Shown in pieces: positions 1 through 64,000 of a DNA stretch of 64,000 bases. The notes below the pieces were generated by a model. That model was given only the letters and a program-made list of their open reading frames with translations, was not told the DNA's origin and did no database searches. The stretch is from the NCBI RefSeq assembly GCF_001482305.1, contig NZ_LOHP01000017.1:124001-188000 (forward strand), read 5' to 3'. How positions within the stretch are numbered: position 1 is the stretch's first letter; each line of letters opens with the position of its first letter. Source of the stretch: Leucobacter sp. G161 (GTDB taxonomy: Bacteria; Actinomycetota; Actinomycetes; Actinomycetales; Microbacteriaceae). The translations under genes and the position numbers were made by a program.

Positions 1-55
1 GTCCTGGGCCCTATGCCCTGGCGCCCACGCACCCCGCGCCGTCCTCCCCGACCCC

Positions 56-110
56 ATTAAACGATTCTGAGTCTTGAGAGGTGCTCGCAAGACTCAGAAT
101 CAATTAAACG
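56..110. repeat. Hairpin with flanking 8-bp direct repeats
   Basis: Perfect 14-bp inverted repeat, GATTCTGAGTCTTG at 63-76 and its complement at 88-101, with an 11-nt loop. The 8-mer ATTAAACG lies on both sides, at 56-63 and 103-110. It sits downstream of the monooxygenase gene that ends at 138 and could terminate it. The flanking direct repeats also resemble the target duplication of a very small inserted element. No gene is seen in 1-137. Confidence 0.6.
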
Positions 111-137
111 GGGGTGGGGCAGGGGTCAGGCGGGTGC

Positions 138-1523
138 CTAGCCCCTGCGCCCGGCGGGCTCGCGGCTGGGGTTGCCGGGGGAGAGGTAGCGCTCCAACGA
201 ATCGTCGAGCTCCTCCATCCACGGGGTGTGGTGCGTTGCGGCAATTGTTCCGGTCATGACCGAGCGGTAGCAGATGTCCCGGTAGCCCAGGATGTCCTTA
301 CGCTTGTCCTTCGTCCACCGGATGAAGATGTCACTCACCTCGTCGATATCAAACGACGGGTAGTCCGTTGCCTCCATGAGGTCGCGAACGTAGTCGGCCT
401 GGTAGCGGATCTGGTTCTCGGCGTTGCTCGGCGTGACGCCGTAACGGTTCTGCCAGACAGCCATGGAGCGCTTACGTTCTGCGGCCGAAGGCATCTCGGT
501 AGTGCCGAGAATGAGGTCGCGCACGTACCAGGCCTGCGTGTCGAACATGTTGAACGTGAACCACTGATCCTGCGCGCCCACGTAGAAGAGCGCCGGGTTG
601 TCGTGCCAGACGACACCGCGGTACAGCCGCTCGGGGTAGATCGTGTTCGGTCCGTCGACGGCGAACTCCTTCGGCAGGAACGGGTACTTGTGCACGTACC
701 CGGTGCAGAAGATCACCGCGTCAACGTGCTTCGAAGTGCCGTCCTTGAAGAACGCAGTATTGCCCTCAAACCGCTCGACGCTGTGGCGCTCCTCGAAGCC
801 CTTTGGCCAGTCGTAGCCCATGGGTGCGGTGCGGTAGCTCGCCGTCACGGACCGCGCGCCCATCTTGTAGGCCTGGCTGCCGATGTCTTCGGCGGAGTAG
901 CTCGAGCCGATGACCAGAACATCCTTGCCGCCCAGTGCTTCCGCTCCGCGGAAATCGTGCGCGTGCGTGATGAACCCGGTGAAGGTTTCGATGCCAGCCA
1001 CCTCCGGGGTGAACGGGAACGAGAAGTGCCCGCTCGCGACGACGACGTGGTCGAACGTCTCGGTGGTGGTCTCGCCGCTCGGGAGGTGTTCGCTCGTTAC
1101 GGTGAACAACTGGGTGTCCTCATCGAACGTGACGAGGCGCACGACGGTCGTGAACCGGATGTACTTGCGAACATCGCTCTGCTTCAGGCGGCCAGCGATG
1201 TAATCCCACAGCACCTCGCGCGGCGGGTACGACGAGATCGGGCGCCCAAAGTGCTCATCGAAGGAATAATCGGCGAACTCGAGGCCCTCCTTTGGGCCGT
1301 TCGACCACAGGTTCCGGTACATGCTCGAGTGGACGGGCTCGCCGTACTCGTCGAGGCCGGTGCGCCAGGAGTAGTTCCACTGTCCGCCCCAGTCGGCCTG
1401 CTTCTCGAAACAGACGAGCTCGGGGATATCCATGCCCTGCCGCTCGGCTGACTCGAATGCTCGGAGCTGGGCCATTCCGCTCGGGCCCGCCCCGATGATT
1501 GCTACTCTCTTCTTCTCGCTCAC
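138..1523 (-). CDS. tmm: Flavin-containing monooxygenase, trimethylamine monooxygenase-like
   Basis: The product is 461 aa and fits an FAD/NADPH monooxygenase of the bacterial FMO family. It closely resembles Tmm, which oxidises trimethylamine to its N-oxide. Visible motifs are the FAD site GAGPSG (residues 11-16), the FMO fingerprint FTGFITHAHDF (181-191, pattern FxGxxxHxxxF) and the NADPH-site segment GSSYSAEDIG (206-215). The Tmm-like segments WSNGPKEGLEFADYS and DQWFTFNMFD are also present. The GTG start at 1523 is chosen because GAGGAAG lies a short distance upstream and the FAD fold begins immediately after; a longer reading to 1574 adds an unsupported leader. The gene stands alone. Substrate specificity (trimethylamine versus other amines or sulfides) is inferred from resemblance recalled from the family. 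Confidence 0.85.
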   Translation of the reverse strand: MSEKKRVAIIGAGPSGMAQLRAFESAERQGMDIPELVCFEKQADWGGQWNYSWRTGLDEYGEPVHSSMYRNLWSNGPKEGLEFADYSFDEHFGRPISSYPPREVLWDYIAGRLKQSDVRKYIRFTTVVRLVTFDEDTQLFTVTSEHLPSGETTTETFDHVVVASGHFSFPFTPEVAGIETFTGFITHAHDFRGAEALGGKDVLVIGSSYSAEDIGSQAYKMGARSVTASYRTAPMGYDWPKGFEERHSVERFEGNTAFFKDGTSKHVDAVIFCTGYVHKYPFLPKEFAVDGPNTIYPERLYRGVVWHDNPALFYVGAQDQWFTFNMFDTQAWYVRDLILGTTEMPSAAERKRSMAVWQNRYGVTPSNAENQIRYQADYVRDLMEATDYPSFDIDEVSDIFIRWTKDKRKDILGYRDICYRSVMTGTIAATHHTPWMEELDDSLERYLSPGNPSREPAGRRG

Positions 1524-1570
1524 GTCACTACACTTCCTCACTCTGTTGTGGTTCCTAGCCGTGCATGTAG

Positions 1571-1582
1571 GCACAGCTGTGC
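1571..1582. promoter_or_regulatory. Palindrome upstream of the FMO gene (candidate operator)
   Basis: GCACAGCTGTGC is a perfect 12-bp palindrome about 48 bp upstream of the monooxygenase GTG. It could bind a dimeric regulator. No regulator is adjacent in that orientation. The rest of the 325-nt gap (1524-1848) shows no gene I can support. Confidence 0.3.
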
Positions 1583-1848
1583 ACCGGCGCCGATCACAGG
1601 TGACCGTGCTCTCGGGAAGCCCGTTGTGGCCTCACCGTGGTGTCCAGCGCGAATGGGAGATTGTCAAATCTCAACCATCCGTCGGCTAGCAACCTTTCAA
1701 CCATAGCATTTGCGAAGAAGGAATGTGGGAAATGCGATGTGACCTGCGGGTTTACGCAGAAGTGGGGCCGCGCGTTCGCTGCATGCGGCGGCGCGGCCCA
1801 GTGGGGTTCGAGAGGAAAATGCGGGGATGCTGGCGCCTGTCGCGCGAC

Positions 1849-2220
1849 TTACAGGACGATGAACCACAGGGTCGCGACTGCGGCTCCCAGCAGCATGAGT
1901 ACGACATTCTTGCCGAACGGTTCATCGAGCTTCTTGTGGGCAAAGATCGCGAGGAGTTGGATCAGCGCCAGACCGATGGCAGCGATCGGGGCGAGGACGG
2001 GGAGCATCCCGGTGAGTGGTGCGGCGATGACTGCCACCGCGCCGAGCACCTCTGCCGCGCCGATGAGGTTGACCTGGGTCGGTGTGTACGCCTGGAGCGT
2101 GGCCATCGGCATCTCGGAGAGTGGCTTCGCGAGCTTCATGCCGCCCGCCATAAGGAACATGAGGGCGAGCACTCCAGAGAGCGTCCAGGTAATAACGGTG
2201 AGAACAAGCACGAGTTTCAC
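1849..2220 (-). CDS. DoxX-like membrane protein
   Basis: A 123-aa integral membrane protein with four predicted helices: the N-terminal VLVLTVITWTLSGVLALMF, two central ones, and LMLLGAAVATLWFIVL at the end. It carries the DoxX-family feature of a small polar segment (AGGMKLAKP) after the first helix. DoxX-like proteins are linked to quinone or thiol redox physiology; the exact activity here is unknown. The GTG at 2220 starts right at the first helix, and the longer frame upstream is an unlikely hydrophilic extension crossing the promoter region. It is divergent from an HxlR-type regulator, a pairing common in redox-responsive control, and putative operators lie between the two genes. Confidence 0.8.
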   Translation of the reverse strand: MKLVLVLTVITWTLSGVLALMFLMAGGMKLAKPLSEMPMATLQAYTPTQVNLIGAAEVLGAVAVIAAPLTGMLPVLAPIAAIGLALIQLLAIFAHKKLDEPFGKNVVLMLLGAAVATLWFIVL

Positions 2221-2226
2221 TCCAAG

Positions 2227-2243
2227 GGTAACTTTTAGTAACT
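2227..2243. promoter_or_regulatory. RGTAACT direct repeats next to the doxX start
   Basis: GGTAACT (2227-2233) and AGTAACT (2237-2243) recur at a 10-bp spacing, one helical turn, directly upstream of the doxX start codon. They share the GTAAC half-site of the palindrome at 2299-2314, which suggests a second binding site for the same HxlR-type regulator. Confidence 0.4.
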
Positions 2244-2298
2244 GAGGTACAGTGAGTAAGTATTGCCCATGAGCGGTCAGGCACCGCAACGTGACTGA

Positions 2299-2314
2299 GT
2301 TACCTAGAGGTAAC
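2299..2314. promoter_or_regulatory. GTTACCT-AG-AGGTAAC palindrome, candidate HxlR operator
   Basis: A perfect 7-bp-arm palindrome with a 2-bp centre in the doxX/hxlR intergenic region, 40 bp upstream of the hxlR ATG. HxlR-family proteins bind short GTAA/TTAC-type inverted repeats as dimers, so this is the natural autoregulatory operator. Function is inferred from sequence symmetry and position. Confidence 0.5.
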
Positions 2315-2354
2315 CGGGTCGGCACGCGGGCCGGATGAACAGCGGAGGAAGCCC

Positions 2355-2786
2355 ATGACGCCACACCAGCAGCCAGTTCAGCCTGACAGCGACACGTGCA
2401 TGCGGCTGATCTGCGACGTCGAGGGCGAGCGTGCTGAGGTGTTCCGTTCGATCCTCGGGCGGGTAGGAGACAAATGGAGCATGATGCTGATTGGCATGCT
2501 CCAGCACGGGCCATATCGATTCACCGAGCTCAAACGCATGACCCCGGGTATCTCGGCCCGGATGCTCACGTTCACGCTGCGGCAGCTTGAGCGCGACGGG
2601 CTCGTGCAGCGCACGGCCTATGCCGAGATCCCGCCGCGGGTGGAATACCAGGCGACGCCGCTCGGACGGACGCTCATCGACCCAGTCATGGCGCTTGCGC
2701 AGTGGGCATCCGCGCACCAGACGGAGATCGTCGCCTTTCGGGACGAGTACGATCTCGCTCAGGAGGGCGACCGCCCGGCACGCTAG
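2355..2786 (+). CDS. HxlR-family winged-helix transcriptional regulator
   Basis: A 143-aa DNA-binding protein of the HxlR family. The wHTH core spans about residues 29-115: VFRSILGRVGDKWSMMLI, then FTELKRMTPGISARML, then LERDGLVQRTAY and TPLG. Two cysteines near the N-terminus (C15, C20) lie close to the position of the redox-sensing Cys in members such as YodB and HypR, so thiol or quinone sensing is plausible but unproven. The ATG has a good GGAGGAAG ribosome site. It is divergent from doxX with operator-like repeats between, so it probably controls both genes. Confidence 0.85.
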   Translation: MTPHQQPVQPDSDTCMRLICDVEGERAEVFRSILGRVGDKWSMMLIGMLQHGPYRFTELKRMTPGISARMLTFTLRQLERDGLVQRTAYAEIPPRVEYQATPLGRTLIDPVMALAQWASAHQTEIVAFRDEYDLAQEGDRPAR

Positions 2787-2811
2787 CAGCGCGGTGGAGA
2801 AGTGATGGAAA

Positions 2812-2852
2812 CTGCTGTGGCCGGGAGCCCCAGGGGCTCCCGGCCACAGCAG
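2812..2852. terminator. Strong bidirectional hairpin between hxlR and the Dyp gene
   Basis: Arms CTGCTGTGGCCGGGAGCC (2812-2829) and its exact complement (2835-2852) enclose a tiny loop between two convergent genes. There is no long T-run, as is common in actinobacterial terminators. Confidence 0.75.
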
Positions 2853-2860
2853 CGCCAGCA

Positions 2861-4129
2861 CTATGCGAGGAGGGCCGCCCCGAGCGTTTGACCGCTCGTA
2901 AATCCGGGCAGCACGGCAAACACGGCGGATCCCGTGTGCGTCACCCACTCGTTGAGCATGTCGGCCTCGTCGAGTCGCTGCTGGATCGGCACGAACTGCT
3001 TCAGTGGATCACGCTGGTAGCAGCCAAACAGCAGTCCGGCCTCCTGCCCATCGTCGTAGTTCACTGCGCGACGGACGATCCGCTCGCTCGGGTCATCCGA
3101 CTTGGCTCGCCTGATGTGCGCGGCCGACGGAATGATCGGCAGCCCGAGCGCGTTCTTCGCGTCGAAATCGGCAGGGGCATGCTCGCCGCCCGTCGGATCG
3201 TTGATCGGAGCCCCGTCACTCAGGGTGCGGCCGATAGTCTGCTCGCGCCCGGGCCGGTCGACCCGATCCCAGGTGTCGAGCTCCATTCGGATCCGCCGGA
3301 GCACGAACGCGGAACCGCCCGCCAGCCACGGCTGCCCGTCGCCAGCACCGATCCAGATGAGCGGATCGAAATCCGCGTCGGCTGGCTCTGGGTTCACGGT
3401 GCCATCGACCTGGCCCATGAGGTTGCGCATCGTGGTGCCCTTCGCCTCGGAACCGCGCGACTGGCGGAAGCCCTGCTGGATCCATGCGATCTCGGCAAAC
3501 CGGTCGAGATCGCGATGCAGCATGCGCGCGGCGTGCGCGACGGGGAGCGGATCGTCTGCCTGCACGATGAGCAGCAGGTCGCCGTCATCGAACCCATTGC
3601 CCAGCTGATCCAGCTGGAACTTCGGCAGCGGAGCGAGCCAGGCTGGTCGCTTCGCCGGGTCAACCCGGTCTACAAGTCGCTGTCCCACGCCGACGGTGAT
3701 CGAGAGGCGTGCTGGCCGAGCGGCGAGCTCGGGCTCTGGATCGGCGAGCGGCCCGACGCCAGCGGTCAACGCTTCGATATCACCGGTGAGAATCCGGAGC
3801 ATCCGCGTAATCGCCTCACGATCGGTCTCCGAGCGCAGCGTGTACGCGATGTGCCGCACGTGCGTTGCCGGGACCGAGATGATGCCCGCCTGATGCCTGC
3901 CGTGACAGGGGAGAGCCTCCCCACCAAACCCTGGAGCTTCGGTGAGATCGCCGAGCGCGGGCTGCACGCTCGGGTCGAAACCCGGCTCGTTCGCGCGTTC
4001 CTGCCCCGCGAGTGTATAGCCACCAGCAACGCCGCCTGCGCCCCCGAGAAGGGCCCCGATACCTGCGCCAACCGCGCCCCCCGTGAGGAGGGCGCGGCGG
4101 CTCAAGCGGTGAGCTTGCTCTTTAGCCAT
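2861..4129 (-). CDS. TAT-exported Dyp-type haem peroxidase (DtpA/EfeB family)
   Basis: A 422-aa dye-decolorising peroxidase. The N-terminus has a twin-arginine signal (SRRALLTGG, residues 10-18) followed by a Gly/Ala-rich hydrophobic stretch, so export of the folded haem enzyme is expected. The family GxxDG motif is GQVDGT (239-244), with the catalytic Asp. The proximal haem ligand is probably H338 in SAAHIRRA, with conserved arginines between. The ATG at 4129 overlaps the end of the PCuAC gene by 8 nt, showing translational coupling. Dyp peroxidases are known to be linked to copper chaperones in Streptomyces (DtpA with the Sco1/ECuC system), and this operon repeats that association with CopC and PCuAC. 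The physiological substrate is not evident. Confidence 0.9.
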   Translation of the reverse strand: MAKEQAHRLSRRALLTGGAVGAGIGALLGGAGGVAGGYTLAGQERANEPGFDPSVQPALGDLTEAPGFGGEALPCHGRHQAGIISVPATHVRHIAYTLRSETDREAITRMLRILTGDIEALTAGVGPLADPEPELAARPARLSITVGVGQRLVDRVDPAKRPAWLAPLPKFQLDQLGNGFDDGDLLLIVQADDPLPVAHAARMLHRDLDRFAEIAWIQQGFRQSRGSEAKGTTMRNLMGQVDGTVNPEPADADFDPLIWIGAGDGQPWLAGGSAFVLRRIRMELDTWDRVDRPGREQTIGRTLSDGAPINDPTGGEHAPADFDAKNALGLPIIPSAAHIRRAKSDDPSERIVRRAVNYDDGQEAGLLFGCYQRDPLKQFVPIQQRLDEADMLNEWVTHTGSAVFAVLPGFTSGQTLGAALLA

Positions 4130-4721
4130 GGTCCATCTCTTCGGAACCCTCCGACATGTCCATGTCGCCGTGATCCATGTCCATGTCCTCGTAGCTCTCG
4201 TTCGCGCCAGAGGTGTCCTTCACCAGTGCGACGATGTCGAGCGAGCTGCCGTCTGAGAAGGTGAGCGTGATGGTGACGTCGTCACCGGGCGAGAGCGGCT
4301 CGGTGATGTCCATGAGCATGATGTGGTTGGCGCCAGGCTCGAGCAGGAGCGAACCGCCCGCGGGCACAGTGACGTCGCCCTCGATCTTGCGCATCTTTCC
4401 GTCGACGACCTCGTGCAGCTCGGTGATGCCGGCCACGTCGCTCTGCAAATCAGTGATGACGAGATCCTCGTCGCCGCTGTTTTCGATGAGGCCGAAGACG
4501 CCACTCATTGCCTCGCCGGGCTTCACGTCCGGGTCGGTGGCCTTCACCCAGGTGTCTGACGCCGTGACGACGCCCTGCTGGTTCTCCTGAGCGGCCTGGG
4601 TGGGCTCAGCGGGGGTCTCCGACTGCGCGCAGCCGGTGAGGGCGAGCGCGAATGCTGCAGCGGTTGCGGCAAGGCCGACCGCCGCACGGCGTGAACGCTG
4701 GGTGCGGTGTGTGTTCAACAT
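4122..4721 (-). CDS. PCuAC-type periplasmic copper chaperone lipoprotein
   Basis: A 199-aa lipoprotein with lipobox LTGC (Cys31) and a PCu(A)C cupredoxin-like domain. The copper ligands of the H-M-H-M pattern are visible as H103 (ELHEVV), M110, H133 and M135 (NHIMLM). A Met/His/Asp-rich tail (MDMDHGDMDM and MDHG) probably adds weak Cu(I)/Cu(II) sites. PCuAC proteins deliver copper to cytochrome c oxidase or other extracytoplasmic cuproproteins. The gene lies 3 nt after copC and overlaps the Dyp gene, so the three are one transcription unit. The ATG has an upstream GAGGAG. Confidence 0.9.
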   Translation of the reverse strand: MLNTHRTQRSRRAAVGLAATAAAFALALTGCAQSETPAEPTQAAQENQQGVVTASDTWVKATDPDVKPGEAMSGVFGLIENSGDEDLVITDLQSDVAGITELHEVVDGKMRKIEGDVTVPAGGSLLLEPGANHIMLMDITEPLSPGDDVTITLTFSDGSSLDIVALVKDTSGANESYEDMDMDHGDMDMSEGSEEMDHG

Positions 4722-4724
4722 GGA

Positions 4725-5363
4725 TTACTCCTCGTGGGTGCGGGGGTCTGTGCCCTCCGCGGATGCTGCGCTCTTGCGCATGCGAATAAACAGGGGGATA
4801 GCGACGGCGACGGCGACAATTGCCGCTGCCCCGATCGCGAGGGGAAGCGAGAGGCCCGAGCTGTCAGAACTCTCGGCGCCCTCGGCAGCGGATTGCTCCT
4901 GCTGCTCTGGCTTGGCCTCTGCTTCTCCCGTGTAAGGTCGGACTTCGCCTGCCTGGCCGTTGTCGATGTCAAAAGTGAACCCACCCTCGATAGGGTGCCC
5001 GTCGCTCGACACCACGCGCCAAGCTGACGTGTAGTTGCCGTCGCTGAGCGGGGTGGCGAACTTCTGAGTGACATCGCGTCCACTAAACGTGGGAAGCCCG
5101 TTCGTTGCGTCGCCGCCATCCGGATCCGTCACATGGATCTCGGTACCCACTTCAAGCACATTGTCGCTGAACGTGAGCCGGAGCGCTGCTGCTTCTCCGC
5201 TGTCAGTCGTCTCAACCTCGACGTCAATGAGCTGGTCGTGTGCCTGCGCCGGCGTTGACGCCGAGAACAGCGCGAAGCCGAGTCCAAGCGTTGCTGCAAT
5301 CATGATCGCGGCAACGGTCTTCGGCAACCGAGTGGCGGACTGGATCTGGGTATGCGTGTGCAT
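4725..5363 (-). CDS. CopC-domain copper-binding protein with C-terminal anchor
   Basis: The 212-aa product has a signal peptide ending at AQA. The mature N-terminus carries His42, the N-terminal copper ligand of CopC proteins, and the second part of the site is seen in SSDGHP (D121, H123). A low-complexity Glu/Ser linker leads to one transmembrane helix (about 171-191) and a basic cytoplasmic tail, the actinobacterial YcnJ/CopC-like layout without a fused CopD channel. RBS AGGACC precedes the ATG. It is the second gene of the copper operon, 48 nt after the membrane-protein gene and 3 nt before the PCuAC gene. Confidence 0.88.
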   Translation of the reverse strand: MHTHTQIQSATRLPKTVAAIMIAATLGLGFALFSASTPAQAHDQLIDVEVETTDSGEAAALRLTFSDNVLEVGTEIHVTDPDGGDATNGLPTFSGRDVTQKFATPLSDGNYTSAWRVVSSDGHPIEGGFTFDIDNGQAGEVRPYTGEAEAKPEQQEQSAAEGAESSDSSGLSLPLAIGAAAIVAVAVAIPLFIRMRKSAASAEGTDPRTHEE

Positions 5364-5411
5364 AGGTGGTCCTGTCTCTCCCCGGGAATCGGAGAGAATT
5401 CCTATTTGATG

Positions 5412-6038
5412 CTAAAACTGGGGCGACGCTGAGAGCGCGGGCGGCCCGCGTAGCGACCAGGAAGCATAGGTCAGGAGCTGGTCGCGAAGCACAGGAGCCT
5501 CGTGACGAGCAGGGGGAACCTCACGGCGTTCGAACGCCGCGAGAACCAGATGCTGGGGGAGCGCGCGGCGGATCGTCCTGCCAAGAGCAACGACGGCACG
5601 CTCACCGCGTACGACGAGCACCGTTGAAACGACGGCAGCGATTCCGTGCAGCACCCACATGAGCGTGTCAGCTGAGCCTGCCTCGACAACGGTCGGAACG
5701 AACCGTTCGAGCGAAGCAAGGTGCGCCGCGTGTGAGCCCATCGGGAATTTCGAGGCACCCGAGAGTGCGGTCGTCACACCGATCCCGGCGAACGCCCAGT
5801 GATAGAGGAACTGGCTTGCGCCCACGGCGAGTCCGACTCGCCACACCGACTCAACCTTGCCGGCGAGTGCCACGCAGAACGGGAGCGCGATGATCGCCGT
5901 GACGATGACCGCGAACGCGGAGATTTCTCCGCCGGCGAGAGAGTGCGACGCCGCGGCGAGCACGGTCGAGAGGGCAGCACCAATCACGCCGCGAGCGGTA
6001 CGCGCTGCGCGACTCAGGGGCTGCTGTCGCCGAGCCAT
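5412..6038 (-). CDS. Conserved hypothetical membrane protein heading the copper operon
   Basis: A 208-aa hydrophobic protein with four to five helices, including GVIGAALSTVLAAASHSLAG, FAVIVTAIIALPFCVALAG, the segment around FLYHWAFAGIG and TLMWVLHGIAAVVSTVLVV. Several His and Met residues lie in or near membrane segments (SHSLAG, FPMGSHAAHL, MWVLHG). I do not recognise the family. Because it is first in the operon with copC, the PCuAC gene and the Dyp gene, a copper-handling or transport role is a reasonable guess only. The ATG at 6038 is chosen because it follows a GAGGAG box and precedes a basic N-terminus; a longer frame to 6683 runs antisense through pheS and is not credible. Confidence 0.7.
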   Translation of the reverse strand: MARRQQPLSRAARTARGVIGAALSTVLAAASHSLAGGEISAFAVIVTAIIALPFCVALAGKVESVWRVGLAVGASQFLYHWAFAGIGVTTALSGASKFPMGSHAAHLASLERFVPTVVEAGSADTLMWVLHGIAAVVSTVLVVRGERAVVALGRTIRRALPQHLVLAAFERREVPPARHEAPVLRDQLLTYASWSLRGPPALSASPQF

Positions 6039-6051
6039 GCAAGCAGTGTAA

Positions 6052-7181
<1,130 letters not shown>

Positions 7182-7182
<1 letters not shown>

Positions 7183-9725
7183 TGCGGATCCCACTCAGCT
7201 GGCTTGGCGAGTTCGTCTCGCTGCCCGCAGCAACCACCCCCGAGGACGTGCACGCACAGCTCGTGAGCGTCGGCTTCGAGGAAGAGTCGGTTCGCCGTTT
7301 CGACCTCTCCGGGCCGCTCGTCGTCGGTGAGGTGCTCTCTGTTGAGCCCGAGCCGCAGTCGAACGGCAAGACAATCAACTGGTGCCAGGTGCGCGTCGCC
7401 CCCGAGGGGGAGACCGCTGCCGACGGCGGCGAAGACGTGCGCGGCATCGTCTGCGGTGCGCACAACTTCGGGCCAGGCGACAAGGTCGTTGTGACCCTGC
7501 CCGGTGCCGTGCTGCCCGGCGACTTCAAGATCGCCGCGCGCAAGACCTACGGCCACGTGTCAGACGGCATGATCGCCTCTGCCCGCGAGCTCACGCTCGG
7601 CGAAGATCACGACGGCATCATCGTGCTGTCGCGTCTCGGCCTCGACCCCGCGATCGGCACCGACGCGCTCGAACTGCTCGGCCTCGCCGACACCGCGGTC
7701 GAGATCAACGTCACGCCCGACCGCGGCTACGCGTTCTCGGTGCGCGGCGTCGCCCGCGAGTACTCGCACGCAAGCGGATCGGCGTTCACCGATCCCGCAG
7801 CGATCGAGGTCACACCGGCGGCGGGCTTCCCTGTGACGCTCGCCGACGATGCGCCGATCCGCGGGCGCGAGGGGGCCACCGGCTTCATCACCCGCGTCGT
7901 GCGCGGCATCGATGCGACCAAGCCCACCCCGGCCTGGATGGTCGCGCGGCTGCAGCTCGCGGGCATCCGCGCGCTCACGCTGCCCGTCGACATCTCGAAC
8001 TACGTGATGCTCGAGCTCGGCAACCCGCTCCACTCCTACGACCTCGGCAAGCTCCAGGGCGGCATCACGGTGCGCCGTGCCCGCGCTGGTGAGACGCTGG
8101 AGACGCTCGACGGCCAGGAGCGCAAGCTCCACGTCGAGGATCTGCTCATCACCGACGACTCGGGCCCGATCGGGCTCGCGGGCGTCATGGGCGGCGAGTC
8201 GACGAAGGTCGACGACGCGACGACCGACGTGCTCATCGAGGCGGCAACGTTCGATCCGATCACCATCGCGCGCACACACCGCCGGCACAAGCTGCCGAGC
8301 GAGGCCTCAAAGCGCTTCGAGCGCGGCGTGGACCCGCTCGTCGCCCGCGCCGCGGCGCAGCGCATGGTGGATCTCCTCGTCGAGCTCGCCGGGGGCACCG
8401 TCGACACGCTCGGCAGCGACCTGGTGGCTCCCTGGGAGCCCACCGAGGTGCTGCTGCCGATCGCGCGTGTGAACGGCTTGCTCGGAACGGATTTCAGTGA
8501 CGACGAGGTGCGCGGTGCGCTCGCGACGATCGGGTGCACGGTCGCTGAATCATCCGCGGGCATGCTTAGCGTCACCGCGCCGAGCTGGCGATCGGACCTC
8601 ACGCGTCCGGCAGACCTTGTGGAAGAAGTCGCGCGTATCGTTGGCTACGACCGCATCCCCTCGGAGCTTCCGGTCGCCCCCGCTGGCCGCGGCCTGACCC
8701 GCTCGCAGCGGCTCCGACGTCGGGCGGCAAATGTGATTACCGCAGCGGGCTTCGATGAGGTGCAGAACTACCCCTTCGTTTCGCGTGCGCAGCTCGACAA
8801 CTTCGGCGCGGGGCCTGAGGCGTCTGCTGACGCCGCGTCGGCTCCGGTTGACGCGGTACGCCTCGCGAACGCGCTTGACGGCGAAACCCCGTTCATGCGG
8901 CGCTCGCTGCTGCCCGGACTGGTAACCGCAGCCCAGCGCAACGTATCGCGCGGTCTCACCGATCTCGCGCTTGTCGAATTCGGACGCGTGTTCGTGCCTC
9001 TTGCTGCGCCAAACCAGCTCGGCACAGCGACAGTTCCGCCGCTCGCAGCACGCCCCTCCGACGAGGAGCTCGCCGAGCTCAACGCATCGATCCCTGATCA
9101 GCCGCACACCGCTGCCGCTCTGCTCATTGGCGACGCGATCGAAAAGCAGCCGGGGGAGTCCGGCCGCGAGTACGACTGGGCTGACGCGATCGATGCCGCG
9201 CGCATCACCGCTGGCGCTGTCTCCGCAGAGTTGACGGTCCGTCAGGGTACGCATCGCGCATTCCATCCGGGTCGCACCGCCGAGCTCGTGGTTGCCGGCG
9301 AGGTCGTTGGCGTTGCCGGTGAGCTGCTGCCCGAACTGGTTGCCGACTACCACATGCCGGGCCGCGTCGCCGCGTTCGAACTTGACCTCGAGCGTGTCAT
9401 GGAGCTCGCCCCACGCGAGCCCGCGACCGCGAACCTCTCGGGCTACCCCGCGGCGACGCAGGATCTCACCCTCGTGGTCTCGCTCGACGTGCCGGCTGCG
9501 GAGGTGCTCACGACGGTCGTCGCTGGCGCAGGCGAGCTGCTCGAGCACGCGCACATTGTCGCCGACTACCGCGGCCAGGGCATCGACGAGGGCCAGCGCG
9601 CGCTCACGTTTGCGCTCCGATTCCGCGCGAGCGACCGCACGCTGAAGGCAGAGGAAGCGAGCGCGGCGAAGCTGGCGGGCGTTGCCGCTGCCGAAGCAGC
9701 GTTCGGGGCGAAACTGCGCGACTAA
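7182..9725 (+). CDS. pheT: Phenylalanyl-tRNA synthetase beta subunit
   Basis: The 847-aa beta subunit has full family length. In order: N-terminal domain MRIPLSWLGEFV, an EMAP-like tRNA-binding domain (about 40-155, GVVCGAHNF-type segment), B3/B4 editing domain, B5 domain (about 400-475), a catalytic-like core with VEEVARIVGYDRIPSELP, and the C-terminal FDX-ACB anticodon-binding domain (about 755-847, beginning near SGYPAATQDLTLVV). It is translationally coupled to pheS. Base composition is very GC-rich, typical of the host. Confidence 0.97.
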
Positions 9726-9781
9726 CGGCGCTGCAGCGCGCGTTGCGGGCGCCCGCTTGCGCTGCGCCCCGCATCTAGGGG

Positions 9782-9832
9782 CAGTTTGCGCCATGAATGC
9801 AGGGAAAATCCCGGGCTTCATGGCGCAAACTG
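9782..9832. repeat. Long inverted repeat downstream of pheT
   Basis: Perfect 16-bp arms, CAGTTTGCGCCATGAA (9782-9797) and its complement (9817-9832), enclose a 19-nt loop that contains a second small stem (GGGA/TCCC). It may terminate pheST. The arms are longer than needed and no T-run follows, so it could be a REP-like chromosomal repeat. A weaker GTGTGT/ACACAC hairpin follows at 9843-9860. Confidence 0.7.
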
Positions 9833-9937
9833 ACCACAGCTTGTGTGTGGGGAGACACACGGTAGCGTTGGGGATGTACGCTCCGCGGGCAAGCCCGCCC
9901 GCTGGCCCGCTGGGATGCCCCGACGACGGAGGCCCGC

Positions 9938-10777
9938 ATGCTCATCGCGATCGCTGGAAGTACCGGAACAGTTGGCAAACACCTGGTCAGCCGGGCGCTC
10001 GCCGCAGGCCACGACGTGCTCGCCCTCGCCCGCAACCCGCACGCAGTGGATCTCGCCGCTGGCGCGGCAGCCGTGACCGCTGCCGGCCTCTCAGGCCCTA
10101 TGGATGCTGCAGCTCCCGCACCCCCAGCGCAGGGCACCCTCACCCTTGTGGCGGCTGATCTTACGACCGCAGAGCCGCTTGATCTGTCGGGCGTCGACGT
10201 GGTGGTCGACGTCTCCGCAAGTAGCAAGCTCTCCGGCTCCCGCGAGTTCTTCGGTGCAGTCACTGAGAAGCTGTTGCGAGCAGGCGCCGCGGCCGATGTG
10301 GGCCACTACGTCGCCCTCTCGATCGTGGGCGCGGCTGCGAGCCCCTTCGGCTACTACGCAGGGAAAGCGCTTCAGGAGCAGCTCATCGAGTCTGGTCCGC
10401 TGCCGTGGACACTGCTGAGAGCCACGCAGTTCTTCGAGTTCGCCGAGCAAAGCTCCGTTTCCGTTGGGCGCTGGACGATCATCGCGAAGATGCGCACACA
10501 GCCCGTGGCTGCTGCATCAGTAGCGCGGCGTTTGCTCGAGCTCGCGAGTCGTCCAGCTCAGGGGAATGCGCGGGATCTCGCAGGTCCCGACGAACTCTGG
10601 CTCGCCGATCTCGGACGAATGGCCTTGGAGACCCACGGGCTCAGCCAATCAGTCATTGAACTACCGCTTCCGGGAGCCTTCGGGCGCGCGGTGCGTTCGG
10701 GCGGCTCCCTTCCGGGGTCCGGCACCGACATCGATAGTGTGAGCTATGAGGATTGGCTTGCTGCCGGCGCCCACTGA
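9938..10777 (+). CDS. NmrA-like NAD(P)-binding protein (atypical SDR)
   Basis: The 279-aa Rossmann protein starts with the dinucleotide motif GSTGTVG (residues 7-13). It resembles atypical short-chain dehydrogenases of the NmrA/YtfG type, which bind NAD(P)H and act as reductases or redox sensors. The region VVDVSASSKLSGSREFF and the conserved WTLLRATQF segment fit this group. A good GGAGG site precedes the ATG. It is monocistronic, followed by a small GC-rich hairpin at 10795-10836. No substrate can be named. Confidence 0.8.
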   Translation: MLIAIAGSTGTVGKHLVSRALAAGHDVLALARNPHAVDLAAGAAAVTAAGLSGPMDAAAPAPPAQGTLTLVAADLTTAEPLDLSGVDVVVDVSASSKLSGSREFFGAVTEKLLRAGAAADVGHYVALSIVGAAASPFGYYAGKALQEQLIESGPLPWTLLRATQFFEFAEQSSVSVGRWTIIAKMRTQPVAAASVARRLLELASRPAQGNARDLAGPDELWLADLGRMALETHGLSQSVIELPLPGAFGRAVRSGGSLPGSGTDIDSVSYEDWLAAGAH

Positions 10778-10794
10778 GGTTCCGTTCCTTGCGG

Positions 10795-10836
10795 GAGCCC
10801 GCCCGGGGCAACACCCGAGTCGATCGTGGCGGGCTC
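10795..10836. terminator. Candidate terminator after the NmrA-like gene
   Basis: Inverted repeat GAGCCCGCC (10795-10803) / GGCGGGCTC (10828-10836) with a 24-nt loop, 18 bp after the stop. There is no T-run. Confidence 0.45.
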
Positions 10837-10925
10837 ATCGTCAACACTCGCCCTTTCCTCAGCGCCCGCACCGGAGTAATGTGTCCCGCACAAATACTCA
10901 CGCGCAAGGGAAGCCCGGTGACGTC

Positions 10926-11855
10926 ATGACGCAGAAGATCGTTCCCAATATCTGGTGCAATCGCACGGCCGAGCAGGCTGGCAGCTTCTACGCCGAGGCG
11001 TTTCGCGGCGCCGGGTTCGATGCTGAGTCAACGGTCTCGGCACGCTACCCGAGCGAGGGGCTGCCGGAGTTCCAGGCAGACTTCGCGGGAGAGGCGCTCG
11101 TCGTCGATGTCACCGTCGAGGGCACGCAACTCGCGCTCGTCAACGCTGGCCCCGAGTTCTCCCCGAACCCGTCGATCTCGTTCATGGTGAACTTTGACCC
11201 ACTCATGTTCGGCGGCGACGTCGCCGAGGCGCGGCGCAGGCTCGACGCGCTGTGGGCGCGGCTCGCTGGCGAGGGCTACGTCATGATGCCGCTGGGCGAG
11301 TACCCATTTGCGGAGCACTATGGCTGGGTCGAGGACCGGTTTGGGGTGAGCTGGCAGCTGATGCTCACTCGCCCGGAAGGGGATCCGCGACCGCTCATCA
11401 TTCCCGCGCTCATGTTCGACGGGCCCGCTCAAAACCGAGCCGCAGCTGCGGCTCGGCGCTACGTTGAGTTGTTCGCCGGCGTCCCCGGTGGATCGGCGAT
11501 CGGCACACAGTCACCCTACGGACAGGAATCCGGGGACGCGACGGCGGAAGCGCTGGCCTTTGGAGAGTTCCGGATCGGAGACCAGTGGTTCATGGCCTCA
11601 GACAACGGGTCTGGGAAGAGCCACGGGTTCACATGCGGTGTCTCAATGCAGGTCAACTGCGAGGACCAGGCCGAGATCGACGCCCTCTGGGAAGGACTGA
11701 CGGCGGTGCCAGAAGCGGAACAGTGTGGCTGGCTTGCCGACGAGTTTGGCGTGAGCTGGCAGATCGTGCCGGCGAACATGGGCGAACTCATGCGGGGCGA
11801 GGACTCCTACGCCAACCTCATGGGAATGAGCAAGATCGTCATCGCTGACCTCTGA
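10926..11855 (+). CDS. PhnB-like protein with two VOC/glyoxalase-fold domains
   Basis: A 309-aa protein with two tandem copies of the PhnB (3-dmu-9_3-mt) domain. The first begins QKIVPNIWCNRTAEQAGSFY and ends FGVSWQLM; the second spans about 155-300 and ends in the matching FGVSWQIVP. This is a paired betaalphabetabetabeta fold, and most members have no assigned reaction. The ATG at 10926 follows AAGGGAAG; the longer frame to 10746 overlaps the previous gene and a terminator-like hairpin. The enzymatic role is unknown. Confidence 0.85.
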   Translation: MTQKIVPNIWCNRTAEQAGSFYAEAFRGAGFDAESTVSARYPSEGLPEFQADFAGEALVVDVTVEGTQLALVNAGPEFSPNPSISFMVNFDPLMFGGDVAEARRRLDALWARLAGEGYVMMPLGEYPFAEHYGWVEDRFGVSWQLMLTRPEGDPRPLIIPALMFDGPAQNRAAAAARRYVELFAGVPGGSAIGTQSPYGQESGDATAEALAFGEFRIGDQWFMASDNGSGKSHGFTCGVSMQVNCEDQAEIDALWEGLTAVPEAEQCGWLADEFGVSWQIVPANMGELMRGEDSYANLMGMSKIVIADL

Positions 11856-11929
11856 AGCCGCGGGGGAGCGGAACACATGAGGTACGCGATAGCGTGGGGT
11901 GACTAGCCACGTACACAGATGGAGTAGAG

Positions 11930-12715
11930 ATGTCAGAGCAGACCGAGTACACCGCGATCCTCACCGAGACGCAGGGCCGCGTCGCCACGATCACCCTGAA
12001 CCGGCCCGAAGCCTTGAACGCGCTGAGCAACACGCTCATCCGCGAACTCGTCGACGCCGCGAGCGCATTCGACGCCGACCCGAACATTGGCGCCATCATC
12101 ATCACCGGCTCTGAGCGCGCGTTTGCGGCAGGCGCCGACATCAAGGCCATGCTCGAGCTCGAGTACGCGGATGTCCTCGCGGGCGGTGTCTTCCCATCGT
12201 GGGGCGGACTCGAACAGATGACCACGCCGACAATTGCGGCCGTATCTGGCTTCGCCCTCGGTGGCGGCTGCGAGCTCGCGATGATGTGCGACATCATCAT
12301 TGCCGCGGACAACGCGAAGTTCGGTCAGCCCGAGATCAACCTCGGCGTCATTCCTGGCTTCGGCGGCACCCAGCGTCTGCCGCGTGCGATCGGCAAGTAC
12401 AAGGCAGCCGACATGGTCCTCACCGGCCGCATGATGGACGCCGAGGAAGCGGAGCGCTCCGGACTTGTCTCGCGCGTCGTGCCGGCAGCCGAGCTGCTCG
12501 ACACGGTCAAAGAGGCCGCAGCGCTCATCGCCTCCAAGCCGCTCCCCGCGGTTCGGGCGGCGAAGACCGCGTTGCAGGCGGCAGAGGAATCGTCACTCGC
12601 CGAGGGCCTCCGGCTCGAGCGCACCGCATTCGCGGCGCTCTTCGCGACGGAGGATCAGACCGAGGGCATGCGCGCATTCGCAGAGAAGCGTGAGGCAAAC
12701 TTCAAGCACCGCTAA
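11930..12715 (+). CDS. Enoyl-CoA hydratase
   Basis: A 261-aa crotonase-fold enzyme that hydrates trans-2-enoyl-CoA in beta-oxidation. The oxyanion-hole segments are [11 protein letters not shown] and [15 protein letters not shown]. The two catalytic glutamates are seen in GGCELA and in the region [17 protein letters not shown]. The length is typical of EchA/PaaF/FadB1 single-domain hydratases. The gene stands alone with a GGAG site before the ATG. Possible functional partners are the acyl-CoA ligase at 16620-18275 or genes outside the window. Confidence 0.92.
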
Positions 12716-12751
12716 GCGGTGCGGGGCCGCTTCCCGCGGCCGAGAACGTCA

Positions 12752-12798
12752 CATGTGGCGCGGGGCTGTGCACAGCGGTCGGCCCCGCGCTGCACATG
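12752..12798 (+). promoter_or_regulatory. GC-rich hairpin in the argC leader
   Basis: CATGTGGCGCGGGGC (12752-12766) pairs with GCCCCGCGC plus TGCACATG (12782-12798) with a two-base bulge. It ends 34 bp before argC and 36 bp after echA. It could terminate echA, attenuate the arg operon, or be part of an ArgR target. The sequence does not decide between these. Confidence 0.4.
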
Positions 12799-12832
12799 AT
12801 GCCAGAATAGAGGTGCGCGAGAAAGGGCATTC

Positions 12833-13894
12833 ATGACGTACAGTGTGGCGGTCGCCGGAGCGAGCGGGTATGCGGGAGGCGAGCTGCTGCGCTTGCTTGC
12901 GGATCACCCGGAGTTTGAGATTCGAACGGTCACCGGGCATTCCAATGCCGGCAAACCGCTCATCGCATCGCAGCCACACTTGCGATCGCTCGCGCACCTC
13001 ACACTGCGGGAGACCACTCCCGAGGTGCTCGACGGCCACGACGTCGTGTTCTTCGCGCTGCCGCACGGCGCATCGGGGACGCTCACCGCGCAGCTGAAGA
13101 ACGTGCGACTCGCGATCGACTGCGGCGCGGATCACCGGCTCACGAGCGAAGCAGACTGGGCCGCGTTCTACGGCGGCGACTTCAACGAACCCTGGACCTA
13201 CGGGGTGCCCGAACTCATCGTCACGGGCGAATCTGGCGAACAGAGCCGCCAGCGGACGCAACTCGTCGGTGCGACGCGGATCGCGGCCCCCGGCTGCAAC
13301 GCCTCCACCGTGGCGCTCTCACTTGCGCCAGGCATCGCCGCGGGCGTCATCGAGCCCACCGACATCGTGACGGTTCTCGCGGTCGGCCCCTCGGGTGCAG
13401 GCAAGGCAGCGCACACCCACCTGCTTGGCTCCGAACTCATGGGCACCGCGAACCCCTACGCCGTCGGCGGAACGCACCGACACATCCCCGAGATCCAGCA
13501 GGCCCTCCGCGGGGCAGGCGCGGCGGAGGATCCCACGCTGAGCTTCACACCAGTACTCGTGCCGATGAGTCGCGGCATCCTCGCGACAACAACCGCACGC
13601 ATCGTGCCGGGAACGAGCGCCGCCGACGTGCGCGCCGCCTGGGAGGGCGTTTACGCTGACGAGACCTTCGTGCACGTGCTCCCCGAGGGCGTGTTCCCGC
13701 GCACGGCAGACACGATCGGCGCAAACACCTGCCTGATGGGCGTCGCGATCGACGAGGCCGCAGGCCGCGTCGTTATCGTCGCCGCCGTCGATAACCTTGC
13801 CAAGGGCACGGCTGGCGCCGCGATCCAATCGGCAAACATCGCCCTTGGTATCCCCGAAGCCACCGGCCTGAGCGTGAATGGAGTCGCACCGTGA
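12833..13894 (+). CDS. argC: N-acetyl-gamma-glutamyl-phosphate reductase
   Basis: A 353-aa NADPH-dependent reductase of the third step of arginine synthesis. NADP motif [14 protein letters not shown] (8-21). The catalytic cysteine is in APGCNAST, and the GPSGAGK and GTHRHIPEI segments are typical of ArgC. AAAGGG precedes the ATG. Its stop overlaps the argJ GTG by four bases. It is the first gene of the arg operon. Confidence 0.97.
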
Positions 13895-15090
13895 CCGTAA
13901 CCACCCCCGAAGGGTTCCGCTCAGCCGGAATCACCGTCGGCTTGAAGAGCACCGGCAAGCCCGACCTCGCACTCGTCGTCAACGACGGCCCCGCACCCGC
14001 GAGCGCCGTCGTCTTCACCTCGAACCGTGCGCAGGCCAACCCGATTCTCTGGAGCCGAAAGGTCGCCCAGAACGGTGCGGCCCGGGCGGTCATCTTGAAC
14101 TCAGGCGGCGCAAACTGCTTCACCGGCGACTTCGGCTACGAGACCACCAGGCTCACCGCTGAGGCAGTCGCCCGCGAACTCGCTGCGCAGGCAACGGGCG
14201 CCGAGCGCACCCCCGCAGACATGCTCGAGGAGGGCGCCGAGCGCGTGCTCGTGTGCTCCACGGGACTCATCGGCACCGGTGACCAGGCGTTTCGCGACAA
14301 GATCGTCACGAACGTACCCGGCCTCGTCGGCGCGCTCGCCGCAGACGACACGACCGCTCCCGCCGCGATCCTCACGACCGACTCGGTCGAGAAGACTGCG
14401 ATCCACGAGGGCGACGGCTGGACGATCGGTGCGATGGCGAAGGGTGCCGGCATGCTTGCTCCGGGCCTCGCTACGATGCTCGTCGTCATCACCACTGATG
14501 CCCAGCTCGACAGCGACGAGCTCGACGCCGCCCTCCGCCGGGCGACTGCCGTGAGCTTCGACCGGCTCGACTCCGACGGCTGCATGTCGACGAACGACCA
14601 GGTGACACTCCTCGCGAGCGGCGCCTCGGGTGTCACCCCAGATGTGAACGAGTTCGCCACGGCCCTCGCGGGCGTGTGTGACTCGCTTGCCGCGCAGCTT
14701 CAGGAGGACGCTGAGGGTGCGAGCCACGACATCGACATCGAGGTGCGTGGCGCCGCGAGCGTAGAGGACGCGCTCGAGGTGGGCCGCTCGGTTGCGCGCA
14801 ACAATCTCTTTAAGGCCGCGATCTTCGGTAACGATCCGAACTGGGGCCGCGTGCTCGCAGCGATCGGGACCACCGAGGCAGCGTTCGATCCTTACGCCGT
14901 CGACGTGAGCTTCAACGGCGTGCGCCTGTGCCACGCGGGCGCCCCCGACCGCCCGGTCGAGGAGTGCGATCTCACGCCGCGCAAGACGCACGTCGAGATC
15001 GAGCTGTTCGCCGGTGCCTTCGCTGCGACCGTGCGCACCAACGACCTCACGCACGACTACGTGCACGAGAATTCCGCGTACTCGAGCTAG
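13891..15090 (+). CDS. argJ: Bifunctional glutamate N-acetyltransferase / ornithine acetyltransferase
   Basis: The 399-aa ArgJ transfers acetyl from N-acetylornithine to glutamate, recycling the acetyl group. It is a self-cleaving Ntn-fold protein; the cleavage and nucleophile region is [14 protein letters not shown], with Thr in [15 protein letters not shown] and [13 protein letters not shown] are also family signatures. The start is a GTG overlapping the argC stop. A second, closely similar ArgJ lies at 28024-29187; this copy is the biosynthetic one by its operon position between argC and argB. Confidence 0.97.
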
Positions 15091-15097
15091 GAGCCAA

Positions 15098-16003
15098 ATG
15101 ACGAACGTCACGACCCCCGTCGAGCGCGGGCGGGCGGCTGAGAAGGCCGCCGTGCTTATCGAATCGCTGCCGTGGCTGAAGAAGTTCCGCGACGCCATCA
15201 TGGTGATCAAGTTCGGCGGCAACGCGATGATCGACGATGCGCTGCTCAAAGCGTTCGCGGAAGACGTGGTCTACCTCAGGCACACCGGTATCCGCCCCGT
15301 CATCGTGCACGGCGGTGGCCCGCAGATTAACCGCATGCTCGAGCGGCTCGGTATCGAGAGCGAGTTCCAGGGCGGGTACCGGGTGACCACCCCGGAGACG
15401 ATGGACGTCGTACGCATGGTGCTCACCGGGAAGGTGAACCCCGAGCTCGTTGACGAGATCAATGCGCACGGCCCGCTCGCTTCGGGCACCACGGGAGAGG
15501 ACGCCGGCCTGTTCATCGGTCGCAGGCGTCCGCCCATGGAAGTCGACGGTGCGCTCGTAGATCTTGGCCGCGTCGGCGATATCGTCGGCGTGCGCTCAGA
15601 GTCAGTGCTCGCGACGCTTGATGCCGGGCTCATCCCGGTCGTGTCGTCGATCGCGCCCGACGTGGATCGCCCGGGGGAGTCGCTCAACATCAATGCCGAC
15701 GCCGCTGCATCCGCGCTGGCCTCTGCGCTCGGGGCCGAGAAGCTTGTCATCCTGACGGACGTCGCCGGGCTCTACGCTGACTGGCCGGACCGTGACTCGC
15801 TGGTCTCATCGATCAGCTCGTCTGAACTCGAAGCGATGTTGCCGTCGCTCGAATCGGGCATGATTCCGAAGATGCGCGCCTGCCTCGACGCGGTGCAGGG
15901 TGGCGTGCCCAAGGCCGCGATCATCGACGGCCGCGAGCCACACTCCGTGCTCCTCGAGATCTTCACGGAGCAAGGCATTGGCACGGAAGTCACGCCCGGC
16001 TAA
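15098..16003 (+). CDS. argB: Acetylglutamate kinase
   Basis: The 301-aa amino-acid kinase phosphorylates N-acetylglutamate. Motifs: KFGGNAM near residue 38, [21 protein letters not shown] and [12 protein letters not shown]. The ATG at 15098 has a TAGGAG site 4 bases upstream; a longer frame from 15014 overlaps argJ and is rejected. The usual next gene, argD, is absent: the following frame encodes a prepilin-peptidase-like protein. Confidence 0.96.
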
Positions 16004-16004
16004 T

Positions 16005-16613
16005 TTGGGAGCGGACGCCGCCGCGGTCACAGGCGTTGACCTGATCGCGGCGGGTATCGGCGCCGCAACCGCGGTGCTTGTCGCGGCGTGGGTGCTCCCG
16101 GCGCCCGCTATCTCAGGCAGCGGAATGCTTGCGTCGTGGCTGCTTCCCGTGCTGGGTTCTGCAGGATTTGGTGCCGGAGCGCTACTCCTCGTTCGCATTG
16201 ACCTGCGGAGCCACACGCTCCCCAACAGCCTAGTTTTCGCTGCGACCCTGTGCGCGTGCGGGCCGCTGACCCTCGCCAGCGTGATTGCCGGCGAGGGGTG
16301 GAGCGCGCTCGTGCCGTGGGCGGCTGCCGCTGCGATGACCCTGATCGCATTCGGGCTGTGGGCGAGTCGCACCGGGATGATCGGCGGCGGGGACGTAAAA
16401 CTCATGCCCGCAGCCTGTTACGTTGGCGTCTGGCACTGGGGCACGGGCGGATGGATCGGTGGCATGCTCGCGTTCGCCGTGTTGCTCGCTGGCATGCTCG
16501 CGGTCGGGGGCCTAGCGGCGATCCTGCGCGGCAGACGGGAGTTCGCCGCGGGCCCGCTGCTGCTCGCAGCCGCTGGCTCAGCCGCGGTGCTTGGGGCGTT
16601 GGCGGGCCAATGA
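16005..16613 (+). CDS. Type IV prepilin peptidase-like (A24) membrane protein
   Basis: About 202 aa, with some five transmembrane helices. The two catalytic aspartates of the A24 (PilD/CpaA-type) family are visible: RIDLRSHTLPN and GGGDVKLMPA. It lacks the N-methylating zinc domain, as do the short TadV/CpaA forms. Such enzymes cleave type IV pilin or pseudopilin leaders. The start is doubtful: TTG at 16005 immediately after argB has no clear ribosome site, and the in-frame GTG at 15900 would overlap argB by 100 bp. No pilin genes are in the window. It ends 6 bp from the convergent acyl-CoA ligase. Confidence 0.75.
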   Translation: MGADAAAVTGVDLIAAGIGAATAVLVAAWVLPAPAISGSGMLASWLLPVLGSAGFGAGALLLVRIDLRSHTLPNSLVFAATLCACGPLTLASVIAGEGWSALVPWAAAAAMTLIAFGLWASRTGMIGGGDVKLMPAACYVGVWHWGTGGWIGGMLAFAVLLAGMLAVGGLAAILRGRREFAAGPLLLAAAGSAAVLGALAGQ

Positions 16614-16619
16614 ATCTTC

Positions 16620-18275
16620 TCACGCCTGCGCTGGCCGGTCGCGCAGCTCGCGACGCTTGATTTTGCCGGTGAGCGTCTTCGGGAGCTCGTCAATGAACTC
16701 CACTCGGCGCGGACTCTTGTAGGCAGCAAGCCTGTCGTGTGCGAACGCGATGAGCTCCTCCTGCGTCGTGCTCATCCCCTCTCGCAGCGACACATACGCG
16801 AGCACGGCCTCGCCCCGATAGTCGTCGGCCTCGCCCACGACCGCGACCTCCCGCACCGCGGGGTGTTCGTACAGTACGTCTTCGACTTCCCGCGGCCAGA
16901 CTTTGTAGCCCGAGCTGTTGATCTGATCCTTGATTCGGTCGATGAGGAAGATCCAGCCGTCTTCGTCGACGATCGCAACGTCGCCGGTGAGCAGCCGGCC
17001 CTCGGGGAAGGTTTCGGCTGTGGCTTCCGGTTCCTGCCAGTAGCCGCTGGCGAGCTGCTCGCCGGACAGCTCAAGCTGTCCGGCGGCGCCGGGCGGAACC
17101 TCGGTACCGTCGTCATCGAGAATGCGGATGGATATCCCCGCCATGGTCCTTCCGACGGACAGCGTGCCTGTCGGTTCGTGTACGGGCGCCCGTTCGCCAA
17201 TGCCGACACCAATGATGCCCGCGTTGGACTCGGTGAGGCCATACCCGTTGAGGATGTAGTGCCCGAATCGTTCCTCGAACGCGGCGACCTTCGCGGGCGG
17301 CACCGGCGCGCCTCCCGTGAACAGCTGACGCACGGACGCGAAGTCCTCGCGGGTAGCGTGCGGCAGCTCATACAGCGCCGTATACATGGTGATGGGAGCG
17401 ATGGCGACGGTCACGCGGTGACGCGTGAAGGCCTCGAGCGCGACATCAGGGCGTGGCCGGTTGAGGAACACCAGGCAGCCGGGGGAGAGGAGGGTGCCAA
17501 TGCCGATGATCACGGAGCCGGTGATGTGAAAGAGCGGCGCGAGCGCGAGGATCCGGTCATCGGCGTTGAGCCCGCCCCAGTCGATGAAGTGGAATGCCAC
17601 GAGCAGTACGGAGCGGTGCGTGGTCTGAGCACCCTTGGCGGGGCCGGTGGTGCCTGACGTATAACTGAGCATGGCAATATCGCTCGCCTTGCGTGGAACC
17701 GGGCTCGGTCGCTCGCCGGCGAAGTGCTCGAGATCGTTGGCCATCTCACCCAGCACAAACGGTCGCTCACCCGTGACGGTTGCAGCGGGGTCGCTGGTAC
17801 GCGGGGGAAACACCCGGGGATCGTTTTCCTGCTGGAACTGCCGGTCGTCTGCTGTCAGAACCCACGCGAGGTCTGCTCCTGGTGCTGCCTCTGTCACTAT
17901 GCCCACAGCCTCCGGCGCACAGAACAGGCCGACGGCGCCCGATGAGCTGAGCGCCGTGTTGAGCTCGCGGGCGCGATACATGGGATTCAACGGCACCACG
18001 ATCCCGCCGACGCGCCAAATCGCAAGCATGGCGATGGGAAAATGCGGGATGTTCTGCAGCGAGACCGCTACGCGATCCCCGGCGCGAACGCCACGGTCGA
18101 TGAGGGCTGCGGCAAGGGCGCAACTCAGATCATCTACGTCCGCGGCAGACAGGGTGCGATCGAAGTACGTGATGCAGGGCGCGTCCGGCGCCGCATCGAC
18201 CCGGCGCTGCCACGATGCGGTGATCGTCGCCGAGATGTCGGTAGGAAAGTGGGAAACGGGCGGTTGCGTGTGCAT
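16620..18275 (-). CDS. AMP-forming acyl-CoA ligase
   Basis: A 551-aa ANL-superfamily enzyme that activates a carboxylic acid through an acyl-AMP to acyl-CoA. ATP-binding P-loop YTSGTTGPAKG (205-215), then NGYGLTESNAG, the hinge region TGDVAIVDEDGWIFLIDR, and the C-terminal catalytic lysine in GKIKRREL. It resembles long-chain or medium-chain fatty-acid/aromatic-acid ligases; the acid cannot be told from sequence. It stands alone with a weak ribosome site (GGGGTCC). It could supply substrate to the enoyl-CoA hydratase at 11930. Confidence 0.9.
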   Translation of the reverse strand: MHTQPPVSHFPTDISATITASWQRRVDAAPDAPCITYFDRTLSAADVDDLSCALAAALIDRGVRAGDRVAVSLQNIPHFPIAMLAIWRVGGIVVPLNPMYRARELNTALSSSGAVGLFCAPEAVGIVTEAAPGADLAWVLTADDRQFQQENDPRVFPPRTSDPAATVTGERPFVLGEMANDLEHFAGERPSPVPRKASDIAMLSYTSGTTGPAKGAQTTHRSVLLVAFHFIDWGGLNADDRILALAPLFHITGSVIIGIGTLLSPGCLVFLNRPRPDVALEAFTRHRVTVAIAPITMYTALYELPHATREDFASVRQLFTGGAPVPPAKVAAFEERFGHYILNGYGLTESNAGIIGVGIGERAPVHEPTGTLSVGRTMAGISIRILDDDGTEVPPGAAGQLELSGEQLASGYWQEPEATAETFPEGRLLTGDVAIVDEDGWIFLIDRIKDQINSSGYKVWPREVEDVLYEHPAVREVAVVGEADDYRGEAVLAYVSLREGMSTTQEELIAFAHDRLAAYKSPRRVEFIDELPKTLTGKIKRRELRDRPAQA

Positions 18276-18483
18276 TTGGGGACCCCATCGTCATGATTAT
18301 CGCGGCTGTAGTGCGCATCGATAATGAGCCAAATTTCAAACATTCGTCGGAGTTTGCACTCTAAGACACGAGCTTGGGAATCGCAAGGGGCTGGGAAGCG
18401 GCGCCGCGGGCGCGCTCCAAGGAAAATGTGACCGACGCCGATAGGATGGGAGCATTCAATTGGCCGAGTGAAAGGCGGGCACA

Positions 18484-18804
18484 GTGACCTACGTGATTGC
18501 TCTTCCGTGCGTGGATTTGAAGGACCGTGCCTGCGTTGACGAGTGCCCGGTCGACTGCATCTATGAGGGTGACCGGATGCTGTACATCCACCCAGATGAG
18601 TGCGTTGACTGTGGGGCTTGCGAGCCGGTGTGTCCGGTAGAGGCGATTTACTACGAAGACGATCTCCCCGGAGAGTGGTCCGAGTACTACAAGGCCAACG
18701 TCGAGTTCTTCGACGAGATTGGCTCGCCCGGTGGTGCGGCGAAGGTGGGCGTCTACGATTTCGACCACCCGATTATCGCTGCGCTCCCGCCGCAGGAGCA
18801 GTAG
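18484..18804 (+). CDS. fdxA: 7Fe ferredoxin (3Fe-4S/4Fe-4S)
   Basis: The 106-aa actinobacterial FdxA is an electron carrier. Eight cysteines are seen at 9, 17, 21, 25, 40, 43, 46 and 50, in the patterns CVDECPVDC and CVDCGACEPVC, followed by the usual acidic C-terminal tail. GTG start with an AAAGGCGGG site. A candidate -10 TAGGAT lies in the leader. In many actinobacteria dapC follows fdxA; here the citrate synthase gene follows instead. The 207-nt gap upstream shows no other gene. Confidence 0.95.
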   Translation: MTYVIALPCVDLKDRACVDECPVDCIYEGDRMLYIHPDECVDCGACEPVCPVEAIYYEDDLPGEWSEYYKANVEFFDEIGSPGGAAKVGVYDFDHPIIAALPPQEQ

Positions 18805-19019
18805 CCCGGAGCTCCGCTGGGTGAGCGCCATTGGCGGCTCAGGACACGCCGAAGTCTGGGTGCGGAAAGTGCGAATTTTGTTTGATGTCAAAGTACTTTC
18901 TGTCAGAAACCGGCATGAATGAGCCAATTGGTGCGGGAGCGCCCAGTTTGGAGGTAGGGTGAAAAAGATCGCTGCCCACACCTTGGGGCGTGCTCGAACG
19001 GACCTCACGAGGAGATGAC

Positions 19020-20312
19020 GTGACTGAAACACCTGCGGCTCAGGCCACCGCCAAGCTGAGCTTCCCCGGAGGATCCGCTGAGTTCCCAATCATTCCTTCG
19101 GTTGATGGGCCCGACGCGATCGACCTCAGCTCGCTCACGAAGCAGAGCGGCTACACCGGACTTGACTACGGCTTTGTGAACACGGCTTCGACGAAGTCCG
19201 AGATTACGTACATCGACGGCGAAGCCGGGATCCTCCGCTACCGCGGATATCCCATTGACGAGCTCGCGCAGGCGTCGACCTTCCTCGAGGTCGCCTACCT
19301 GCTCATCTATGGCGAGCTCCCCACTGCGGATGAGCTTGCGGGCTTCGACAACGAGATTCGCCGACACACGCTGCTCCACGAGGACATGCGGTACTACTTC
19401 GAAGGCGTGCCGCACACCGCGCACCCGATGGCAGTGCTCTCCGGCGGTCTGCAGACGATGTCGACCTACTACGAAGACTCGCTCGACACAGCGGTGCCCG
19501 AGTTCGTTGAGGTGAACACGATCCGGCTGCTCGCGAAGCTTCCCGTGCTTGCTGCATACGCGCACAAGAAGTCGATTGGCCAGGCGTTCCTGTACCCGGA
19601 CAATAATCTGAGCTTCGTCGAGAACTTCCTCCGACTGAACTTCGGCAATAAGGCCGAAAAGTACGAGATGAACCCCGTACTTGTTGATGCGCTCGACAAG
19701 CTCCTCATTCTCCACGCCGATCACGAGCAGAACGCCTCGACGTCGACCGTGCGCCTCGTCGGCTCCACCGGCGCGAACATGTTCTCCTCGATCTCCGCTG
19801 GCATCAATGCGCTCTCGGGCCCGCTGCACGGCGGCGCAAACGAAGCAGTGCTCGATATGCTCGCCCAGATCCGCGACTCAGGTCAGAGCGTCGAAACCTT
19901 CGTTGAGAAGGTCAAGAACAAGGAAGACGGCGTGAAGCTTATGGGCTTCGGACACCGCGTCTACAAGAACTATGATCCGCGCGCACGCATCGTCAAGGAC
20001 AGCGCTGCAAAGGTGCTCGAAGAGCTCGGTGTGAACGATCCGCTCCTCGCCCTCGCGCAGGAGCTCGAGCAGATCGCGCTCGAGGACGACTACTTCAAGG
20101 AGCGCAAGCTCTATCCGAACGTCGACTTCTACACCGGCGTGATCTACAAGGCGATGGGCTTCCCGACGCGTATGTTCACGGTGCTGTTCGCAATCGGCCG
20201 GCTCCCCGGCTGGATCGCGCAGTGGCGCGAGGCGCGACTCGACCCGCAGACCAAGATCGGTCGCCCGCAGCAGCTTTACTTGGGCTCACCGGAGCGCCAC
20301 CTCGGCCGCTAG
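19020..20312 (+). CDS. gltA: Type II citrate synthase
   Basis: A 430-aa enzyme condensing oxaloacetate and acetyl-CoA at the entry of the TCA cycle. The catalytic triad is visible as His in HADHEQNAST, His in GFGHRVYKNYDPRA and Asp in NVDFYTG. GTG start preceded by GAGGAG; a longer in-frame reading from 18990 adds ten residues without support. The C-terminus IGRPQQLYLG is typical. It ends at a strong hairpin facing the convergent aminotransferase gene. Confidence 0.97.
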   Translation: MTETPAAQATAKLSFPGGSAEFPIIPSVDGPDAIDLSSLTKQSGYTGLDYGFVNTASTKSEITYIDGEAGILRYRGYPIDELAQASTFLEVAYLLIYGELPTADELAGFDNEIRRHTLLHEDMRYYFEGVPHTAHPMAVLSGGLQTMSTYYEDSLDTAVPEFVEVNTIRLLAKLPVLAAYAHKKSIGQAFLYPDNNLSFVENFLRLNFGNKAEKYEMNPVLVDALDKLLILHADHEQNASTSTVRLVGSTGANMFSSISAGINALSGPLHGGANEAVLDMLAQIRDSGQSVETFVEKVKNKEDGVKLMGFGHRVYKNYDPRARIVKDSAAKVLEELGVNDPLLALAQELEQIALEDDYFKERKLYPNVDFYTGVIYKAMGFPTRMFTVLFAIGRLPGWIAQWREARLDPQTKIGRPQQLYLGSPERHLGR

Positions 20313-20328
20313 TTAGTCGTGAGGTAAC

Positions 20329-20372
20329 CCAGATGCCGGCGTCACACCTCGGAGTGTGGCGCCGGCATCTGG
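20329..20372. terminator. Bidirectional terminator between gltA and the aminotransferase gene
   Basis: A 19-bp stem with one mismatch: CCAGATGCCGGCGTCACAC (20329-20347) against GTGTGGCGCCGGCATCTGG (20354-20372), with a 6-nt loop, between two convergent genes. Confidence 0.8.
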
Positions 20373-20375
20373 CGT

Positions 20376-21605
20376 TTAGGCCGCGGTGCGCAAGACGGAC
20401 ACACACTCGCCGATGAGGGCGATGGCATCGCGGATCTCGGTTTCGGTGGCCACAGCGGGCGGCGCCATGCGGAGAGTCTTGCCCTGGGTATCTTTCACCA
20501 GCACGCCCCGGTTGCGGAGCTCCTGTGCAACTGCCTGCGCGGGCGCGAATGCCGGGTCGATGTCAACGCCGGCCCAGAGTCCAATTGACCGGACTGCGGT
20601 CACTTCCGGTAGTTCCGAGAGAAGGGCGAGTGCCTCAGCAAGGACGTCGCCGAGCTGCGACACTCGGGGGAGAAACGCAGGATCGCGCAGTTCCGCGATC
20701 ACGCTGCGTGTGACGGCTGACGCAAACGGGCTGCCGCCGAACGTCGACCCGTGGCTTCCCGGGGTAAAAACATCGAGAAACGCGGAATCACCAAGCAGCG
20801 CGGACACCGGGAGGATCCCGCCGCTGAGGACCTTCCCGACAGCAACGAGATCGGGACGCACGCCGAAGTGCTCAGATGCGAAGAGCTTGCCGGTGCGGCC
20901 CATGCCGGACTGCACCTCGTCGGCGATGAAGACAATCCGCTCCGCCGTCGTGAACTCACGAAGCTCCTCAAAAAACCCGGCAGGGGGCAGAATCACGCCG
21001 GCTTCGCCCTGGACCGGTTCGATGAGGACAGCAACGACAGGAGATGCTGCTGCGACCTGCCGCACGGCCTCCATGTCGCCGAACGGTACGGTGACGAAAC
21101 CCGGGGTGTAGGGCCCGTAGCCGGCCCGCGCGACGGGATCGTCGGAGCCCGAGATGATCGTGCTGGTGCGGCCATGGAAATTCTTGGAGAACGTGATGAT
21201 GACGCCCTCATCCTCGCCAAGTGCGCGGTGCGTGTGCGCCCACTTGCGGGCACATTTGATCGCGGTTTCGATCGCTTCGGCACCAGTGTTCATGAGGAGT
21301 ACGCGTTCGAAGCCGGTGAGCTCAGTGAGCTCCTGTACGCAGGCGGCGAGCTCGTCATTGTAGAACGCGCGCGAGGTAAGCGTCAGCCGGTCGAGCTGAG
21401 CGTGGGCGGCTGCCGTGATCCGTGGCGGGCGATGGCCAAACAGCATGGTCGAGAAGCCTCCGAGGAAATCGAGGTAGCGAACACCCTCGATGTCGGTGAC
21501 GTACGCGCCGTCGCCCTCTGTAAGCACGATCGGTACTGGCGCGTAATTTGAGGCCGCGTGAGCCTCGGTGATGGCGATAGTGAGGGCAGTCTGTGTCTGA
21601 CTCAT
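20376..21605 (-). CDS. rocD: Class III aminotransferase, ornithine aminotransferase-like
   Basis: A 409-aa PLP enzyme. PLP-site features: MNTGAEA (105-111), FHGRT, D229 in FIADEVQSG and the Schiff-base lysine K258 in VGKVLSGG. The segments SRAFYND, ERVLLMNTGAEA and VLVKDTQGKTLRMAPP match ornithine delta-aminotransferase (RocD), which makes glutamate 5-semialdehyde, better than GabT or ArgD. A strong AGAAGGAG ribosome site 8 nt before the ATG at 21605 fixes the start. It lies 43 nt after lhgO on the same strand, so the two form an operon. Acetylornithine or another omega-amine cannot be excluded as substrate. Confidence 0.88.
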   Translation of the reverse strand: MSQTQTALTIAITEAHAASNYAPVPIVLTEGDGAYVTDIEGVRYLDFLGGFSTMLFGHRPPRITAAAHAQLDRLTLTSRAFYNDELAACVQELTELTGFERVLLMNTGAEAIETAIKCARKWAHTHRALGEDEGVIITFSKNFHGRTSTIISGSDDPVARAGYGPYTPGFVTVPFGDMEAVRQVAAASPVVAVLIEPVQGEAGVILPPAGFFEELREFTTAERIVFIADEVQSGMGRTGKLFASEHFGVRPDLVAVGKVLSGGILPVSALLGDSAFLDVFTPGSHGSTFGGSPFASAVTRSVIAELRDPAFLPRVSQLGDVLAEALALLSELPEVTAVRSIGLWAGVDIDPAFAPAQAVAQELRNRGVLVKDTQGKTLRMAPPAVATETEIRDAIALIGECVSVLRTAA

Positions 21606-21648
21606 GAGGTGGTCTCCTTCTGTTGTAATGGGTGGTGTGTGGGGGTGT

Positions 21649-22872
21649 TTAGGTGTTGCGACCCGGCTTGGTGAGCCGATCGTCGGCCAGAATCTCTTCG
21701 ATGATGTGCTCCGCGATTGCCATTGCTGAGGTTGCTGCGGGTGAGGGGGCGTTCCGCACGAAGACAGCGTTGTCAAAGCGCTGGATGACGAAGTCGTCTT
21801 CGAGGGAACCGTCGGCGTTCATAGCTTGCGCGCGAATGCCGCGTGGGCCCGGGCTGAGATCTGCCGACACCAGGCCGGGAATGAAATCCTGTGCGCCGGA
21901 AAGGAACGAACGCTTGTTGGCGGTGCGAAGCTGGTCGAGAGCCTCACCGAGGTTGTGGCGGGCGAACCGCCAGAATGCCGAAGACGAGGCGATCTGCAGG
22001 GCGTCGGGAAGATTGAAACCCAAACGACTGTACTGCTCACGAGCGAACGACAGAAAAGCGTTGGGGCCAACAGTGACGTCCCCATCGACAGTGCGGGTGA
22101 GATGCACGCCAAGGAACGGATAGTCGGGGTCTGGAACCGGATACAGCAGGCCGTTCACGAGCGCTGCCTTTTCCGGAGCGAGCTTGTAATAGTCGCCCGA
22201 GAACGGAACGATCGCTGGGTATTTGCCTGCACCGGAGCGTTTGGCAAGCCGGTCTGACTGCAAGCCATTGCACGCGATGACATAGTCAAAGGCCTCGTCG
22301 CCGGTTGACGACTCCACAATTTGCTCGGTGCCACGGCGGGAAATCCGAGAAACCGTAGTGCCGAGCCGGACCTCGCCGCCTGCTTGCCGGACGTCGTCAA
22401 GCAGTGCGCGGGTGACACCGGGGTAGTCGACGATCGCGGTATGCGGGGAGTGGATCGCCGCGGTGCCAACGCAGTGTGGCTCAATCTGTCGCATGGCATC
22501 CTCGCCGATGATTGCGACATCGGGAACGCCATTTGCCTGTGCCTTTCTTAGAATGATGTCGAGCTGTGCGAGCTGTCCCTCGGTGTGAGCGACGACGAGC
22601 TTGCCGCAGGCGTCGTAGCGGATGTCGCGCGACGTTGCATACGCTTCTAACAGTTCGACGCCCCGCCGGGTGAGTCGTGCTTTCAAGCTACCTGGCGGGT
22701 AATACAGCCCCGCGTGCACAACTCCGCTGTTGTGGCCAGTCTGGTGCGTGCCCGGTTCACTCTCCTTCTCGAATAGAACGACCGAGTGCGAATCGTTGTT
22801 CGCGGTCAGTTGCGCTGCGACGGAGGCGCCGATGATGCCGCCTCCGATCACCGCGATGCGTCGTGTGTGCAT
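21649..22872 (-). CDS. lhgO: L-2-hydroxyglutarate oxidase/dehydrogenase
   Basis: A 407-aa FAD-dependent oxidoreductase of the DAO superfamily. FAD motif GGGIIGASVAAQL near the start. The LhgO-like segments GTHQTGHNSGVVHAGLYYPP, YDACGKLVVA and VPVPDP-like PVPDPDYPFLGVH fit enzymes that oxidise L-2-hydroxyglutarate to 2-oxoglutarate, feeding electrons to the quinone pool. The ATG at 22872 has AGAGGT just upstream. The gene is divergent from the GntR regulator by only 33 bp. In E. coli lhgO lies in the csiD-lhgO-gabDTP operon with the GntR repressor CsiR; CsiD (glutarate hydroxylase) is not found here. Confidence 0.88.
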   Translation of the reverse strand: MHTRRIAVIGGGIIGASVAAQLTANNDSHSVVLFEKESEPGTHQTGHNSGVVHAGLYYPPGSLKARLTRRGVELLEAYATSRDIRYDACGKLVVAHTEGQLAQLDIILRKAQANGVPDVAIIGEDAMRQIEPHCVGTAAIHSPHTAIVDYPGVTRALLDDVRQAGGEVRLGTTVSRISRRGTEQIVESSTGDEAFDYVIACNGLQSDRLAKRSGAGKYPAIVPFSGDYYKLAPEKAALVNGLLYPVPDPDYPFLGVHLTRTVDGDVTVGPNAFLSFAREQYSRLGFNLPDALQIASSSAFWRFARHNLGEALDQLRTANKRSFLSGAQDFIPGLVSADLSPGPRGIRAQAMNADGSLEDDFVIQRFDNAVFVRNAPSPAATSAMAIAEHIIEEILADDRLTKPGRNT

Positions 22873-22905
22873 ACGTACCTCTTTCAGAAGTGCCATAGTG
22901 GGGGT

Positions 22906-23604
22906 GTGGAAAAGCTCTCAAAACAAGACAGTTTGGCTCGCCGGGCGATGGAACAGATTCGCTCGGAGATCACCAGCGGCCGACTTGAGCCGGGCACGAT
23001 GGTGTCTGCGGTGCAGTTGGCTGAACGGATTGGAGTGTCGAGGACGCCGATTCGTGACGCGCTGCTGCAGCTTGAGCAGGCGGGCATGGTGCGCATTGAA
23101 AAGAACCGCGGGGCAACGATTCTCGCCACCACGTTGGAAGACCTGCTCGAAGTCTTCCAATTGCGACTCATGCTCGAAGTACCTGCTGCTGGCCAGGCGG
23201 CACGCGTGCGGAGCGACGAACAGCTTGCCGCGATCCTGGAGTGTTTCACCGCCATGGGTGACGCCACCTCCGACCCGGAACAGCTGCTCGTATTGGATCG
23301 CGACCTGCATATCCTCATCGCGGAGGCGTCGGGCAACAGCAGGCTCTCTGGCCTACTCATGGACCTGCGTAACCTGGTGCTGACTCGGGGAGTGGGAACA
23401 ACCTCAACGGCGAGAACCGGGCAGGAGCTCGTTGATGACCACGCAGGTCTCGTTGCAGCGATTGCACAGGGCGACGCCGATGTGGCTTCTGCCGAGATGA
23501 AGCGGCACATCAAGAACACCGCCCACCTGCTGCTTGCGCAGGAGGCTGCGGGAGATCCCGAGCACGGACCAGCGTGGGTGTCCGAACAGCTCGAGTGGCT
23601 GTAG
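22906..23604 (+). CDS. GntR-family regulator with FCD domain
   Basis: A 232-aa FadR-type regulator. N-terminal winged helix (about 10-75: RRAMEQIRSEI, SAVQLAERIGVSRTPIRDAL, RIEKNRGATI). C-terminal FCD ligand domain with likely metal ligands in LDRDLHILIAE, VDDHAGLV and MKRHIKN. It probably senses a pathway acid such as a hydroxy or dicarboxylate and controls both the divergent lhgO-rocD and the downstream transporter operon. GTG 22906 is chosen because the HTH starts soon after; CATAGT 7 bp before it looks like a -10 element, so the message may be leaderless. The frame upstream lies antisense to lhgO. Confidence 0.88.
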   Translation: MEKLSKQDSLARRAMEQIRSEITSGRLEPGTMVSAVQLAERIGVSRTPIRDALLQLEQAGMVRIEKNRGATILATTLEDLLEVFQLRLMLEVPAAGQAARVRSDEQLAAILECFTAMGDATSDPEQLLVLDRDLHILIAEASGNSRLSGLLMDLRNLVLTRGVGTTSTARTGQELVDDHAGLVAAIAQGDADVASAEMKRHIKNTAHLLLAQEAAGDPEHGPAWVSEQLEWL

Positions 23605-23750
23605 CGCTCGCAACCGCCGGGCAGGGGTAAGTTGCGGCCTGACGGCCGCAGGTGAGGCGAGGAAAAACTCCTCAACGACTGCGTTACCATGCGGCCTCCT
23701 ATGCCGATTCTTCCCCGGAATATGGGGCGAGCAATCGAAGCTTAATTTAA

Positions 23751-23780
23751 GTTGCATGCAACGTGCAACCTGTGTATTCT
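23751..23780 (+). promoter_or_regulatory. Promoter of the ABC/ALDH/argJ-2 operon with overlapping GntR-type palindrome
   Basis: A -35-like TTGCAT (23752-23757) and -10-like TATTCT (23775-23780) are separated by 17 bp. The -35 lies inside the perfect palindrome GTTGCATGCAAC (23751-23762), and a further GTGCAAC half-site follows. A palindrome over the -35 is the expected layout for repression by the adjacent GntR protein. The gap 23605-23867 contains no gene. Confidence 0.5.
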
Positions 23781-23867
23781 GATATCCGTGCAGCCGGGGC
23801 GGTCCAGCGATGAAGTCGACTCCGGGCCGCCAAACCGTGAGTTTTTCCATACCCAAAGGAGGGTTCT

Positions 23868-24770
23868 ATGAACATGAAACGTGGAGCAGTGGCCGCGTGC
23901 ATCGTAGGTAGTGCAGTGCTGGCGCTGACCAGTTGTGCGCAGCCGGATGGCGGTCAGGCTGGAGAAGCGGTAGCGCCCACCGTGAACACCGACGCCCCGC
24001 TATACGAGCAGTTGCCCGATCGGATCAAAGAGGCCGGGAAGATCGTCAACGCCGGGGATCTGACATACGCCCCGTTCGAGTGGTTGCAGGAAGACGGCAA
24101 GACGGTGAAAGGTATTGACGTCGATATCGCAAGCGCCTTGAGCGAACAGATCGGGGTACCGTTCGACTGGCAGGACGTGAAGACAGAGGCTGCTCTCAGC
24201 GGCATCCAGTCGAAACGATACGATGCCCTGCTCGCTTCGATGACTTATACAGATGAGCGTGCCGAGGTCTACGACTATGTGACGTACCTGAAAGCGGCAT
24301 CTGGTTTTATTACCGCCCCTGACCGGGTGGGCGAATTCACTGCGGTCGAGGACTTTTGTGGAAAGAAGGTCGCCGGCACGCGGGGGACTATCCAGATCAC
24401 CCAAGTCGAGGAGCTCAGCGCCGAGTGCGTGGCAGACGGCAAGGAGCCGGTGGCGATTCAGATGCTCGACAGCGATCAGGCCGGAATTCTTCAGATCCGC
24501 CAGGGCGGTGTTGATGCAAGCGTCATTCTTGGCGCAGTCGGCTCCTACGCAGTCTCACAGTCGGAAGGGGCTGTCGAACTCATCCCGGGCCTGACGCTGG
24601 GGGATAGCGTCTACGGAATCATGCTCAACAAGGATGACGTTGAACTGCGCGACGTGTTGCTTGCAGGAATGAACGCGATCATCGCGGACGGCAGCTATGC
24701 GGACATTCTCGAGGAGTGGGGCGTCAGCGACCTTGCTCTCACCGAATCACTGATTAACAACGGACGATAG
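23868..24770 (+). CDS. Polar amino-acid ABC transporter substrate-binding lipoprotein
   Basis: A 300-aa type II periplasmic-binding protein with lipobox LTSC (about Cys23). Features of the SBP_bac_3 family: DLTYAPFEW, GIDVDIASALSE, SMTYTDERAEVYDY, and GTRGTIQ in place of the usual RxGT motif that holds the ligand carboxylate. A perfect AAAGGAGG site precedes the ATG. It is first in the operon with the permease, ATPase, aldehyde dehydrogenase and second argJ genes, so it probably delivers the substrate these enzymes degrade, perhaps ornithine or an N-acyl or hydroxy relative. Confidence 0.92.
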   Translation: MNMKRGAVAACIVGSAVLALTSCAQPDGGQAGEAVAPTVNTDAPLYEQLPDRIKEAGKIVNAGDLTYAPFEWLQEDGKTVKGIDVDIASALSEQIGVPFDWQDVKTEAALSGIQSKRYDALLASMTYTDERAEVYDYVTYLKAASGFITAPDRVGEFTAVEDFCGKKVAGTRGTIQITQVEELSAECVADGKEPVAIQMLDSDQAGILQIRQGGVDASVILGAVGSYAVSQSEGAVELIPGLTLGDSVYGIMLNKDDVELRDVLLAGMNAIIADGSYADILEEWGVSDLALTESLINNGR

Positions 24771-24778
24771 GCACGAGC

Positions 24779-25690
24779 ATGGCCACTCCGAACACGATGA
24801 CGATCACCCTCCCCGGTGAGGACGAGCAACTATTCAAACTCGTCCGGCACAAGAGCGTGGGTTCAGCGATCGCCGCAGTACTCGTCCTATTGGTGATCGC
24901 CGGTGTCATCGCGGCGTTCGTTTTTGCCGACATCGACTACGCGGTCACCCTGAAGTACCTCTTCGACCCCCAGATCCTCAGCGGAGTCGTGACGACGCTG
25001 GAACTGACGGTCATCTCGATGCTTGTCGGCGTCATGCTCGGAGTGGTCACCGCCCTGTTGCGGGAATCGAAGAACCGAGTGCTCTCGGGTGCCGCGGGCT
25101 TTTACACCTGGCTATTCCGAGGAACCCCGGTTCTTGTCCAACTCCTGATCTGGTTCAATATCGCGCTTGTCATACCCACTGTCTCCTTCTTCGGGATGTG
25201 GACTGTGAGCACGAATACCATCATGACACCGTTCCTCGCCGCAATCCTGGCACTCGGAATCAACGAGGGCTCCTACATGTCGGAAATCGTCAGGGCCGGG
25301 TTGCTGGCGGTAGACAAGGGGCAGGCGGAGGCTGCGCTCGCGCTGGGCATGCGGAAGCGCCGAGTCATGCTGTCTGTGGTGTTGCCGCAGGCGCTTCGGA
25401 TTATCCTGCCGCCTGCAGGGAACCAGCTCATTGCGATGCTGAAAACCTCTGCGCTCGCATACACGATTTCGGTATCTGAGCTGCTCAATGGGGCCTTCCG
25501 CATCTACACACTCAACTACAAGGTCATTGAGCTGCTGTTCACTGCCTCAATTTGGTATCTGTTTATGACAACCGTGCTGACCTTCCTACAGAGCTGGCTG
25601 GAGCGCCGGATGAACCGTGGGTTCGCTGGCGAAGCTGCCCCGAGTATGAAGAAGCGCTGGCTGAAAAACACCTTTGGAGTAACACGATGA
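24779..25690 (+). CDS. Amino-acid ABC transporter permease (HisM/HisQ type)
   Basis: A 303-aa inner-membrane permease of the polar amino-acid family. A long N-terminal part with one helix precedes the core. The core carries the family segments [25 protein letters not shown] and the EAA loop EAALALGM, which contacts the ATPase. Only one permease gene is present, so a homodimer is likely. It overlaps the ATPase gene by four bases (ATGA). Confidence 0.92.
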
Positions 25691-26487
25691 GCGAAGCAAC
25701 CGTGATCCGGGCCGAGGGCGTCAGCAAACGCTTTGGGGACAACCATGTACTGAAACACATCAACATGACCGTTGATAAGGGCGAAGTCGTTGTGCTGCTC
25801 GGACCTTCCGGGTCTGGGAAGTCGACGTTTCTCCGCTGCATCAACAACCTCGAACGCATCGACGACGGCCTGCTTGCAGTGAACGGCGAGCTCTCTGGCT
25901 ACCGCCGTGACGGCGACACCCTCTACGAACTCAGCGAGAAACAAATCGCGAAGCACCGCGAGCAGGTAGGAATGGTGTTTCAACGCTTCAACCTGTTCCC
26001 GCACATGACAGTTCTTGAGAACGTCATGCTTGCCCCGGTGAAGGTGAAGCGAGCCGACCGTCGGGCAAGTGAGGAGCATGCCCGCGAGCTGCTCACCCGA
26101 GTGGGGCTTCCCGAGAAAGCAGATGCCTACCCGGCACAACTATCGGGGGGACAGCAGCAGCGTGTAGCGATTGCTCGAGCTCTTGCGATGCGGCCGAGCA
26201 TTATGCTCTTTGACGAACCGACGAGCGCCCTTGACCCCGAACTGGTCGGCGAGGTGCTTGACGTGATGAAGAAGCTTGCCGCCGAGGGGATGACGATGGT
26301 CGTGGTGACACACGAGATGACGTTCGCCCGGGAGGTCGCCGACCGAGTCGTGTTCATGGCGGACGGTTACATCGTAGAGACTGGATCGCCCGAAGCTGTC
26401 TTCGGTAACCCCCAGCACGAGCGCACCCGGGCATTTCTCCGAACTGTGCGCGACGAACCAGCCGATAGCACGGCGCACACCATCTGA
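25687..26487 (+). CDS. Amino-acid ABC transporter ATP-binding protein
   Basis: A 266-aa ATPase of the GlnQ/HisP family. Walker [11 protein letters not shown]-loop [17 protein letters not shown], signature [15 protein letters not shown], Walker [14 protein letters not shown], switch His in VVTHEM. It has the small insertion after FLRCINNLE typical of basic-amino-acid transporters of the HisP group ([15 protein letters not shown]). The ATG overlaps the permease stop. Confidence 0.94.
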
Positions 26488-26502
26488 GAAGGACCCATCG
26501 AC

Positions 26503-27993
26503 ATGCCTACGTTCCCCACACTCGATGCGCACGACGCGTTCCTCGCCACGTTCGACACTGGCGCACGAATTCCAGGAGCTGACACCTCAACGTTTGAACG
26601 ATTCGCTGTCGTGGATCCCGCGACCGGAGGCGGAATCGCGCAAGTGGCTGACACGCCGATATCCCTGGCAGCACACTGCATGCAGACCGCTACCCGCGGC
26701 TTCGACAACTGGTCCAAACACACTCCGCGCGGTCGCTCGAATGTGCTTGCGCGCGCCGCTCATATGCTCCTCGAACGCATCGACACGTTCGCGGCAACCA
26801 TGACGCGAGAAATGGGAAAGCCGCTTGAAGAGGCGCGCGCCGAAGTGCGCTTCTCAGCGGACTACTTCAGGTGGTACTCCGAGGAGGCTGTGAGATCTCA
26901 CGGTGGGTATCGTGAGGCCCCGGGCGGGGGCGCCCGTCTCATTGTCACCCGGCAGCCCGTAGGTGTCGCACTGCTCATCACGCCGTGGAACTTCCCGCTG
27001 GCTATGGGCGCGCGCAAATCAGCTGCCGCGCTCGCCGCCGGCTGTTCCGTGATCCTCAAACCAGCGGAAGCTACGCCGTTGACTTCGCTGCTACTCGGTG
27101 ACGTGCTCGTTGACGCCGGCGTACCCCCTGAGGCATTCCAAGTCGTGACGACGTCCGACTCGGCCGGATGGTCGCGGGCACTGATGTCCGATCAGCAATT
27201 GAAGAAGGTCTCATTCACTGGCTCCACCCGGGTTGGCTCGATGCTCATTGAGCAGTCAGCGCAGCACATCCAGAAGCTCTCGTTGGAACTCGGCGGGGAT
27301 GCACCGTTTCTCGTGTTTGATGACGCTGACCTTGAGCGTGCCGTCGAGAGCGCCGTCATCTCAAAGATCCGGAACGGAGGGCAGGCCTGCGTTGCAGCGA
27401 ACAGGTTCTTGGTGCAAGAGGGCATCGCCGAGGAGTTCACCGCCGAGCTCGCGAAGCGCCTCAACGCGCTCACAGTGGGGTCGGGGTTTGCGGAGGGCGT
27501 AGACCTCGGACCGCTCATCAGCGAGCGTGCTCACGGGCAAGTGAATGACCTCGTCACAGGTGCCCTGGAGCTTGGCGCCGCGAACGCATGCGCTTTCACC
27601 CAGCCTGACGGTCCCGGGTTCTTTATGCATCCGGCGCTGCTCACCAACGTGCCTGAAACGGCATCGATCTCGTCCGCCGAGATTTTTGCGCCGATCGCTG
27701 TCGTCGGAACCTTCCGCACACCTGCTGAAGCGGTCGCACGCGCGAACGACACTCCTTTCGGGCTTGCTGGCTACGTCTTCTCCCAGGACATCGACCAGGC
27801 TTTCGGAGTCGCACACGCCCTCAACGTTGGCGTTCTCGGTATCAACAAGGGGCTCGTTGCTGACGCTTCCAGTCCGTTTGGTGGCATCGGATACTCAGGA
27901 TATGGCAAGGAGGGCGGAGTCGAGGGGATGCAAGATTTCCAGACTGTCAAGCAGTTCAACCTTGATATGCCGTCCGCGGCATTCCTCGGTTAA
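26503..27993 (+). CDS. Aldehyde dehydrogenase, succinate-semialdehyde dehydrogenase (GabD) type
   Basis: A 496-aa NAD(P)-dependent aldehyde dehydrogenase. Motifs: TPWNFPLAMGARK, FTGSTRVG, the catalytic Glu in SLELGGDAPF and the catalytic Cys in GGQACVAANRF, then GGIGYSGYGKEGG near the end, all in the GabD/SSADH style. SAEIFAPIAVV replaces the common EEIFGPV-type motif. In this operon it probably oxidises the semialdehyde made by the RocD-like enzyme (glutamate, N-acetylglutamate or 2-hydroxyglutarate semialdehyde). It starts 15 nt after the ATPase gene. Confidence 0.9.
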   Translation: MPTFPTLDAHDAFLATFDTGARIPGADTSTFERFAVVDPATGGGIAQVADTPISLAAHCMQTATRGFDNWSKHTPRGRSNVLARAAHMLLERIDTFAATMTREMGKPLEEARAEVRFSADYFRWYSEEAVRSHGGYREAPGGGARLIVTRQPVGVALLITPWNFPLAMGARKSAAALAAGCSVILKPAEATPLTSLLLGDVLVDAGVPPEAFQVVTTSDSAGWSRALMSDQQLKKVSFTGSTRVGSMLIEQSAQHIQKLSLELGGDAPFLVFDDADLERAVESAVISKIRNGGQACVAANRFLVQEGIAEEFTAELAKRLNALTVGSGFAEGVDLGPLISERAHGQVNDLVTGALELGAANACAFTQPDGPGFFMHPALLTNVPETASISSAEIFAPIAVVGTFRTPAEAVARANDTPFGLAGYVFSQDIDQAFGVAHALNVGVLGINKGLVADASSPFGGIGYSGYGKEGGVEGMQDFQTVKQFNLDMPSAAFLG

Positions 27994-28023
27994 TCCGTCC
28001 GTGACCCAGGAAAGCGTGTCTCT

Positions 28024-29187
28024 ATGTCAGTAACCCTGCCAAGGGGGTTTCGCGCGAGCGGGATCGCCGCCGGAATCAAGCCCTCAGGCAAGCCCGATCT
28101 GGCCCTCGTGGTGAATGAAGGGCCGGATCGCGCCTGCGCGGTCGTGTTTACCCAGAACCGTGCCCAGGCGCACCCGGTGCGCTGGAGTCGGAAAGTCATG
28201 GACGGAGTAACTACACCGCACGCTGTGCTGTTGAACTCCGGAGGCGCGAACTGCTTCACGGGTCCCTTTGGTTATGAAACCGTCGAGCTGGCCGCGGGTG
28301 CCGTCTCAGCAGAGTTGCCGGGGACCGGGGCGGAGCAGGTGCTCGTGTGCTCTACGGGGCTCATCGGTAGTGGGGGAGAAGCGTTCAGGGCACGCCTCCT
28401 CGGGGGAATCCCCGAGCTCTGTGCTGGGCTCTCGCTCGACGGGTCACACCACGCTGCAGAGGCGATTCTCACCACTGACTCGATCGCGAAGACCGCTTCG
28501 CATACTGGCGAGGGATGGAGCGTTGGCGCCATCGGCAAAGGCGCGGGAATGCTTGCGCCGGGGCTCGCTACGATGCTGGTCGTGATTACGACGGACGCAG
28601 TCATCTCTTCCGAGGAACTCGACGGGGCGCTTCGTGGAGCCGTCGCAACAACCTTTAACAGACTCGACTCCGACGGGTGCATGTCGACGAACGACCAAGT
28701 CACGCTGCTGGCATCAGGGGCGTCTGGCGTGCGACCGAACCAGGAGGCATTTGCGGAGGCGCTGACAGCGGTCTGCGATACGATCGCCCGCCAACTGCAG
28801 GAGGATGCGGAGGGGGCTTCACACAGCATCGACATTGTCGTTGAAGGAGCGCAGACCGACGCGGACGCCGAGGAAGTGGGGCGCGCAGTCGCCAGGAACA
28901 ACCTCTTCAAAGCGGCGATTGCAGGTCAGGATCCCAACTGGGGCCGGGTACTTGCAGCGATTGGCGTCACGAAAGCGGCATTCGACCCGTACCTCGTCGA
29001 TGTGAGTTTCAACGGGGTCCGACTCTGTAGCGCAGGAAGCCCCGATCGCCCTCGCGACGAATGCGACCTTTCGCCCCGGCGTACCGTCGTGCTCATCGAT
29101 CTGCACGCCGGTGACGCCTCGGCACGCATTCGTACGAACGATCTCACTGTCGAGTATGTCCTCGGCAACAGCTCGTATGCCAGTTGA
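28024..29187 (+). CDS. Second ArgJ: ornithine acetyltransferase paralogue in a catabolic operon
   Basis: The 387-aa protein is clearly homologous along its whole length to the ArgJ at 13891-15090, including [11 protein letters not shown], the self-cleavage segment [14 protein letters not shown] with its Thr nucleophile, [13 protein letters not shown] and [12 protein letters not shown], so it should be active. It is 12 residues shorter, mainly through a deletion after YETVELAAGAVSAELPG. It is the last gene of the ABC transporter/ALDH operon, 30 nt after the ALDH gene, with AGGAAAG upstream. A catabolic or substrate-shifted acetyl-transfer role is inferred from context. Similar duplicates exist in other actinobacteria, for example OAT2/Orf6 of the clavulanic acid cluster. 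Confidence 0.93.
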   Translation: MSVTLPRGFRASGIAAGIKPSGKPDLALVVNEGPDRACAVVFTQNRAQAHPVRWSRKVMDGVTTPHAVLLNSGGANCFTGPFGYETVELAAGAVSAELPGTGAEQVLVCSTGLIGSGGEAFRARLLGGIPELCAGLSLDGSHHAAEAILTTDSIAKTASHTGEGWSVGAIGKGAGMLAPGLATMLVVITTDAVISSEELDGALRGAVATTFNRLDSDGCMSTNDQVTLLASGASGVRPNQEAFAEALTAVCDTIARQLQEDAEGASHSIDIVVEGAQTDADAEEVGRAVARNNLFKAAIAGQDPNWGRVLAAIGVTKAAFDPYLVDVSFNGVRLCSAGSPDRPRDECDLSPRRTVVLIDLHAGDASARIRTNDLTVEYVLGNSSYAS

Positions 29188-29292
29188 CCGCGCGAAGACC
29201 GCCTGTGTTCCAAGGATCCGCCTGCCAGGGAGCGACGTGCGGCTTCGGGCGTCGGCGCCGCAGCGATCACGGCCGCGGCGCGCAGGATCGAT

Positions 29293-29309
29293 CATTGTAT
29301 GCGACAATG
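29293..29309. promoter_or_regulatory. CATTGT-N5-ACAATG inverted repeat downstream of argJ-2
   Basis: A 6-bp-arm palindrome with a 5-bp centre in the 226-nt gap between argJ-2 and the DUF3117 gene. It resembles FadR-subfamily GntR operators of the TTGTATACAA type. Its relevance to the upstream regulator is uncertain. Confidence 0.25.
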
Positions 29310-29350
29310 CGGCGAAATATGACTCGTGATTGCATATATAGTTCAAAGGA

Positions 29351-29380
29351 TTACCGTGAGCCCGCTTGACCTGGGATAAT
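29351..29380 (+). promoter_or_regulatory. Candidate promoter of the DUF3117 gene
   Basis: TTACCG (29351-29356) and GATAAT (29375-29380) with an 18-bp spacer, 34 bp before the DUF3117 ATG. Confidence 0.35.
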
Positions 29381-29413
29381 AGAGATGAACGACCAAACAT
29401 GCGAGGAGGCGTC

Positions 29414-29584
29414 ATGGCGGCAATGAAACCCAGGACCGGAGACGGGCCCATGGAAGCGGTTCGCGAGAGCCGCGTTATCGTGGTGCGTGTTCCCCTGGAA
29501 GGCGGTGGCCGTCTGGTGGTGTCAGTCAATGACGAGGAGGCTGCCGAGCTTCGCGATGTGCTCGCGGGGGTGCTCGGCGACTGA
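29414..29584 (+). CDS. DUF3117 family protein
   Basis: A 56-aa conserved actinobacterial protein that starts MAAMKPRTGDGPMEA and contains VRVPLEGGGRLVVSV, the family hallmark. The ATG at 29414 follows GAGGAGG. No function is known. It is the counterpart of Rv1211 in mycobacteria and marks the return to conserved synteny after the catabolic island. A strong terminator follows. Confidence 0.93.
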   Translation: MAAMKPRTGDGPMEAVRESRVIVVRVPLEGGGRLVVSVNDEEAAELRDVLAGVLGD

Positions 29585-29601
29585 GCCGGTTCACCAGCGA
29601 G

Positions 29602-29633
29602 AAAATGAGGGCCCCTCGGGGCCCTCATTTTTT
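29602..29633. terminator. Rho-independent terminator after the DUF3117 gene
   Basis: AAAATGAGGGCCCC (29602-29615), a 2-nt loop, then GGGGCCCTCATTTTTT (29618-29633). A classic stem with T-run, also usable by the convergent O-methyltransferase gene through the A-run on the other side. Confidence 0.92.
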
Positions 29634-29665
29634 ATCTGTAGTGGCGCACCTTGCGCTGCCCGTGT

Positions 29666-30298
29666 CTAGCCGTCGAGGCGTACGACGGTGAGTAGGCCAT
29701 CGCCGGTCGGCGCAAGAGCCGAAGCGATCGCTGCGGAGTCTGCGACGACGGCAAGGAGATCGCGGAGAGCCTGCGTGGCCTCATCACGGGATGCCGGGTC
29801 AGGGACGCGGCCGTGCGCGAGAGCGCTGGGCACGACAATTGCGCCGCCGGGGCGGACGATGCCGAGGGCATGCTCAAAGTATTCGAGGAGCTGCGACTGC
29901 TCGGCGTCGAGCAACACGATGTCGTACGCGGCGAGGTTCAGGCGCGGCATGACGTGACGCGCATCGCCCTCGACGAGGCGTGCTCGGGAAGCGGGGATAC
30001 CTGCCTCGGAGAACAGGTTTCGGGCCTCGCGCAGGTGCTCGGGCTCGATCTCAATCGAGGTGAGGATCGCCTCTGGGCGGTGCCGCAGTAGGGACAGGCC
30101 GCTGACTCCGACTCCCGTGCCGATCTCGCAGATTGCGCGCGCGCCCGAGAGCACGGCGAGCGCGGAGAGCTCGGCTGACACGGCGCGGGACACGGGCTCA
30201 ATACCAAGTTCGAGCGATACCCGGCGCGCACGAACGAGCGCGTCTGTCTCGCTCGGGTACTGCTCCGTGTACTGCCAGTTGCGTTCGAGCTTGCTCAC
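29666..30298 (-). CDS. SAM-dependent O-methyltransferase (family 3)
   Basis: A 210-aa class I methyltransferase. SAM-binding motif I ICEIGTGVGVSGLSLL, acidic residue in SIEIEPEH, and the DIVLLDAE segment typical of catechol-type O-methyltransferases. It corresponds by neighbourhood to mycobacterial Rv1220c, which lies near sigE and tatB; sigE and rseA are absent here. GTG start with GAGGA upstream. It is divergent from tatB. The substrate is unknown. Confidence 0.87.
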   Translation of the reverse strand: MSKLERNWQYTEQYPSETDALVRARRVSLELGIEPVSRAVSAELSALAVLSGARAICEIGTGVGVSGLSLLRHRPEAILTSIEIEPEHLREARNLFSEAGIPASRARLVEGDARHVMPRLNLAAYDIVLLDAEQSQLLEYFEHALGIVRPGGAIVVPSALAHGRVPDPASRDEATQALRDLLAVVADSAAIASALAPTGDGLLTVVRLDG

Positions 30299-30467
30299 GT
30301 GTCCTCTGTCCTCCGTCGTTCTGCCGCCTTTAGGATAGAGCGCCTGCGCGCATTTTGCCCACTGGCTCGCCGTGACCGCGCGGCTTGTGGCTGTGAGCTG
30401 CCCCGAAGCTCACCCCGGAGGGCGCCGCGAGTCGAGATTGTGGCCTGCTTCTCGGTACGATGATGGA

Positions 30468-30845
30468 ATGGGCGGGCTGTCATTCGAGAAGATCCTCATC
30501 ATTTTGGTGATCGCGATGTTTGTGCTCGGTCCCACCCGGCTGCCCATGTACGCGAAGAAGTTCAGTGACTTCGTTCGATCGGTCAAGCGCGCCGCTGATG
30601 GTGCGAAGGATCGCCTGAAGGACGAGATGGGTCCAGAGTTCGACGACGTCGACTGGAAGCAGCTGGACCCGCGGCAGTACGACCCCCGCCGGATCATCCG
30701 CGACGCGCTCGTCGAGGACGAGCGTGAGGCGCGGCAGAGCGAACGAAGCCAGCGGCTTGAGGAACTCGCGGCGGCCCGCAGGGCGCGCCAGGGCATCGCC
30801 GATGACGGCACGCTCTCCGTCAGGTTTGACGACGAGGCGACCTAA
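30468..30845 (+). CDS. tatB: Sec-independent protein translocase subunit TatB
   Basis: The 125-aa TatB has one N-terminal helix (FEKILIILVIAMFVLG), the GP hinge (LGPTRLP), then an amphipathic helix and a charged C-terminal coil. It works with TatA/TatC in exporting folded proteins such as the Dyp peroxidase at 2861. The ATG at 30468 is chosen at the start of the helix. No Shine-Dalgarno is visible, but TACGAT lies 7 bp before the ATG, suggesting a leaderless message. The longer frame from 30372 adds an unlikely arginine-rich leader. Confidence 0.92.
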   Translation: MGGLSFEKILIILVIAMFVLGPTRLPMYAKKFSDFVRSVKRAADGAKDRLKDEMGPEFDDVDWKQLDPRQYDPRRIIRDALVEDEREARQSERSQRLEELAAARRARQGIADDGTLSVRFDDEAT

Positions 30846-30855
30846 GCCGAGTAGC

Positions 30856-32028
30856 TCAGGCGCGGGGTGTGACCCCGAGCGATCTCCCTGCCAGTCCTCG
30901 GCCCTGTGACGCGATCTTCGCTGCGATCCCCAGGATGACCGCAGCGGCCGGATCCTCCGGAGAGGTGAGCACCGCGGGTTCGCCGCTGTCGCCGCCCTCG
31001 CGGAAGTCGGGGCTGAGCGGGACGCTGCCGAGCAGCCGCACGGGCTGTTGCCCGGAAGCGCTCTCTGAGGTGTTCAAGCGATCCACGACGGCCGCACCGC
31101 CGCCGGTGCCGAACAACTCGAGGATGCTGCCGTCGGGCTGCGCGAGCCCGGACATGTTTTCGATGACCCCGATAACCTTCTGGCCCGTCTGGCGTGCGAC
31201 GAGGGCACTGCGCACGGCAACGTCAGCGGCCGCTTCCTGCGGGGTGGTGATGACGAGCACCTCGGCTTGGGGGAGGAGCTGGCCGACGCTGATTGCCACG
31301 TCGCCGGTGCCGGGCGGGAGATCGAGCAGTAGCACGTCGAGGTCGCCGAACCAGACGTCGCGCAGGAACTGCTCGATCGTGCGGTGCAGCATGGGGCCCC
31401 GCCACGAGACAGCGGTGGATCGGGGATCCGCGTCGCCGAGGAACATCCCGATCGAGATCACGCGGACGCCGTGTGCCTCGGGTGGGATGATCATTTCGCC
31501 GACGCGCGTCGGCTGCTCGGTGACGCCGTCGCGACTGAGGCCGAGGATGCCGGGGATCGAGAAGCCGAACACGTCGGCGTCGATGAGCCCGACCGAGAGC
31601 CCCTGCTGTGCGAGCGCGACGGCGAGCGACGCGGTGAGCGAGGACTTGCCGACGCCACCCTTGCCGCTCGTGACCGCGATGACGCGGGTGAGTGAGTCGG
31701 GCCCGAACTGCACGGGCCGCGCGGGCCCGCGCACCGTCTCGACGAACGCCTGCCGTTCGGCTGGGCTCATGACGCTCACGTCGACTCGCGCCACCGTAAT
31801 GCCCGAGGTCCCGAGGGTGGCCTCGGTGACCTCGCGTTCGATGCGCTGCGCGGCGGGGCAGCCGGCGATCGTGAGCTTGAGCGGCACGTCGGCGGCGCCG
31901 GCAGCGTCAACACGAAGCTCGCCGACCATCCCGAGCTCGGTGATGGGACGGTGGATTTCAGGATCGTTCACCAGCGAGAGCGCGTCCCACAGACGCTGCT
32001 CAGCCTCGTTGCGGCTGTGCTCAGTCAT
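30856..32028 (-). CDS. Mrp/NBP35-type P-loop ATPase, Fe-S carrier
   Basis: A 390-aa protein with an N-terminal MIP18/DUF59 domain (LWDALSLVNDPEIHRPITELGMV) and a ParA-like ATPase with deviant Walker A SGKGGVGKSS. Mrp/ApbC proteins carry and insert Fe-S clusters. The CxxC present in E. coli Mrp is not seen; the matching region is ENMSGLAQPDGS, as in other actinobacterial forms. The ATG at 32028 has GGAAGG upstream and overlaps the DUF1003 stop by 8 nt. Confidence 0.92.
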   Translation of the reverse strand: MTEHSRNEAEQRLWDALSLVNDPEIHRPITELGMVGELRVDAAGAADVPLKLTIAGCPAAQRIEREVTEATLGTSGITVARVDVSVMSPAERQAFVETVRGPARPVQFGPDSLTRVIAVTSGKGGVGKSSLTASLAVALAQQGLSVGLIDADVFGFSIPGILGLSRDGVTEQPTRVGEMIIPPEAHGVRVISIGMFLGDADPRSTAVSWRGPMLHRTIEQFLRDVWFGDLDVLLLDLPPGTGDVAISVGQLLPQAEVLVITTPQEAAADVAVRSALVARQTGQKVIGVIENMSGLAQPDGSILELFGTGGGAAVVDRLNTSESASGQQPVRLLGSVPLSPDFREGGDSGEPAVLTSPEDPAAAVILGIAAKIASQGRGLAGRSLGVTPRA

Positions 32029-32569
32029 GATCAGGATCCTTCCCCCTCGTGGTGTCCGTCGGTATCTCCGGTGGCGCGTCCTGCTCAAGCTCCGCGAGGA
32101 GCGCGCGGAGCTCTTGCCTGAGGAATTCGCGATCAGGGAGATCCTTGAGTGCGATCCTGAGGGCGACGACCTCGCGCGCCAAAAACTCGGTGTCGGCGAG
32201 GTTGCGTTCAGCCTGCTTGCGATCCTGCTCGATCTGCACGCGGTCGCGATCGTCCTGACGGTTCTGTGCGAGCAAAATCATCGGCGCGGCATACGAGGCC
32301 TGCAGGGACAGGATCAGTGTGAGCGCGGTGAAGCCGAGCGCGGGGGAGTCGAAACGGAGGTGCTGCGGCCCGAACGTGTTCCAGAGGAGCCAGAGCACGC
32401 AGAAGAGCGTGAGCGCGAGGAGGAACCACGGAGTGCCCATGCCGCGGGCGATTCCCTCGGTCCAACGGCCGAACCGCTCATTGCCGTCGACGCGACTGCC
32501 CGCTGGGCCACGAGTTGCTCGGCCAGCGAGCGGAGCACCGAGGTCTCGGCGGCGACTGAAGCGATTCAT
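32021..32569 (-). CDS. DUF1003 membrane protein
   Basis: The 182-aa protein has two helices (MGTPWFLLALTLFCVLWLLWN and ALGFTALTLILSLQASYAAPMILLA read in parts) followed by the family motif QNRQDDRDR and a charged coiled C-terminus. Function unknown. It sits between mrp and the MgtE_N/CBS gene, as the Rv1231c-like gene does in mycobacteria, overlapping both neighbours by a few bases. Confidence 0.9.
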   Translation of the reverse strand: MNRFSRRRDLGAPLAGRATRGPAGSRVDGNERFGRWTEGIARGMGTPWFLLALTLFCVLWLLWNTFGPQHLRFDSPALGFTALTLILSLQASYAAPMILLAQNRQDDRDRVQIEQDRKQAERNLADTEFLAREVVALRIALKDLPDREFLRQELRALLAELEQDAPPEIPTDTTRGKDPDHD

Positions 32570-33825
32570 GCGCGGTCCTCCGCGTCATCAGCATGCCGCC
32601 AGTCAGCCGGCAGGAGGTGGTCGAGTACATCGTCGACGGTCACAACGCCGACGAGGCGCTGCTGATCATCGACCACGGGCAGCGCGACGAGGTCGTAGCT
32701 TGCAAGCCTCCTCGAGACTTCCGCCGCGCTCGCGGTGACCGGCACCGCCTCAATCTCGGCGTCGAGGAGCGCGCTCAACCGTTCGTGCGGCGGGAACCGC
32801 AGCATGCGCTGGAAATGCACCATGCCGAGGTATTCACCAGTGGGGGTCTCGTACGGGGGGTGTGTGACGTAGACGGCGCTCGCCATCGCTGGCGGCACCT
32901 CGGCGCGCCGGATCATCGCCAGGCCCTCCGCCACGCTCGACTCGGCGGCGAGCACGATCGGTGTGGGGCTCATGAGGCCACCAGCGGTGTCGAACTCGTA
33001 CTCGAGCAATCGGCGCACGTCCTCGGCCTCCTCGGGCTCCATGAGATCGAGGAGCTCCTCGCCGCGAGCCGCTGGCAGCGCCGCGATGAGGTCGGCGGCG
33101 TCGTCCGGTTCCATCCGATCGAGGACGTCGGCCGTGCGGCCAGCGGGCATGAGCCCGAGGATCGCGATCTGATCGGTCTCGCTCATCTCCTCGAGTGCGT
33201 CGGCGACACGGTCGTCCGCGAGCTCGTCGAGCACCGGCGCCATACGAGCCTGCGGGAGCTCCAACAGGGTCGTGGCGAGGTCAGCCGGCTTGAGGTCCAC
33301 GAGGGTTTGCACGAGCAGCTCCGCCGACTGCGGGCCGCCGTCCTCACTCGGGCGGGCTACGTCTGCCCACTTCACCGTGTGGGCAGGGCCGCGCCCGAAA
33401 CCGGAACCGACCTTGGGCGTGCGCACGAACAACTCGGATACGACCCACTCACCTGTGCGGGTGCGCTCAATCGCCGCGTCTTCGACTGTGGCGCGCGTCG
33501 GAGCGCCCGCCGGCGCTGCGCGCAGGTCGACACGCATGCCGATCATTTCGGCGATCATGCGTGTCTCACCGCGTCGCTGCTCAAAGCGGCGAATGTTGAT
33601 GAGGCCGGTCGTGATGACCTGACCCGACGCGATAGACGTCACCCTGCCGATCGGCACGAAGACGCGACGCTTGCCAGGAATTTCGACGATGAGGCCGACG
33701 ACACGCGGAGCCGCGGCTGCCCGGTAGACGACGAGGACATCACGAACTTTGCCGATCTGATCCCCAACGGGATCGAACACGCCTCGACCGGCAAGGCGGC
33801 CGACGAATACCCGCGAACTGCTCAC
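32566..33825 (-). CDS. Soluble MgtE N-domain/CBS protein
   Basis: 419 aa. An N-terminal PRC-barrel-like part (VFVGRLAGRGVFDPVGDQIGKVRDVLV) precedes an MgtE intracellular N-domain of Asp/Glu-rich helical repeats (LVDLKPADLATTLLEL, MEPDDAADLIAAL) and two CBS domains ending VVTVDDVLDHLLP. There are no transmembrane helices, so it is not a channel itself; it is the Rv1232c-like protein of this conserved cluster and may sense magnesium or nucleotides. GTG at 33825, preceded by GAGGG, is the likely start; TACCGT just upstream could be a -10. Confidence 0.87.
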   Translation of the reverse strand: MSSSRVFVGRLAGRGVFDPVGDQIGKVRDVLVVYRAAAAPRVVGLIVEIPGKRRVFVPIGRVTSIASGQVITTGLINIRRFEQRRGETRMIAEMIGMRVDLRAAPAGAPTRATVEDAAIERTRTGEWVVSELFVRTPKVGSGFGRGPAHTVKWADVARPSEDGGPQSAELLVQTLVDLKPADLATTLLELPQARMAPVLDELADDRVADALEEMSETDQIAILGLMPAGRTADVLDRMEPDDAADLIAALPAARGEELLDLMEPEEAEDVRRLLEYEFDTAGGLMSPTPIVLAAESSVAEGLAMIRRAEVPPAMASAVYVTHPPYETPTGEYLGMVHFQRMLRFPPHERLSALLDAEIEAVPVTASAAEVSRRLASYDLVALPVVDDQQRLVGVVTVDDVLDHLLPADWRHADDAEDRA

Positions 33826-34022
33826 CCCTCTACGGTACCGTCCGCGGGCCAGTATCAGCTGTAGGAAGGTCGAGACTCGCCGGTGGGGTACCCGTGACGA
33901 TTCCAGGAGCAGCCCATCAGTGCACACGAATGGTTCTCAGCCGCTGCGCGAGTCTGAGAATCGGATAGGGGGATATCACCCGAATACGCGCATCTTTGTG
34001 GTCCCTGTGGAAGAATCAAGAC

Positions 34023-34523
34023 ATGAGCACCCCCGGTTTCCCCAATTCGCGCGCGCCGATCCAGCCTGAGATCCCGAAGGGCGAGATTATCTCGACCTAC
34101 GATCGCTACGAAGACGCCAAGCATGCCGTCGACGTGCTCGCGCGCAGCGGGTTTCCCGTGCAGCGGGTATCGATTCTCGGTAACGACCTTCGCAGTGTCG
34201 AGCGCGTCACGGGCCGCCTGAGCTACGGCAAGATCGCCTGGATGGGTGCGCTCTCTGGCGCATACCTTGGCCTGTTCCTCGGCCTGCTGCTCTTCATCTT
34301 CCAGCCAGACAACGCCGGCATCGGCGGCGTGTTCCTCTCCGCGATTGTCATCGGCGCGGGCTTCGGCATGCTCTTCGGGCTCCTCTCGTACGCGCTCAAC
34401 CGCAACCGCCGCGACTTCTCGTCGGTCATGCAGATGGTCGCCACCCGTTACGACCTCGTCACCGAGGACGAACTGCTGCACGAGGCACGCAGGCTGCTGA
34501 CGGGCGACGCCCCGCAGCAGTAA
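34023..34523 (+). CDS. General stress protein 17M-like membrane protein
   Basis: The 166-aa protein has an N-terminal GSP-17M/YflT-like domain (STYDRYEDAKHAVDVLARSGFPVQRVSILG) followed by two helices (AWMGALSGAYLGLFLGLLLFIF and the next hydrophobic run) and a charged tail. The family is linked to stress responses without a known reaction; it matches Rv1234 in the same conserved cluster. GGAAG lies 9 nt before the ATG. Confidence 0.87.
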   Translation: MSTPGFPNSRAPIQPEIPKGEIISTYDRYEDAKHAVDVLARSGFPVQRVSILGNDLRSVERVTGRLSYGKIAWMGALSGAYLGLFLGLLLFIFQPDNAGIGGVFLSAIVIGAGFGMLFGLLSYALNRNRRDFSSVMQMVATRYDLVTEDELLHEARRLLTGDAPQQ

Positions 34524-34538
34524 CGCTGTCGTGCTGCG

Positions 34539-35060
34539 CTAGTTCAGCACGATGATGCCGAGGTTCAGCGTTGCGGCGAACGACAGCCACAGCAGGTAGA
34601 GCACCATGATCGCACTCGCCAACTTTGTCCATTTGGCCGCGGCGACAGCCAGCGCAACGACGGTGACGATGAGCGCGGTGATGATCGCGAGCGCGACGCC
34701 CCACGCGGGTTCTCCGAACACCGGGTAGCCGGCGAAGAACATCGGCGTCCAGCTGGCATTGAGTATGAGTTGGACACCAAAGAGGGCGAGCACGCCGCGT
34801 GCCGCGTTGCGTGTGCCCGCTCGGTAACCGGAACGCCAGATGAGGAACCCTGCAAGCGCAATGAGGATGTAGAGGATCGTCCACACGGGGGCGAATACCG
34901 CGTTCGGCGGATCCCACGGCACCTTGGTGACATTCGCGTACCAGCCGTCGACGTTCGAGGCCGAGGCGAGCGCGCCAAAGCCCGATATCGCGGCGACGGC
35001 AGCGAGCATGACCGCCGCGACGACGGCCTGGCGTGCAATGGTGGGACGTATGTCGCTCAT
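34539..35060 (-). CDS. tspO: TspO/MBR-family tryptophan-rich sensory protein
   Basis: A 173-aa protein with five transmembrane helices. Family motifs: WYANVTKVPWDPPNAVFAPVW, FLIWRSG, LILNASWTPMFFA and WLSFAATLNL. TspO binds and degrades porphyrins and modulates stress responses. The start is either ATG 35060 or GTG 35069. It is convergent with the stress-protein gene, 15 bp apart. Confidence 0.92.
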   Translation of the reverse strand: MSDIRPTIARQAVVAAVMLAAVAAISGFGALASASNVDGWYANVTKVPWDPPNAVFAPVWTILYILIALAGFLIWRSGYRAGTRNAARGVLALFGVQLILNASWTPMFFAGYPVFGEPAWGVALAIITALIVTVVALAVAAAKWTKLASAIMVLYLLWLSFAATLNLGIIVLN

Positions 35061-35192
35061 AGCTGACACCGTAACCCGGAAGCATGGATAGCGGGTGAAT
35101 TTCTTGGCTTCGCTTGGGCCGGGGCCGAGGCCAGATACGGGAACGGGCGCGGACGAAGAACCATGTCCCTCGTCCGCGCCCGTTCGCGTGTA

Positions 35193-36565
35193 TTACGCCT
35201 TGCGTGCGCCCTGTACCCAGGCCTCAACATCGTCCGCTGTGCGCGGGATGTTCGCCGAGAGGTTGACGCAGCCGTCCTCGGTGACGACGATGTCGTCCTC
35301 GATGCGGATACCGATGCCGCGGAACTCCGCGGGAACCGTAAGGTCATCCGGCTGGAAGTACAGGCCAGGCTCGATCGTGAAGACCATGCCGGGCTCCAAT
35401 ACGCCGTCGAGGTACATGTCTCGCCGTGCCTGTGCACAGTCGTGCACGTCGAGGCCGAGGTGGTGGCTCGTGCCGTGCACCATGTAGCGGCGGTGGTACG
35501 GGGTGCCGTCGGCCTCGGGGAGGAAGCCCCACTCGCGGGTGACGCGCTCAATCACTGCCATCGCTGCGTCGTGCACGTCGCCGAAGCGAATGCCCGGCTT
35601 CACGATCGCGCGAGCGGCGTCAGCTGCCTCGAGCACGGTCTCGTAGACCTTGCGCTGTGTCTCAGAGAACGTGCCCGAAATCGGGATCGTCCGCGTGATG
35701 TCGGCGGTGTACAGGCTGTCGAGCTCGACACCCGCGTCGAGGAGGAGCAGGTCGCCCTCCTGCACCGGGCCATCGTTGCGGATCCAGTGCAGCGTGCACG
35801 CGTGCGGGCCTGCGGCTGCGATCGTCTCGTAGCCAACCTCGTTGCCGTCGAGGCGTGCGCGGTGGTTGAAGACGCCCTCTACGACGCGCTCGCCGCGGGG
35901 GTGCGCGCTCGCGTCGCCGAGCGATGCGAGCACCTCGTTGAAGCCGCGCTGGGTCGCGTCAACCGCGTCCTGCATCTCGGCAAGCTCGTACGAGTCCTTC
36001 ACGAGGCGCAGTCGGATGCGGCCTGCGCGAGATCGGCGTCGTCGAGCGTGACGTCGCCGTCCGCCGACACGAACTCCGCGAGATCCTTCGTTGCGGTGCC
36101 GAGGAGCGCCGCAACCTGCTTGAGCGACGGGCGTGGCCCGATCCAGAACTCACCGATCTCCGGGTTCGCGAAGAACTCGTCGGAGTCGCGCCCCGCGCGC
36201 TCACGGAAGTACAGCGTTGTCTCGCCAGACGCCTCGATCACGAGGATCGCGCCGGGTTCAGACTCCGAGCCCCAGCCGGTGAGGTGCGCGAACGCGCTGT
36301 GTGGGCGGTACGGGTAGAACGTGTCGTTTGAGCGCTGCTTGAGGGCGCCAGCCGCGATCACCAGGCGCTTGCCGGCAAACTGCGCGGCGAGCGCTGCTCG
36401 GCGATCCGCCGCGAACTTGGCGACAGGCAGCTCAGCGGGAAGCTCATCGACCCGGTCAGCCCAGCTCGTTGAAATGTACTTCAGGAAAGTGTCCGATTGC
36501 GGAGTGGTGCTCCGGTTCGAGTTGTCGATCTCCGCTTCGTGGGTGGCATTCGCATGTTCCGTCAT
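35193..36565 (-). pseudogene. pepP: Aminopeptidase P gene interrupted by a frameshift
   Basis: An Xaa-Pro aminopeptidase reading is split in two. The first part (36565 to 35999, 188 aa) carries the N-terminal domain (ERAGRDSDEFF, IGPRPSL) and ends SDCAS before TGA. The second (36002 to 35193, 269 aa) begins KDSYELAEMQ and holds a complete pita-bread catalytic domain with metal ligands in LLDAGVELDSLYTADITRT, HGTSHHLGLDVHD, FTIEPGLY and IRIEDDIVV. Adding one base near 36005 would join them as ...ASD/E-LRLVKDSYELAEM, the expected family sequence. The ATG at 36565 has GGGAGG. Sequencing error, a true one-base deletion, or expression as two chains started by the overlapping GTGA are all possible. 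Confidence 0.85.
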
Positions 36566-36678
36566 TGCTCTATCCTCCCATTTCTCGCTGGGTGTTGGGG
36601 ACAAGCCCAGGGCCGAGGCGTACGGTGAGCACTCCGGGTGCGCGGCGCGCGCCCGGACCACCGAACAGGAGGCCAGAC

Positions 36679-37431
36679 ATGGCGAAGTATGACGTGCAAG
36701 ATCGATCCGCGATTGTCACGGGAGCCGGGTCAGGGATCGGCCGCGCGGTTGCGCTGCTGCTGGCACGCAACGGCGCCAGCGTCGTCGTGCAGGATCTCAA
36801 CGGCGACGCAGCCGCGGCGGTCGTGCGGGACATCATGGCAGCGGGCGGCACGGCTGCTGCGGTCGTCGGTGACGCAAGCGCGACCGAGGTTATCGCGGAG
36901 ACCATCCGGGAAGCGGCAGCGCTCGGACCGGTGCGGATCGCGGTGAACAATGCCGGCATCGGCGGCGCGGTTGGCCCGACCGCGAGCTACAGCGACGACG
37001 ACTGGCAGCGGGTCATTGACCTCAACCTCACCGCGGTCTTCCGCGGCGTGCGCGCCCAGTCCACGCAGATGCTCGGACACGGTGGCGGCGCCATCGTCAA
37101 TATCGCGTCGATTCTCGGCAGTGTGGGGAGTGCGGGCTCGCCAGCCTACGTCGCGAGTAAGCACGCGGTCGTCGGCCTCACGAAAACCGCGGCGCTGGAG
37201 ACCGCCGCGCACGGGGTACGCGTCAACGCCGTTGGTCCCGGCTACATCGACACTGCCCTGCTCGACAATGCGTCGCCCGCGACGCGCGACGCGCTCATCG
37301 CGAAGCACCCGATGGGACGGCTCGGCACGGCCGAGGAGGTGGCCGAACTCATCGTATTCCTGGTGAGCGACGCGGCGTCTTTCATTACCGGCAGCTACCA
37401 CCTCGTGGACGGCGGCTACACGGCACCCTGA
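36679..37431 (+). CDS. Short-chain dehydrogenase/reductase (classical SDR)
   Basis: A 250-aa SDR of the FabG/3-hydroxyacyl type. Cofactor motif TGAGSGIG (12-19), NNAG, catalytic Ser in NIASILG, and catalytic YVASK. The Asp in VVQDLNG after the second strand suggests NAD rather than NADP. GGAGG lies upstream of the ATG. It stands alone, divergent from the pepP gene. The substrate is unknown. Confidence 0.9.
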   Translation: MAKYDVQDRSAIVTGAGSGIGRAVALLLARNGASVVVQDLNGDAAAAVVRDIMAAGGTAAAVVGDASATEVIAETIREAAALGPVRIAVNNAGIGGAVGPTASYSDDDWQRVIDLNLTAVFRGVRAQSTQMLGHGGGAIVNIASILGSVGSAGSPAYVASKHAVVGLTKTAALETAAHGVRVNAVGPGYIDTALLDNASPATRDALIAKHPMGRLGTAEEVAELIVFLVSDAASFITGSYHLVDGGYTAP

Positions 37432-37450
37432 CGCGCCATAGACTGTGGGA

Positions 37451-38293
37451 ATGACAGGGCGCCCGGGCTACGACCTTCACACCCACTCCGTGCACTCGGA
37501 CGGTACGACGAGACCGAGCGATATCGCGGCTGAAGCGGCGGGGCTCGGGCTCGCGGGGTTTGCCCTCACCGACCACGACACCGTCGACGGATGGACGGAA
37601 GCACGCGACACCGCCCACAGCCACGGTATCGACTTCCTGCCCGGCATCGAGCTCACGACGAAGCACAATTGGAAGTCGCGCCACCTCCTCGGCTACGGGA
37701 TCGACCCCGGCGAGGGCGAGCTCATGGCCGCGCTCGACAAGGTGCTCGAATCGCGGTTCGGCCGAGCGCGCCACATGGTTGACCTCCTTGCCGTTGACTA
37801 CGCGATCACGTGGGACCTCGTTGTCGGTGCCTCCGAGACGCTCGCCGTTGGCAGGCCGCACATCGCCGATGCTCTCGTCGCAGGAGGCTACTTTGTGGAT
37901 CGTAGCGCGGCCTTCGCGGAGGTGCTGCACCCGCGCTCCCCGTACTACGTGCCCACGTTCGCGCTCGAAACCATCGACGCGATCACACTGGTCCGCCAAG
38001 CGGGGGGAGTGGCTGTGCTCGCCCACCCTGTCGCTGAGCGGCAGAGCACGCCGACCCCACCTGACGCGGTGCGCGACTTTGCGCATGCGGGCCTTGCGGG
38101 TATCGAACTCGAACACCCGGAGAACCGCGAGGACTGGCTGCCGCCGCTCCGCGCGGTCACCGAGGAACTCGGGCTGCTCGTCACCGGCTCGAGCGACTAC
38201 CACGGTGCAGGGAAACCGAACCGTCTGGGACATTTCACGACACCGGCGGCGACCGTCGAACTGCTCCGCGCGGGGGTGGCGACGCCGCGCTAA
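37451..38293 (+). CDS. PHP-domain phosphoesterase
   Basis: The 280-aa protein has metal ligands in DLHTHSVHSDG (near the start), LTDHDT, the Glu of GIELTT, the His of VLAHPV and SSDYHG. It resembles the YciV/TrpH (RNase AM) group, which acts as a 3'-5' exonuclease or nucleotide phosphatase. Start ATG 37451; GTG 37445 in the same frame is an alternative. A terminator hairpin follows. Confidence 0.9.
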   Translation: MTGRPGYDLHTHSVHSDGTTRPSDIAAEAAGLGLAGFALTDHDTVDGWTEARDTAHSHGIDFLPGIELTTKHNWKSRHLLGYGIDPGEGELMAALDKVLESRFGRARHMVDLLAVDYAITWDLVVGASETLAVGRPHIADALVAGGYFVDRSAAFAEVLHPRSPYYVPTFALETIDAITLVRQAGGVAVLAHPVAERQSTPTPPDAVRDFAHAGLAGIELEHPENREDWLPPLRAVTEELGLLVTGSSDYHGAGKPNRLGHFTTPAATVELLRAGVATPR

Positions 38294-38323
38294 GGCTGCC
38301 GTCGCTCTGCCGTGCGCGTATGA

Positions 38324-38381
38324 CTGAGGCCGGCCACCGTCACGGATCCAGAATGGAAACCGTGAGGATGACCGGCCTCAG
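38324..38381. terminator. Bidirectional terminator between the PHP and helicase genes
   Basis: Outer stem CTGAGGCCGG (38324-38333) / CCGGCCTCAG (38372-38381) with an inner CGTCACGG/CCGTGAGG pairing, between two convergent genes. Confidence 0.7.
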
Positions 38382-38440
38382 CTGTCTGCGGGAGATACGC
38401 TCAGGCGCACCTACATGAGGCACACAGGAGCGTGGCGCTG

Positions 38441-40012
38441 CTAGGCGGCAGGGGTGTCAGCTGCGGGAGCCTCGGCACCCGCATCACCCGTCGACGCGCC
38501 CTCAGCGCCGGCACCGCGACCACGTCCGCCGCGACGGCGGCGACGGCGGGGAGCTGCTTCGCCGTCAGGGCCGGTGGTTGGTGCTGGTGCGCCGGGCTCG
38601 CTGCCGCCGTCGGTGTCATGGCCGTGCTGCTCGTGGCTGTGCGACTCGTGGCGCCCCTGTCCCTGTGGGTTGGCGCTGCGGGTGCGGCGGCGCGTGCGGG
38701 GCGCCCCACTCTCTCCGCTGCCCTCGGTCTTCGCCTCGGGCCGTGAGCTCGAACGCCCTCCGGACGTGCGGGTTCGGCTGCGGTCGCCGCCGCGCTCGCC
38801 GCGAGGAGCGGCATCCTTCACCGGGGTGGCCTTCAGCCGGCCCTTGGTGCCCTCGGGGATGTTCAGGTCAGTGAACAGGTGCGGCGAGGACGAGTACGTC
38901 TCGACGGGCTCGGGGATGCCGAACTCGAGGGCCTTGTCGATCAGCGCCCACTTGTGCATGTCGTCCCAGTCGACGAACGTCACAGCGATACCGGTGCGGC
39001 CCGCACGGCCCGTGCGACCAACGCGGTGCAGGTATGCCTTCTCGTCGTCGGGCACGGTGTGGTTGATCACGTGCGTGACATCGTCGACGTCGATGCCTCG
39101 AGCAGCGACCTCGGTCGCGATGAGGACATCCTTCTTGCCAGTCTTGAACGAGGCCATCGCGCGCTCACGCTGATCCTGGTTCAGATCTCCGTGGACCGCA
39201 GCGACGTCGTAGCCGCGGTCGGTCAGCTCCTCCTGCAAACGGGCTGCGGCACGCTTGGTGCGCATGAAGATAACCGTCTTGCCACGTCCCTCGGCCTGCA
39301 GGATGCGGCCAATGACCTCATCCTTGTCGAGCGAGTGCGCGCGGTAGATGATGTGCTCGATGTTCGCCTGCGCCTGGCCCTCGTCGGGGTCGGTTGCGCG
39401 GATGTGGATCGGGTTCGTCATGAAGCGACGCGCGAGCGACACGATGATGCCAGGCATGGTCGCCGAGAAGAGCATCGTGTGGCGGCCCGCGGGGGTCTGC
39501 GAGAACAGCTTCTCGATGTCGGCAAGGAAACCGAGGTCGAGCATCTTGTCTGCCTCGTCGAGCACCATCTCACGGACGTTTCCGAGGTTGAGTACCCGCT
39601 GGCTTGCAAGGTCGAGCAGACGGCCCGGGGTGCCGACGACGATCTGCGCGCCGGCCTTGAGCTGTTCGATCTGGCCCTCGTAGGCCTTGCCGCCGTAGAT
39701 GGGCACGACGGTTGCCGCGCGGCCCTGTGCCGCGAGCTCGAGGTCTTCGTACACCTGCATGGCGAGCTCGCGCGTCGGCACGACGACGAGTGCCTGCACG
39801 CCGGGCTCAGGGTTCGCGCCGATGCGCTGCAAGAGCGGCAGACCGAAGCCAAAGGTCTTGCCGGTGCCGGTCTTAGCCTGGCCGATGATGTCCTGGCCGG
39901 TGAGAGCGAGGGGGATTGTCTGTTCCTGAATGGGGAACGCCTCGGTGATGCCCTTTTTAGCGAGCTGATCAACCATGTCTTGGTCGATGCCGAGTTCTGC
40001 AAATGTGGTCAC
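38441..40012 (-). CDS. DEAD-box RNA helicase, RhlE type
   Basis: A 523-aa helicase. Motifs in order: Q-motif FPIQEQTIP, AKTGTGKT, PTRELA, TPGRLLD, DEAD, SATMPG, VIFMRTK, HGDLNQ and HRVGRTGRAG. A long basic, low-complexity C-terminal tail (after about residue 390) is rich in Arg, Gly, Ser and His and should bind RNA. GTG start with AGGACC upstream. It is divergent from a ferritin-like gene, the same pair as Rv3211/Rv3210c in mycobacteria. Role: RNA remodelling and decay. Confidence 0.95.
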   Translation of the reverse strand: MTTFAELGIDQDMVDQLAKKGITEAFPIQEQTIPLALTGQDIIGQAKTGTGKTFGFGLPLLQRIGANPEPGVQALVVVPTRELAMQVYEDLELAAQGRAATVVPIYGGKAYEGQIEQLKAGAQIVVGTPGRLLDLASQRVLNLGNVREMVLDEADKMLDLGFLADIEKLFSQTPAGRHTMLFSATMPGIIVSLARRFMTNPIHIRATDPDEGQAQANIEHIIYRAHSLDKDEVIGRILQAEGRGKTVIFMRTKRAAARLQEELTDRGYDVAAVHGDLNQDQRERAMASFKTGKKDVLIATEVAARGIDVDDVTHVINHTVPDDEKAYLHRVGRTGRAGRTGIAVTFVDWDDMHKWALIDKALEFGIPEPVETYSSSPHLFTDLNIPEGTKGRLKATPVKDAAPRGERGGDRSRTRTSGGRSSSRPEAKTEGSGESGAPRTRRRTRSANPQGQGRHESHSHEQHGHDTDGGSEPGAPAPTTGPDGEAAPRRRRRRGGRGRGAGAEGASTGDAGAEAPAADTPAA

Positions 40013-40212
40013 GCCTGGTCCTGTTCTGTGTTCGATTGTGCATTGCTGCGCGTCGTACAGGGCGCAGCCTCCGTCGCTCCAACGGCGACGAAGAAAAATA
40101 CGTGTCCTCCCAGTCTATGGGGGCAAGGCGACAGTTGCGTGATTCGCGCTGTGTTTTCACTATGCGGCTGGGTATTCCCGTGTTGCCGGTTCGCGGCGGT
40201 AAGCTAAGCAAC

Positions 40213-40932
40213 GTGTTCGACTGGATCCGTAGGCTGCGCAAGAAACAAGCGCCGTCAAAAGCGTCGCTGTCCCATGCGAGCGATGCGGAAACCGAGCGCG
40301 TCGACCTCGCAGAGTTTGCCCCCGGCATTATGCCGTTTCTCGGGTTGACCGCGTACCTGCAGCTCGAACTGTACGAGGCTGCGACCCGCGGCGTCTCCGG
40401 TGCAGCCACGCTCGAAGCGAAGGAAACGCTGGCCCGAGTCGCTGGTGAAACGCTGTCGAAGCAGCAACGCCTGGCCGACGAGATCCGCCGCCGCGGAGCC
40501 GAGCCACACGAAGTCATGCGCCCCTTCACGAAAGTGATCAACGATTACGTTGAGCGCATCGACACCGAGGACTGGCATCAGCACGTCCTGTCGCTCTACC
40601 TTGTTGGCGGACTGTTCGATGATTTCTTTGCAAGCCTCGCTGGCGGTCTCAAAGACTCGTACCGCACCGAGGTGATTGCCGTGCTCACCGGCGGTGAGGG
40701 GCGCGCTGCGCTCAAGGGGCTGCTCGAGCAGGCGCTCGAAGACGATCCGAAGCTGTCGAGCTGGCTCGCCCTCTGGGGCCGCAGACTCGTGGGGGACACG
40801 CTGCTCGTTTCGCGTGCCGTGCTGCGGCTCAGCGAGAAGCGCGAGTTCGTCGAGAGCGAGGTCGAGCCAGTGTTCACTGAACTCATCGCAGACCACATTC
40901 GCCGCATGGACGGTCTCGGCCTCACCGCCTAG
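40213..40932 (+). CDS. Ferritin-like-fold protein (MiaE-like)
   Basis: A 239-aa mostly helical protein. Carboxylate/His residues spaced as in di-iron ferritin-like proteins are visible: LQLELYEAA, ETLARVAGETLSKQQ and EDWHQHVLSLYLVGGLFDDFF. The family is related to tRNA hydroxylase MiaE, but the actinobacterial members are unassigned. GTG 40213 is chosen, with TAAGCT/TAAGCA as a possible -10 immediately upstream (leaderless); an extension to 40003 is antisense to the helicase start region. Followed closely by rlmC. Confidence 0.78.
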   Translation: MFDWIRRLRKKQAPSKASLSHASDAETERVDLAEFAPGIMPFLGLTAYLQLELYEAATRGVSGAATLEAKETLARVAGETLSKQQRLADEIRRRGAEPHEVMRPFTKVINDYVERIDTEDWHQHVLSLYLVGGLFDDFFASLAGGLKDSYRTEVIAVLTGGEGRAALKGLLEQALEDDPKLSSWLALWGRRLVGDTLLVSRAVLRLSEKREFVESEVEPVFTELIADHIRRMDGLGLTA

Positions 40933-40946
40933 GGATGGTGACGCGA

Positions 40947-42116
40947 ATGGAGACTCTCCTTGCGCCGCCGGACTGCCGCTACTTTGCAGCGGGCCTGTGC
41001 CGGTCGTGCACGTTTATCGAAACGCCGATCGCGGCGCAGCAGGCTTCGAAGCAGCAGCGCTGCGCCGAGCTGCTCCCCGGTGTACCCGAGGCCGCCTGGC
41101 TGCCGCCCGTCCCCGGCGGTGTCGCGGGATTCCGAAACCGAGCGAAGCTTGCCGTCGGCGGCCGTGCCGGAGCCGTCACGCTCGGAATACTTGACCGCGG
41201 CGGCATGGGCGTCGACCTCACCGACTGCCTCATCCATGAGCCCGCGATCCAGTCCGTCATCCCCATCCTTGCCGCGTTCGCAAACGATCTGCAGATCGCG
41301 CCATACTCCGTGCCGAAGCGTGCGGGTGAGCTGAAATACATCCACGTCACCGTGAGCCCAGCCGGAGAACTCATGGTGCGCTTCGTCGTGCGCAGCGACC
41401 ACGGGCTCGCGCTGATCCGCCGACAAGTGGACACGCTGCGCGAGCTCCTGCCACAGGCCGCCGTGATCTCGGTGAACCTGCTGCCCGAGCACAAGGCAGT
41501 GCTTGAGGGTGAACGTGAGGAGCCACTCCTCGGCTCAGCGCTCGCGATGGAGCTCGGCGAGGGGCTGGAGCCGATCACCCTGTACTTGCGCCCGCAGAGC
41601 TTCTTCCAAACGAACACCACGGTCGCGCTCGCGCTGTACGAGCAGGCGGCGGCGTGGGTCGACAGCGTTGATCCCGCGTCTCTCTGGGACCTCTACTGTG
41701 GCGTCGGGGGCTTCGCGCTGTTCACCGCACGTTCTGCGACCGGAGCAGCCCGCGATGTCCTCGGGGTGGAACTCAGTGAGCAGGCGATCCGCTCGGCTGA
41801 GCGCAGCGCGAGCGAAGCCAGCATCCCGGCGCGGTTCCTCGCGGGTGACGCGACAGCGTTCGCGCTCGCCGCGGCCCCCGCAGAGCTCCCGGAGCTCGTG
41901 GTGGTGAACCCGCCGCGGCGCGGGATCGGCGAGACGCTTGCAGACTGGCTGGAGGCGTCTGGGATCCGCCACGTCATCTATTCGAGCTGCAACCCCGAGA
42001 GCCTCGCGCGTGACCTGGAACGGATGCCGTCGCTCAGCGTGCGGTCTGCGCGGCTGTTCGACATGTTCCCGCACACCGGCCACCTCGAGGTTGCGGTGTT
42101 GCTCGAACGTTCCTGA
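40947..42116 (+). CDS. rlmC: 23S rRNA (uracil-5-)-methyltransferase, RlmC type
   Basis: A 389-aa SAM-dependent RNA methyltransferase of the RlmC/RlmD/TrmA family. The N-terminal Fe-S cysteines are in CRYFAAGLCRSC. Catalytic region: RPQSFFQTNT, DLYCGVGGFALFT, NPPRRGIG and the nucleophilic Cys in SSCNPESLARDL. Without a TRAM domain it fits RlmC (U747) best. The start is uncertain: ATG 40947 fits the short family N-terminus, with ATG 40935 and GTG 40938 as alternatives. It probably shares a transcript with the ferritin-like gene, 14 bp upstream. Confidence 0.9.
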   Translation: METLLAPPDCRYFAAGLCRSCTFIETPIAAQQASKQQRCAELLPGVPEAAWLPPVPGGVAGFRNRAKLAVGGRAGAVTLGILDRGGMGVDLTDCLIHEPAIQSVIPILAAFANDLQIAPYSVPKRAGELKYIHVTVSPAGELMVRFVVRSDHGLALIRRQVDTLRELLPQAAVISVNLLPEHKAVLEGEREEPLLGSALAMELGEGLEPITLYLRPQSFFQTNTTVALALYEQAAAWVDSVDPASLWDLYCGVGGFALFTARSATGAARDVLGVELSEQAIRSAERSASEASIPARFLAGDATAFALAAAPAELPELVVVNPPRRGIGETLADWLEASGIRHVIYSSCNPESLARDLERMPSLSVRSARLFDMFPHTGHLEVAVLLERS

Positions 42117-42532
42117 GCGCGGGGTCCCTTGCGATCCTCGCTGCCCCGAATTATCTAGTCCGACTCTTACGAGGGCCGAACACGGTGCGGAATGGATAAC
42201 ACGGGGGCTCGTAGCTGAGGAGTGGGGTGGTGCTGCCGCGGGCGCTTCGCGCCCTTGCCGCTCATGCGGGTGGCCCCGGGGTGAGCGCATTCCGCAGCTC
42301 CCACCGGCGGAAACACGCTGTGGCCGAGGGGGCCTGCCGGTAGCTCCCGTTGTGGAGACACACGTCGCAGGCCTTGGTCGTTGTGGTTGGTGATGAGCTC
42401 ACGCAAGTACCCGGTTCCTTCAGAAGTACCCGTTTTCTACGCGCGGAAAAGGGGTACTCGTGCAGGAACCGGGTACTCCGGCGGAATCCGCTGGGATTAG
42501 ACGCGCTGGACCAGCACGGCGGGATCCGGAAG
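42117..42532. other. 416-bp non-coding gap between convergent genes, rich in inverted repeats
   Basis: No credible reading frame, tRNA or rRNA is seen. Because both flanking genes end here, no promoters are expected. The stretch contains GGGCGC-TTC-GCGCCC (42240-42254) and the large nested palindrome described separately. It may be a relic of a mobile element or encode a structured RNA. Confidence 0.5.
42406..42477. repeat. 72-bp nested palindrome with four AGTACCC half-units
   Basis: Outer perfect 14-bp arms AGTACCCGGTTCCT (42406-42419) and complement (42464-42477). Inside lies a second stem, AGTACCCGTTTTC against GAAAAGGGGTACT, with one mismatch. The inner stem is an altered copy of the outer one, so AGTACCC (either strand) occurs four times. 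It could fold into an extended hairpin in DNA or RNA. Confidence 0.75.
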
Positions 42533-43255
42533 CTACGCCGCCTTGAACTTCGGTGTTCCCCAGCTGCCGGGCGTCTCAAACGGCGCCCACTCGAGGTCGA
42601 CGGCGTCGGAGGAGACATCGGCGACACAGGTGAGGAGTGACAGCGTGGGGTAGCCGAGAGGACGGTTGTCGCGCACGATTGCGCGATCGTCGGTGGGGCC
42701 GAGTTCTGATGTGCGGCCGAGGAGTTCGAGCCACTGGCCCCGCCACTCCGAGTCCGGGAGGCCGCCGAGTGCACGGAACTCCGGAAGCCAGCGCGCGATA
42801 CGCTCGGAGCGCGGATCGTTCACATCGTGGTGCGCGAGCATATGAACGCCAGGGCTGAGCGTCTCACGGCGGAGCTCCTGGCCGTCCCAGGCGGACACCG
42901 TCGCGCGTGACCCCGCCACCTCAACGAGGGAGAAGGGTGCCGAGGTCGGGGGATCCGTGAGTTCCGCGCCAGCAACCGAGGCGAGCACGAGGCCGCCGCG
43001 CGAAGTGAAGCCGCCCGCGGGCTCGGCCATTTCGGCTGCCCGGTTGACGACGACCGACAGCCTGCCGGCCGCTGACTGGAAGGCGAGCCAGGCGCCGTTG
43101 GCGCGGCGATCGCGTACCCCGAGTGTTCCTGGGTGTGACTCGGGCCACCACTGACCGGGCGGATCCCAGGGGCGCGAGGGATCCTCGTCCCGCACCGCCA
43201 GCACGCGGGTCGGGGTGGACTCGTCAACGGGAACCTCGATCACGACCGTGCACAT
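42533..43255 (-). CDS. TANGO2/NRDE-family protein
   Basis: The 240-aa protein begins MCTVVIEV, with Cys2 as the possible N-terminal nucleophile of this Ntn-like family, and has the NRDE-type segment VRDEDPSRPWDPPGQWW. Eukaryotic TANGO2 relatives are linked to haem and lipid handling; the bacterial role is unknown. ATG 43255 is the only start that exposes Cys2; a longer frame to 43330 runs into the coaBC start. Divergent from coaBC. Confidence 0.85.
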   Translation of the reverse strand: MCTVVIEVPVDESTPTRVLAVRDEDPSRPWDPPGQWWPESHPGTLGVRDRRANGAWLAFQSAAGRLSVVVNRAAEMAEPAGGFTSRGGLVLASVAGAELTDPPTSAPFSLVEVAGSRATVSAWDGQELRRETLSPGVHMLAHHDVNDPRSERIARWLPEFRALGGLPDSEWRGQWLELLGRTSELGPTDDRAIVRDNRPLGYPTLSLLTCVADVSSDAVDLEWAPFETPGSWGTPKFKAA

Positions 43256-43319
43256 GGGTCGAGTGTATCGCCGCTGTGCCCTGCTGCCGAAAGTGGGGTT
43301 TCGGTGCGAAGATGGGGGT

Positions 43320-44741
43320 GTGAAGAACATTGTGCTCGGAGTGAGCGGCGGAATCGCCGCCTACAAAGCTGTCGCCCTCGCCCGTCTGCTTGTTGAGGCA
43401 GGCCACGAGGTACACATCGTGCCCACCGCCGACGCGCTGCGCTTCGTCGGGCAGCCGACGTGGGAAGCGATCAGCCGTCACCCGGTGACGACGTCGGTGC
43501 ACGACGACGTACCCGAAGTGCGGCACGTTGCCCTCGGGCAGCGCGCCGATCTCGTCGTCGTCGCCCCTGCAACAGCGAACACGCTTGCGCGCATGACAGC
43601 TGGCCTTGCCGACGATCTGCTTGGCACGACGCTGCTGTCTACGAAGGCGCCTGTGCTTGTGGCGCCTGCGATGCACACGGAGATGTGGCAGCACCCTGCG
43701 ACGCAGGACAACGTTGCGATCCTCCGTGCGCGTGGCGTCGCGTTCGTTGGGCCCGAAAGTGGCCGGTTGACCGGTGATGACAGCGGACCAGGCCGTATGA
43801 GCGAGCCCGACGACATCTTCGCGCGCGTGCAGACGATGCTTGAGGGGAGCCGCGCTGCGGGGTCTTCGGCAACTGATGCGGCTCCGGCCGTCGCCCACCC
43901 TGGTGAAGTGGCGCCGGGCGATAGCGCGAGTCAGGAGTGGGCTGCGCAGGTCACCGGACCAGCCCCCGCGGCTCCGCTAGCGGACACTGTTGTTCCGACC
44001 GGGGCGATTGACGTCGCCGCCCGCGCAGCCGGTGATCTCGCAGGAGTGCGGGTGCTTGTGACTGCTGGTGGCACTCGCGAGCCCATCGATCCTGTGCGCT
44101 ACCTCGGCAATCGTTCGAGTGGCCGCCAAGGAGTCGCCGTCGCCGCAGCGGCTGCCGACCGTGGCGCGGAGGTCGTGTTGCTCGCGGCCAACATCGATGG
44201 AGCCGTGCTTGCAGAGGTAGCTGGAGATCCCGCGATCCGGATCGTTCCGGTCGGCACAACAGCCGAACTCGACACGACCGCGCACGCAGCGGCTAAGGGC
44301 GCGCGCGTCGTCATCATGGCTGCGGCAGTAGCCGACTATCGAGTCGCCGACGTCGCCGACCAGAAGATGCGCAAGGAGGACTCCGCGGGGAACGCTCCGA
44401 CGCTGACGCTGATTGAGAACCCAGACATCCTGGTGAGCCTCGTGCGTGACCGAACCGACGGTCAGGTGATTGTCGGATTCGCGGCCGAGACCGTCAACAG
44501 TGAGGATGAACTGCTGGAGCGCGGCCGTCGAAAGCTCGCGCGGAAGGGCGTCGATCTGCTCGCGGTGAATGCAGTCGGGTGGTCTGAAGGGTTCGAAACC
44601 GAGCACAACGAGGTTCGCGTGCTCGACATGGACGGTGACATCGTCGCTGCCGTGGCAGGGTCTAAGCGTGAGGTTGCTGACGCGCTCCTCGACGCCGTGA
44701 CCGAAGAACTCGAACCTCCGGAGAGCGCGCTCGTCGAGTAA
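43320..44741 (+). CDS. coaBC: Bifunctional phosphopantothenoylcysteine decarboxylase / phosphopantothenate-cysteine ligase
   Basis: The 473-aa CoaBC of coenzyme A synthesis. The N-terminal flavoprotein (GVSGGIAAYKAVALARLL) has the active-site His in VRHVALG and APAMHTEMW in place of PxMNxxMW. An unusually long Ala/Pro-rich linker (about 185-240) separates it from the CoaB domain, which has VTAGGTREPIDPVRYLGNRSSG, AAAVADYR, the KMRK lysine and NPDIL. GTG start at 43320; a longer frame from 43215 is antisense to the TANGO2-like gene. A strong hairpin terminator follows. Confidence 0.94.
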   Translation: MKNIVLGVSGGIAAYKAVALARLLVEAGHEVHIVPTADALRFVGQPTWEAISRHPVTTSVHDDVPEVRHVALGQRADLVVVAPATANTLARMTAGLADDLLGTTLLSTKAPVLVAPAMHTEMWQHPATQDNVAILRARGVAFVGPESGRLTGDDSGPGRMSEPDDIFARVQTMLEGSRAAGSSATDAAPAVAHPGEVAPGDSASQEWAAQVTGPAPAAPLADTVVPTGAIDVAARAAGDLAGVRVLVTAGGTREPIDPVRYLGNRSSGRQGVAVAAAAADRGAEVVLLAANIDGAVLAEVAGDPAIRIVPVGTTAELDTTAHAAAKGARVVIMAAAVADYRVADVADQKMRKEDSAGNAPTLTLIENPDILVSLVRDRTDGQVIVGFAAETVNSEDELLERGRRKLARKGVDLLAVNAVGWSEGFETEHNEVRVLDMDGDIVAAVAGSKREVADALLDAVTEELEPPESALVE

Positions 44742-44761
44742 CTCCGCGGGCGCAGCGCAAC

Positions 44762-44807
44762 CGCTCTTGCCGGGAGGACACGAAGCGGTGCCCTCCCGGC
44801 AAGAGCG
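44762..44807. terminator. Strong bidirectional terminator after coaBC
   Basis: Perfect 16-bp arms CGCTCTTGCCGGGAGG (44762-44777) and complement (44792-44807), with additional inner pairing (CAC/GTG), between coaBC and the convergent aztD-1. Confidence 0.85.
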
Positions 44808-44857
44808 GGGATGTTGTGCAAAACGCGAGACGTGAGGCAGCCTCTGCCAGCGGGCAG

Positions 44858-46090
44858 CTAGCCGAGCGCGACCGCGATTTCGTTGGGCACCGCGTCGAGC
44901 TTTGCGGTCGCGACGATCTTGCCCGTCTGCAGGTTAACCGTGTGCACCGAGCTCGTCGCCGGCTCGGTGACGTACGCGCTGTCGCCATCGGCAACGATTG
45001 TCGGATGCGCGTCCTGCCAATTCTCAGGGCCCGCCCACGGCGCAACGACCGGGAATGACTCGGTAATCGTGCCGGTCTGCGCATCGAGTACGTGGATGGC
45101 GCCGTCAGTCGAGAGGATGTAGGCGTTGCCTCCCGGGCCGCGCACAACGTCGCGGTAGGTGTAGCGGACATGCTCGGGCAGCTCCGCGACGGTGAGCGTT
45201 TCTGCTGCGGTGTCGATGAGGCTCACCGCGTCAAGCAAATAGCCTTCGGCATCGGGATCAGACTTGTAGTCGCCGACGACGATTGGGCTGTCGGCTGTCG
45301 CGAACGCGTTACCGATACGCCCGAATGCATCGGGCGAGGCGAGCTTCGTAAACGCTCCGTCCTTGTACAGCAGCGCCCCGTCCTCGCAGCCGAACACGGC
45401 GACCTCGGCCTGTGCGGTGCCCTCGCCGTGGATGCCCGGGCACTCCGCCGATACGGCGTGCTCGTGCCAGTGATCGTCGTGCGGGGCAAGTGCGGCAGCG
45501 CCGGTGCGCGCGTCTGCGGTGCCGACGGTCGTGAGCAGTGTGCCATCCGCGAGCAGGATCGAGACGCCGTGGTGCGGTGCCGCGGCCTCGTAGCCGCGCG
45601 TTTCGGGCGCGGTGGCGCCGTCCGTGAGGAGCGCGTCGCTTCCCATGATGGTGGTGAGGCCGGTGCCGTCGTCGAAGAGCACGGTTGCGCCGTCGTGGCG
45701 CACGACGTGGCCAGCTGCAGTGGCGGGGAAGATGAGGCCGGTGAACTCGGCCGTCGTCGAATCGAGCACCTCGAAGCCCTTCGATGTGGTCACCAGCAGG
45801 TGTGTCCCGTCGCCGAAGGCATTGAGTCGGGCAAACTCCTCTGTCGGCAGTGAACCGGTGACCTCGAGCTCACCGTGCTCGGGGTCGCTGGCGAGCACGG
45901 TGATGCCGCCGGGCGTTGATACTGCGAGCTGGGTGCCGTGCGCGTGGCCAGCGTGACCGTCGGGCTGCGCGGCGTCGCCGGGGGCGGCGGTGGTGCTGCA
46001 GGCGCTCAGGAGCGCGACTCCGAGGGATGCCGCCGCGGCCGCGGCGATCCGGGGGCCGCGTACCTTCGTGGACCGAGTGGGGTGTTTCAT
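44858..46090 (-). CDS. AztD-like periplasmic zinc metallochaperone (copy 1)
   Basis: A 410-aa lipoprotein with lipobox LLSAC (about Cys31), an N-terminal His-rich stretch (DGHAGHAHGTQ) and a beta-propeller-like body with repeats such as HLLVTTSKGFEVLDS and AYILSTDGAIHVLDA. The second His cluster, PHDDHWHEHAV, is a likely Zn site. This matches AztD, the chaperone that passes zinc to AztC in the Paracoccus AztABCD importer. It is the last gene of the leftward operon, 50 bp after aztC. A second AztD-like gene lies between aztB and aztC. Confidence 0.82.
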   Translation of the reverse strand: MKHPTRSTKVRGPRIAAAAAASLGVALLSACSTTAAPGDAAQPDGHAGHAHGTQLAVSTPGGITVLASDPEHGELEVTGSLPTEEFARLNAFGDGTHLLVTTSKGFEVLDSTTAEFTGLIFPATAAGHVVRHDGATVLFDDGTGLTTIMGSDALLTDGATAPETRGYEAAAPHHGVSILLADGTLLTTVGTADARTGAAALAPHDDHWHEHAVSAECPGIHGEGTAQAEVAVFGCEDGALLYKDGAFTKLASPDAFGRIGNAFATADSPIVVGDYKSDPDAEGYLLDAVSLIDTAAETLTVAELPEHVRYTYRDVVRGPGGNAYILSTDGAIHVLDAQTGTITESFPVVAPWAGPENWQDAHPTIVADGDSAYVTEPATSSVHTVNLQTGKIVATAKLDAVPNEIAVALG

Positions 46091-46140
46091 GGTGTTCCTT
46101 TGCTGTTGGTGCGGATATGGATTGTGGTGTGTGGTGAGCC

Positions 46141-47124
46141 TCAGCTGGTGAGGCCCGTGACGATCCGCTCGGTGTTCGTGCGGATCATCTCGACGTAACT
46201 GGCCGCGCCGCCGCCAAGTTCAGAGAGGGATTCGGTGAACAGTGCGGTGACGCGCACGTCGAGGCCGGCCTCATCCGCGAGTACTCGCATGAGCCGGTCA
46301 GGCGATGACGACTCGGCGAAGATCGTCGGGACGCCCGCCTCAGTGATCGTCGTGACGAGGGCGCTGAGGTCTGCCGCGCTAGGTGCCGCGAGCGTCGTGC
46401 CTCCCGGGACAGCGGTTCCGAGTACCCGGAAGTCATAGCGTTCCGCGAAGTAGCCGAACACGTGGTGGTTGGTGACGAGCGCGCGGCGCGCTGGCGGGAT
46501 GCTTGCGAGTTCGCCCTCGACGAATCCGTCAAGCGTGGTGAGCGTGGTTTCGAACGCGCGACCGCGGCCCGCTACCGCGTCGCGCTCGGTTGCGTCGAAA
46601 CCAGGGAGCTGCGTGAGCGTGCTTGTGAGGGCCGCAGCGACAGCGATCATCTGCTGCGGGTCGGTCCAGAAGTGGGGATCGGGGGTGGGGGTAGCCGCGA
46701 TCCCTGCAGCATCGTCTGCTGCATACTCGAGCACGGCAACGTAGTCGCCAGCTATGAAATGCGCGCCGCCTGCGTGTGCGACGCGATCCAGATGACGCTG
46801 CAGGCCCTCCTCTAGGCCGAGACCGTTCGACACGAGCAGATCAGCGCGATCCATCGCCGCCGCCTGCTGCGCCGAGATCTCGAACGAGTGCGGGTCGGCG
46901 TTGGGCTGCATGAGTGTCGTTACCTCCGCGCTGTCTCCAACGATCTCGGAAACAACGTCACCCAGAATGTTGGTGGTCACGACGATCTGCGGCGTCGAAC
47001 TGGTGCCGCTACCGGAACTCGCCGGGGCGGCGGAGCAGCCGCCAAGGCCGAGCGCAAGCAGCATTCCCGCTGCCACCGCGGCGCGAACCACGGCGCTCGC
47101 GTGCGGGCTGCGGCGCGGGCTCAC
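46141..47124 (-). CDS. aztC: Zinc ABC transporter substrate-binding lipoprotein (AztC-like)
   Basis: A 327-aa cluster A-I (ZnuA/TroA) protein with lipobox LGGC. The three His ligands are visible in QPNADPHSFE, PDPHFWTDP and VTNHHVFGYF; the fourth ligand is probably the acidic residue near FAESSSPD. The His-rich loop of ZnuA is missing, as in AztC, which takes zinc from AztD. The start overlaps the aztD-2 stop by four bases. It is the third gene of the leftward operon. Confidence 0.9.
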   Translation of the reverse strand: MSPRRSPHASAVVRAAVAAGMLLALGLGGCSAAPASSGSGTSSTPQIVVTTNILGDVVSEIVGDSAEVTTLMQPNADPHSFEISAQQAAAMDRADLLVSNGLGLEEGLQRHLDRVAHAGGAHFIAGDYVAVLEYAADDAAGIAATPTPDPHFWTDPQQMIAVAAALTSTLTQLPGFDATERDAVAGRGRAFETTLTTLDGFVEGELASIPPARRALVTNHHVFGYFAERYDFRVLGTAVPGGTTLAAPSAADLSALVTTITEAGVPTIFAESSSPDRLMRVLADEAGLDVRVTALFTESLSELGGGAASYVEMIRTNTERIVTGLTS

Positions 47125-48380
47125 CGGCCGACCTCTGCAACAAAGACCGGTGCGACCGCAGGCTGCAGCTCCCGCGCGATCCGCGCGCCGTCTGCAACGT
47201 CGATCTCGTAGACGACTCCGCTCGCCGGGGCGTTGAGATATGTACGGTTCGCGTCGACAGTCAGGCTCACACGCTCGAGTCCCGCATCCGTGAGATCCTC
47301 ACCTGTGAGGAGCGGGGCAGTGGCCGCAACTTCGTCGCTGCCACGGAACACGACCACCCGGCCGGCAGTATCGACGGCAACGATGTGCCCTGCGTCGTCC
47401 CCGACTGCTGCAGCTGCCGCGAGCGGAGCCGAACTGGGAATCCACGTCCAAGCGCGGGCACGCACCTCGAACAGCCACACCCCGTGCTCGCCGTCGGCGG
47501 TGACGCCGGGGCCGGCGAGCGTCGGCCGGCCCTTGCGGCCGTCGAGTGCTGCTGGCGCTGCGCTAGCCCCGTTGGGCAGTGGCGCGGGGGAGAGCGCCAC
47601 CGAGCCGCCGTCGTCGGTGCCGACGACGGCGCCACCCGCGCACAACACCACGAGGCCAGCCCGTGTTGAGGTGGCGCCACGTGGCGCATCACACGGGGCT
47701 GTCGTGTCACTCGCTCCGCCTGCGTCGTCGAGCACGCGGAGCTGCGTCCCGTCGGAGCCTGCGATGGCCTCTGAAACCACGGCCCCGTCGCCAATCGGGG
47801 CGAGGATACCGAAGTGTGGAGTGACAGCGACCCTGAACCGTTCAGTGAGCGTGCCTGCCGCGAGCGCCGTGTTGTCGAGCAGCACCGCTTCGCCAGAGCC
47901 CGCGAAGAAGACGCCGGTGGCTCCGGCGGTCGAGAGTGGGCCACCGGTCACGCGTGCTGCCCCGTCGCCCGGCACGATGCCGAGCTGCGTCGGCTCTGCG
48001 CTGTAGAAGTGGAAGTGGTCGCCGTGGTCCCACGTCCACGCGCCGCTGTCGGTCACGGACAACCCAGCGCCCGAGTCGCCGAAGACGTAGCGACCGTCGG
48101 TGGAGAGCCGCGCGGGCACCGGGATCGGATCGAGCGTGCGCTCGCCGCCATCGAGCAGATCGAGCAACCCGACGGCGCCCGTGTCGTCGACAGTGAGGAG
48201 TTTGAGCTGCGGCTCGGCTTCTTCGGTCGCGCCGGTGATCTCGCCGTGGCCGGGGGAATCGTCCGCGGGCGCAGCGTGCGCGTGCGGTGCTTGATCGGTA
48301 GTCGATGGCGAGGAGCAGGCGACGAGTGCGAGCGGGAGCGCGATGCCGCAGGTGAGTGCGAGGATGAGGTGTCGGTTCAT
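47121..48380 (-). CDS. AztD-like zinc chaperone (copy 2)
   Basis: A 419-aa lipoprotein with lipobox LVAC, a His/Asp-rich N-terminal arm (APHAHAAPADDSPGHGE) and the cluster WDHGDHFHFYSAE, corresponding to PHDDHWHEH of copy 1. Beta-propeller-like repeats follow (LLTVDDTGAVGLLDL, VAVDTAGRVVVFRG). It is divergent from copy 1 in sequence, so the duplication is old. The ATG at 48380 is placed at a clear signal peptide; a longer frame from 48833 is antisense-like Arg-rich sequence inside aztB. It sits 11 bp after aztB and overlaps aztC. Confidence 0.82.
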   Translation of the reverse strand: MNRHLILALTCGIALPLALVACSSPSTTDQAPHAHAAPADDSPGHGEITGATEEAEPQLKLLTVDDTGAVGLLDLLDGGERTLDPIPVPARLSTDGRYVFGDSGAGLSVTDSGAWTWDHGDHFHFYSAEPTQLGIVPGDGAARVTGGPLSTAGATGVFFAGSGEAVLLDNTALAAGTLTERFRVAVTPHFGILAPIGDGAVVSEAIAGSDGTQLRVLDDAGGASDTTAPCDAPRGATSTRAGLVVLCAGGAVVGTDDGGSVALSPAPLPNGASAAPAALDGRKGRPTLAGPGVTADGEHGVWLFEVRARAWTWIPSSAPLAAAAAVGDDAGHIVAVDTAGRVVVFRGSDEVAATAPLLTGEDLTDAGLERVSLTVDANRTYLNAPASGVVYEIDVADGARIARELQPAVAPVFVAEVGR

Positions 48381-48391
48381 GGGGTGCTTTC

Positions 48392-49249
48392 TCAGGCTGG
48401 TGATGGGGCTGGGATGCGGCGGAGCACGGTGAGGCCGGCTAGGCACAGGTGTGAGAGGGCGGCGACAGCGACTGCGCTCGCCGCGATCGACGAACCGGCA
48501 GCCGTGCCAGCGAGCCAGGACACCGCGAGCCCGGCAGCGACGGCGGCGATCCCGAGCAGCGCCGCGATGAGCATGCGGCCAGGGATGCGGGCGCTCCACG
48601 GCTGCGCTGCCACGGCGGGGCCGAGTAGGAGCGCTACGACAAGGAGCGTGCCGACGGCCTGCGCGGAAGCGACGACTGCGAGCGTGACGAGCCCGACCAG
48701 CATCGCTTGCGCGAGCCGGGGGCGGTAGCCGAGCGTGTGCGCGGTGCGCCTGTCGAAGGCGAGCGCGACGAACGCGCGGTGGCACACCGCAGCGCAGCTC
48801 GCAGCAACGACGGCGACTACGGTGAGGATCCAAACGTCGGCCGTTGAGATTGCCAGAATGTCACCGAAGAGCAGCGCGGAGGCGTCGGTCGCGAAGTTTC
48901 CGGAGTACGAAATGATGATCACGCCTGTCGCGAGCATCGCGACGAACAGCAGGCCGATGCTCGTGTCGTAGGAGAGTTTCCCGCGGCGTTGGAGGGCGGC
49001 GATGAGCGCGCTCATGGTGACGGCGGAGACGGCTCCACCGACGATCGGGGGGATCCCGGCGAGCGTCGCGATGGCCACTCCCGGGAGCATGCCGTGGCCG
49101 ATTGCCTCGCCGAGAAACGCCATGCCGCGGATGACGACCCAGCTGCCGACGACGCCGCAGACGGCGGCGACGAGGCTGCCGCCGAGCAGAGCCCTGGCGA
49201 AGAAGGCCGAGTCGAGGGCGTCGAGTATCCAGTGCATGGAAAGGAACAT
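48392..49249 (-). CDS. aztB: Zinc ABC transporter permease (AztB-like)
   Basis: The 285-aa ABC-3 family permease has eight or so helices. Family segments: GSWVVIRGMAFLGEAIGHGMLPGVA and DILAISTADVW, followed by the cytoplasmic FDRRTAHTLGYRP loop. It is first in the leftward operon and divergent from the ATPase gene aztA by 37 bp. A Zur-like box lies between. Start ATG 49249, or 49237 (MHWILDALD). Confidence 0.92.
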   Translation of the reverse strand: MFLSMHWILDALDSAFFARALLGGSLVAAVCGVVGSWVVIRGMAFLGEAIGHGMLPGVAIATLAGIPPIVGGAVSAVTMSALIAALQRRGKLSYDTSIGLLFVAMLATGVIIISYSGNFATDASALLFGDILAISTADVWILTVVAVVAASCAAVCHRAFVALAFDRRTAHTLGYRPRLAQAMLVGLVTLAVVASAQAVGTLLVVALLLGPAVAAQPWSARIPGRMLIAALLGIAAVAAGLAVSWLAGTAAGSSIAASAVAVAALSHLCLAGLTVLRRIPAPSPA

Positions 49250-49258
49250 TACAGATAA

Positions 49259-49273
49259 TGAAAACCATTCTCA
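49259..49273. promoter_or_regulatory. Zur box between aztB and aztA
   Basis: TGAAAACCATTCTCA closely matches the actinobacterial Zur consensus TGAAAATCATTTTCA (12 of 15 positions) and is a near palindrome. It is centred in the 37-bp divergent gap, so one site can repress both operons when zinc is sufficient. A -10-like TAGATT follows on the aztA side (49280-49285). Confidence 0.82.
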
Positions 49274-49286
49274 ACATGCTAGATTG

Positions 49287-49937
49287 ATGAACATGCACCC
49301 TCCTGCTCCGCTGCGCGCCAGCGCTCTCTACTATGCGTACGGCCCCGTTCCCGTGCTTTTAGGCGTCGACATCGAGATCCCCGCCGGGCGTGTCACCGCC
49401 ATCGCTGGGCCGAACGGCGCAGGAAAGTCGACGCTGCTCGAACTCCTTGCCGGCGTCCAAAAGCCCGGGGCAGGCAGCATTGAGCGCCCCGCCTCCGTCG
49501 CGCTCGTTGTGCAGCGCCCGGACGCCCCCGCACAGCTGCCGCTCACGGCGGGCGATGTCGTTGGGTTGGGGGTAGCTCGCGCACATGGTTCCCGCTGGGG
49601 CGCTCGCGGGTTGCGCGCAGCCCGCACCGCTGCCGCCCTCGACCGCGTTGGAGCGCTCGAGCTCGCCGGCCTCCCGTTCGCGAGTCTGTCGGGCGGACAA
49701 CGGCAGCGGGTGTGCATCGCGCAGGGAATCGCGGTCGGTGCGCCGGTGCTGCTCCTCGACGAGCCGGCCGCCGGTCTCGACGCCGAGAGCCGGGAGCGCA
49801 CGAGGCAGATCCTCGCCGCCGAAGCGGCACGCGGCGTCGCCGTCGCGAGCGTCACACACGACGCAGAGGATCTTGCCGCAGCAGACCGTACCGTGTGGCT
49901 CGAGCGAGGCACCGCGCGGCTCGAGACTGCCGGGTGA
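49287..49937 (+). CDS. aztA: Zinc ABC transporter ATP-binding protein (AztA-like)
   Basis: A 216-aa ATPase. Walker A GPNGAGKSTLL, signature LSGGQRQRVCIAQ, Walker B VLLLDEPAAGLD, and switch His in SVTHDAED. ATG 49287 has no ribosome site; with TAGATT at 49280-49285 the message may be leaderless and start at the in-frame ATG 49293. Transcription diverges from the other azt genes, although all are needed for the transporter. The TGA stop overlaps the next ATG. Confidence 0.9.
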   Translation: MNMHPPAPLRASALYYAYGPVPVLLGVDIEIPAGRVTAIAGPNGAGKSTLLELLAGVQKPGAGSIERPASVALVVQRPDAPAQLPLTAGDVVGLGVARAHGSRWGARGLRAARTAAALDRVGALELAGLPFASLSGGQRQRVCIAQGIAVGAPVLLLDEPAAGLDAESRERTRQILAAEAARGVAVASVTHDAEDLAAADRTVWLERGTARLETAG

Positions 49938-50959
49938 TGCGAGAGAACGCGGTGATGGCAGACGCCGCAGCCAGTTCCACACGCCGGCGCGCGCTCCTCG
50001 TTCCCGTCGCGGCTGTCGCGCTCATGCTCTGCGCGCTCGCGATCCGCGCGCTGCAGCACGACGCGAGCGTCGAACTCGCTGCCCCGCTTCGCGACTTCGT
50101 AACGCTCGCGCTCGCGGTCTTCGTCGAGTCCCTGCCGTTTGTGATCCTCGGCACGCTGCTCTCGGTGCTCCTGCAAATCTGGATCCCAGCGCACTGGCTC
50201 GACCGTGCCCTGCCGCGCCGCCCAGTCCTGCGCCGAGCGACGCTGTCGCTGCTCGGCGTCGTCCTCCCGGTGTGCGAGTGCGGCAACGTGCCGCTCGCGC
50301 GCGGCCTCCTCGCCCGTGGCTTCACCCCGGGCGAGGCCGTGACCTTCCTGCTTGCTGCACCCGTCCTTAACCCCGTCACGATCCTCACCACCTACCATGC
50401 CTTCGGGTGGGACTCCGGCATTCTCGTTGCGCGCGTGCTCGGCGGCTTCGTCATCGCGAACCTGCTCGGCTGGTGGCTCTCCGGCCATCCACGGCCCGAG
50501 ACCCTGCTCACCCCGCGCTTCCGCGCGAGCTGCGCCCACGCCCACGAGGACACGGGTGGGAGGGGACCGCGAAGCGCAACCGCGATCGTGTCAGAGATGG
50601 CACTCCTGCTGCCCGCGCTCGCGGTGGGCTCCGCGCTCGCGGGCGCGGTGCAGGTGGGGGTGCCTCGCGGCGTACTCATTGCGCTCGGCGGCCACCCGGT
50701 GTGGTCGGTGCTCGCGCTGCTCGCGCTTGCGTTTGTTGTGTCAATCTGCTCGAACGTCGACGCCTTCTTCGTGCTGTCGCTCAGCTCAAGCTTTTTGCCG
50801 GGCAGTATCGTCGCGTTTTTGTTGTTCGGGGCGATGACCGACCTGAAAATGGTCGCGCTGCTGCGCACGACCTTCACGAGCCGCACAATCGTGCTGCTCG
50901 TGCTGCTGACGGCCGGGCTGAGCGCCGCGATCGGGTGGGGAGTGAACCTTGTCACCTGA
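49937..50959 (+). CDS. UPF0718-family permease (YcgR-like)
   Basis: A 340-aa membrane protein with about eight helices in two homologous halves. Key motif VLPVCECGNVPLARGLLARG, with paired Cys, and the second-half equivalent SICSNVDAFFVLSL, joined by a cytosolic loop. The family (UPF0718, related to ArsP and B. subtilis YcgR) is commonly paired with TIGR03943 proteins and often zinc-regulated. The ATG overlaps the aztA TGA. The transported substrate is unknown. Confidence 0.85.
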   Translation: MRENAVMADAAASSTRRRALLVPVAAVALMLCALAIRALQHDASVELAAPLRDFVTLALAVFVESLPFVILGTLLSVLLQIWIPAHWLDRALPRRPVLRRATLSLLGVVLPVCECGNVPLARGLLARGFTPGEAVTFLLAAPVLNPVTILTTYHAFGWDSGILVARVLGGFVIANLLGWWLSGHPRPETLLTPRFRASCAHAHEDTGGRGPRSATAIVSEMALLLPALAVGSALAGAVQVGVPRGVLIALGGHPVWSVLALLALAFVVSICSNVDAFFVLSLSSSFLPGSIVAFLLFGAMTDLKMVALLRTTFTSRTIVLLVLLTAGLSAAIGWGVNLVT

Positions 50960-51755
50960 GTTCTGGCGGCGGCACTGGCCGGGTATCGCCCTGGGTTCGC
51001 TTGGTGTCGCGGCAATCATCTCGCTCGGGCTCGCCGGCCGCCTCAGCTGGTATGTGCACCCGCGCTACGAGGCGTTCACGCTCGCGATGGCCGGCCTCGG
51101 TGCGGTTGGCCTCGTCGGCTCCCTCGCCGTGCTTGCGCTGCGCGGCGGTGTGGATCACGGCGCGAATCCGGCCGGTGCGGAAGATGTGCGCCCTGTGTCG
51201 TCCTCCGCGGCCCGGCGTTTGCGCACGGTGGCAAGCGGCGCGCTCGTTGCGGCGGCGTTCGGCTGCCTGGCTCTGCTGCCCCCTGCGACGCTCTCGGCTG
51301 CGAGTACGGCGCAGCGGCCGCTGTCGAGCGATTCGGGAGCCGGCCTCGGCGCCGCGGGCCAACTCGACGCCAGCGCGGCCGTTCCAAGCGCCGACGGCGT
51401 GCCAGACACTGAGCGCTCGATGCGCGACTGGTCGCTCTTGTTGCGCCAGCACGATGCGAGCTTGCTCACCGCGCGGAGCGCGCGCGTGCTCGGGTTCGTG
51501 ACCGCCGACGCTGACGATCCTCAATCCACCTTTATCGTGACCCGATTTGTCGTCACCTGTTGCGCCGTCGATGCGCAACCCATCGGGGTCCCGGTCTACC
51601 TGCCAGATTGGCAGAGTGAGCTGCGTGTCGACGATTGGGTCGAAGTCGAGGGGGTTTTCACCGAGAACCCGAGTGTTGTCAGCGCGTGGCCCGCCGCAGT
51701 GCTGCCGAGCTCGGTTGAGCAGGTCGCACAGCCAAAGGATCCCTATGTCAGCTAA
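50949..51755 (+). CDS. TIGR03943-family protein (YcgQ-like)
   Basis: The 268-aa protein has two N-terminal helices, a further helix near residue 100, and a C-terminal extracellular domain with the family motif TCCAVDAQPIGVPVY. It partners the UPF0718 permease; the two genes overlap by 11 bp and the start appears to be TTG. Proposed role: cofactor or metal binding for the permease, by analogy with YcgR/YcgQ. It overlaps the next gene by 11 bp as well. Confidence 0.82.
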   Translation: MSPEFWRRHWPGIALGSLGVAAIISLGLAGRLSWYVHPRYEAFTLAMAGLGAVGLVGSLAVLALRGGVDHGANPAGAEDVRPVSSSAARRLRTVASGALVAAAFGCLALLPPATLSAASTAQRPLSSDSGAGLGAAGQLDASAAVPSADGVPDTERSMRDWSLLLRQHDASLLTARSARVLGFVTADADDPQSTFIVTRFVVTCCAVDAQPIGVPVYLPDWQSELRVDDWVEVEGVFTENPSVVSAWPAAVLPSSVEQVAQPKDPYVS

Positions 51756-53094
51756 CACGTTCCTCCTGCGCACCATTGGGCTGTGCACCGCCGTCGCGCT
51801 CGTCGCGGCAGGACTCGCGGCTGCGAGCACGCTCCAACCGCCGCGCCTGAATGGGATCGAGTACAGTGGTGCCGCGCTCATCGAGTCCGGGGACGCACGC
51901 CTCGTGTTCCGGCTGAACCAGAGCGTCGAAGAACTGAACCCGGCAGACGTCTCGGTGAAGCCGGAGCTTCCGGTGACAACCACGACCGATGGTGCGACGG
52001 TTACTGTACGGCTCGGAGCGCGCCTCGACTACCGCTCGGAGCTCCGTCTGAAGCTGCGAGTGGTGAGTCGGGCGACCGGGATCGCCACTGAGATCGAGGA
52101 GACGCTGCGTGCGCCAGACATTCGCGTGCGCACGCTCGTACGGGATGACCGCGGCGATCGGATTATCAGCAACGACCTCGTGTCAGGATCCGCGCCCGCA
52201 GAGATCAACACGCAGCGCCGAGTGCAGGAATACGCAGCCCTCGGCGATCGAATCTTCACCGTCGTTGACTCCAGGGGCGGAACCGTTGAGTTTGGCGAGT
52301 TCGGGGGAACGGACCGCGTCTACACGCCGCTGATCCCCGCGAGCAATGGGCAACTCGGTCAACTACGCACCGATGAAACCGGCCAATTCGTTGGACTGGT
52401 TGCCGACGGTGTGGAACTAGCCGGACGGACGACGGCGAGCGAGCTTTTGCTCATGGACGCGCGAAGTGGTGTCGCACCGCCCATGACCGTGAGCGGCGCC
52501 AACTCGCGACCATTCGCGGTTGCCGACTGGCGTTTCGTCTCGGGCGGACTCGCGGTCGTGCTGCGGACGACAGCCGATGAGCTGTGGCTCGCGGCGCCCT
52601 CGCTGGGACGGGACGCGGTGCCACTCGGGCAGGCGCAACAAATTGTGGGGGTGCTGCCAGACACTGGCGAAGCCGTCGTGGTGCGACGCGGCGAGACGGT
52701 GGCCCTCGATGTCTCGGAACTTGTCGCGGGTGGTGCGCGCGCGGACGCTACCGGGACCAGTGCTGAGCGGCTGCTTGGCACCCGGGACCCTGATCGCACC
52801 CATCTTGGGGGTGACGCGTCCGTGGTGCGATCCGCCGACGGGCATCGGTTGCTCGCGGAACACGTCAGCGGTGCTGCTGAGTTGTTCGCGCCGGCGGGGG
52901 CCGCGAGCCGCATTGGCGCAGTGTGCGCATCGCCGAACGGTGCGGTCATCGCTGTCGAGGTGATCTCAGTAGACGCGGTGAGTGATCGCCGGCCGGTGAG
53001 ACCCGCGTTCCAGGGGACGACAACGGCGTATCTCGACGCGCGCACCGGGACGCAGCTCAGGAGTACGATCGGCTTCGATCCTGACTGGTGCTGA
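51745..53094 (+). CDS. Unrecognised secreted or membrane-anchored beta-propeller-like protein
   Basis: 449 aa. One N-terminal helix (TIGLCTAVALVAAGLAAAS), then an Ig-like segment (LVFRLNQSVEELNPADVSV to about residue 120) and repeated short blades (FVGLVADGVELAGRT, IVGVLPDTGEAVVVRRGE) suggesting a propeller. I do not recognise a named family. AAAGGA is placed 5 nt before the ATG, and the gene overlaps the TIGR03943 gene, so it belongs to the aztA operon and may act in zinc handling. A terminator follows. Confidence 0.75.
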   Translation: MSANTFLLRTIGLCTAVALVAAGLAAASTLQPPRLNGIEYSGAALIESGDARLVFRLNQSVEELNPADVSVKPELPVTTTTDGATVTVRLGARLDYRSELRLKLRVVSRATGIATEIEETLRAPDIRVRTLVRDDRGDRIISNDLVSGSAPAEINTQRRVQEYAALGDRIFTVVDSRGGTVEFGEFGGTDRVYTPLIPASNGQLGQLRTDETGQFVGLVADGVELAGRTTASELLLMDARSGVAPPMTVSGANSRPFAVADWRFVSGGLAVVLRTTADELWLAAPSLGRDAVPLGQAQQIVGVLPDTGEAVVVRRGETVALDVSELVAGGARADATGTSAERLLGTRDPDRTHLGGDASVVRSADGHRLLAEHVSGAAELFAPAGAASRIGAVCASPNGAVIAVEVISVDAVSDRRPVRPAFQGTTTAYLDARTGTQLRSTIGFDPDWC

Positions 53095-53133
53095 CTGCGC
53101 CGTCGGCGGCGTGGGAGCTGCCTCGAAACAACG

Positions 53134-53196
53134 AGGTCCGTGTCGCCTGCCGGAACACTGAAACACAACGCGTTTCCCGGCGGACGACACGGACCT
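53134..53196. terminator. Bidirectional terminator at the end of the aztA operon
   Basis: Outer perfect 12-bp arms AGGTCCGTGTCG (53134-53145) and complement (53185-53196), with inner CCTGCCGG/CCGGCGG pairing, between two convergent genes. Confidence 0.8.
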
Positions 53197-53217
53197 GAAG
53201 TCGTGCCTGTGCGGACC

Positions 53218-53433
53218 TTAGTTGACGAAGCCCACCTTGCGTGAGGTGTCGCTGCCGAGCTCAACGTAGGTGATGGCTTCGCGGTTCACGAGGAACTTCC
53301 GTCCCTTGCTGTCTGCAATCTCGACGAGGCCGGTCGGCTCTGCCTGGATGAGGGCGCTGAGCTCGTCTGCCGTCGCATCGGTCTCAAACGAGAGTTCGCG
53401 CGCCGACTGGTTAATGCCGATCCGTACTTCCAC
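53218..53433 (-). CDS. DUF3107 family protein
   Basis: A 71-aa conserved actinobacterial protein beginning MEVRIGINQSARELSFETD, with the terminal RKVGFVN. It matches Rv3208A (TB9.4) of mycobacteria, next to the adnAB and rhlE region. GTG start with AGGAGG upstream. The function is unknown. Confidence 0.93.
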   Translation of the reverse strand: MEVRIGINQSARELSFETDATADELSALIQAEPTGLVEIADSKGRKFLVNREAITYVELGSDTSRKVGFVN

Positions 53434-53464
53434 AGCTGCCTCCTGGACACATCGTGTTCGGTTA

Positions 53465-53476
53465 CGGTGTACACCG
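53465..53476. promoter_or_regulatory. CGGTGTACACCG palindrome upstream of the DUF3107 gene
   Basis: A perfect 12-bp palindrome 31 bp upstream of the DUF3107 start: a candidate operator. The rest of 53434-53766 holds no gene apart from the terminator at 53733-53758. Confidence 0.35.
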
Positions 53477-53732
53477 CAACCCTTCCTTACTCGAGTGTAT
53501 GGCTGTGGGGCGGTGGCAAGCCTCGAAAACGGGAGGCGTTCGCCGTCAGCGCAGCCTTTCGCGCGTAGCGGTAGCCGCGATGGCAGGCACCAGCTGACTC
53601 ACTACGATTCGTATGCAATCGACCGACCGTATGCCGAAAGCCCACGAAACTTCGATATTTTTGGGTAATCGCAGACATAACGGTTGGTGGCGGGGGCAGC
53701 GGATGCGGGCAGCGGAGGCGGGACCGCTGAGG

Positions 53733-53758
53733 CGGGGCGGATCGCGAGATCCGCCCCG
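53733..53758. terminator. Terminator of the penicillin-acylase-family gene
   Basis: CGGGGCGGATC (53733-53743), GCGA loop, GATCCGCCCCG (53748-53758), 8 bp past the stop of the leftward gene. Confidence 0.75.
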
Positions 53759-53766
53759 AGGCATGT

Positions 53767-56406
53767 TTACTTCGCGGGGGACAGCGTCAGTGTGTCCTTC
53801 GTCACAGCATCAACTGCCTTGGGCGTGAACGCCCAGTCGTACTGCTCGCCGACGGCCCACCCTGCCACCTGATCGGTGTAGTTCTTGTGGAAGGCGTGTC
53901 CGCTCTGGCCGGTCAGGTTCTGCCACGTCGAGGCGTCCCAGTCGGAGACGTCGATGACCATGCGCATCGACGGCACCGTCGATGTCGCGTAACCCTCGCC
54001 CAGGCTCCAGCCGGTCGCGTTTACGACGCCCGAGCCGCCGGGGGTGTCATAGGGGCCGCGGTTGAAAAGCGCTTCGATCGGTGCAATGCCGCTCTCGCCG
54101 AACGAACCGTGCGTGAGCGTGATCGCGTGCAGCTTGCCCCAGTTCCACTTTTCCGGGTTCTTCCCCTGCAGCTTCGTGAGTTCCGCGAGCGCGTCCTCCG
54201 CCGCGCCCGTGAGGAGCTCTTGCTGTGTGACAGTTCCTCCCTGCGTCCACCACTCCGAGTCGGGGGCGTCAAGCTGGAGCGTGAACATCCGAGCGAAACG
54301 GGACTGGTCGTCGCGCGGAATATCGCCGTCCCGGCCCGTCACGAGCCGTTCGGTGACGTGTTCCCACAACACGTTCGCAAACGCTGCGGGCGCCGACTCC
54401 ATCGAGTTTTGGCCGTCCCAGGACGCCAGCAGGTCGAGAGCAGCCTGCAGATCCTTGTCGTCAGAAGTGACTGAGGCATAGGCCTGCTTGAGTGCGCTCG
54501 CCGCCGGCATCTGATTGTCCATGTGGATCGCTGCCATGTCTGCCGCGCTCACGGGCCCCGCGGCGATTTTCTCCTCGAGGAGTTCGACAATGCGCGCAGC
54601 GCGGTAACCGTAGTCCCAGTCGCGGCTGAGGAAGTGCGCGTAATCGTCGTTCACGATCGCGTTGTTCGCGGTGACGATGTACCCGGCCTTCGGGTTGTAG
54701 GACCAGGGCTGTTCCTCGAACGGAATGTAACCCTTCCAGTCGTATTGACTGCTCCAACCCGGGGTCGGCAGGAAGCCCTCCTGGCCGGCCGCGCGGATCG
54801 GGAGCTTCCCTGGCGCCTGGTAGCCGATGTTGCCCTCGGGGTCGGCGTAGATGAGGTTTTGGCCTGGCACGTCGAACTTGCTCGCGGCCTCGCGGAAGTC
54901 AGTGAAGTTCTCGGCGCGGTTGAGCATGAAGATTGCCTCGGGGGTGGAACCCGCGTCGAGCGCGGTCCAGCGCAGGGCGAGCGCCGCCTCGGTGTAGGGC
55001 ATCGTGCCGCCGATGTCTCCGGGCCCTACGGGCAGGATCTTCCCGTCGGGGGTCTCCGCCAGCGGGTGCTCCGCGATCGCCGTGAATTCGCCAGTGAGCC
55101 CCGAGACGATAGGGCCGTGTCCGGTTTCGCGCACAGTGATTTCAACATCGTCACCGCCAGCAACCTTGATGGTCTCGGCGCGGGTCTGCATGTCGTGCCA
55201 CTCGTTGTCGTACCAGTAGCGGTCATCCTTGACGCTCTCAACGAAGAGATCTGCGACATCGGTCGTGAGGTTCGTAAACCCCCAGGCAATGTCCTGGTTG
55301 TGGCCGATGACGATGCCGGGCAGCCCCGAGAAGCTGAAGCCGGCGACGTCGAAGGGGCACTCATCGGAGACCGTTGAGCAGCGCAGCTGCATCTGCGTCC
55401 AGACCGAGGGGAGTGCGGCACCGAGGTGCGGATCGTTCGCGAGCAGCGGCTTACCGGTGTCGGTGTACTCGCCGGAAACCACCCACGAGTTTGAGCCGAT
55501 GCCCTCACCCTGCCCGGAAATCAGTGCATCCGCTTGGTCGAGAAGCTCCTGCAGTGGCGTGAGGTTGAGCGACTCGATGAGCGTCGAGAAGCTCTCCTCG
55601 ATGAACGTTGCGCCCTGCTCGAGCTTGCCGACGGCGACGACGCGGCGTCCAGCCGGATCGTCGGCGAGGATCACTGGGTGCTCCTCGAACGGGTAACCGG
55701 GGTAGAGTTCCGCGAGTTGGTCAGCGTCGAGGAACTGGGCCTGCAGCGCACGCGCCGTCTCATCCTCAATGTTCGTGCGGAGATCCCACGCCATCGCCTT
55801 CAGCCACGCGATCGAGTCGACGGGATCCCAGGGCTCCGGCTCGTAGTCCGGGTTCTGCAGTCCGAGTATGGCGTACTCGAGCGAGAGCTCGGCGCCCGAA
55901 TTCTCTGCCATGTATGCGTTCACGCCGGCCGCGTACGCCTCGTAGTATGCGCGGGCCTCAACACTCATGTCGGCATATTCCTGTTCGGCGATACGGTGCC
56001 AGCCGAGGGTGCGCAGGAATGAATCGGTGCCCACCTGGGATTCGCCGAACAGCTCCGAGAGCCTTGCGCTCGTGAGGTGACGACGGAAATCCATTTCCCA
56101 GAAGCGATCCTGCGCGTGCACGTAGCCCTGTGAGAAGAAGAGATCATCGCTGGTGTCGGCGGTAATCGTCGCGATCCCGCGCTCGTCGCGCTGCACGGTG
56201 ACCTCACTGGTGAGCCCGGTCGCGGTGATCGTGCCGGTGGTCGTGGGGAAGGAACGCTGCACGGTCCACACGCCAAGCCCCGCCGCAATGAGCGCCACAA
56301 CGAGCAGTGCCGCGAGGATCCAGCCCACGACCCGTAGCCCGCGTCGTTTCTGTCGCGGAGTACCTTCCGCTGGGGTGACGGGTAGCGCGTCAGTAGCCTG
56401 AGTCAT
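53767..56406 (-). CDS. Penicillin acylase family (Ntn hydrolase) protein
   Basis: The 879-aa precursor has an N-terminal membrane anchor (VVGWILAALLVVALIAAGLGV) and the alpha-chain segment DLFFSQGYVHAQDRFWEMDFRR, read in parts. The autocleavage site is GEGIGSNSW, with Ser as the beta-chain N-terminal nucleophile, followed by LLANDPHLG. Family members cleave beta-lactams, acyl-homoserine lactones or other amides; the natural substrate is unknown. ATG 56406 follows GGAGG. It is divergent from adnA by 97 bp. Confidence 0.9.
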   Translation of the reverse strand: MTQATDALPVTPAEGTPRQKRRGLRVVGWILAALLVVALIAAGLGVWTVQRSFPTTTGTITATGLTSEVTVQRDERGIATITADTSDDLFFSQGYVHAQDRFWEMDFRRHLTSARLSELFGESQVGTDSFLRTLGWHRIAEQEYADMSVEARAYYEAYAAGVNAYMAENSGAELSLEYAILGLQNPDYEPEPWDPVDSIAWLKAMAWDLRTNIEDETARALQAQFLDADQLAELYPGYPFEEHPVILADDPAGRRVVAVGKLEQGATFIEESFSTLIESLNLTPLQELLDQADALISGQGEGIGSNSWVVSGEYTDTGKPLLANDPHLGAALPSVWTQMQLRCSTVSDECPFDVAGFSFSGLPGIVIGHNQDIAWGFTNLTTDVADLFVESVKDDRYWYDNEWHDMQTRAETIKVAGGDDVEITVRETGHGPIVSGLTGEFTAIAEHPLAETPDGKILPVGPGDIGGTMPYTEAALALRWTALDAGSTPEAIFMLNRAENFTDFREAASKFDVPGQNLIYADPEGNIGYQAPGKLPIRAAGQEGFLPTPGWSSQYDWKGYIPFEEQPWSYNPKAGYIVTANNAIVNDDYAHFLSRDWDYGYRAARIVELLEEKIAAGPVSAADMAAIHMDNQMPAASALKQAYASVTSDDKDLQAALDLLASWDGQNSMESAPAAFANVLWEHVTERLVTGRDGDIPRDDQSRFARMFTLQLDAPDSEWWTQGGTVTQQELLTGAAEDALAELTKLQGKNPEKWNWGKLHAITLTHGSFGESGIAPIEALFNRGPYDTPGGSGVVNATGWSLGEGYATSTVPSMRMVIDVSDWDASTWQNLTGQSGHAFHKNYTDQVAGWAVGEQYDWAFTPKAVDAVTKDTLTLSPAK

Positions 56407-56503
56407 CGTTCCTCCACTCTGAGGGCCGTGCCAATACACGGAGCCGTCTTTGAGTATGCCACACGGCAAGGCCGATGTCCGAGGCGCTCAGTAGGCTACT
56501 GCT

Positions 56504-59500
56504 ATGACCGCTTTTGACCAGACGCAGGCTCGCGTGCTCACTCTTGATCCGCGCGCACACGCTCGGGTGCTCGGGGCCCCGGGCAGCGGCAAGACGGCGC
56601 TTGTCGTTGAGAGCTTCGCGCGCGCGTCTGGGCTCGAGGGGTGGGAAGAGGGCGATGTGCTCGTGCTCGCACCGAATCGGCTCGTCGCCACTGCCCTGCG
56701 AGAGCTCGTACACACGCGTGTCGCGCGGGCGATGGGCGGAGCGCCCGTTCGCACCGCGTCGTCATTCGCGTTTTCGGTGCTCGGGCGTGCGGCTGCTGAG
56801 TCCGGTGAGGCCCCGCCCAGGCTCCTCACTGGAACCGTCCAAGACGAGGTCATCGCCGAGGCCGTCTCAACCCGCCTCGAGGGCGCGGCGCCTCGCCCCG
56901 ATGGCGGGCTCGCCCCCGAGGTGCTGCTCAGCGCGCCGTTCCGTGCCGAGCTTCGTGAACTGTGGCGCGTGCTTGATGACTTCGACCTCGATCCAGCGGT
57001 GCTCGCAACCGAACTCAATCGCGTGCTCGCGGAGTCGGGGCAGCAGGCGTTCACCGCTGGGCCTGATCCTGCGCTTGTCGGGCGCTGGCGCGAATCGCTG
57101 CACCTGCTGCACGACATCCAGGGTGCACTCGCCGAGACGCGCCCCGGTGAGGTGAGTTCGAGTGGGTTGATCCGGCTCGCCGCTAGGGCGATTCGTGATG
57201 GATTTGCCGCGGCCCCGAAGCTCCTCATCATCGATGACGCCCAGGAGCTGGGGGAGGGACAGCTCTCGCTGCTCGCCGCCTGCGCTTCCGCTGGTGCAGC
57301 GATCTGGGCGTTCGGAGACCCAGATACGGCCACAGGCGCGTTTCAGGGCGAGCGTACGCGGGTACTCGCGGGGTTAGGCGCCGAGCTTGCGCGGCGCGGC
57401 TGGACGCCCGCGCCGGGGGCTGAGGATCAGCTGGTGGTGCTCGAGACCGTCTACCGGCACGGACCCGAACTGCGCAGCTTTGTGCGCGGGCTGAGCGAGC
57501 GGATTGGGGCGGCGGGCATCGTCGCACACCGTGGCGCCGAGCCCGCGGAGGGTGTCGAGCAGCGCGGCACCGTCGAGTTTGCGCGCGTCTCCTCGCCGGC
57601 CGAACAGCTCGGGTCGATCGCCCACCGCATGCGGGCAAGGAAGCTGGGGCTCGACGGCGACACCCGCCTCGACTGGGGCGACATGGCTGTGGTGTGTCGC
57701 ACCCGCGCAGAGGTTGTGCGGGTCGCGCGGTTGCTCGCCGGGCACCAGGTGCCCACCGGGGTCGCCGCTGGCGGCATCGTGCTGCGTGAGCACCAGATCG
57801 TGCGCGAGCTGGTCGCGCTGCTGCAGCACGCGCTCGGGATCGCGACGCTCGATGCCTCGGGCGTCCTGCGGCTCGCCGGGGGTGTGATCGGTGGGCTCGA
57901 CCCGGTAGCGGTGCGTAGGCTCCGCGGGGCGCTGCTGCTCGAAGAACGCAGGCTTGCGCGGGAAGACGGCCGCGAGGCCGAAACGGTTGACGAAGTGGTG
58001 TTCGACGCATTTGCCTTCCCCGGGCCGAGCCCAGCGATCGACAGCGCCGGAGGGCGCGCGATTCGCAAACTGGGGCTCATGGCCGCCGAGGGCACGAAGG
58101 TGTTCGAGTCTGGCGGGACGCCGCGCGAGGTGCTCTGGGCGCTGTGGGACGGTGCGAAGCTGGCCGACCGCTGGCAGCAGGACGCGATTGCTGGCCGCGG
58201 CCTGCGCGCCGACGAGGCGAACCGCTCGTTGGACGCCGTGCTCGGGCTCTTCTTTGCACTGCAGCGGCACGAGGAGCAGGACAGCGAACAGCCCATTGCC
58301 GAGCTCCTCGACGAGGTGCTGCGCAACACGGTGCCGGAGGATTCGCTCGCGCAGCGAAGCGAACGGCAGGCTGTCACGGTCACCACGCCGCAGGGGATGA
58401 TTGGGCGCGAGTTCGCGCTTGTCGCCGTCATCGGAGTACAGGACGGCTCGTGGCCGAACCTGCGCGCACGCGGCTCCCTGCTCGGCACCGCGGCGCTGGA
58501 GCGCTGGCTGCGTGGCGGCGAGGCGCTCATGCCGTCACGCCGCGACACCACGCACGACGAGCTCAGGCTGTTTTTGCACTCGTGTGCGCGCGCCCGAAAC
58601 GAGCTTCTAGTCGTCGCTGTCGCTGATGAAGACAGCCACCCGAGCCCGTTCTTCGGACTCGGCAGCGATTTCCTCGTCACCGACCTGCCGAGTGCGCGGC
58701 TCACACTGCGCGGCATTACCGCAGCGATGCGGCGCAGAGCCGTCGAAGACCAGGGGGATACCACAGCCATCGGTTCGCTCGCTGCCCTCGCGAACGCCGG
58801 AGCGACTGGAGCCGATCCCCGCGAGTGGTACGGCGTGCTCGAACCGTCGAGCACCGCGCCGCTCTTTGCACAGTCCGATGATGATGAACCGAGACCGGTA
58901 CCCGTGAGCCCGTCACAACTCGATAAGGCGGAGACCTGCGCCCTCGACTGGGTGATTGGTGCGCTCGGGGGCGGTGCCGGGAGCGTGCAGGCGAGCCTGG
59001 GCACACTCGTGCACCACGCGCTCGAAACCGTCGACGGCCACGATCCTGAAGATATGCTCGCGGCAATCATGTCCGAGTGGAAGAAGCTGCCCTTCGACGC
59101 CGAATGGGAATCGGAACGCGCCAGGCGCACCGCCGCCCAGATGGCGGGCGGACTCTCCGACTACCTGCGCGAGTTCGAGGCGTCCGGGCGTGAACTGCTC
59201 GGACAGGAAGCTGGCTTTAGCCTGGAGGTTGGGCGGGCCGAGCTGCGTGGCATCGCCGACAGGCTCGAGGCGAAGCGAACGCCGGACGGTGCGGAGATCA
59301 CCGTCGTTGATCTCAAGACCGGGAGGACCCCGGCAACGAAACCCGAGGCGGAGGAACACGTGCAGATGCAGGCATACCAGCTGGGCCTCGCGCTCGGTGC
59401 CTTCGACACCGGAGACATCGACCTCGGTGGTTCCGCTGAGATTCACACCGCAGCAAAGTTGCTGTACGTGCACCCCGACGCGGCAAAGGGGAAGGGCTTC

Positions 59501-59683
59501 GTGGAACGTGAACAGGCTGGGCTCAGCGAGGAGGCTCGCGAAGCTCTCGTCGCACGCATTGCGGGAGTCGCCGAGACGATGGCGGCGGGAGACTTCACGG
59601 CGCGCATCGAACACCACTGCTCCGATCCGCACCGGCCAGGCAACTGCCGCCTGCATATCATTCAGGCGGTGAGCCACGCATGA
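56504..59683 (+). CDS. adnA: AdnA-like helicase-nuclease subunit
   Basis: The 1059-aa UvrD-type motor with a C-terminal PD-(D/E)XK nuclease. Walker A GAPGSGKTALV; motif II LLIIDDAQE, degenerate against DExx; motif III-like FGDPDTATGAFQG; nuclease motif VVDLKTGRTP with QMQAYQLGLALG. With AdnB it resects DNA ends in recombination, as in mycobacteria. The C-terminal cysteines are few (ETCALDW, then HHCSDPHRPGNC), only three of the four needed for the AddB/AdnA Fe-S cluster. It overlaps adnB by four bases. Confidence 0.92.
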   Translation: MTAFDQTQARVLTLDPRAHARVLGAPGSGKTALVVESFARASGLEGWEEGDVLVLAPNRLVATALRELVHTRVARAMGGAPVRTASSFAFSVLGRAAAESGEAPPRLLTGTVQDEVIAEAVSTRLEGAAPRPDGGLAPEVLLSAPFRAELRELWRVLDDFDLDPAVLATELNRVLAESGQQAFTAGPDPALVGRWRESLHLLHDIQGALAETRPGEVSSSGLIRLAARAIRDGFAAAPKLLIIDDAQELGEGQLSLLAACASAGAAIWAFGDPDTATGAFQGERTRVLAGLGAELARRGWTPAPGAEDQLVVLETVYRHGPELRSFVRGLSERIGAAGIVAHRGAEPAEGVEQRGTVEFARVSSPAEQLGSIAHRMRARKLGLDGDTRLDWGDMAVVCRTRAEVVRVARLLAGHQVPTGVAAGGIVLREHQIVRELVALLQHALGIATLDASGVLRLAGGVIGGLDPVAVRRLRGALLLEERRLAREDGREAETVDEVVFDAFAFPGPSPAIDSAGGRAIRKLGLMAAEGTKVFESGGTPREVLWALWDGAKLADRWQQDAIAGRGLRADEANRSLDAVLGLFFALQRHEEQDSEQPIAELLDEVLRNTVPEDSLAQRSERQAVTVTTPQGMIGREFALVAVIGVQDGSWPNLRARGSLLGTAALERWLRGGEALMPSRRDTTHDELRLFLHSCARARNELLVVAVADEDSHPSPFFGLGSDFLVTDLPSARLTLRGITAAMRRRAVEDQGDTTAIGSLAALANAGATGADPREWYGVLEPSSTAPLFAQSDDDEPRPVPVSPSQLDKAETCALDWVIGALGGGAGSVQASLGTLVHHALETVDGHDPEDMLAAIMSEWKKLPFDAEWESERARRTAAQMAGGLSDYLREFEASGRELLGQEAGFSLEVGRAELRGIADRLEAKRTPDGAEITVVDLKTGRTPATKPEAEEHVQMQAYQLGLALGAFDTGDIDLGGSAEIHTAAKLLYVHPDAAKGKGFVEREQAGLSEEAREALVARIAGVAETMAAGDFTARIEHHCSDPHRPGNCRLHIIQAVSHA

Positions 59684-62600
59684 GCGAGCCCGTATTCTCT
59701 GCGGCCCGCGTCGCCGAGATTCTTGCCGCCCCCGGGGAGGCGCCGCTGCTGCCAACCGACGAGCAACGCGCCGTGATCGAGCACCCACTGGCCGGGAGCA
59801 CCCTGGTCATCGCAGGCGCGGGCAGCGGCAAAACCGAAACGATGGCGAATCGCGTCGTGTGGCTCGTCGCGAACGGCCTCGCCGAGCCCGACTCCGTGCT
59901 CGGCCTCACCTTTACCCGGAAGGCCGCGGGGGAGCTGCGGGAGCGGATCGTCGGCAGCCTCGGCACGTTCGTCGCCAGGCTCACCGATCTCGGCGAACGC
60001 GGCCAGCTCACGCAGATCGAGCTGGCGCGCGCCTATGAGCTGCAAGACAGACTCGCGGACGGGCTCGAACTGCCCGACGTGAGCACCTACAACTCCTTTG
60101 CCGCGGGCGTACTGCAGGAATTCGGTGCGTCCGCCGGCCTGGCCCCCGGCGCCGTCGTGATCGACGAGGCGACCGCCTGGCGCGTTGCACGAGAGACGCT
60201 ACTGGCAAGCGACGACCCTGAGCTCGTCACGAGCGAGCTGCGCACCCCGAGCCTCATCAGGCACGTCATCGCGATGGATCGGGCCGTCGCCGATCATCTC
60301 ACGAGTTTCGACAGGGTCGACCAGATCGTTGCCGAGTTCAGCGGCGCCACCAGGCTGCCCTACAACGATAAGGAAGACCCGGAGAAGCCGAGCGGCAAGG
60401 TGTATGCGAAGCTGCGCGACGCTGTGAAAGCGATTGCAGAGACGCCGCTCATCACGCGGCTGGCGCGGGCCTACGGCGAGGAAAAGCAACGGCGCGGCCT
60501 CATCGACTTCTCCGATCAGCTATCGCTCGCGACGCAAGCGCTCGATGGGGCCCCCGAAGCGCTCGGCGTGCTGCGCGGCCGGTACCAGGCGATACTCCTC
60601 GACGAGGTGCAGGATACCTCGGTCGGCCAGACCAGACTGCTCGCCAAACTCTTCGGCGGGATGCCGGTTATGGCGGTCGGCGATCCGCACCAGTCGATCT
60701 ACGGCTGGCGCGGCGCCTCAGCAGAGGGCCTGCGATCCTTCCATTCCGACTTCCGCGGGGGCGACGATGCGGCGACACTCACCCTCTCCGTGAGCTGGCG
60801 TAACCCGATCCGGGTGCTCGAAGCGGCGAATGCGGTGTCGGCCGAACTGCGCGCGAACGCGGCGGTCGAAGTGCCCGAGCTCAGGCCCCGTCCGGGGGCT
60901 GGCGAGGGGCAGGTCGACGTGGTGTATCCGGAGACCGTGCACGAGGAGCGCGAACTCCTCGCCGGCTGGATGGCGCGAGCACGCGCCGAGGTTGCCGGCA
61001 AGAATGGGGAGCCGCCGACGGCTGCCGTGATCTTCCGCAAGCGGGCTGCCATGCCGGCGTTTGCTGCGGCACTCACTGAGGCCGGCGTCCCCAACCGCAT
61101 CGTCGGCCTCGGCGGTCTGCTCAGCACCCCCGAGGTGACCGATGTCGTGAGCTGCCTGCGCTGCCTCTGGTACGCGGACGCCGGCGGGGACCTCATCCGG
61201 CTGCTCGCGGGCCCCCGATTTCGGATCGGGGTCGCAGATCTCGCTGGGCTGCGCGACGCCGCCCGCTGGTTCGCGAGGCGTGACGTCAGGCAGCAGCCGC
61301 TCGCCGACGAGGATCGTGCGGCAGACAGCGTGCTGCCTGACCCCGACCGCGAGTACACGCTCATCGACGCGCTCGACGCGATCTCCTCCATGCGCGACCT
61401 CGACCACAGCGCGCTCACGGGCGTCACCGAGGCAGGGAGAGAGCGGCTCCGCGAAGCAGGACAGCTGCTCCGCGACCTCCGGCAGGGCGTCGGTGGCAAC
61501 ACCGCAGACCTCATCGGCTCAGTCACCCAGGCATTGCGCCTAGACATCGAGCTTGAAGCGAACGAAGCGAGGGGAGCGGGGGCCGGCGCTCTCGCAAACA
61601 TCGAGGCGTTCACTGACCTCGCCGAGGGATTCCTCGCGATCGATACGCGCGGCACGCTGGCCTCACTGCTTGAGTGGGTGGAACGCGCCATCGAAGACGA
61701 CGATGTTGCCGAGCACGTTGCCGCACCGCTGCCCGGAACCGTGCAACTCATCACCGCGCACGGTTCGAAGGGGCTGCAGTGGGACATCGTCGCCGTGCCC
61801 AGGGTTGTCACCGACGAGTTCCCGGGGAGCCCACGCAGCGGCTCCGGCTGGCTGCGCACCGGCGAGCTCCCCGACGAGCTTCGTGGTGACCGCGCGGCGC
61901 GCCCGCAGCTCAACTGGCGGATCGCGACCACGCAGAAGGAAGTATGCGAGCGGCTCGACGACTACCGTGCCGAGCTCAAGGACCGGCACGCAGAGGAGGA
62001 GCGCAGGCTTGCCTACGTTGCGATCACGCGATCGGCGGGGCTGCTGCTGCTCTCCGGATCCTTCTGGGGTGGACAGACTCGGCCCCGCCCGCCGTCGGTC
62101 TACCTCCGAGAGCTACAGGAAGGGTTCTGTCCCGATCTGCCAGAAGCCTCAGCCCACGAGGCCGACCCGAGTCAGGTCGCCGAGCTCACCGCGAACTGGC
62201 CGCTCGATCCGCTCGGGCACCGCGCGGCGGGCGTCTTCCGCGCCGCGCACGCGGTGACGAGCGCGGCGCTCTCGGCCGATGCGCAGCCCATCGACGAAAC
62301 AGTGCGCCTACTCCTCGCCGAACGTGATGCGGCCGAGGCCAGTGCGCAAGGGACCGGAGACGCGCCGGCTGAGTCGCTTCCCGAACGCATCACCGCGTCG
62401 ACATTCCACGAGTTCGTCGAGGACCCGCTGACCGCGGAACGCAGCCGGATTCGGCCGGTGCCGCAACGACCATACCGGCGAACCCGTGTGGGAAACCGGT
62501 TCCACGAGTGGGTTGAGCGTCGCGCGACGACTCCGGGTGGCACCGCGCTCCCGCTGCTCGGGCTCGACCCGGAAGAGTGGGATCCCGGTCGCGGCGAATT

Positions 62601-63027
62601 CGATGCTGAGGTCGAACTGCAGCCGCTCATCGAGGTGTTCGAACGGTCACGCTGGGCGACCAGGCAGCCGATCGCGGTGGAACTCGAGGTGACGCTGCCG
62701 TTCGCCGGACGAACCCTGGTGTGCAAGCTCGACGCGGTATACCGTCTCGATCCTGATGGGGATGCAGCGGATGAGCCGCGCTACGAGGTGGTCGACTGGA
62801 AATCTGGTCGGGCGCCCGTCAACGCGGCGGAACGCGAGAGCCGATTCTTCCAGCTCGACCTGTACCGGCATGCATACGCCCAGTGGGCAAGGATCGATCC
62901 CGCACGCATCGACGTCTCCCTGTTCTACGTGTCGGAAGATGTCGAGATCCGTGGGGAAGCGACGCGGAGCCTCGCAGACCTTGAAACGGTGTGGCTTGCG
63001 GCAGCAGCGAACCTGGTGGCGGAGTAA
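59680..63027 (+). CDS. adnB: AdnB-like helicase-nuclease subunit
   Basis: A 1115-aa SF1 helicase with a C-terminal RecB-like nuclease. Motif I GAGSGKTETM, Ia LTFTRKAAGELRERI, II LLDEVQDTS, III GDPHQSIYGWRG, V TAHGSKGLQWD and VI RRLAYVAITRS are all intact, so it is the active motor. Nuclease motifs: HEWVERRA, VELEVTLPF and VVDWKSGRAP with QLDLYRHAYA. It forms the AdnAB double-strand-break resection complex with the previous gene (ATGA overlap). Confidence 0.94.
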   Translation: MSEPVFSAARVAEILAAPGEAPLLPTDEQRAVIEHPLAGSTLVIAGAGSGKTETMANRVVWLVANGLAEPDSVLGLTFTRKAAGELRERIVGSLGTFVARLTDLGERGQLTQIELARAYELQDRLADGLELPDVSTYNSFAAGVLQEFGASAGLAPGAVVIDEATAWRVARETLLASDDPELVTSELRTPSLIRHVIAMDRAVADHLTSFDRVDQIVAEFSGATRLPYNDKEDPEKPSGKVYAKLRDAVKAIAETPLITRLARAYGEEKQRRGLIDFSDQLSLATQALDGAPEALGVLRGRYQAILLDEVQDTSVGQTRLLAKLFGGMPVMAVGDPHQSIYGWRGASAEGLRSFHSDFRGGDDAATLTLSVSWRNPIRVLEAANAVSAELRANAAVEVPELRPRPGAGEGQVDVVYPETVHEERELLAGWMARARAEVAGKNGEPPTAAVIFRKRAAMPAFAAALTEAGVPNRIVGLGGLLSTPEVTDVVSCLRCLWYADAGGDLIRLLAGPRFRIGVADLAGLRDAARWFARRDVRQQPLADEDRAADSVLPDPDREYTLIDALDAISSMRDLDHSALTGVTEAGRERLREAGQLLRDLRQGVGGNTADLIGSVTQALRLDIELEANEARGAGAGALANIEAFTDLAEGFLAIDTRGTLASLLEWVERAIEDDDVAEHVAAPLPGTVQLITAHGSKGLQWDIVAVPRVVTDEFPGSPRSGSGWLRTGELPDELRGDRAARPQLNWRIATTQKEVCERLDDYRAELKDRHAEEERRLAYVAITRSAGLLLLSGSFWGGQTRPRPPSVYLRELQEGFCPDLPEASAHEADPSQVAELTANWPLDPLGHRAAGVFRAAHAVTSAALSADAQPIDETVRLLLAERDAAEASAQGTGDAPAESLPERITASTFHEFVEDPLTAERSRIRPVPQRPYRRTRVGNRFHEWVERRATTPGGTALPLLGLDPEEWDPGRGEFDAEVELQPLIEVFERSRWATRQPIAVELEVTLPFAGRTLVCKLDAVYRLDPDGDAADEPRYEVVDWKSGRAPVNAAERESRFFQLDLYRHAYAQWARIDPARIDVSLFYVSEDVEIRGEATRSLADLETVWLAAAANLVAE

Positions 63028-63036
63028 CGACCCAGG

Positions 63037-64000
63037 CTAGCTGCGCTGCGAGCGCGGCAACTCATCATCGCTGAGTGGCGCGGTGAGCATCTCGTCATGC
63101 GGCTCTGTCGGCTGCTCGTCGTGTGCTGCCTGCTCCGCTGCCGACTGGCTCTGAGCCGCTTCCGCAGCGTCGGCATCCTCGGCAGTGAGCGGCTCGATGA
63201 AGTCGGTGTCGAACCCGAACATGCGATCCTCATCAAGCGCCTCGAACGCCGCGGTATCTGACAATCGGTCCGTCACCGTTGGGGTTTGCGTGAGCAGGTC
63301 CATCGCGGCGGCCTCACCCAACGCGTCGCGACTCGGCACCGGACCGTCGAGCAAACTCAGCCGGTCCACCAACCGGTCGAGCATGGCGACCGCGTCATCG
63401 ATCACCTCAGCGTCGTGGGTATCGACACCGTGGAGCAGCCACTTCGCGATCTCAAGCTCGTGGTAGAACGACGCGCGGCTCCGCATCGTGGCCGACTCGC
63501 CCACGCCGGAACGCTTCGCGTACCGGCCCATGACCGCGTCAAACACGTCGTCGCCTGCCTCGAACAGCCACGAGACATCGCTCGCCGGGTCCCCGACGGA
63601 CAGCCCAGACCAATCGAGCACTCCGACGATGCGGTCGTCGTCGATGAGTAACGCATCCGCGTTGAAGGAGCCGTGCACCATCCGCGGCTCGAAATCCCAC
63701 AGCTCGGCAGCCTCCAATGCCTCGGTCCACCGTGCGTGCACGGTTTCCGGGAGATAGCGGGTGGCCTGCGCGCGGTCGACGATGCGTGTCACGAGGAGAC
63801 GCTGATCGCGGGCACTCCGCTCGACGAGGCCGCCCTGCTGCGCGACGCTCCGCGGGAGCGAATGAATCGCGGCGAGGCTCTCAGCGATCGAATCAATGAG
63901 GATGGCATCGGCGCTGAGATCGCTGACGTCGAAGCGTGAGCCCTGCAGATAGGTCGTCGCGACGGCGCGAGTGGCGCCGGCACGGGTCATGCCAAGCGAC
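63037..64000 (-). CDS. APH-fold phosphotransferase (partial, 5' end outside the window)
   Basis: At least 320 codons, open to the window edge; ATG 63990 is only an internal in-frame Met. It has the aminoglycoside-phosphotransferase/choline-kinase fold: MVHGSFNADALLIDDD is the Brenner-like loop and VGVLDWSGLSVGDPASD the DFG-like region. In active kinases the loop reads HGDxxxxN; here Asp is Ser and Asn is Ala, so it may be a pseudokinase or use another residue. The acidic, low-complexity C-terminal tail (after about 265) is unusual. It is convergent with adnB, 9 bp apart. Confidence 0.8.
   Translation of the reverse strand, partial: SLGMTRAGATRAVATTYLQGSRFDVSDLSADAILIDSIAESLAAIHSLPRSVAQQGGLVERSARDQRLLVTRIVDRAQATRYLPETVHARWTEALEAAELWDFEPRMVHGSFNADALLIDDDRIVGVLDWSGLSVGDPASDVSWLFEAGDDVFDAVMGRYAKRSGVGESATMRSRASFYHELEIAKWLLHGVDTHDAEVIDDAVAMLDRLVDRLSLLDGPVPSRDALGEAAAMDLLTQTPTVTDRLSDTAAFEALDEDRMFGFDTDFIEPLTAEDADAAEAAQSQSAAEQAAHDEQPTEPHDEMLTAPLSDDELPRSQRS

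Follow-up and report, generated by a model that had tools for sequence, protein, structure and literature searches.

Bacterial oxidases of L-2-hydroxyglutarate (L-2-HG) serve, in the parts of the literature drawn on here, either the hydroxylation of glutarate by CsiD or the use of L-2-HG alone. The gene set csiD-lhgO-gabDTP (as given in excerpts of PMC8206213) is described as a glutarate/lysine route in excerpts of two reports (PMC6265302 and PMC5974017). In P. putida W619, a GntR protein (LhgR) is encoded beside lhgO with no csiD and senses L-2-HG, and its operator is given as TTGTCTGACAA, 5'-T(A/T)GTCTGACAA (excerpts of PMC8206213).

The window analysed here, a single stretch of DNA of 64,000 nucleotides from Leucobacter sp. 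G161, holds an eight-gene block that appears to combine an importer with the catabolism of an unusual five-carbon (C5) amine via L-2-HG. In the most likely route, a C5 acid with an omega-amino and an alpha-hydroxy group would be converted into L-2-HG and then into 2-oxoglutarate.

Gene content and conservation of the island

All eight reading frames are open and each matched its family in profile models, bearing out the family-level names, the location and the two divergent units proposed in an earlier sequence-only reading. Leftward, on the minus strand, run rocD (20376–21605), encoding a RocD-like class-III aminotransferase, and lhgO (21649–22872), encoding an L-2-HG oxidase, which are separated by 43 bp. 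The gene for a regulator with GntR and FCD domain matches, gntR (22906–23604, plus strand), begins 33 bp away from the start of the divergent lhgO; the most likely starts are 21605 for rocD and a GTG at 22906 for gntR. Rightward, on the plus strand, follow the genes for an amino-acid-type ABC importer, namely a lipoprotein-like solute-binding protein (SBP; 23868–24770, SBP_bac_3), a permease (24779–25690) and an ATPase (25687–26487), and then those for an SSADH-type aldehyde dehydrogenase (ALDH; 26503–27993) and, 30 bp further on, the ArgJ paralogue ArgJ2 (28024–29187). The island is flanked by citA on one side and by a DUF3117 gene on the other.

The whole island, with order and orientation kept, was found in three of 54 Leucobacter genomes, its own and two others (G153 and G166), and this synteny, with the same order on the same strands, places the island beyond chance. 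A fourth genome, G186 (74% complete), has only the ALDH end and argJ2, on a contig of 3,320 bases, and lhgO and the SBP gene were looked for there and not found. Thus argJ2 adjoins the same seven genes in three of the four genomes that bear it, showing the co-conservation with rocD and lhgO on which the sequence-only reading had made its interpretation depend. Purifying selection acts on all eight genes. A plasmid origin of the island was rejected, as ArgJ2, SBP, LhgO and RocD had no close copy in the plasmid collection, where all matches were below 60% identity.

LhgO, its regulator and a probable operator

LhgO scored 487.6 bits against NF008726 (cut-off 299). The substrate-binding residues Ser88, His92, Tyr289, His302 and Arg393 of Drosophila L2HGDH, with the numbering placed on LhgO by motif on an alignment, are all present in the three island copies, in the motifs NSGVVHAG, YPVPDPDYPFLGVH and G(I/V)RAQAM, so that the substrate pocket is intact. 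CsiD (PF08943) was detected in none of the 54 Leucobacter genomes, with a positive E. coli control; glutarate hydroxylation by CsiD is therefore not the source of L-2-HG, and a glutarate/lysine route through CsiD was rejected.

Upstream of the importer operon lies a palindrome, TTGCATGYAACRTGCAA, which, judging by its sequence conservation, is probably the operator recognised by the GntR protein. The 19-mer concerned (GTTGCATGCAACGTGCAAC, 23751–23769, plus strand) precedes the SBP gene by ~100 bp, within a 28-base stretch invariant in the three genomes; no operator site was seen in the lhgO–gntR gap of the island. G000, G153 and G166 have exact copies of the 19-mer in the importer promoter, and G155 and G171 have it beside lhgO/gntR with two mismatches. 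A scan of 12 genomes gave seven sites in total, two of them unexplained, and a control with the reversed pattern gave 0. A 17-mer with at most one mismatch was present in all eight further loci picked by GntR similarity, seven of which have lhgO, and each of 60 permuted motifs was found in none of the same eight. The candidate operator also forms a hairpin and is one of four terminator-like scan matches, so that it might instead serve to end gntR transcription; the sigma-70 and terminator scans as a whole gave fewer sites than in shuffled sequence.

The recurrence of the operator across GntR-similar, mostly lhgO-bearing loci makes gntR–lhgO look like a reusable L-2-HG sensor/oxidase module. 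Its partners in the other loci are a symporter, or alcohol and aldehyde dehydrogenases, and in the island they are the importer, the RocD-like transaminase, ALDH and ArgJ2. Three lhgO-bearing loci (L275, L276 and L257) combine their SSADH-type enzyme with an alcohol dehydrogenase, where the island combines its own with an aminotransferase, and the two pairs may represent parallel routes from a terminal group to a carboxylate. The one locus of the eight that is without lhgO (L279) carries a CoA-transferase, the best family of which is succinate-glutarate CoA-transferase, below cut-off; this gene content suggests that the effector of the GntR protein could be glutarate.

Proposed pathway and competing explanations

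We tentatively propose, with a probability of roughly 0.4, that the island encodes a peripheral catabolic pathway joined to the gntR–lhgO module, in which a C5 omega-amino compound would be converted into L-2-HG and then into 2-oxoglutarate under the control of GntR. The compound taken up by the ABC importer would have five carbons and an omega-amino group and would probably lack a free alpha-amino group, the simplest candidate being L-5-amino-2-hydroxyvalerate or an acylated form. The RocD-like enzyme would form an aldehyde from the terminal amine, oxidation of this aldehyde by the SSADH-type ALDH would give L-2-HG, and LhgO would yield 2-oxoglutarate, with ArgJ2 perhaps acting on the acyl group of the imported compound. 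GntR would control the importer operon by binding to TTGCATGYAACRTGCAA in response to L-2-HG, presumably by repression. A route via L-2-HG and LhgO was one of two envisaged in the sequence-only reading, and the intact LhgO pocket, the lack of csiD and the regulator/operator module common to other lhgO loci favour it over the other, an acetyl-cycling of ornithine that leaves lhgO and its regulator roleless; neither version explains all eight genes, and the earlier interpretation is supported in part.

At the position of Tyr85 of human ornithine aminotransferase (OAT), a residue that discriminates ornithine from GABA according to excerpts of PMC13327489, the three island RocD copies have Phe (motif FLGGFSTMLFGH), 40 of 40 aligned relatives have Tyr, and the eight aligned ArgD rows have Ile. 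Tyr55, which engages the alpha-amino group of ornithine (same excerpts), is kept. RocD also passed the OAT model TIGR01885 (403.8 bits, cut-off 378.4). This score and the retained Tyr55 count against the proposed pathway, as do the difference between the published LhgR operator and TTGCATGYAACRTGCAA, the hairpin character of the candidate operator, the empty lhgO–gntR gap and the CoA-transferase at L279; that ArgJ2 has no required role in it is a further point against. In the 8.5–16 kb read at four RocD relatives elsewhere (53–54% identical), the seven remaining island genes were all absent, and the candidate substrate names gave no paper in the literature collection searched.

The SBP has Leu in place of the Asp of GlnPQ-type sites. 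This Asp is missing in all eight aligned members of the SBP family, including relatives adjoining a histidine-ammonia-lyase-like gene; being a family trait, its absence is no proof of a ligand without an alpha-amino group, and that reading of the SBP is weakened. ALDH scored 487 bits against the SSADH model TIGR01780, below the cut-off of 646. At the positions assigned, by motif rather than by structure, to human SSADH Arg213, Arg334 and Ser498, both Arg residues are kept and the assigned carboxylate-binding Ser is Ala in three of three copies, a change not seen in the Arthrobacter lhgO-linked ALDH, which is another point against the proposed pathway.

A possible but doubtful alternative is that two unrelated functions share one regulator, with gntR–lhgO serving L-2-HG use, with rocD, the importer and ALDH serving an ordinary ornithine- or GABA-like use and with argJ2 carried along. 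It would fit the RocD score above the OAT cut-off, the lack of RocD, ArgJ2, SBP and permease matches in all 11 other GntR loci (10 with lhgO; 15–20 kb read), and the failure of the two aminotransferases annotated at the Arthrobacter locus to match RocD, but it sits poorly with lhgO and rocD lying 43 bp apart on one strand, with the loss of Tyr85 and with the co-conservation and constraint of all genes in the three full copies.

We regard as unlikely an acetyl-cycling ornithine catabolism, in which ArgJ2 would transfer acetyl from N-acetylglutamate to ornithine, acetylated forms would be the substrates of the RocD-like enzyme and ALDH, the acetyl group would go back to ornithine and LhgO would merely mop up L-2-HG. 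The retained catalytic residues of ArgJ2, encoded 30 bp downstream of ALDH, and the change at Tyr85, where ArgD has Ile, are consistent with it, as is a Rhizobium plasmid on which an importer of the same family precedes an M20 deacylase (second-best model DoeB2, below cut-off). However, lhgO, the regulator and the operator module are left without a role, and RocD scored 404 bits as OAT and 340 bits (cut-off 410) as ArgD. Moreover, a gene elsewhere encodes a PutA-type protein that includes a P5C dehydrogenase (best matches, below curated cut-offs) and can handle P5C; ordinary ornithine breakdown therefore does not require the ALDH of the island.

All eight genes would be given roles if the island were an alpha-hydroxy mirror of acetylated ornithine metabolism, which we consider improbable. 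L-2-HG and 5-amino-2-hydroxyvalerate are the hydroxy counterparts of glutamate and ornithine, respectively, and N-acetylation prevents glutamate semialdehyde from cyclising to pyrroline carboxylate. By O-acetyl transfer, ArgJ2 would swap acetyl between the alpha-hydroxyls of L-2-HG and 5-amino-2-hydroxyvalerate, and the masked hydroxyl would keep the RocD-made aldehyde from closing to a five-membered lactol; ALDH would then give O-acetyl-2-hydroxyglutarate, whose acetyl ArgJ2 would pass on to a further substrate molecule, leaving L-2-HG for oxidation to 2-oxoglutarate by LhgO.

Opine- or ectoine-type catabolism, with import of an N-substituted diamino acid and LhgO as an opine oxidase, is very improbable. 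The near match of the ATPase to EhuA (336.6 bits, cut-off 345.4) speaks for it but stays below the cut-off, EhuB (41.3 against 190.9) and, for the sole permease, EhuC (125.6 against 197.0) and EhuD (122.4 against 205.2) are also below theirs, ectoine hydrolase and deacetylase are absent among the eight genes, and every tested LhgO residue is that of L-2-HG enzymes.

ArgJ2 and comparison with described systems

The block is correctly described as holding a second ArgJ, as argC-argJ1-argB lies at 12833–16003 (argC and argB named by eye from the sequence). ArgJ2 scored 394.7 bits against NF003802 (cut-off 351) and is 68% identical to its own ArgJ1. Gly replaces Ala before a conserved Lys in four of four copies, and Glu beside the C-terminal Asn in three of four. 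In a tree built by a quick method, ArgJ2 formed one clade (support 99) with a long stem, inside a Leucobacter-containing clade, and the ArgJ1 proteins of the four host genomes grouped together (support 99). On these separate clades, argJ2 as a recent duplicate of the host argJ1 was rejected, and they suggest that ArgJ2 predates the four species. ArgJ2 shares its family and its catalytic residues with the ArgJ of arginine biosynthesis, represented by ArgJ1 and M. tuberculosis 3it4; in the alignment to 3it4 the nucleophile Thr and the other catalytic residues are present. Unlike those enzymes, it is encoded in an operon with an importer and ALDH, and it looks like an enzyme of arginine biosynthesis that has been recruited into an apparently catabolic operon and kept under constraint there.

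Under the proposed pathway from a C5 omega-amino compound to 2-oxoglutarate, L-2-HG looks like a metabolite into which C5 omega-functional acids are funnelled, with one regulator–oxidase pair and a conserved probable operator joined to varied upstream enzymes in Leucobacter, on an Arthrobacter plasmid and in other genomes of the order. The operator provides a searchable motif, and the question of the substrate is now one for simple binding and growth tests.

With csiD-lhgO-gabDTP, as far as the excerpts go, the island has in common lhgO, an SSADH-type enzyme, an aminotransferase and a GntR gene; it differs in having a RocD-type enzyme instead of GabT, an ABC importer instead of GabP, ArgJ2 in addition, and no CsiD. 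Like lhgR-lhgO of P. putida W619, as excerpted from PMC8206213, it has gntR adjoining lhgO, no csiD and a proposed sensing of L-2-HG, whereas the conserved motif found at the island is TTGCATGYAACRTGCAA, TTGTCTGACAA being the one published for LhgR, and it adds the importer, aminotransferase, ALDH and ArgJ paralogue. Also comparable are the loci on the Arthrobacter plasmid AP024662 and in G240 and G475, which share homologous GntR (42–55%) and LhgO (52–58%), an SSADH-type enzyme and the operator (two mismatches on AP024662, one in G240 and G475), and in which an alcohol dehydrogenase and an MFS transporter replace the aminotransferase, ABC importer and ArgJ2 of the island.

Layout and distribution of the island

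The eight genes that the sequence-only reading had named at 20376–29187 (rocD and lhgO leftward; gntR and genes for a binding protein [SBP], permease, ATPase, ALDH and ArgJ2 rightward) were all open, and each matched its named family. The spacing was 43 bp for rocD–lhgO, 33 bp between the start codons of lhgO and gntR, 8 bp for SBP–permease, an overlap of 4 bp for permease–ATPase, 15 bp for ATPase–ALDH and 30 bp for ALDH–argJ2, leaving one long gap, of 263 bp, from gntR to the SBP gene. That argJ2 was a second copy was borne out by an ordinary argC–argJ1–argB block (argC and argB named from sequence by eye) ~14 kb upstream in this 3.55 Mb genome. Third-codon GC was 0.70–0.76 in the island vs 0.81–0.86 in citA and argJ1. 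For each gene, comparing the window with G153 or G166, two sampled genomes with the island, gave a dN/dS of 0.03–0.11 (argJ2, 0.10–0.11); these ratios are rough because the synonymous distances exceeded 1.

All samples were drawn subsets of larger collections. The proposed co-conservation of argJ2 with rocD and lhgO was upheld in the window's genome, G153 and G166, the latter two carrying all eight genes with order and strand unchanged, at 74–94% identity. An ArgJ 74–100% identical to ArgJ2 occurred in 4/54 genus genomes, own included, the common ArgJ being 66–70% identical (full-length rows); the closest relative in the named collection, at 84%, was from a Leucobacter metagenome-assembled genome. 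In G186, a genome 74% complete, the end of ALDH and argJ2 stood alone on a contig of 3,320 bases, and neither lhgO nor SBP was found when the genome was searched. SBP was present at 86–100% in the three island genomes and at ~35% in two other genus genomes; with six candidates scored per genome, it was detected at E 1e-60 solely in the window's own genome among 347 sampled from the order. LhgO was commoner than the island (E <1e-60 in 10/54 genus genomes, seven of them outside it). In each of the sampled genus genomes G161 (a handle, not the strain) and G165, the single argJ matched in two pieces.

The island is flanked by citA and a DUF3117 gene, and five island-free loci had both. These genes were 162 bp apart in Leucobacter sp. 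cx-42 (L036), but were separated in the other four (L034, L042, L043 and L092) by ~2.2–2.4 kb of other DNA at the island's position, and thus insertion and replacement are both possible origins. The fdxA–citA gap was 185 bp in the window (18472–20312 region), 200–275 bp in L036 and L037, and ~1.2–1.35 kb, with an extra gene, in L034, L035, L039, L042, L043 and L092.

A gntR–lhgO module with a probable operator

A search of 396 order genomes with the GntR protein (1e-40, seven candidates scored per genome) matched nine, the window's own and eight others, and lhgO was present in seven of these eight loci (L275–L282). Four combined gntR–lhgO with an MFS transporter gene, two had SSADH-type and alcohol dehydrogenases plus an MFS gene, and one had lhgO with no partner recognised by the queries used. 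The eighth, L279, had no lhgO and instead carried an acyl-CoA dehydrogenase and a CoA-transferase whose best family was succinate-glutarate CoA-transferase (324 of 750 bits). Two MFS proteins scanned fell just below the cut-off of a metabolite/H+ symporter model. On the Arthrobacter conjugative plasmid AP024662 (L257), gntR and lhgO were 32 bp apart and accompanied by SSADH-type and alcohol dehydrogenases. The chemistry common to the gntR–lhgO loci is that of a C5 dicarboxylate.

A 28-base block, GTTGCATGCAACGTGCAACCTGTGTATT, lay 5′ of the SBP gene and was invariant in three genomes. The motif GTTGCATGCAACGTGCAAC, also scored as a hairpin by the terminator scan, had a single occurrence in the window when as many as three mismatches were tolerated. 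A scan at up to two mismatches covered 12 selected genomes, of which five were known to have the gntR–lhgO pair; it gave seven sites overall, and the reversed-pattern control gave none in the 12. The motif was exact at the importer promoter in all three island genomes. In G155 and G171 it had two mismatches and lay at an IlvD-type dehydratase promoter, next to lhgO and a 42% identical gntR. The remaining two sites, with two mismatches each, were G000:C7:9644-9662 (window's genome) and G167:C21:14796-14814. Weaker second operator-like sites were seen at L176:3577 and L178:3106. In these two loci, from two other genus genomes, lhgO adjoins genes for GntR, the IlvD-type dehydratase and a D-2-hydroxyglutarate-dehydrogenase-like protein of 931 aa (L176, 6898–13565); lhgO of G171 (L178, about 9300–10500) matched in two pieces and is therefore disrupted or mis-sequenced, its G155 counterpart matching in one.

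Allowing one mismatch, TTGCATGYAACRTGCAA was found in 8/8 GntR-selected loci, next to gntR, lhgO or linked catabolic genes within the 20 kb read, and none of 60 permuted motifs was found in any of them; L257 also had a site with two mismatches between its SSADH and MFS genes. Picking these loci by protein similarity made them independent of the motif, though not of common descent, and the close pairs L275/L276 and L278/L280 each count as about one observation. Conservation of the site suggests that it is probably an operator bound by GntR. GntR and LhgO travel together and have this probable operator in common, while their neighbouring genes vary. In a tree with a usable row from 16/17 loci, a branch with 100/100 support separated the LhgO of gntR-linked loci, together with one unlinked member, from three other genus LhgO.

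Substrate-site residues of the island proteins

The three island LhgO copies had all five residues whose side chains bind 2-oxoglutarate in Drosophila L2HGDH, according to the available part of PMC10726252, and the pocket motifs were kept in 16/16 rows, either by pattern match or when re-examined.

The closest solved relative of the island ALDH was E. coli GabD. Human SSADH has two Arg and a Ser at its substrate-carboxylate site (PMC11681614, in the portion available). The island ALDH keeps both Arg and has Ala in place of the Ser. This Ser position, which we presume from the motif, was also Ala in the lhgO-linked SSADH-type enzyme of the sampled genome G240, and was Ser in the Arthrobacter plasmid enzyme and the closest ALDH paralogue of the window's genome.

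RocD passed the ornithine aminotransferase (OAT) model. The position of human Tyr85 was Phe in 3/3 island copies, Tyr in the 29/29 order-level and 11/11 class-level relatives aligned among the matches listed, and Ile in eight aligned ArgD rows. In the accessible text of PMC13327489, Tyr or Ile at position 85 of human OAT discriminates ornithine from GABA, Tyr85Ile gives a 100-fold higher Km for ornithine, and Tyr55 engages the ornithine α-amino group; the numbering is supported by the fit of its Asn89, Gln90 and Gly91 to the motif YSAVNQG. The Tyr55 equivalent is kept in island RocD, which speaks against a changed α group in its substrate. Elsewhere the genome encodes a 1185-aa PutA-type protein with a P5C-dehydrogenase part (best match, below curated cut-offs).

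In GlnPQ, a binding-site Asp contacts the α-amino group of the ligand. Mutating it abolishes binding (PMC8025302, partial text). The island SBP lacks this Asp, which is weak evidence because 8/8 aligned family members also lack it. Among importer relatives, a same-family ABC importer in two genus genomes (L250 and L251) is followed by a histidine-ammonia-lyase-like gene (scanned in L250), and one of the same type on a Rhizobium sp. SL42 plasmid (L248) by a deacylase of the M20 family; the second-best model for this deacylase, below cut-off, was the N-acetyl-diaminobutyrate deacetylase DoeB2.

Alignment showed that ArgJ2 keeps the nucleophile and other residues that we take to be catalytic. The four ArgJ2 differed from 132 other ArgJ proteins at seven near-invariant columns, including Ala to Gly just before the conserved Lys (4/4) and Glu to Gly just before the C-terminal Asn (3/4).

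Proposed supply of L-2-hydroxyglutarate

In Pseudomonas putida W619, L-2-hydroxyglutarate (L-2-HG) is sensed by a GntR protein encoded next to lhgO, with no csiD (PMC8206213, in part). The island was said to lack csiD, and CsiD was indeed found in 0/54 genus genomes. Given the shared module and the W619 precedent, the genes attached to gntR–lhgO should therefore produce or import L-2-HG. In the island, the aminotransferase and aldehyde dehydrogenase would convert a terminal group to the second carboxylate; by analogy, alcohol and aldehyde dehydrogenases could do the equivalent in three other loci.

The proposed route from 5-amino-2-hydroxyvalerate through RocD and ALDH to L-2-HG, and by LhgO to 2-oxoglutarate, fits this wider frame in its conversion of a terminal group into a carboxylate, but does not explain ArgJ2. 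The alternative, an acetyl-cycling ornithine pathway, explains ArgJ2 and leaves LhgO and the gntR–lhgO module unexplained. The two would be united if ArgJ2 passed acetyl between the α-hydroxyls of L-2-HG and 5-amino-2-hydroxyvalerate, which we regard as distinctly improbable. A literature search for the proposed substrate by name did not find it, argininic acid being the sole term among the matches listed. The GntR–lhgO system of P. putida W619 has an operator that, as given in the available part of PMC8206213, differs from the probable operator of the island.
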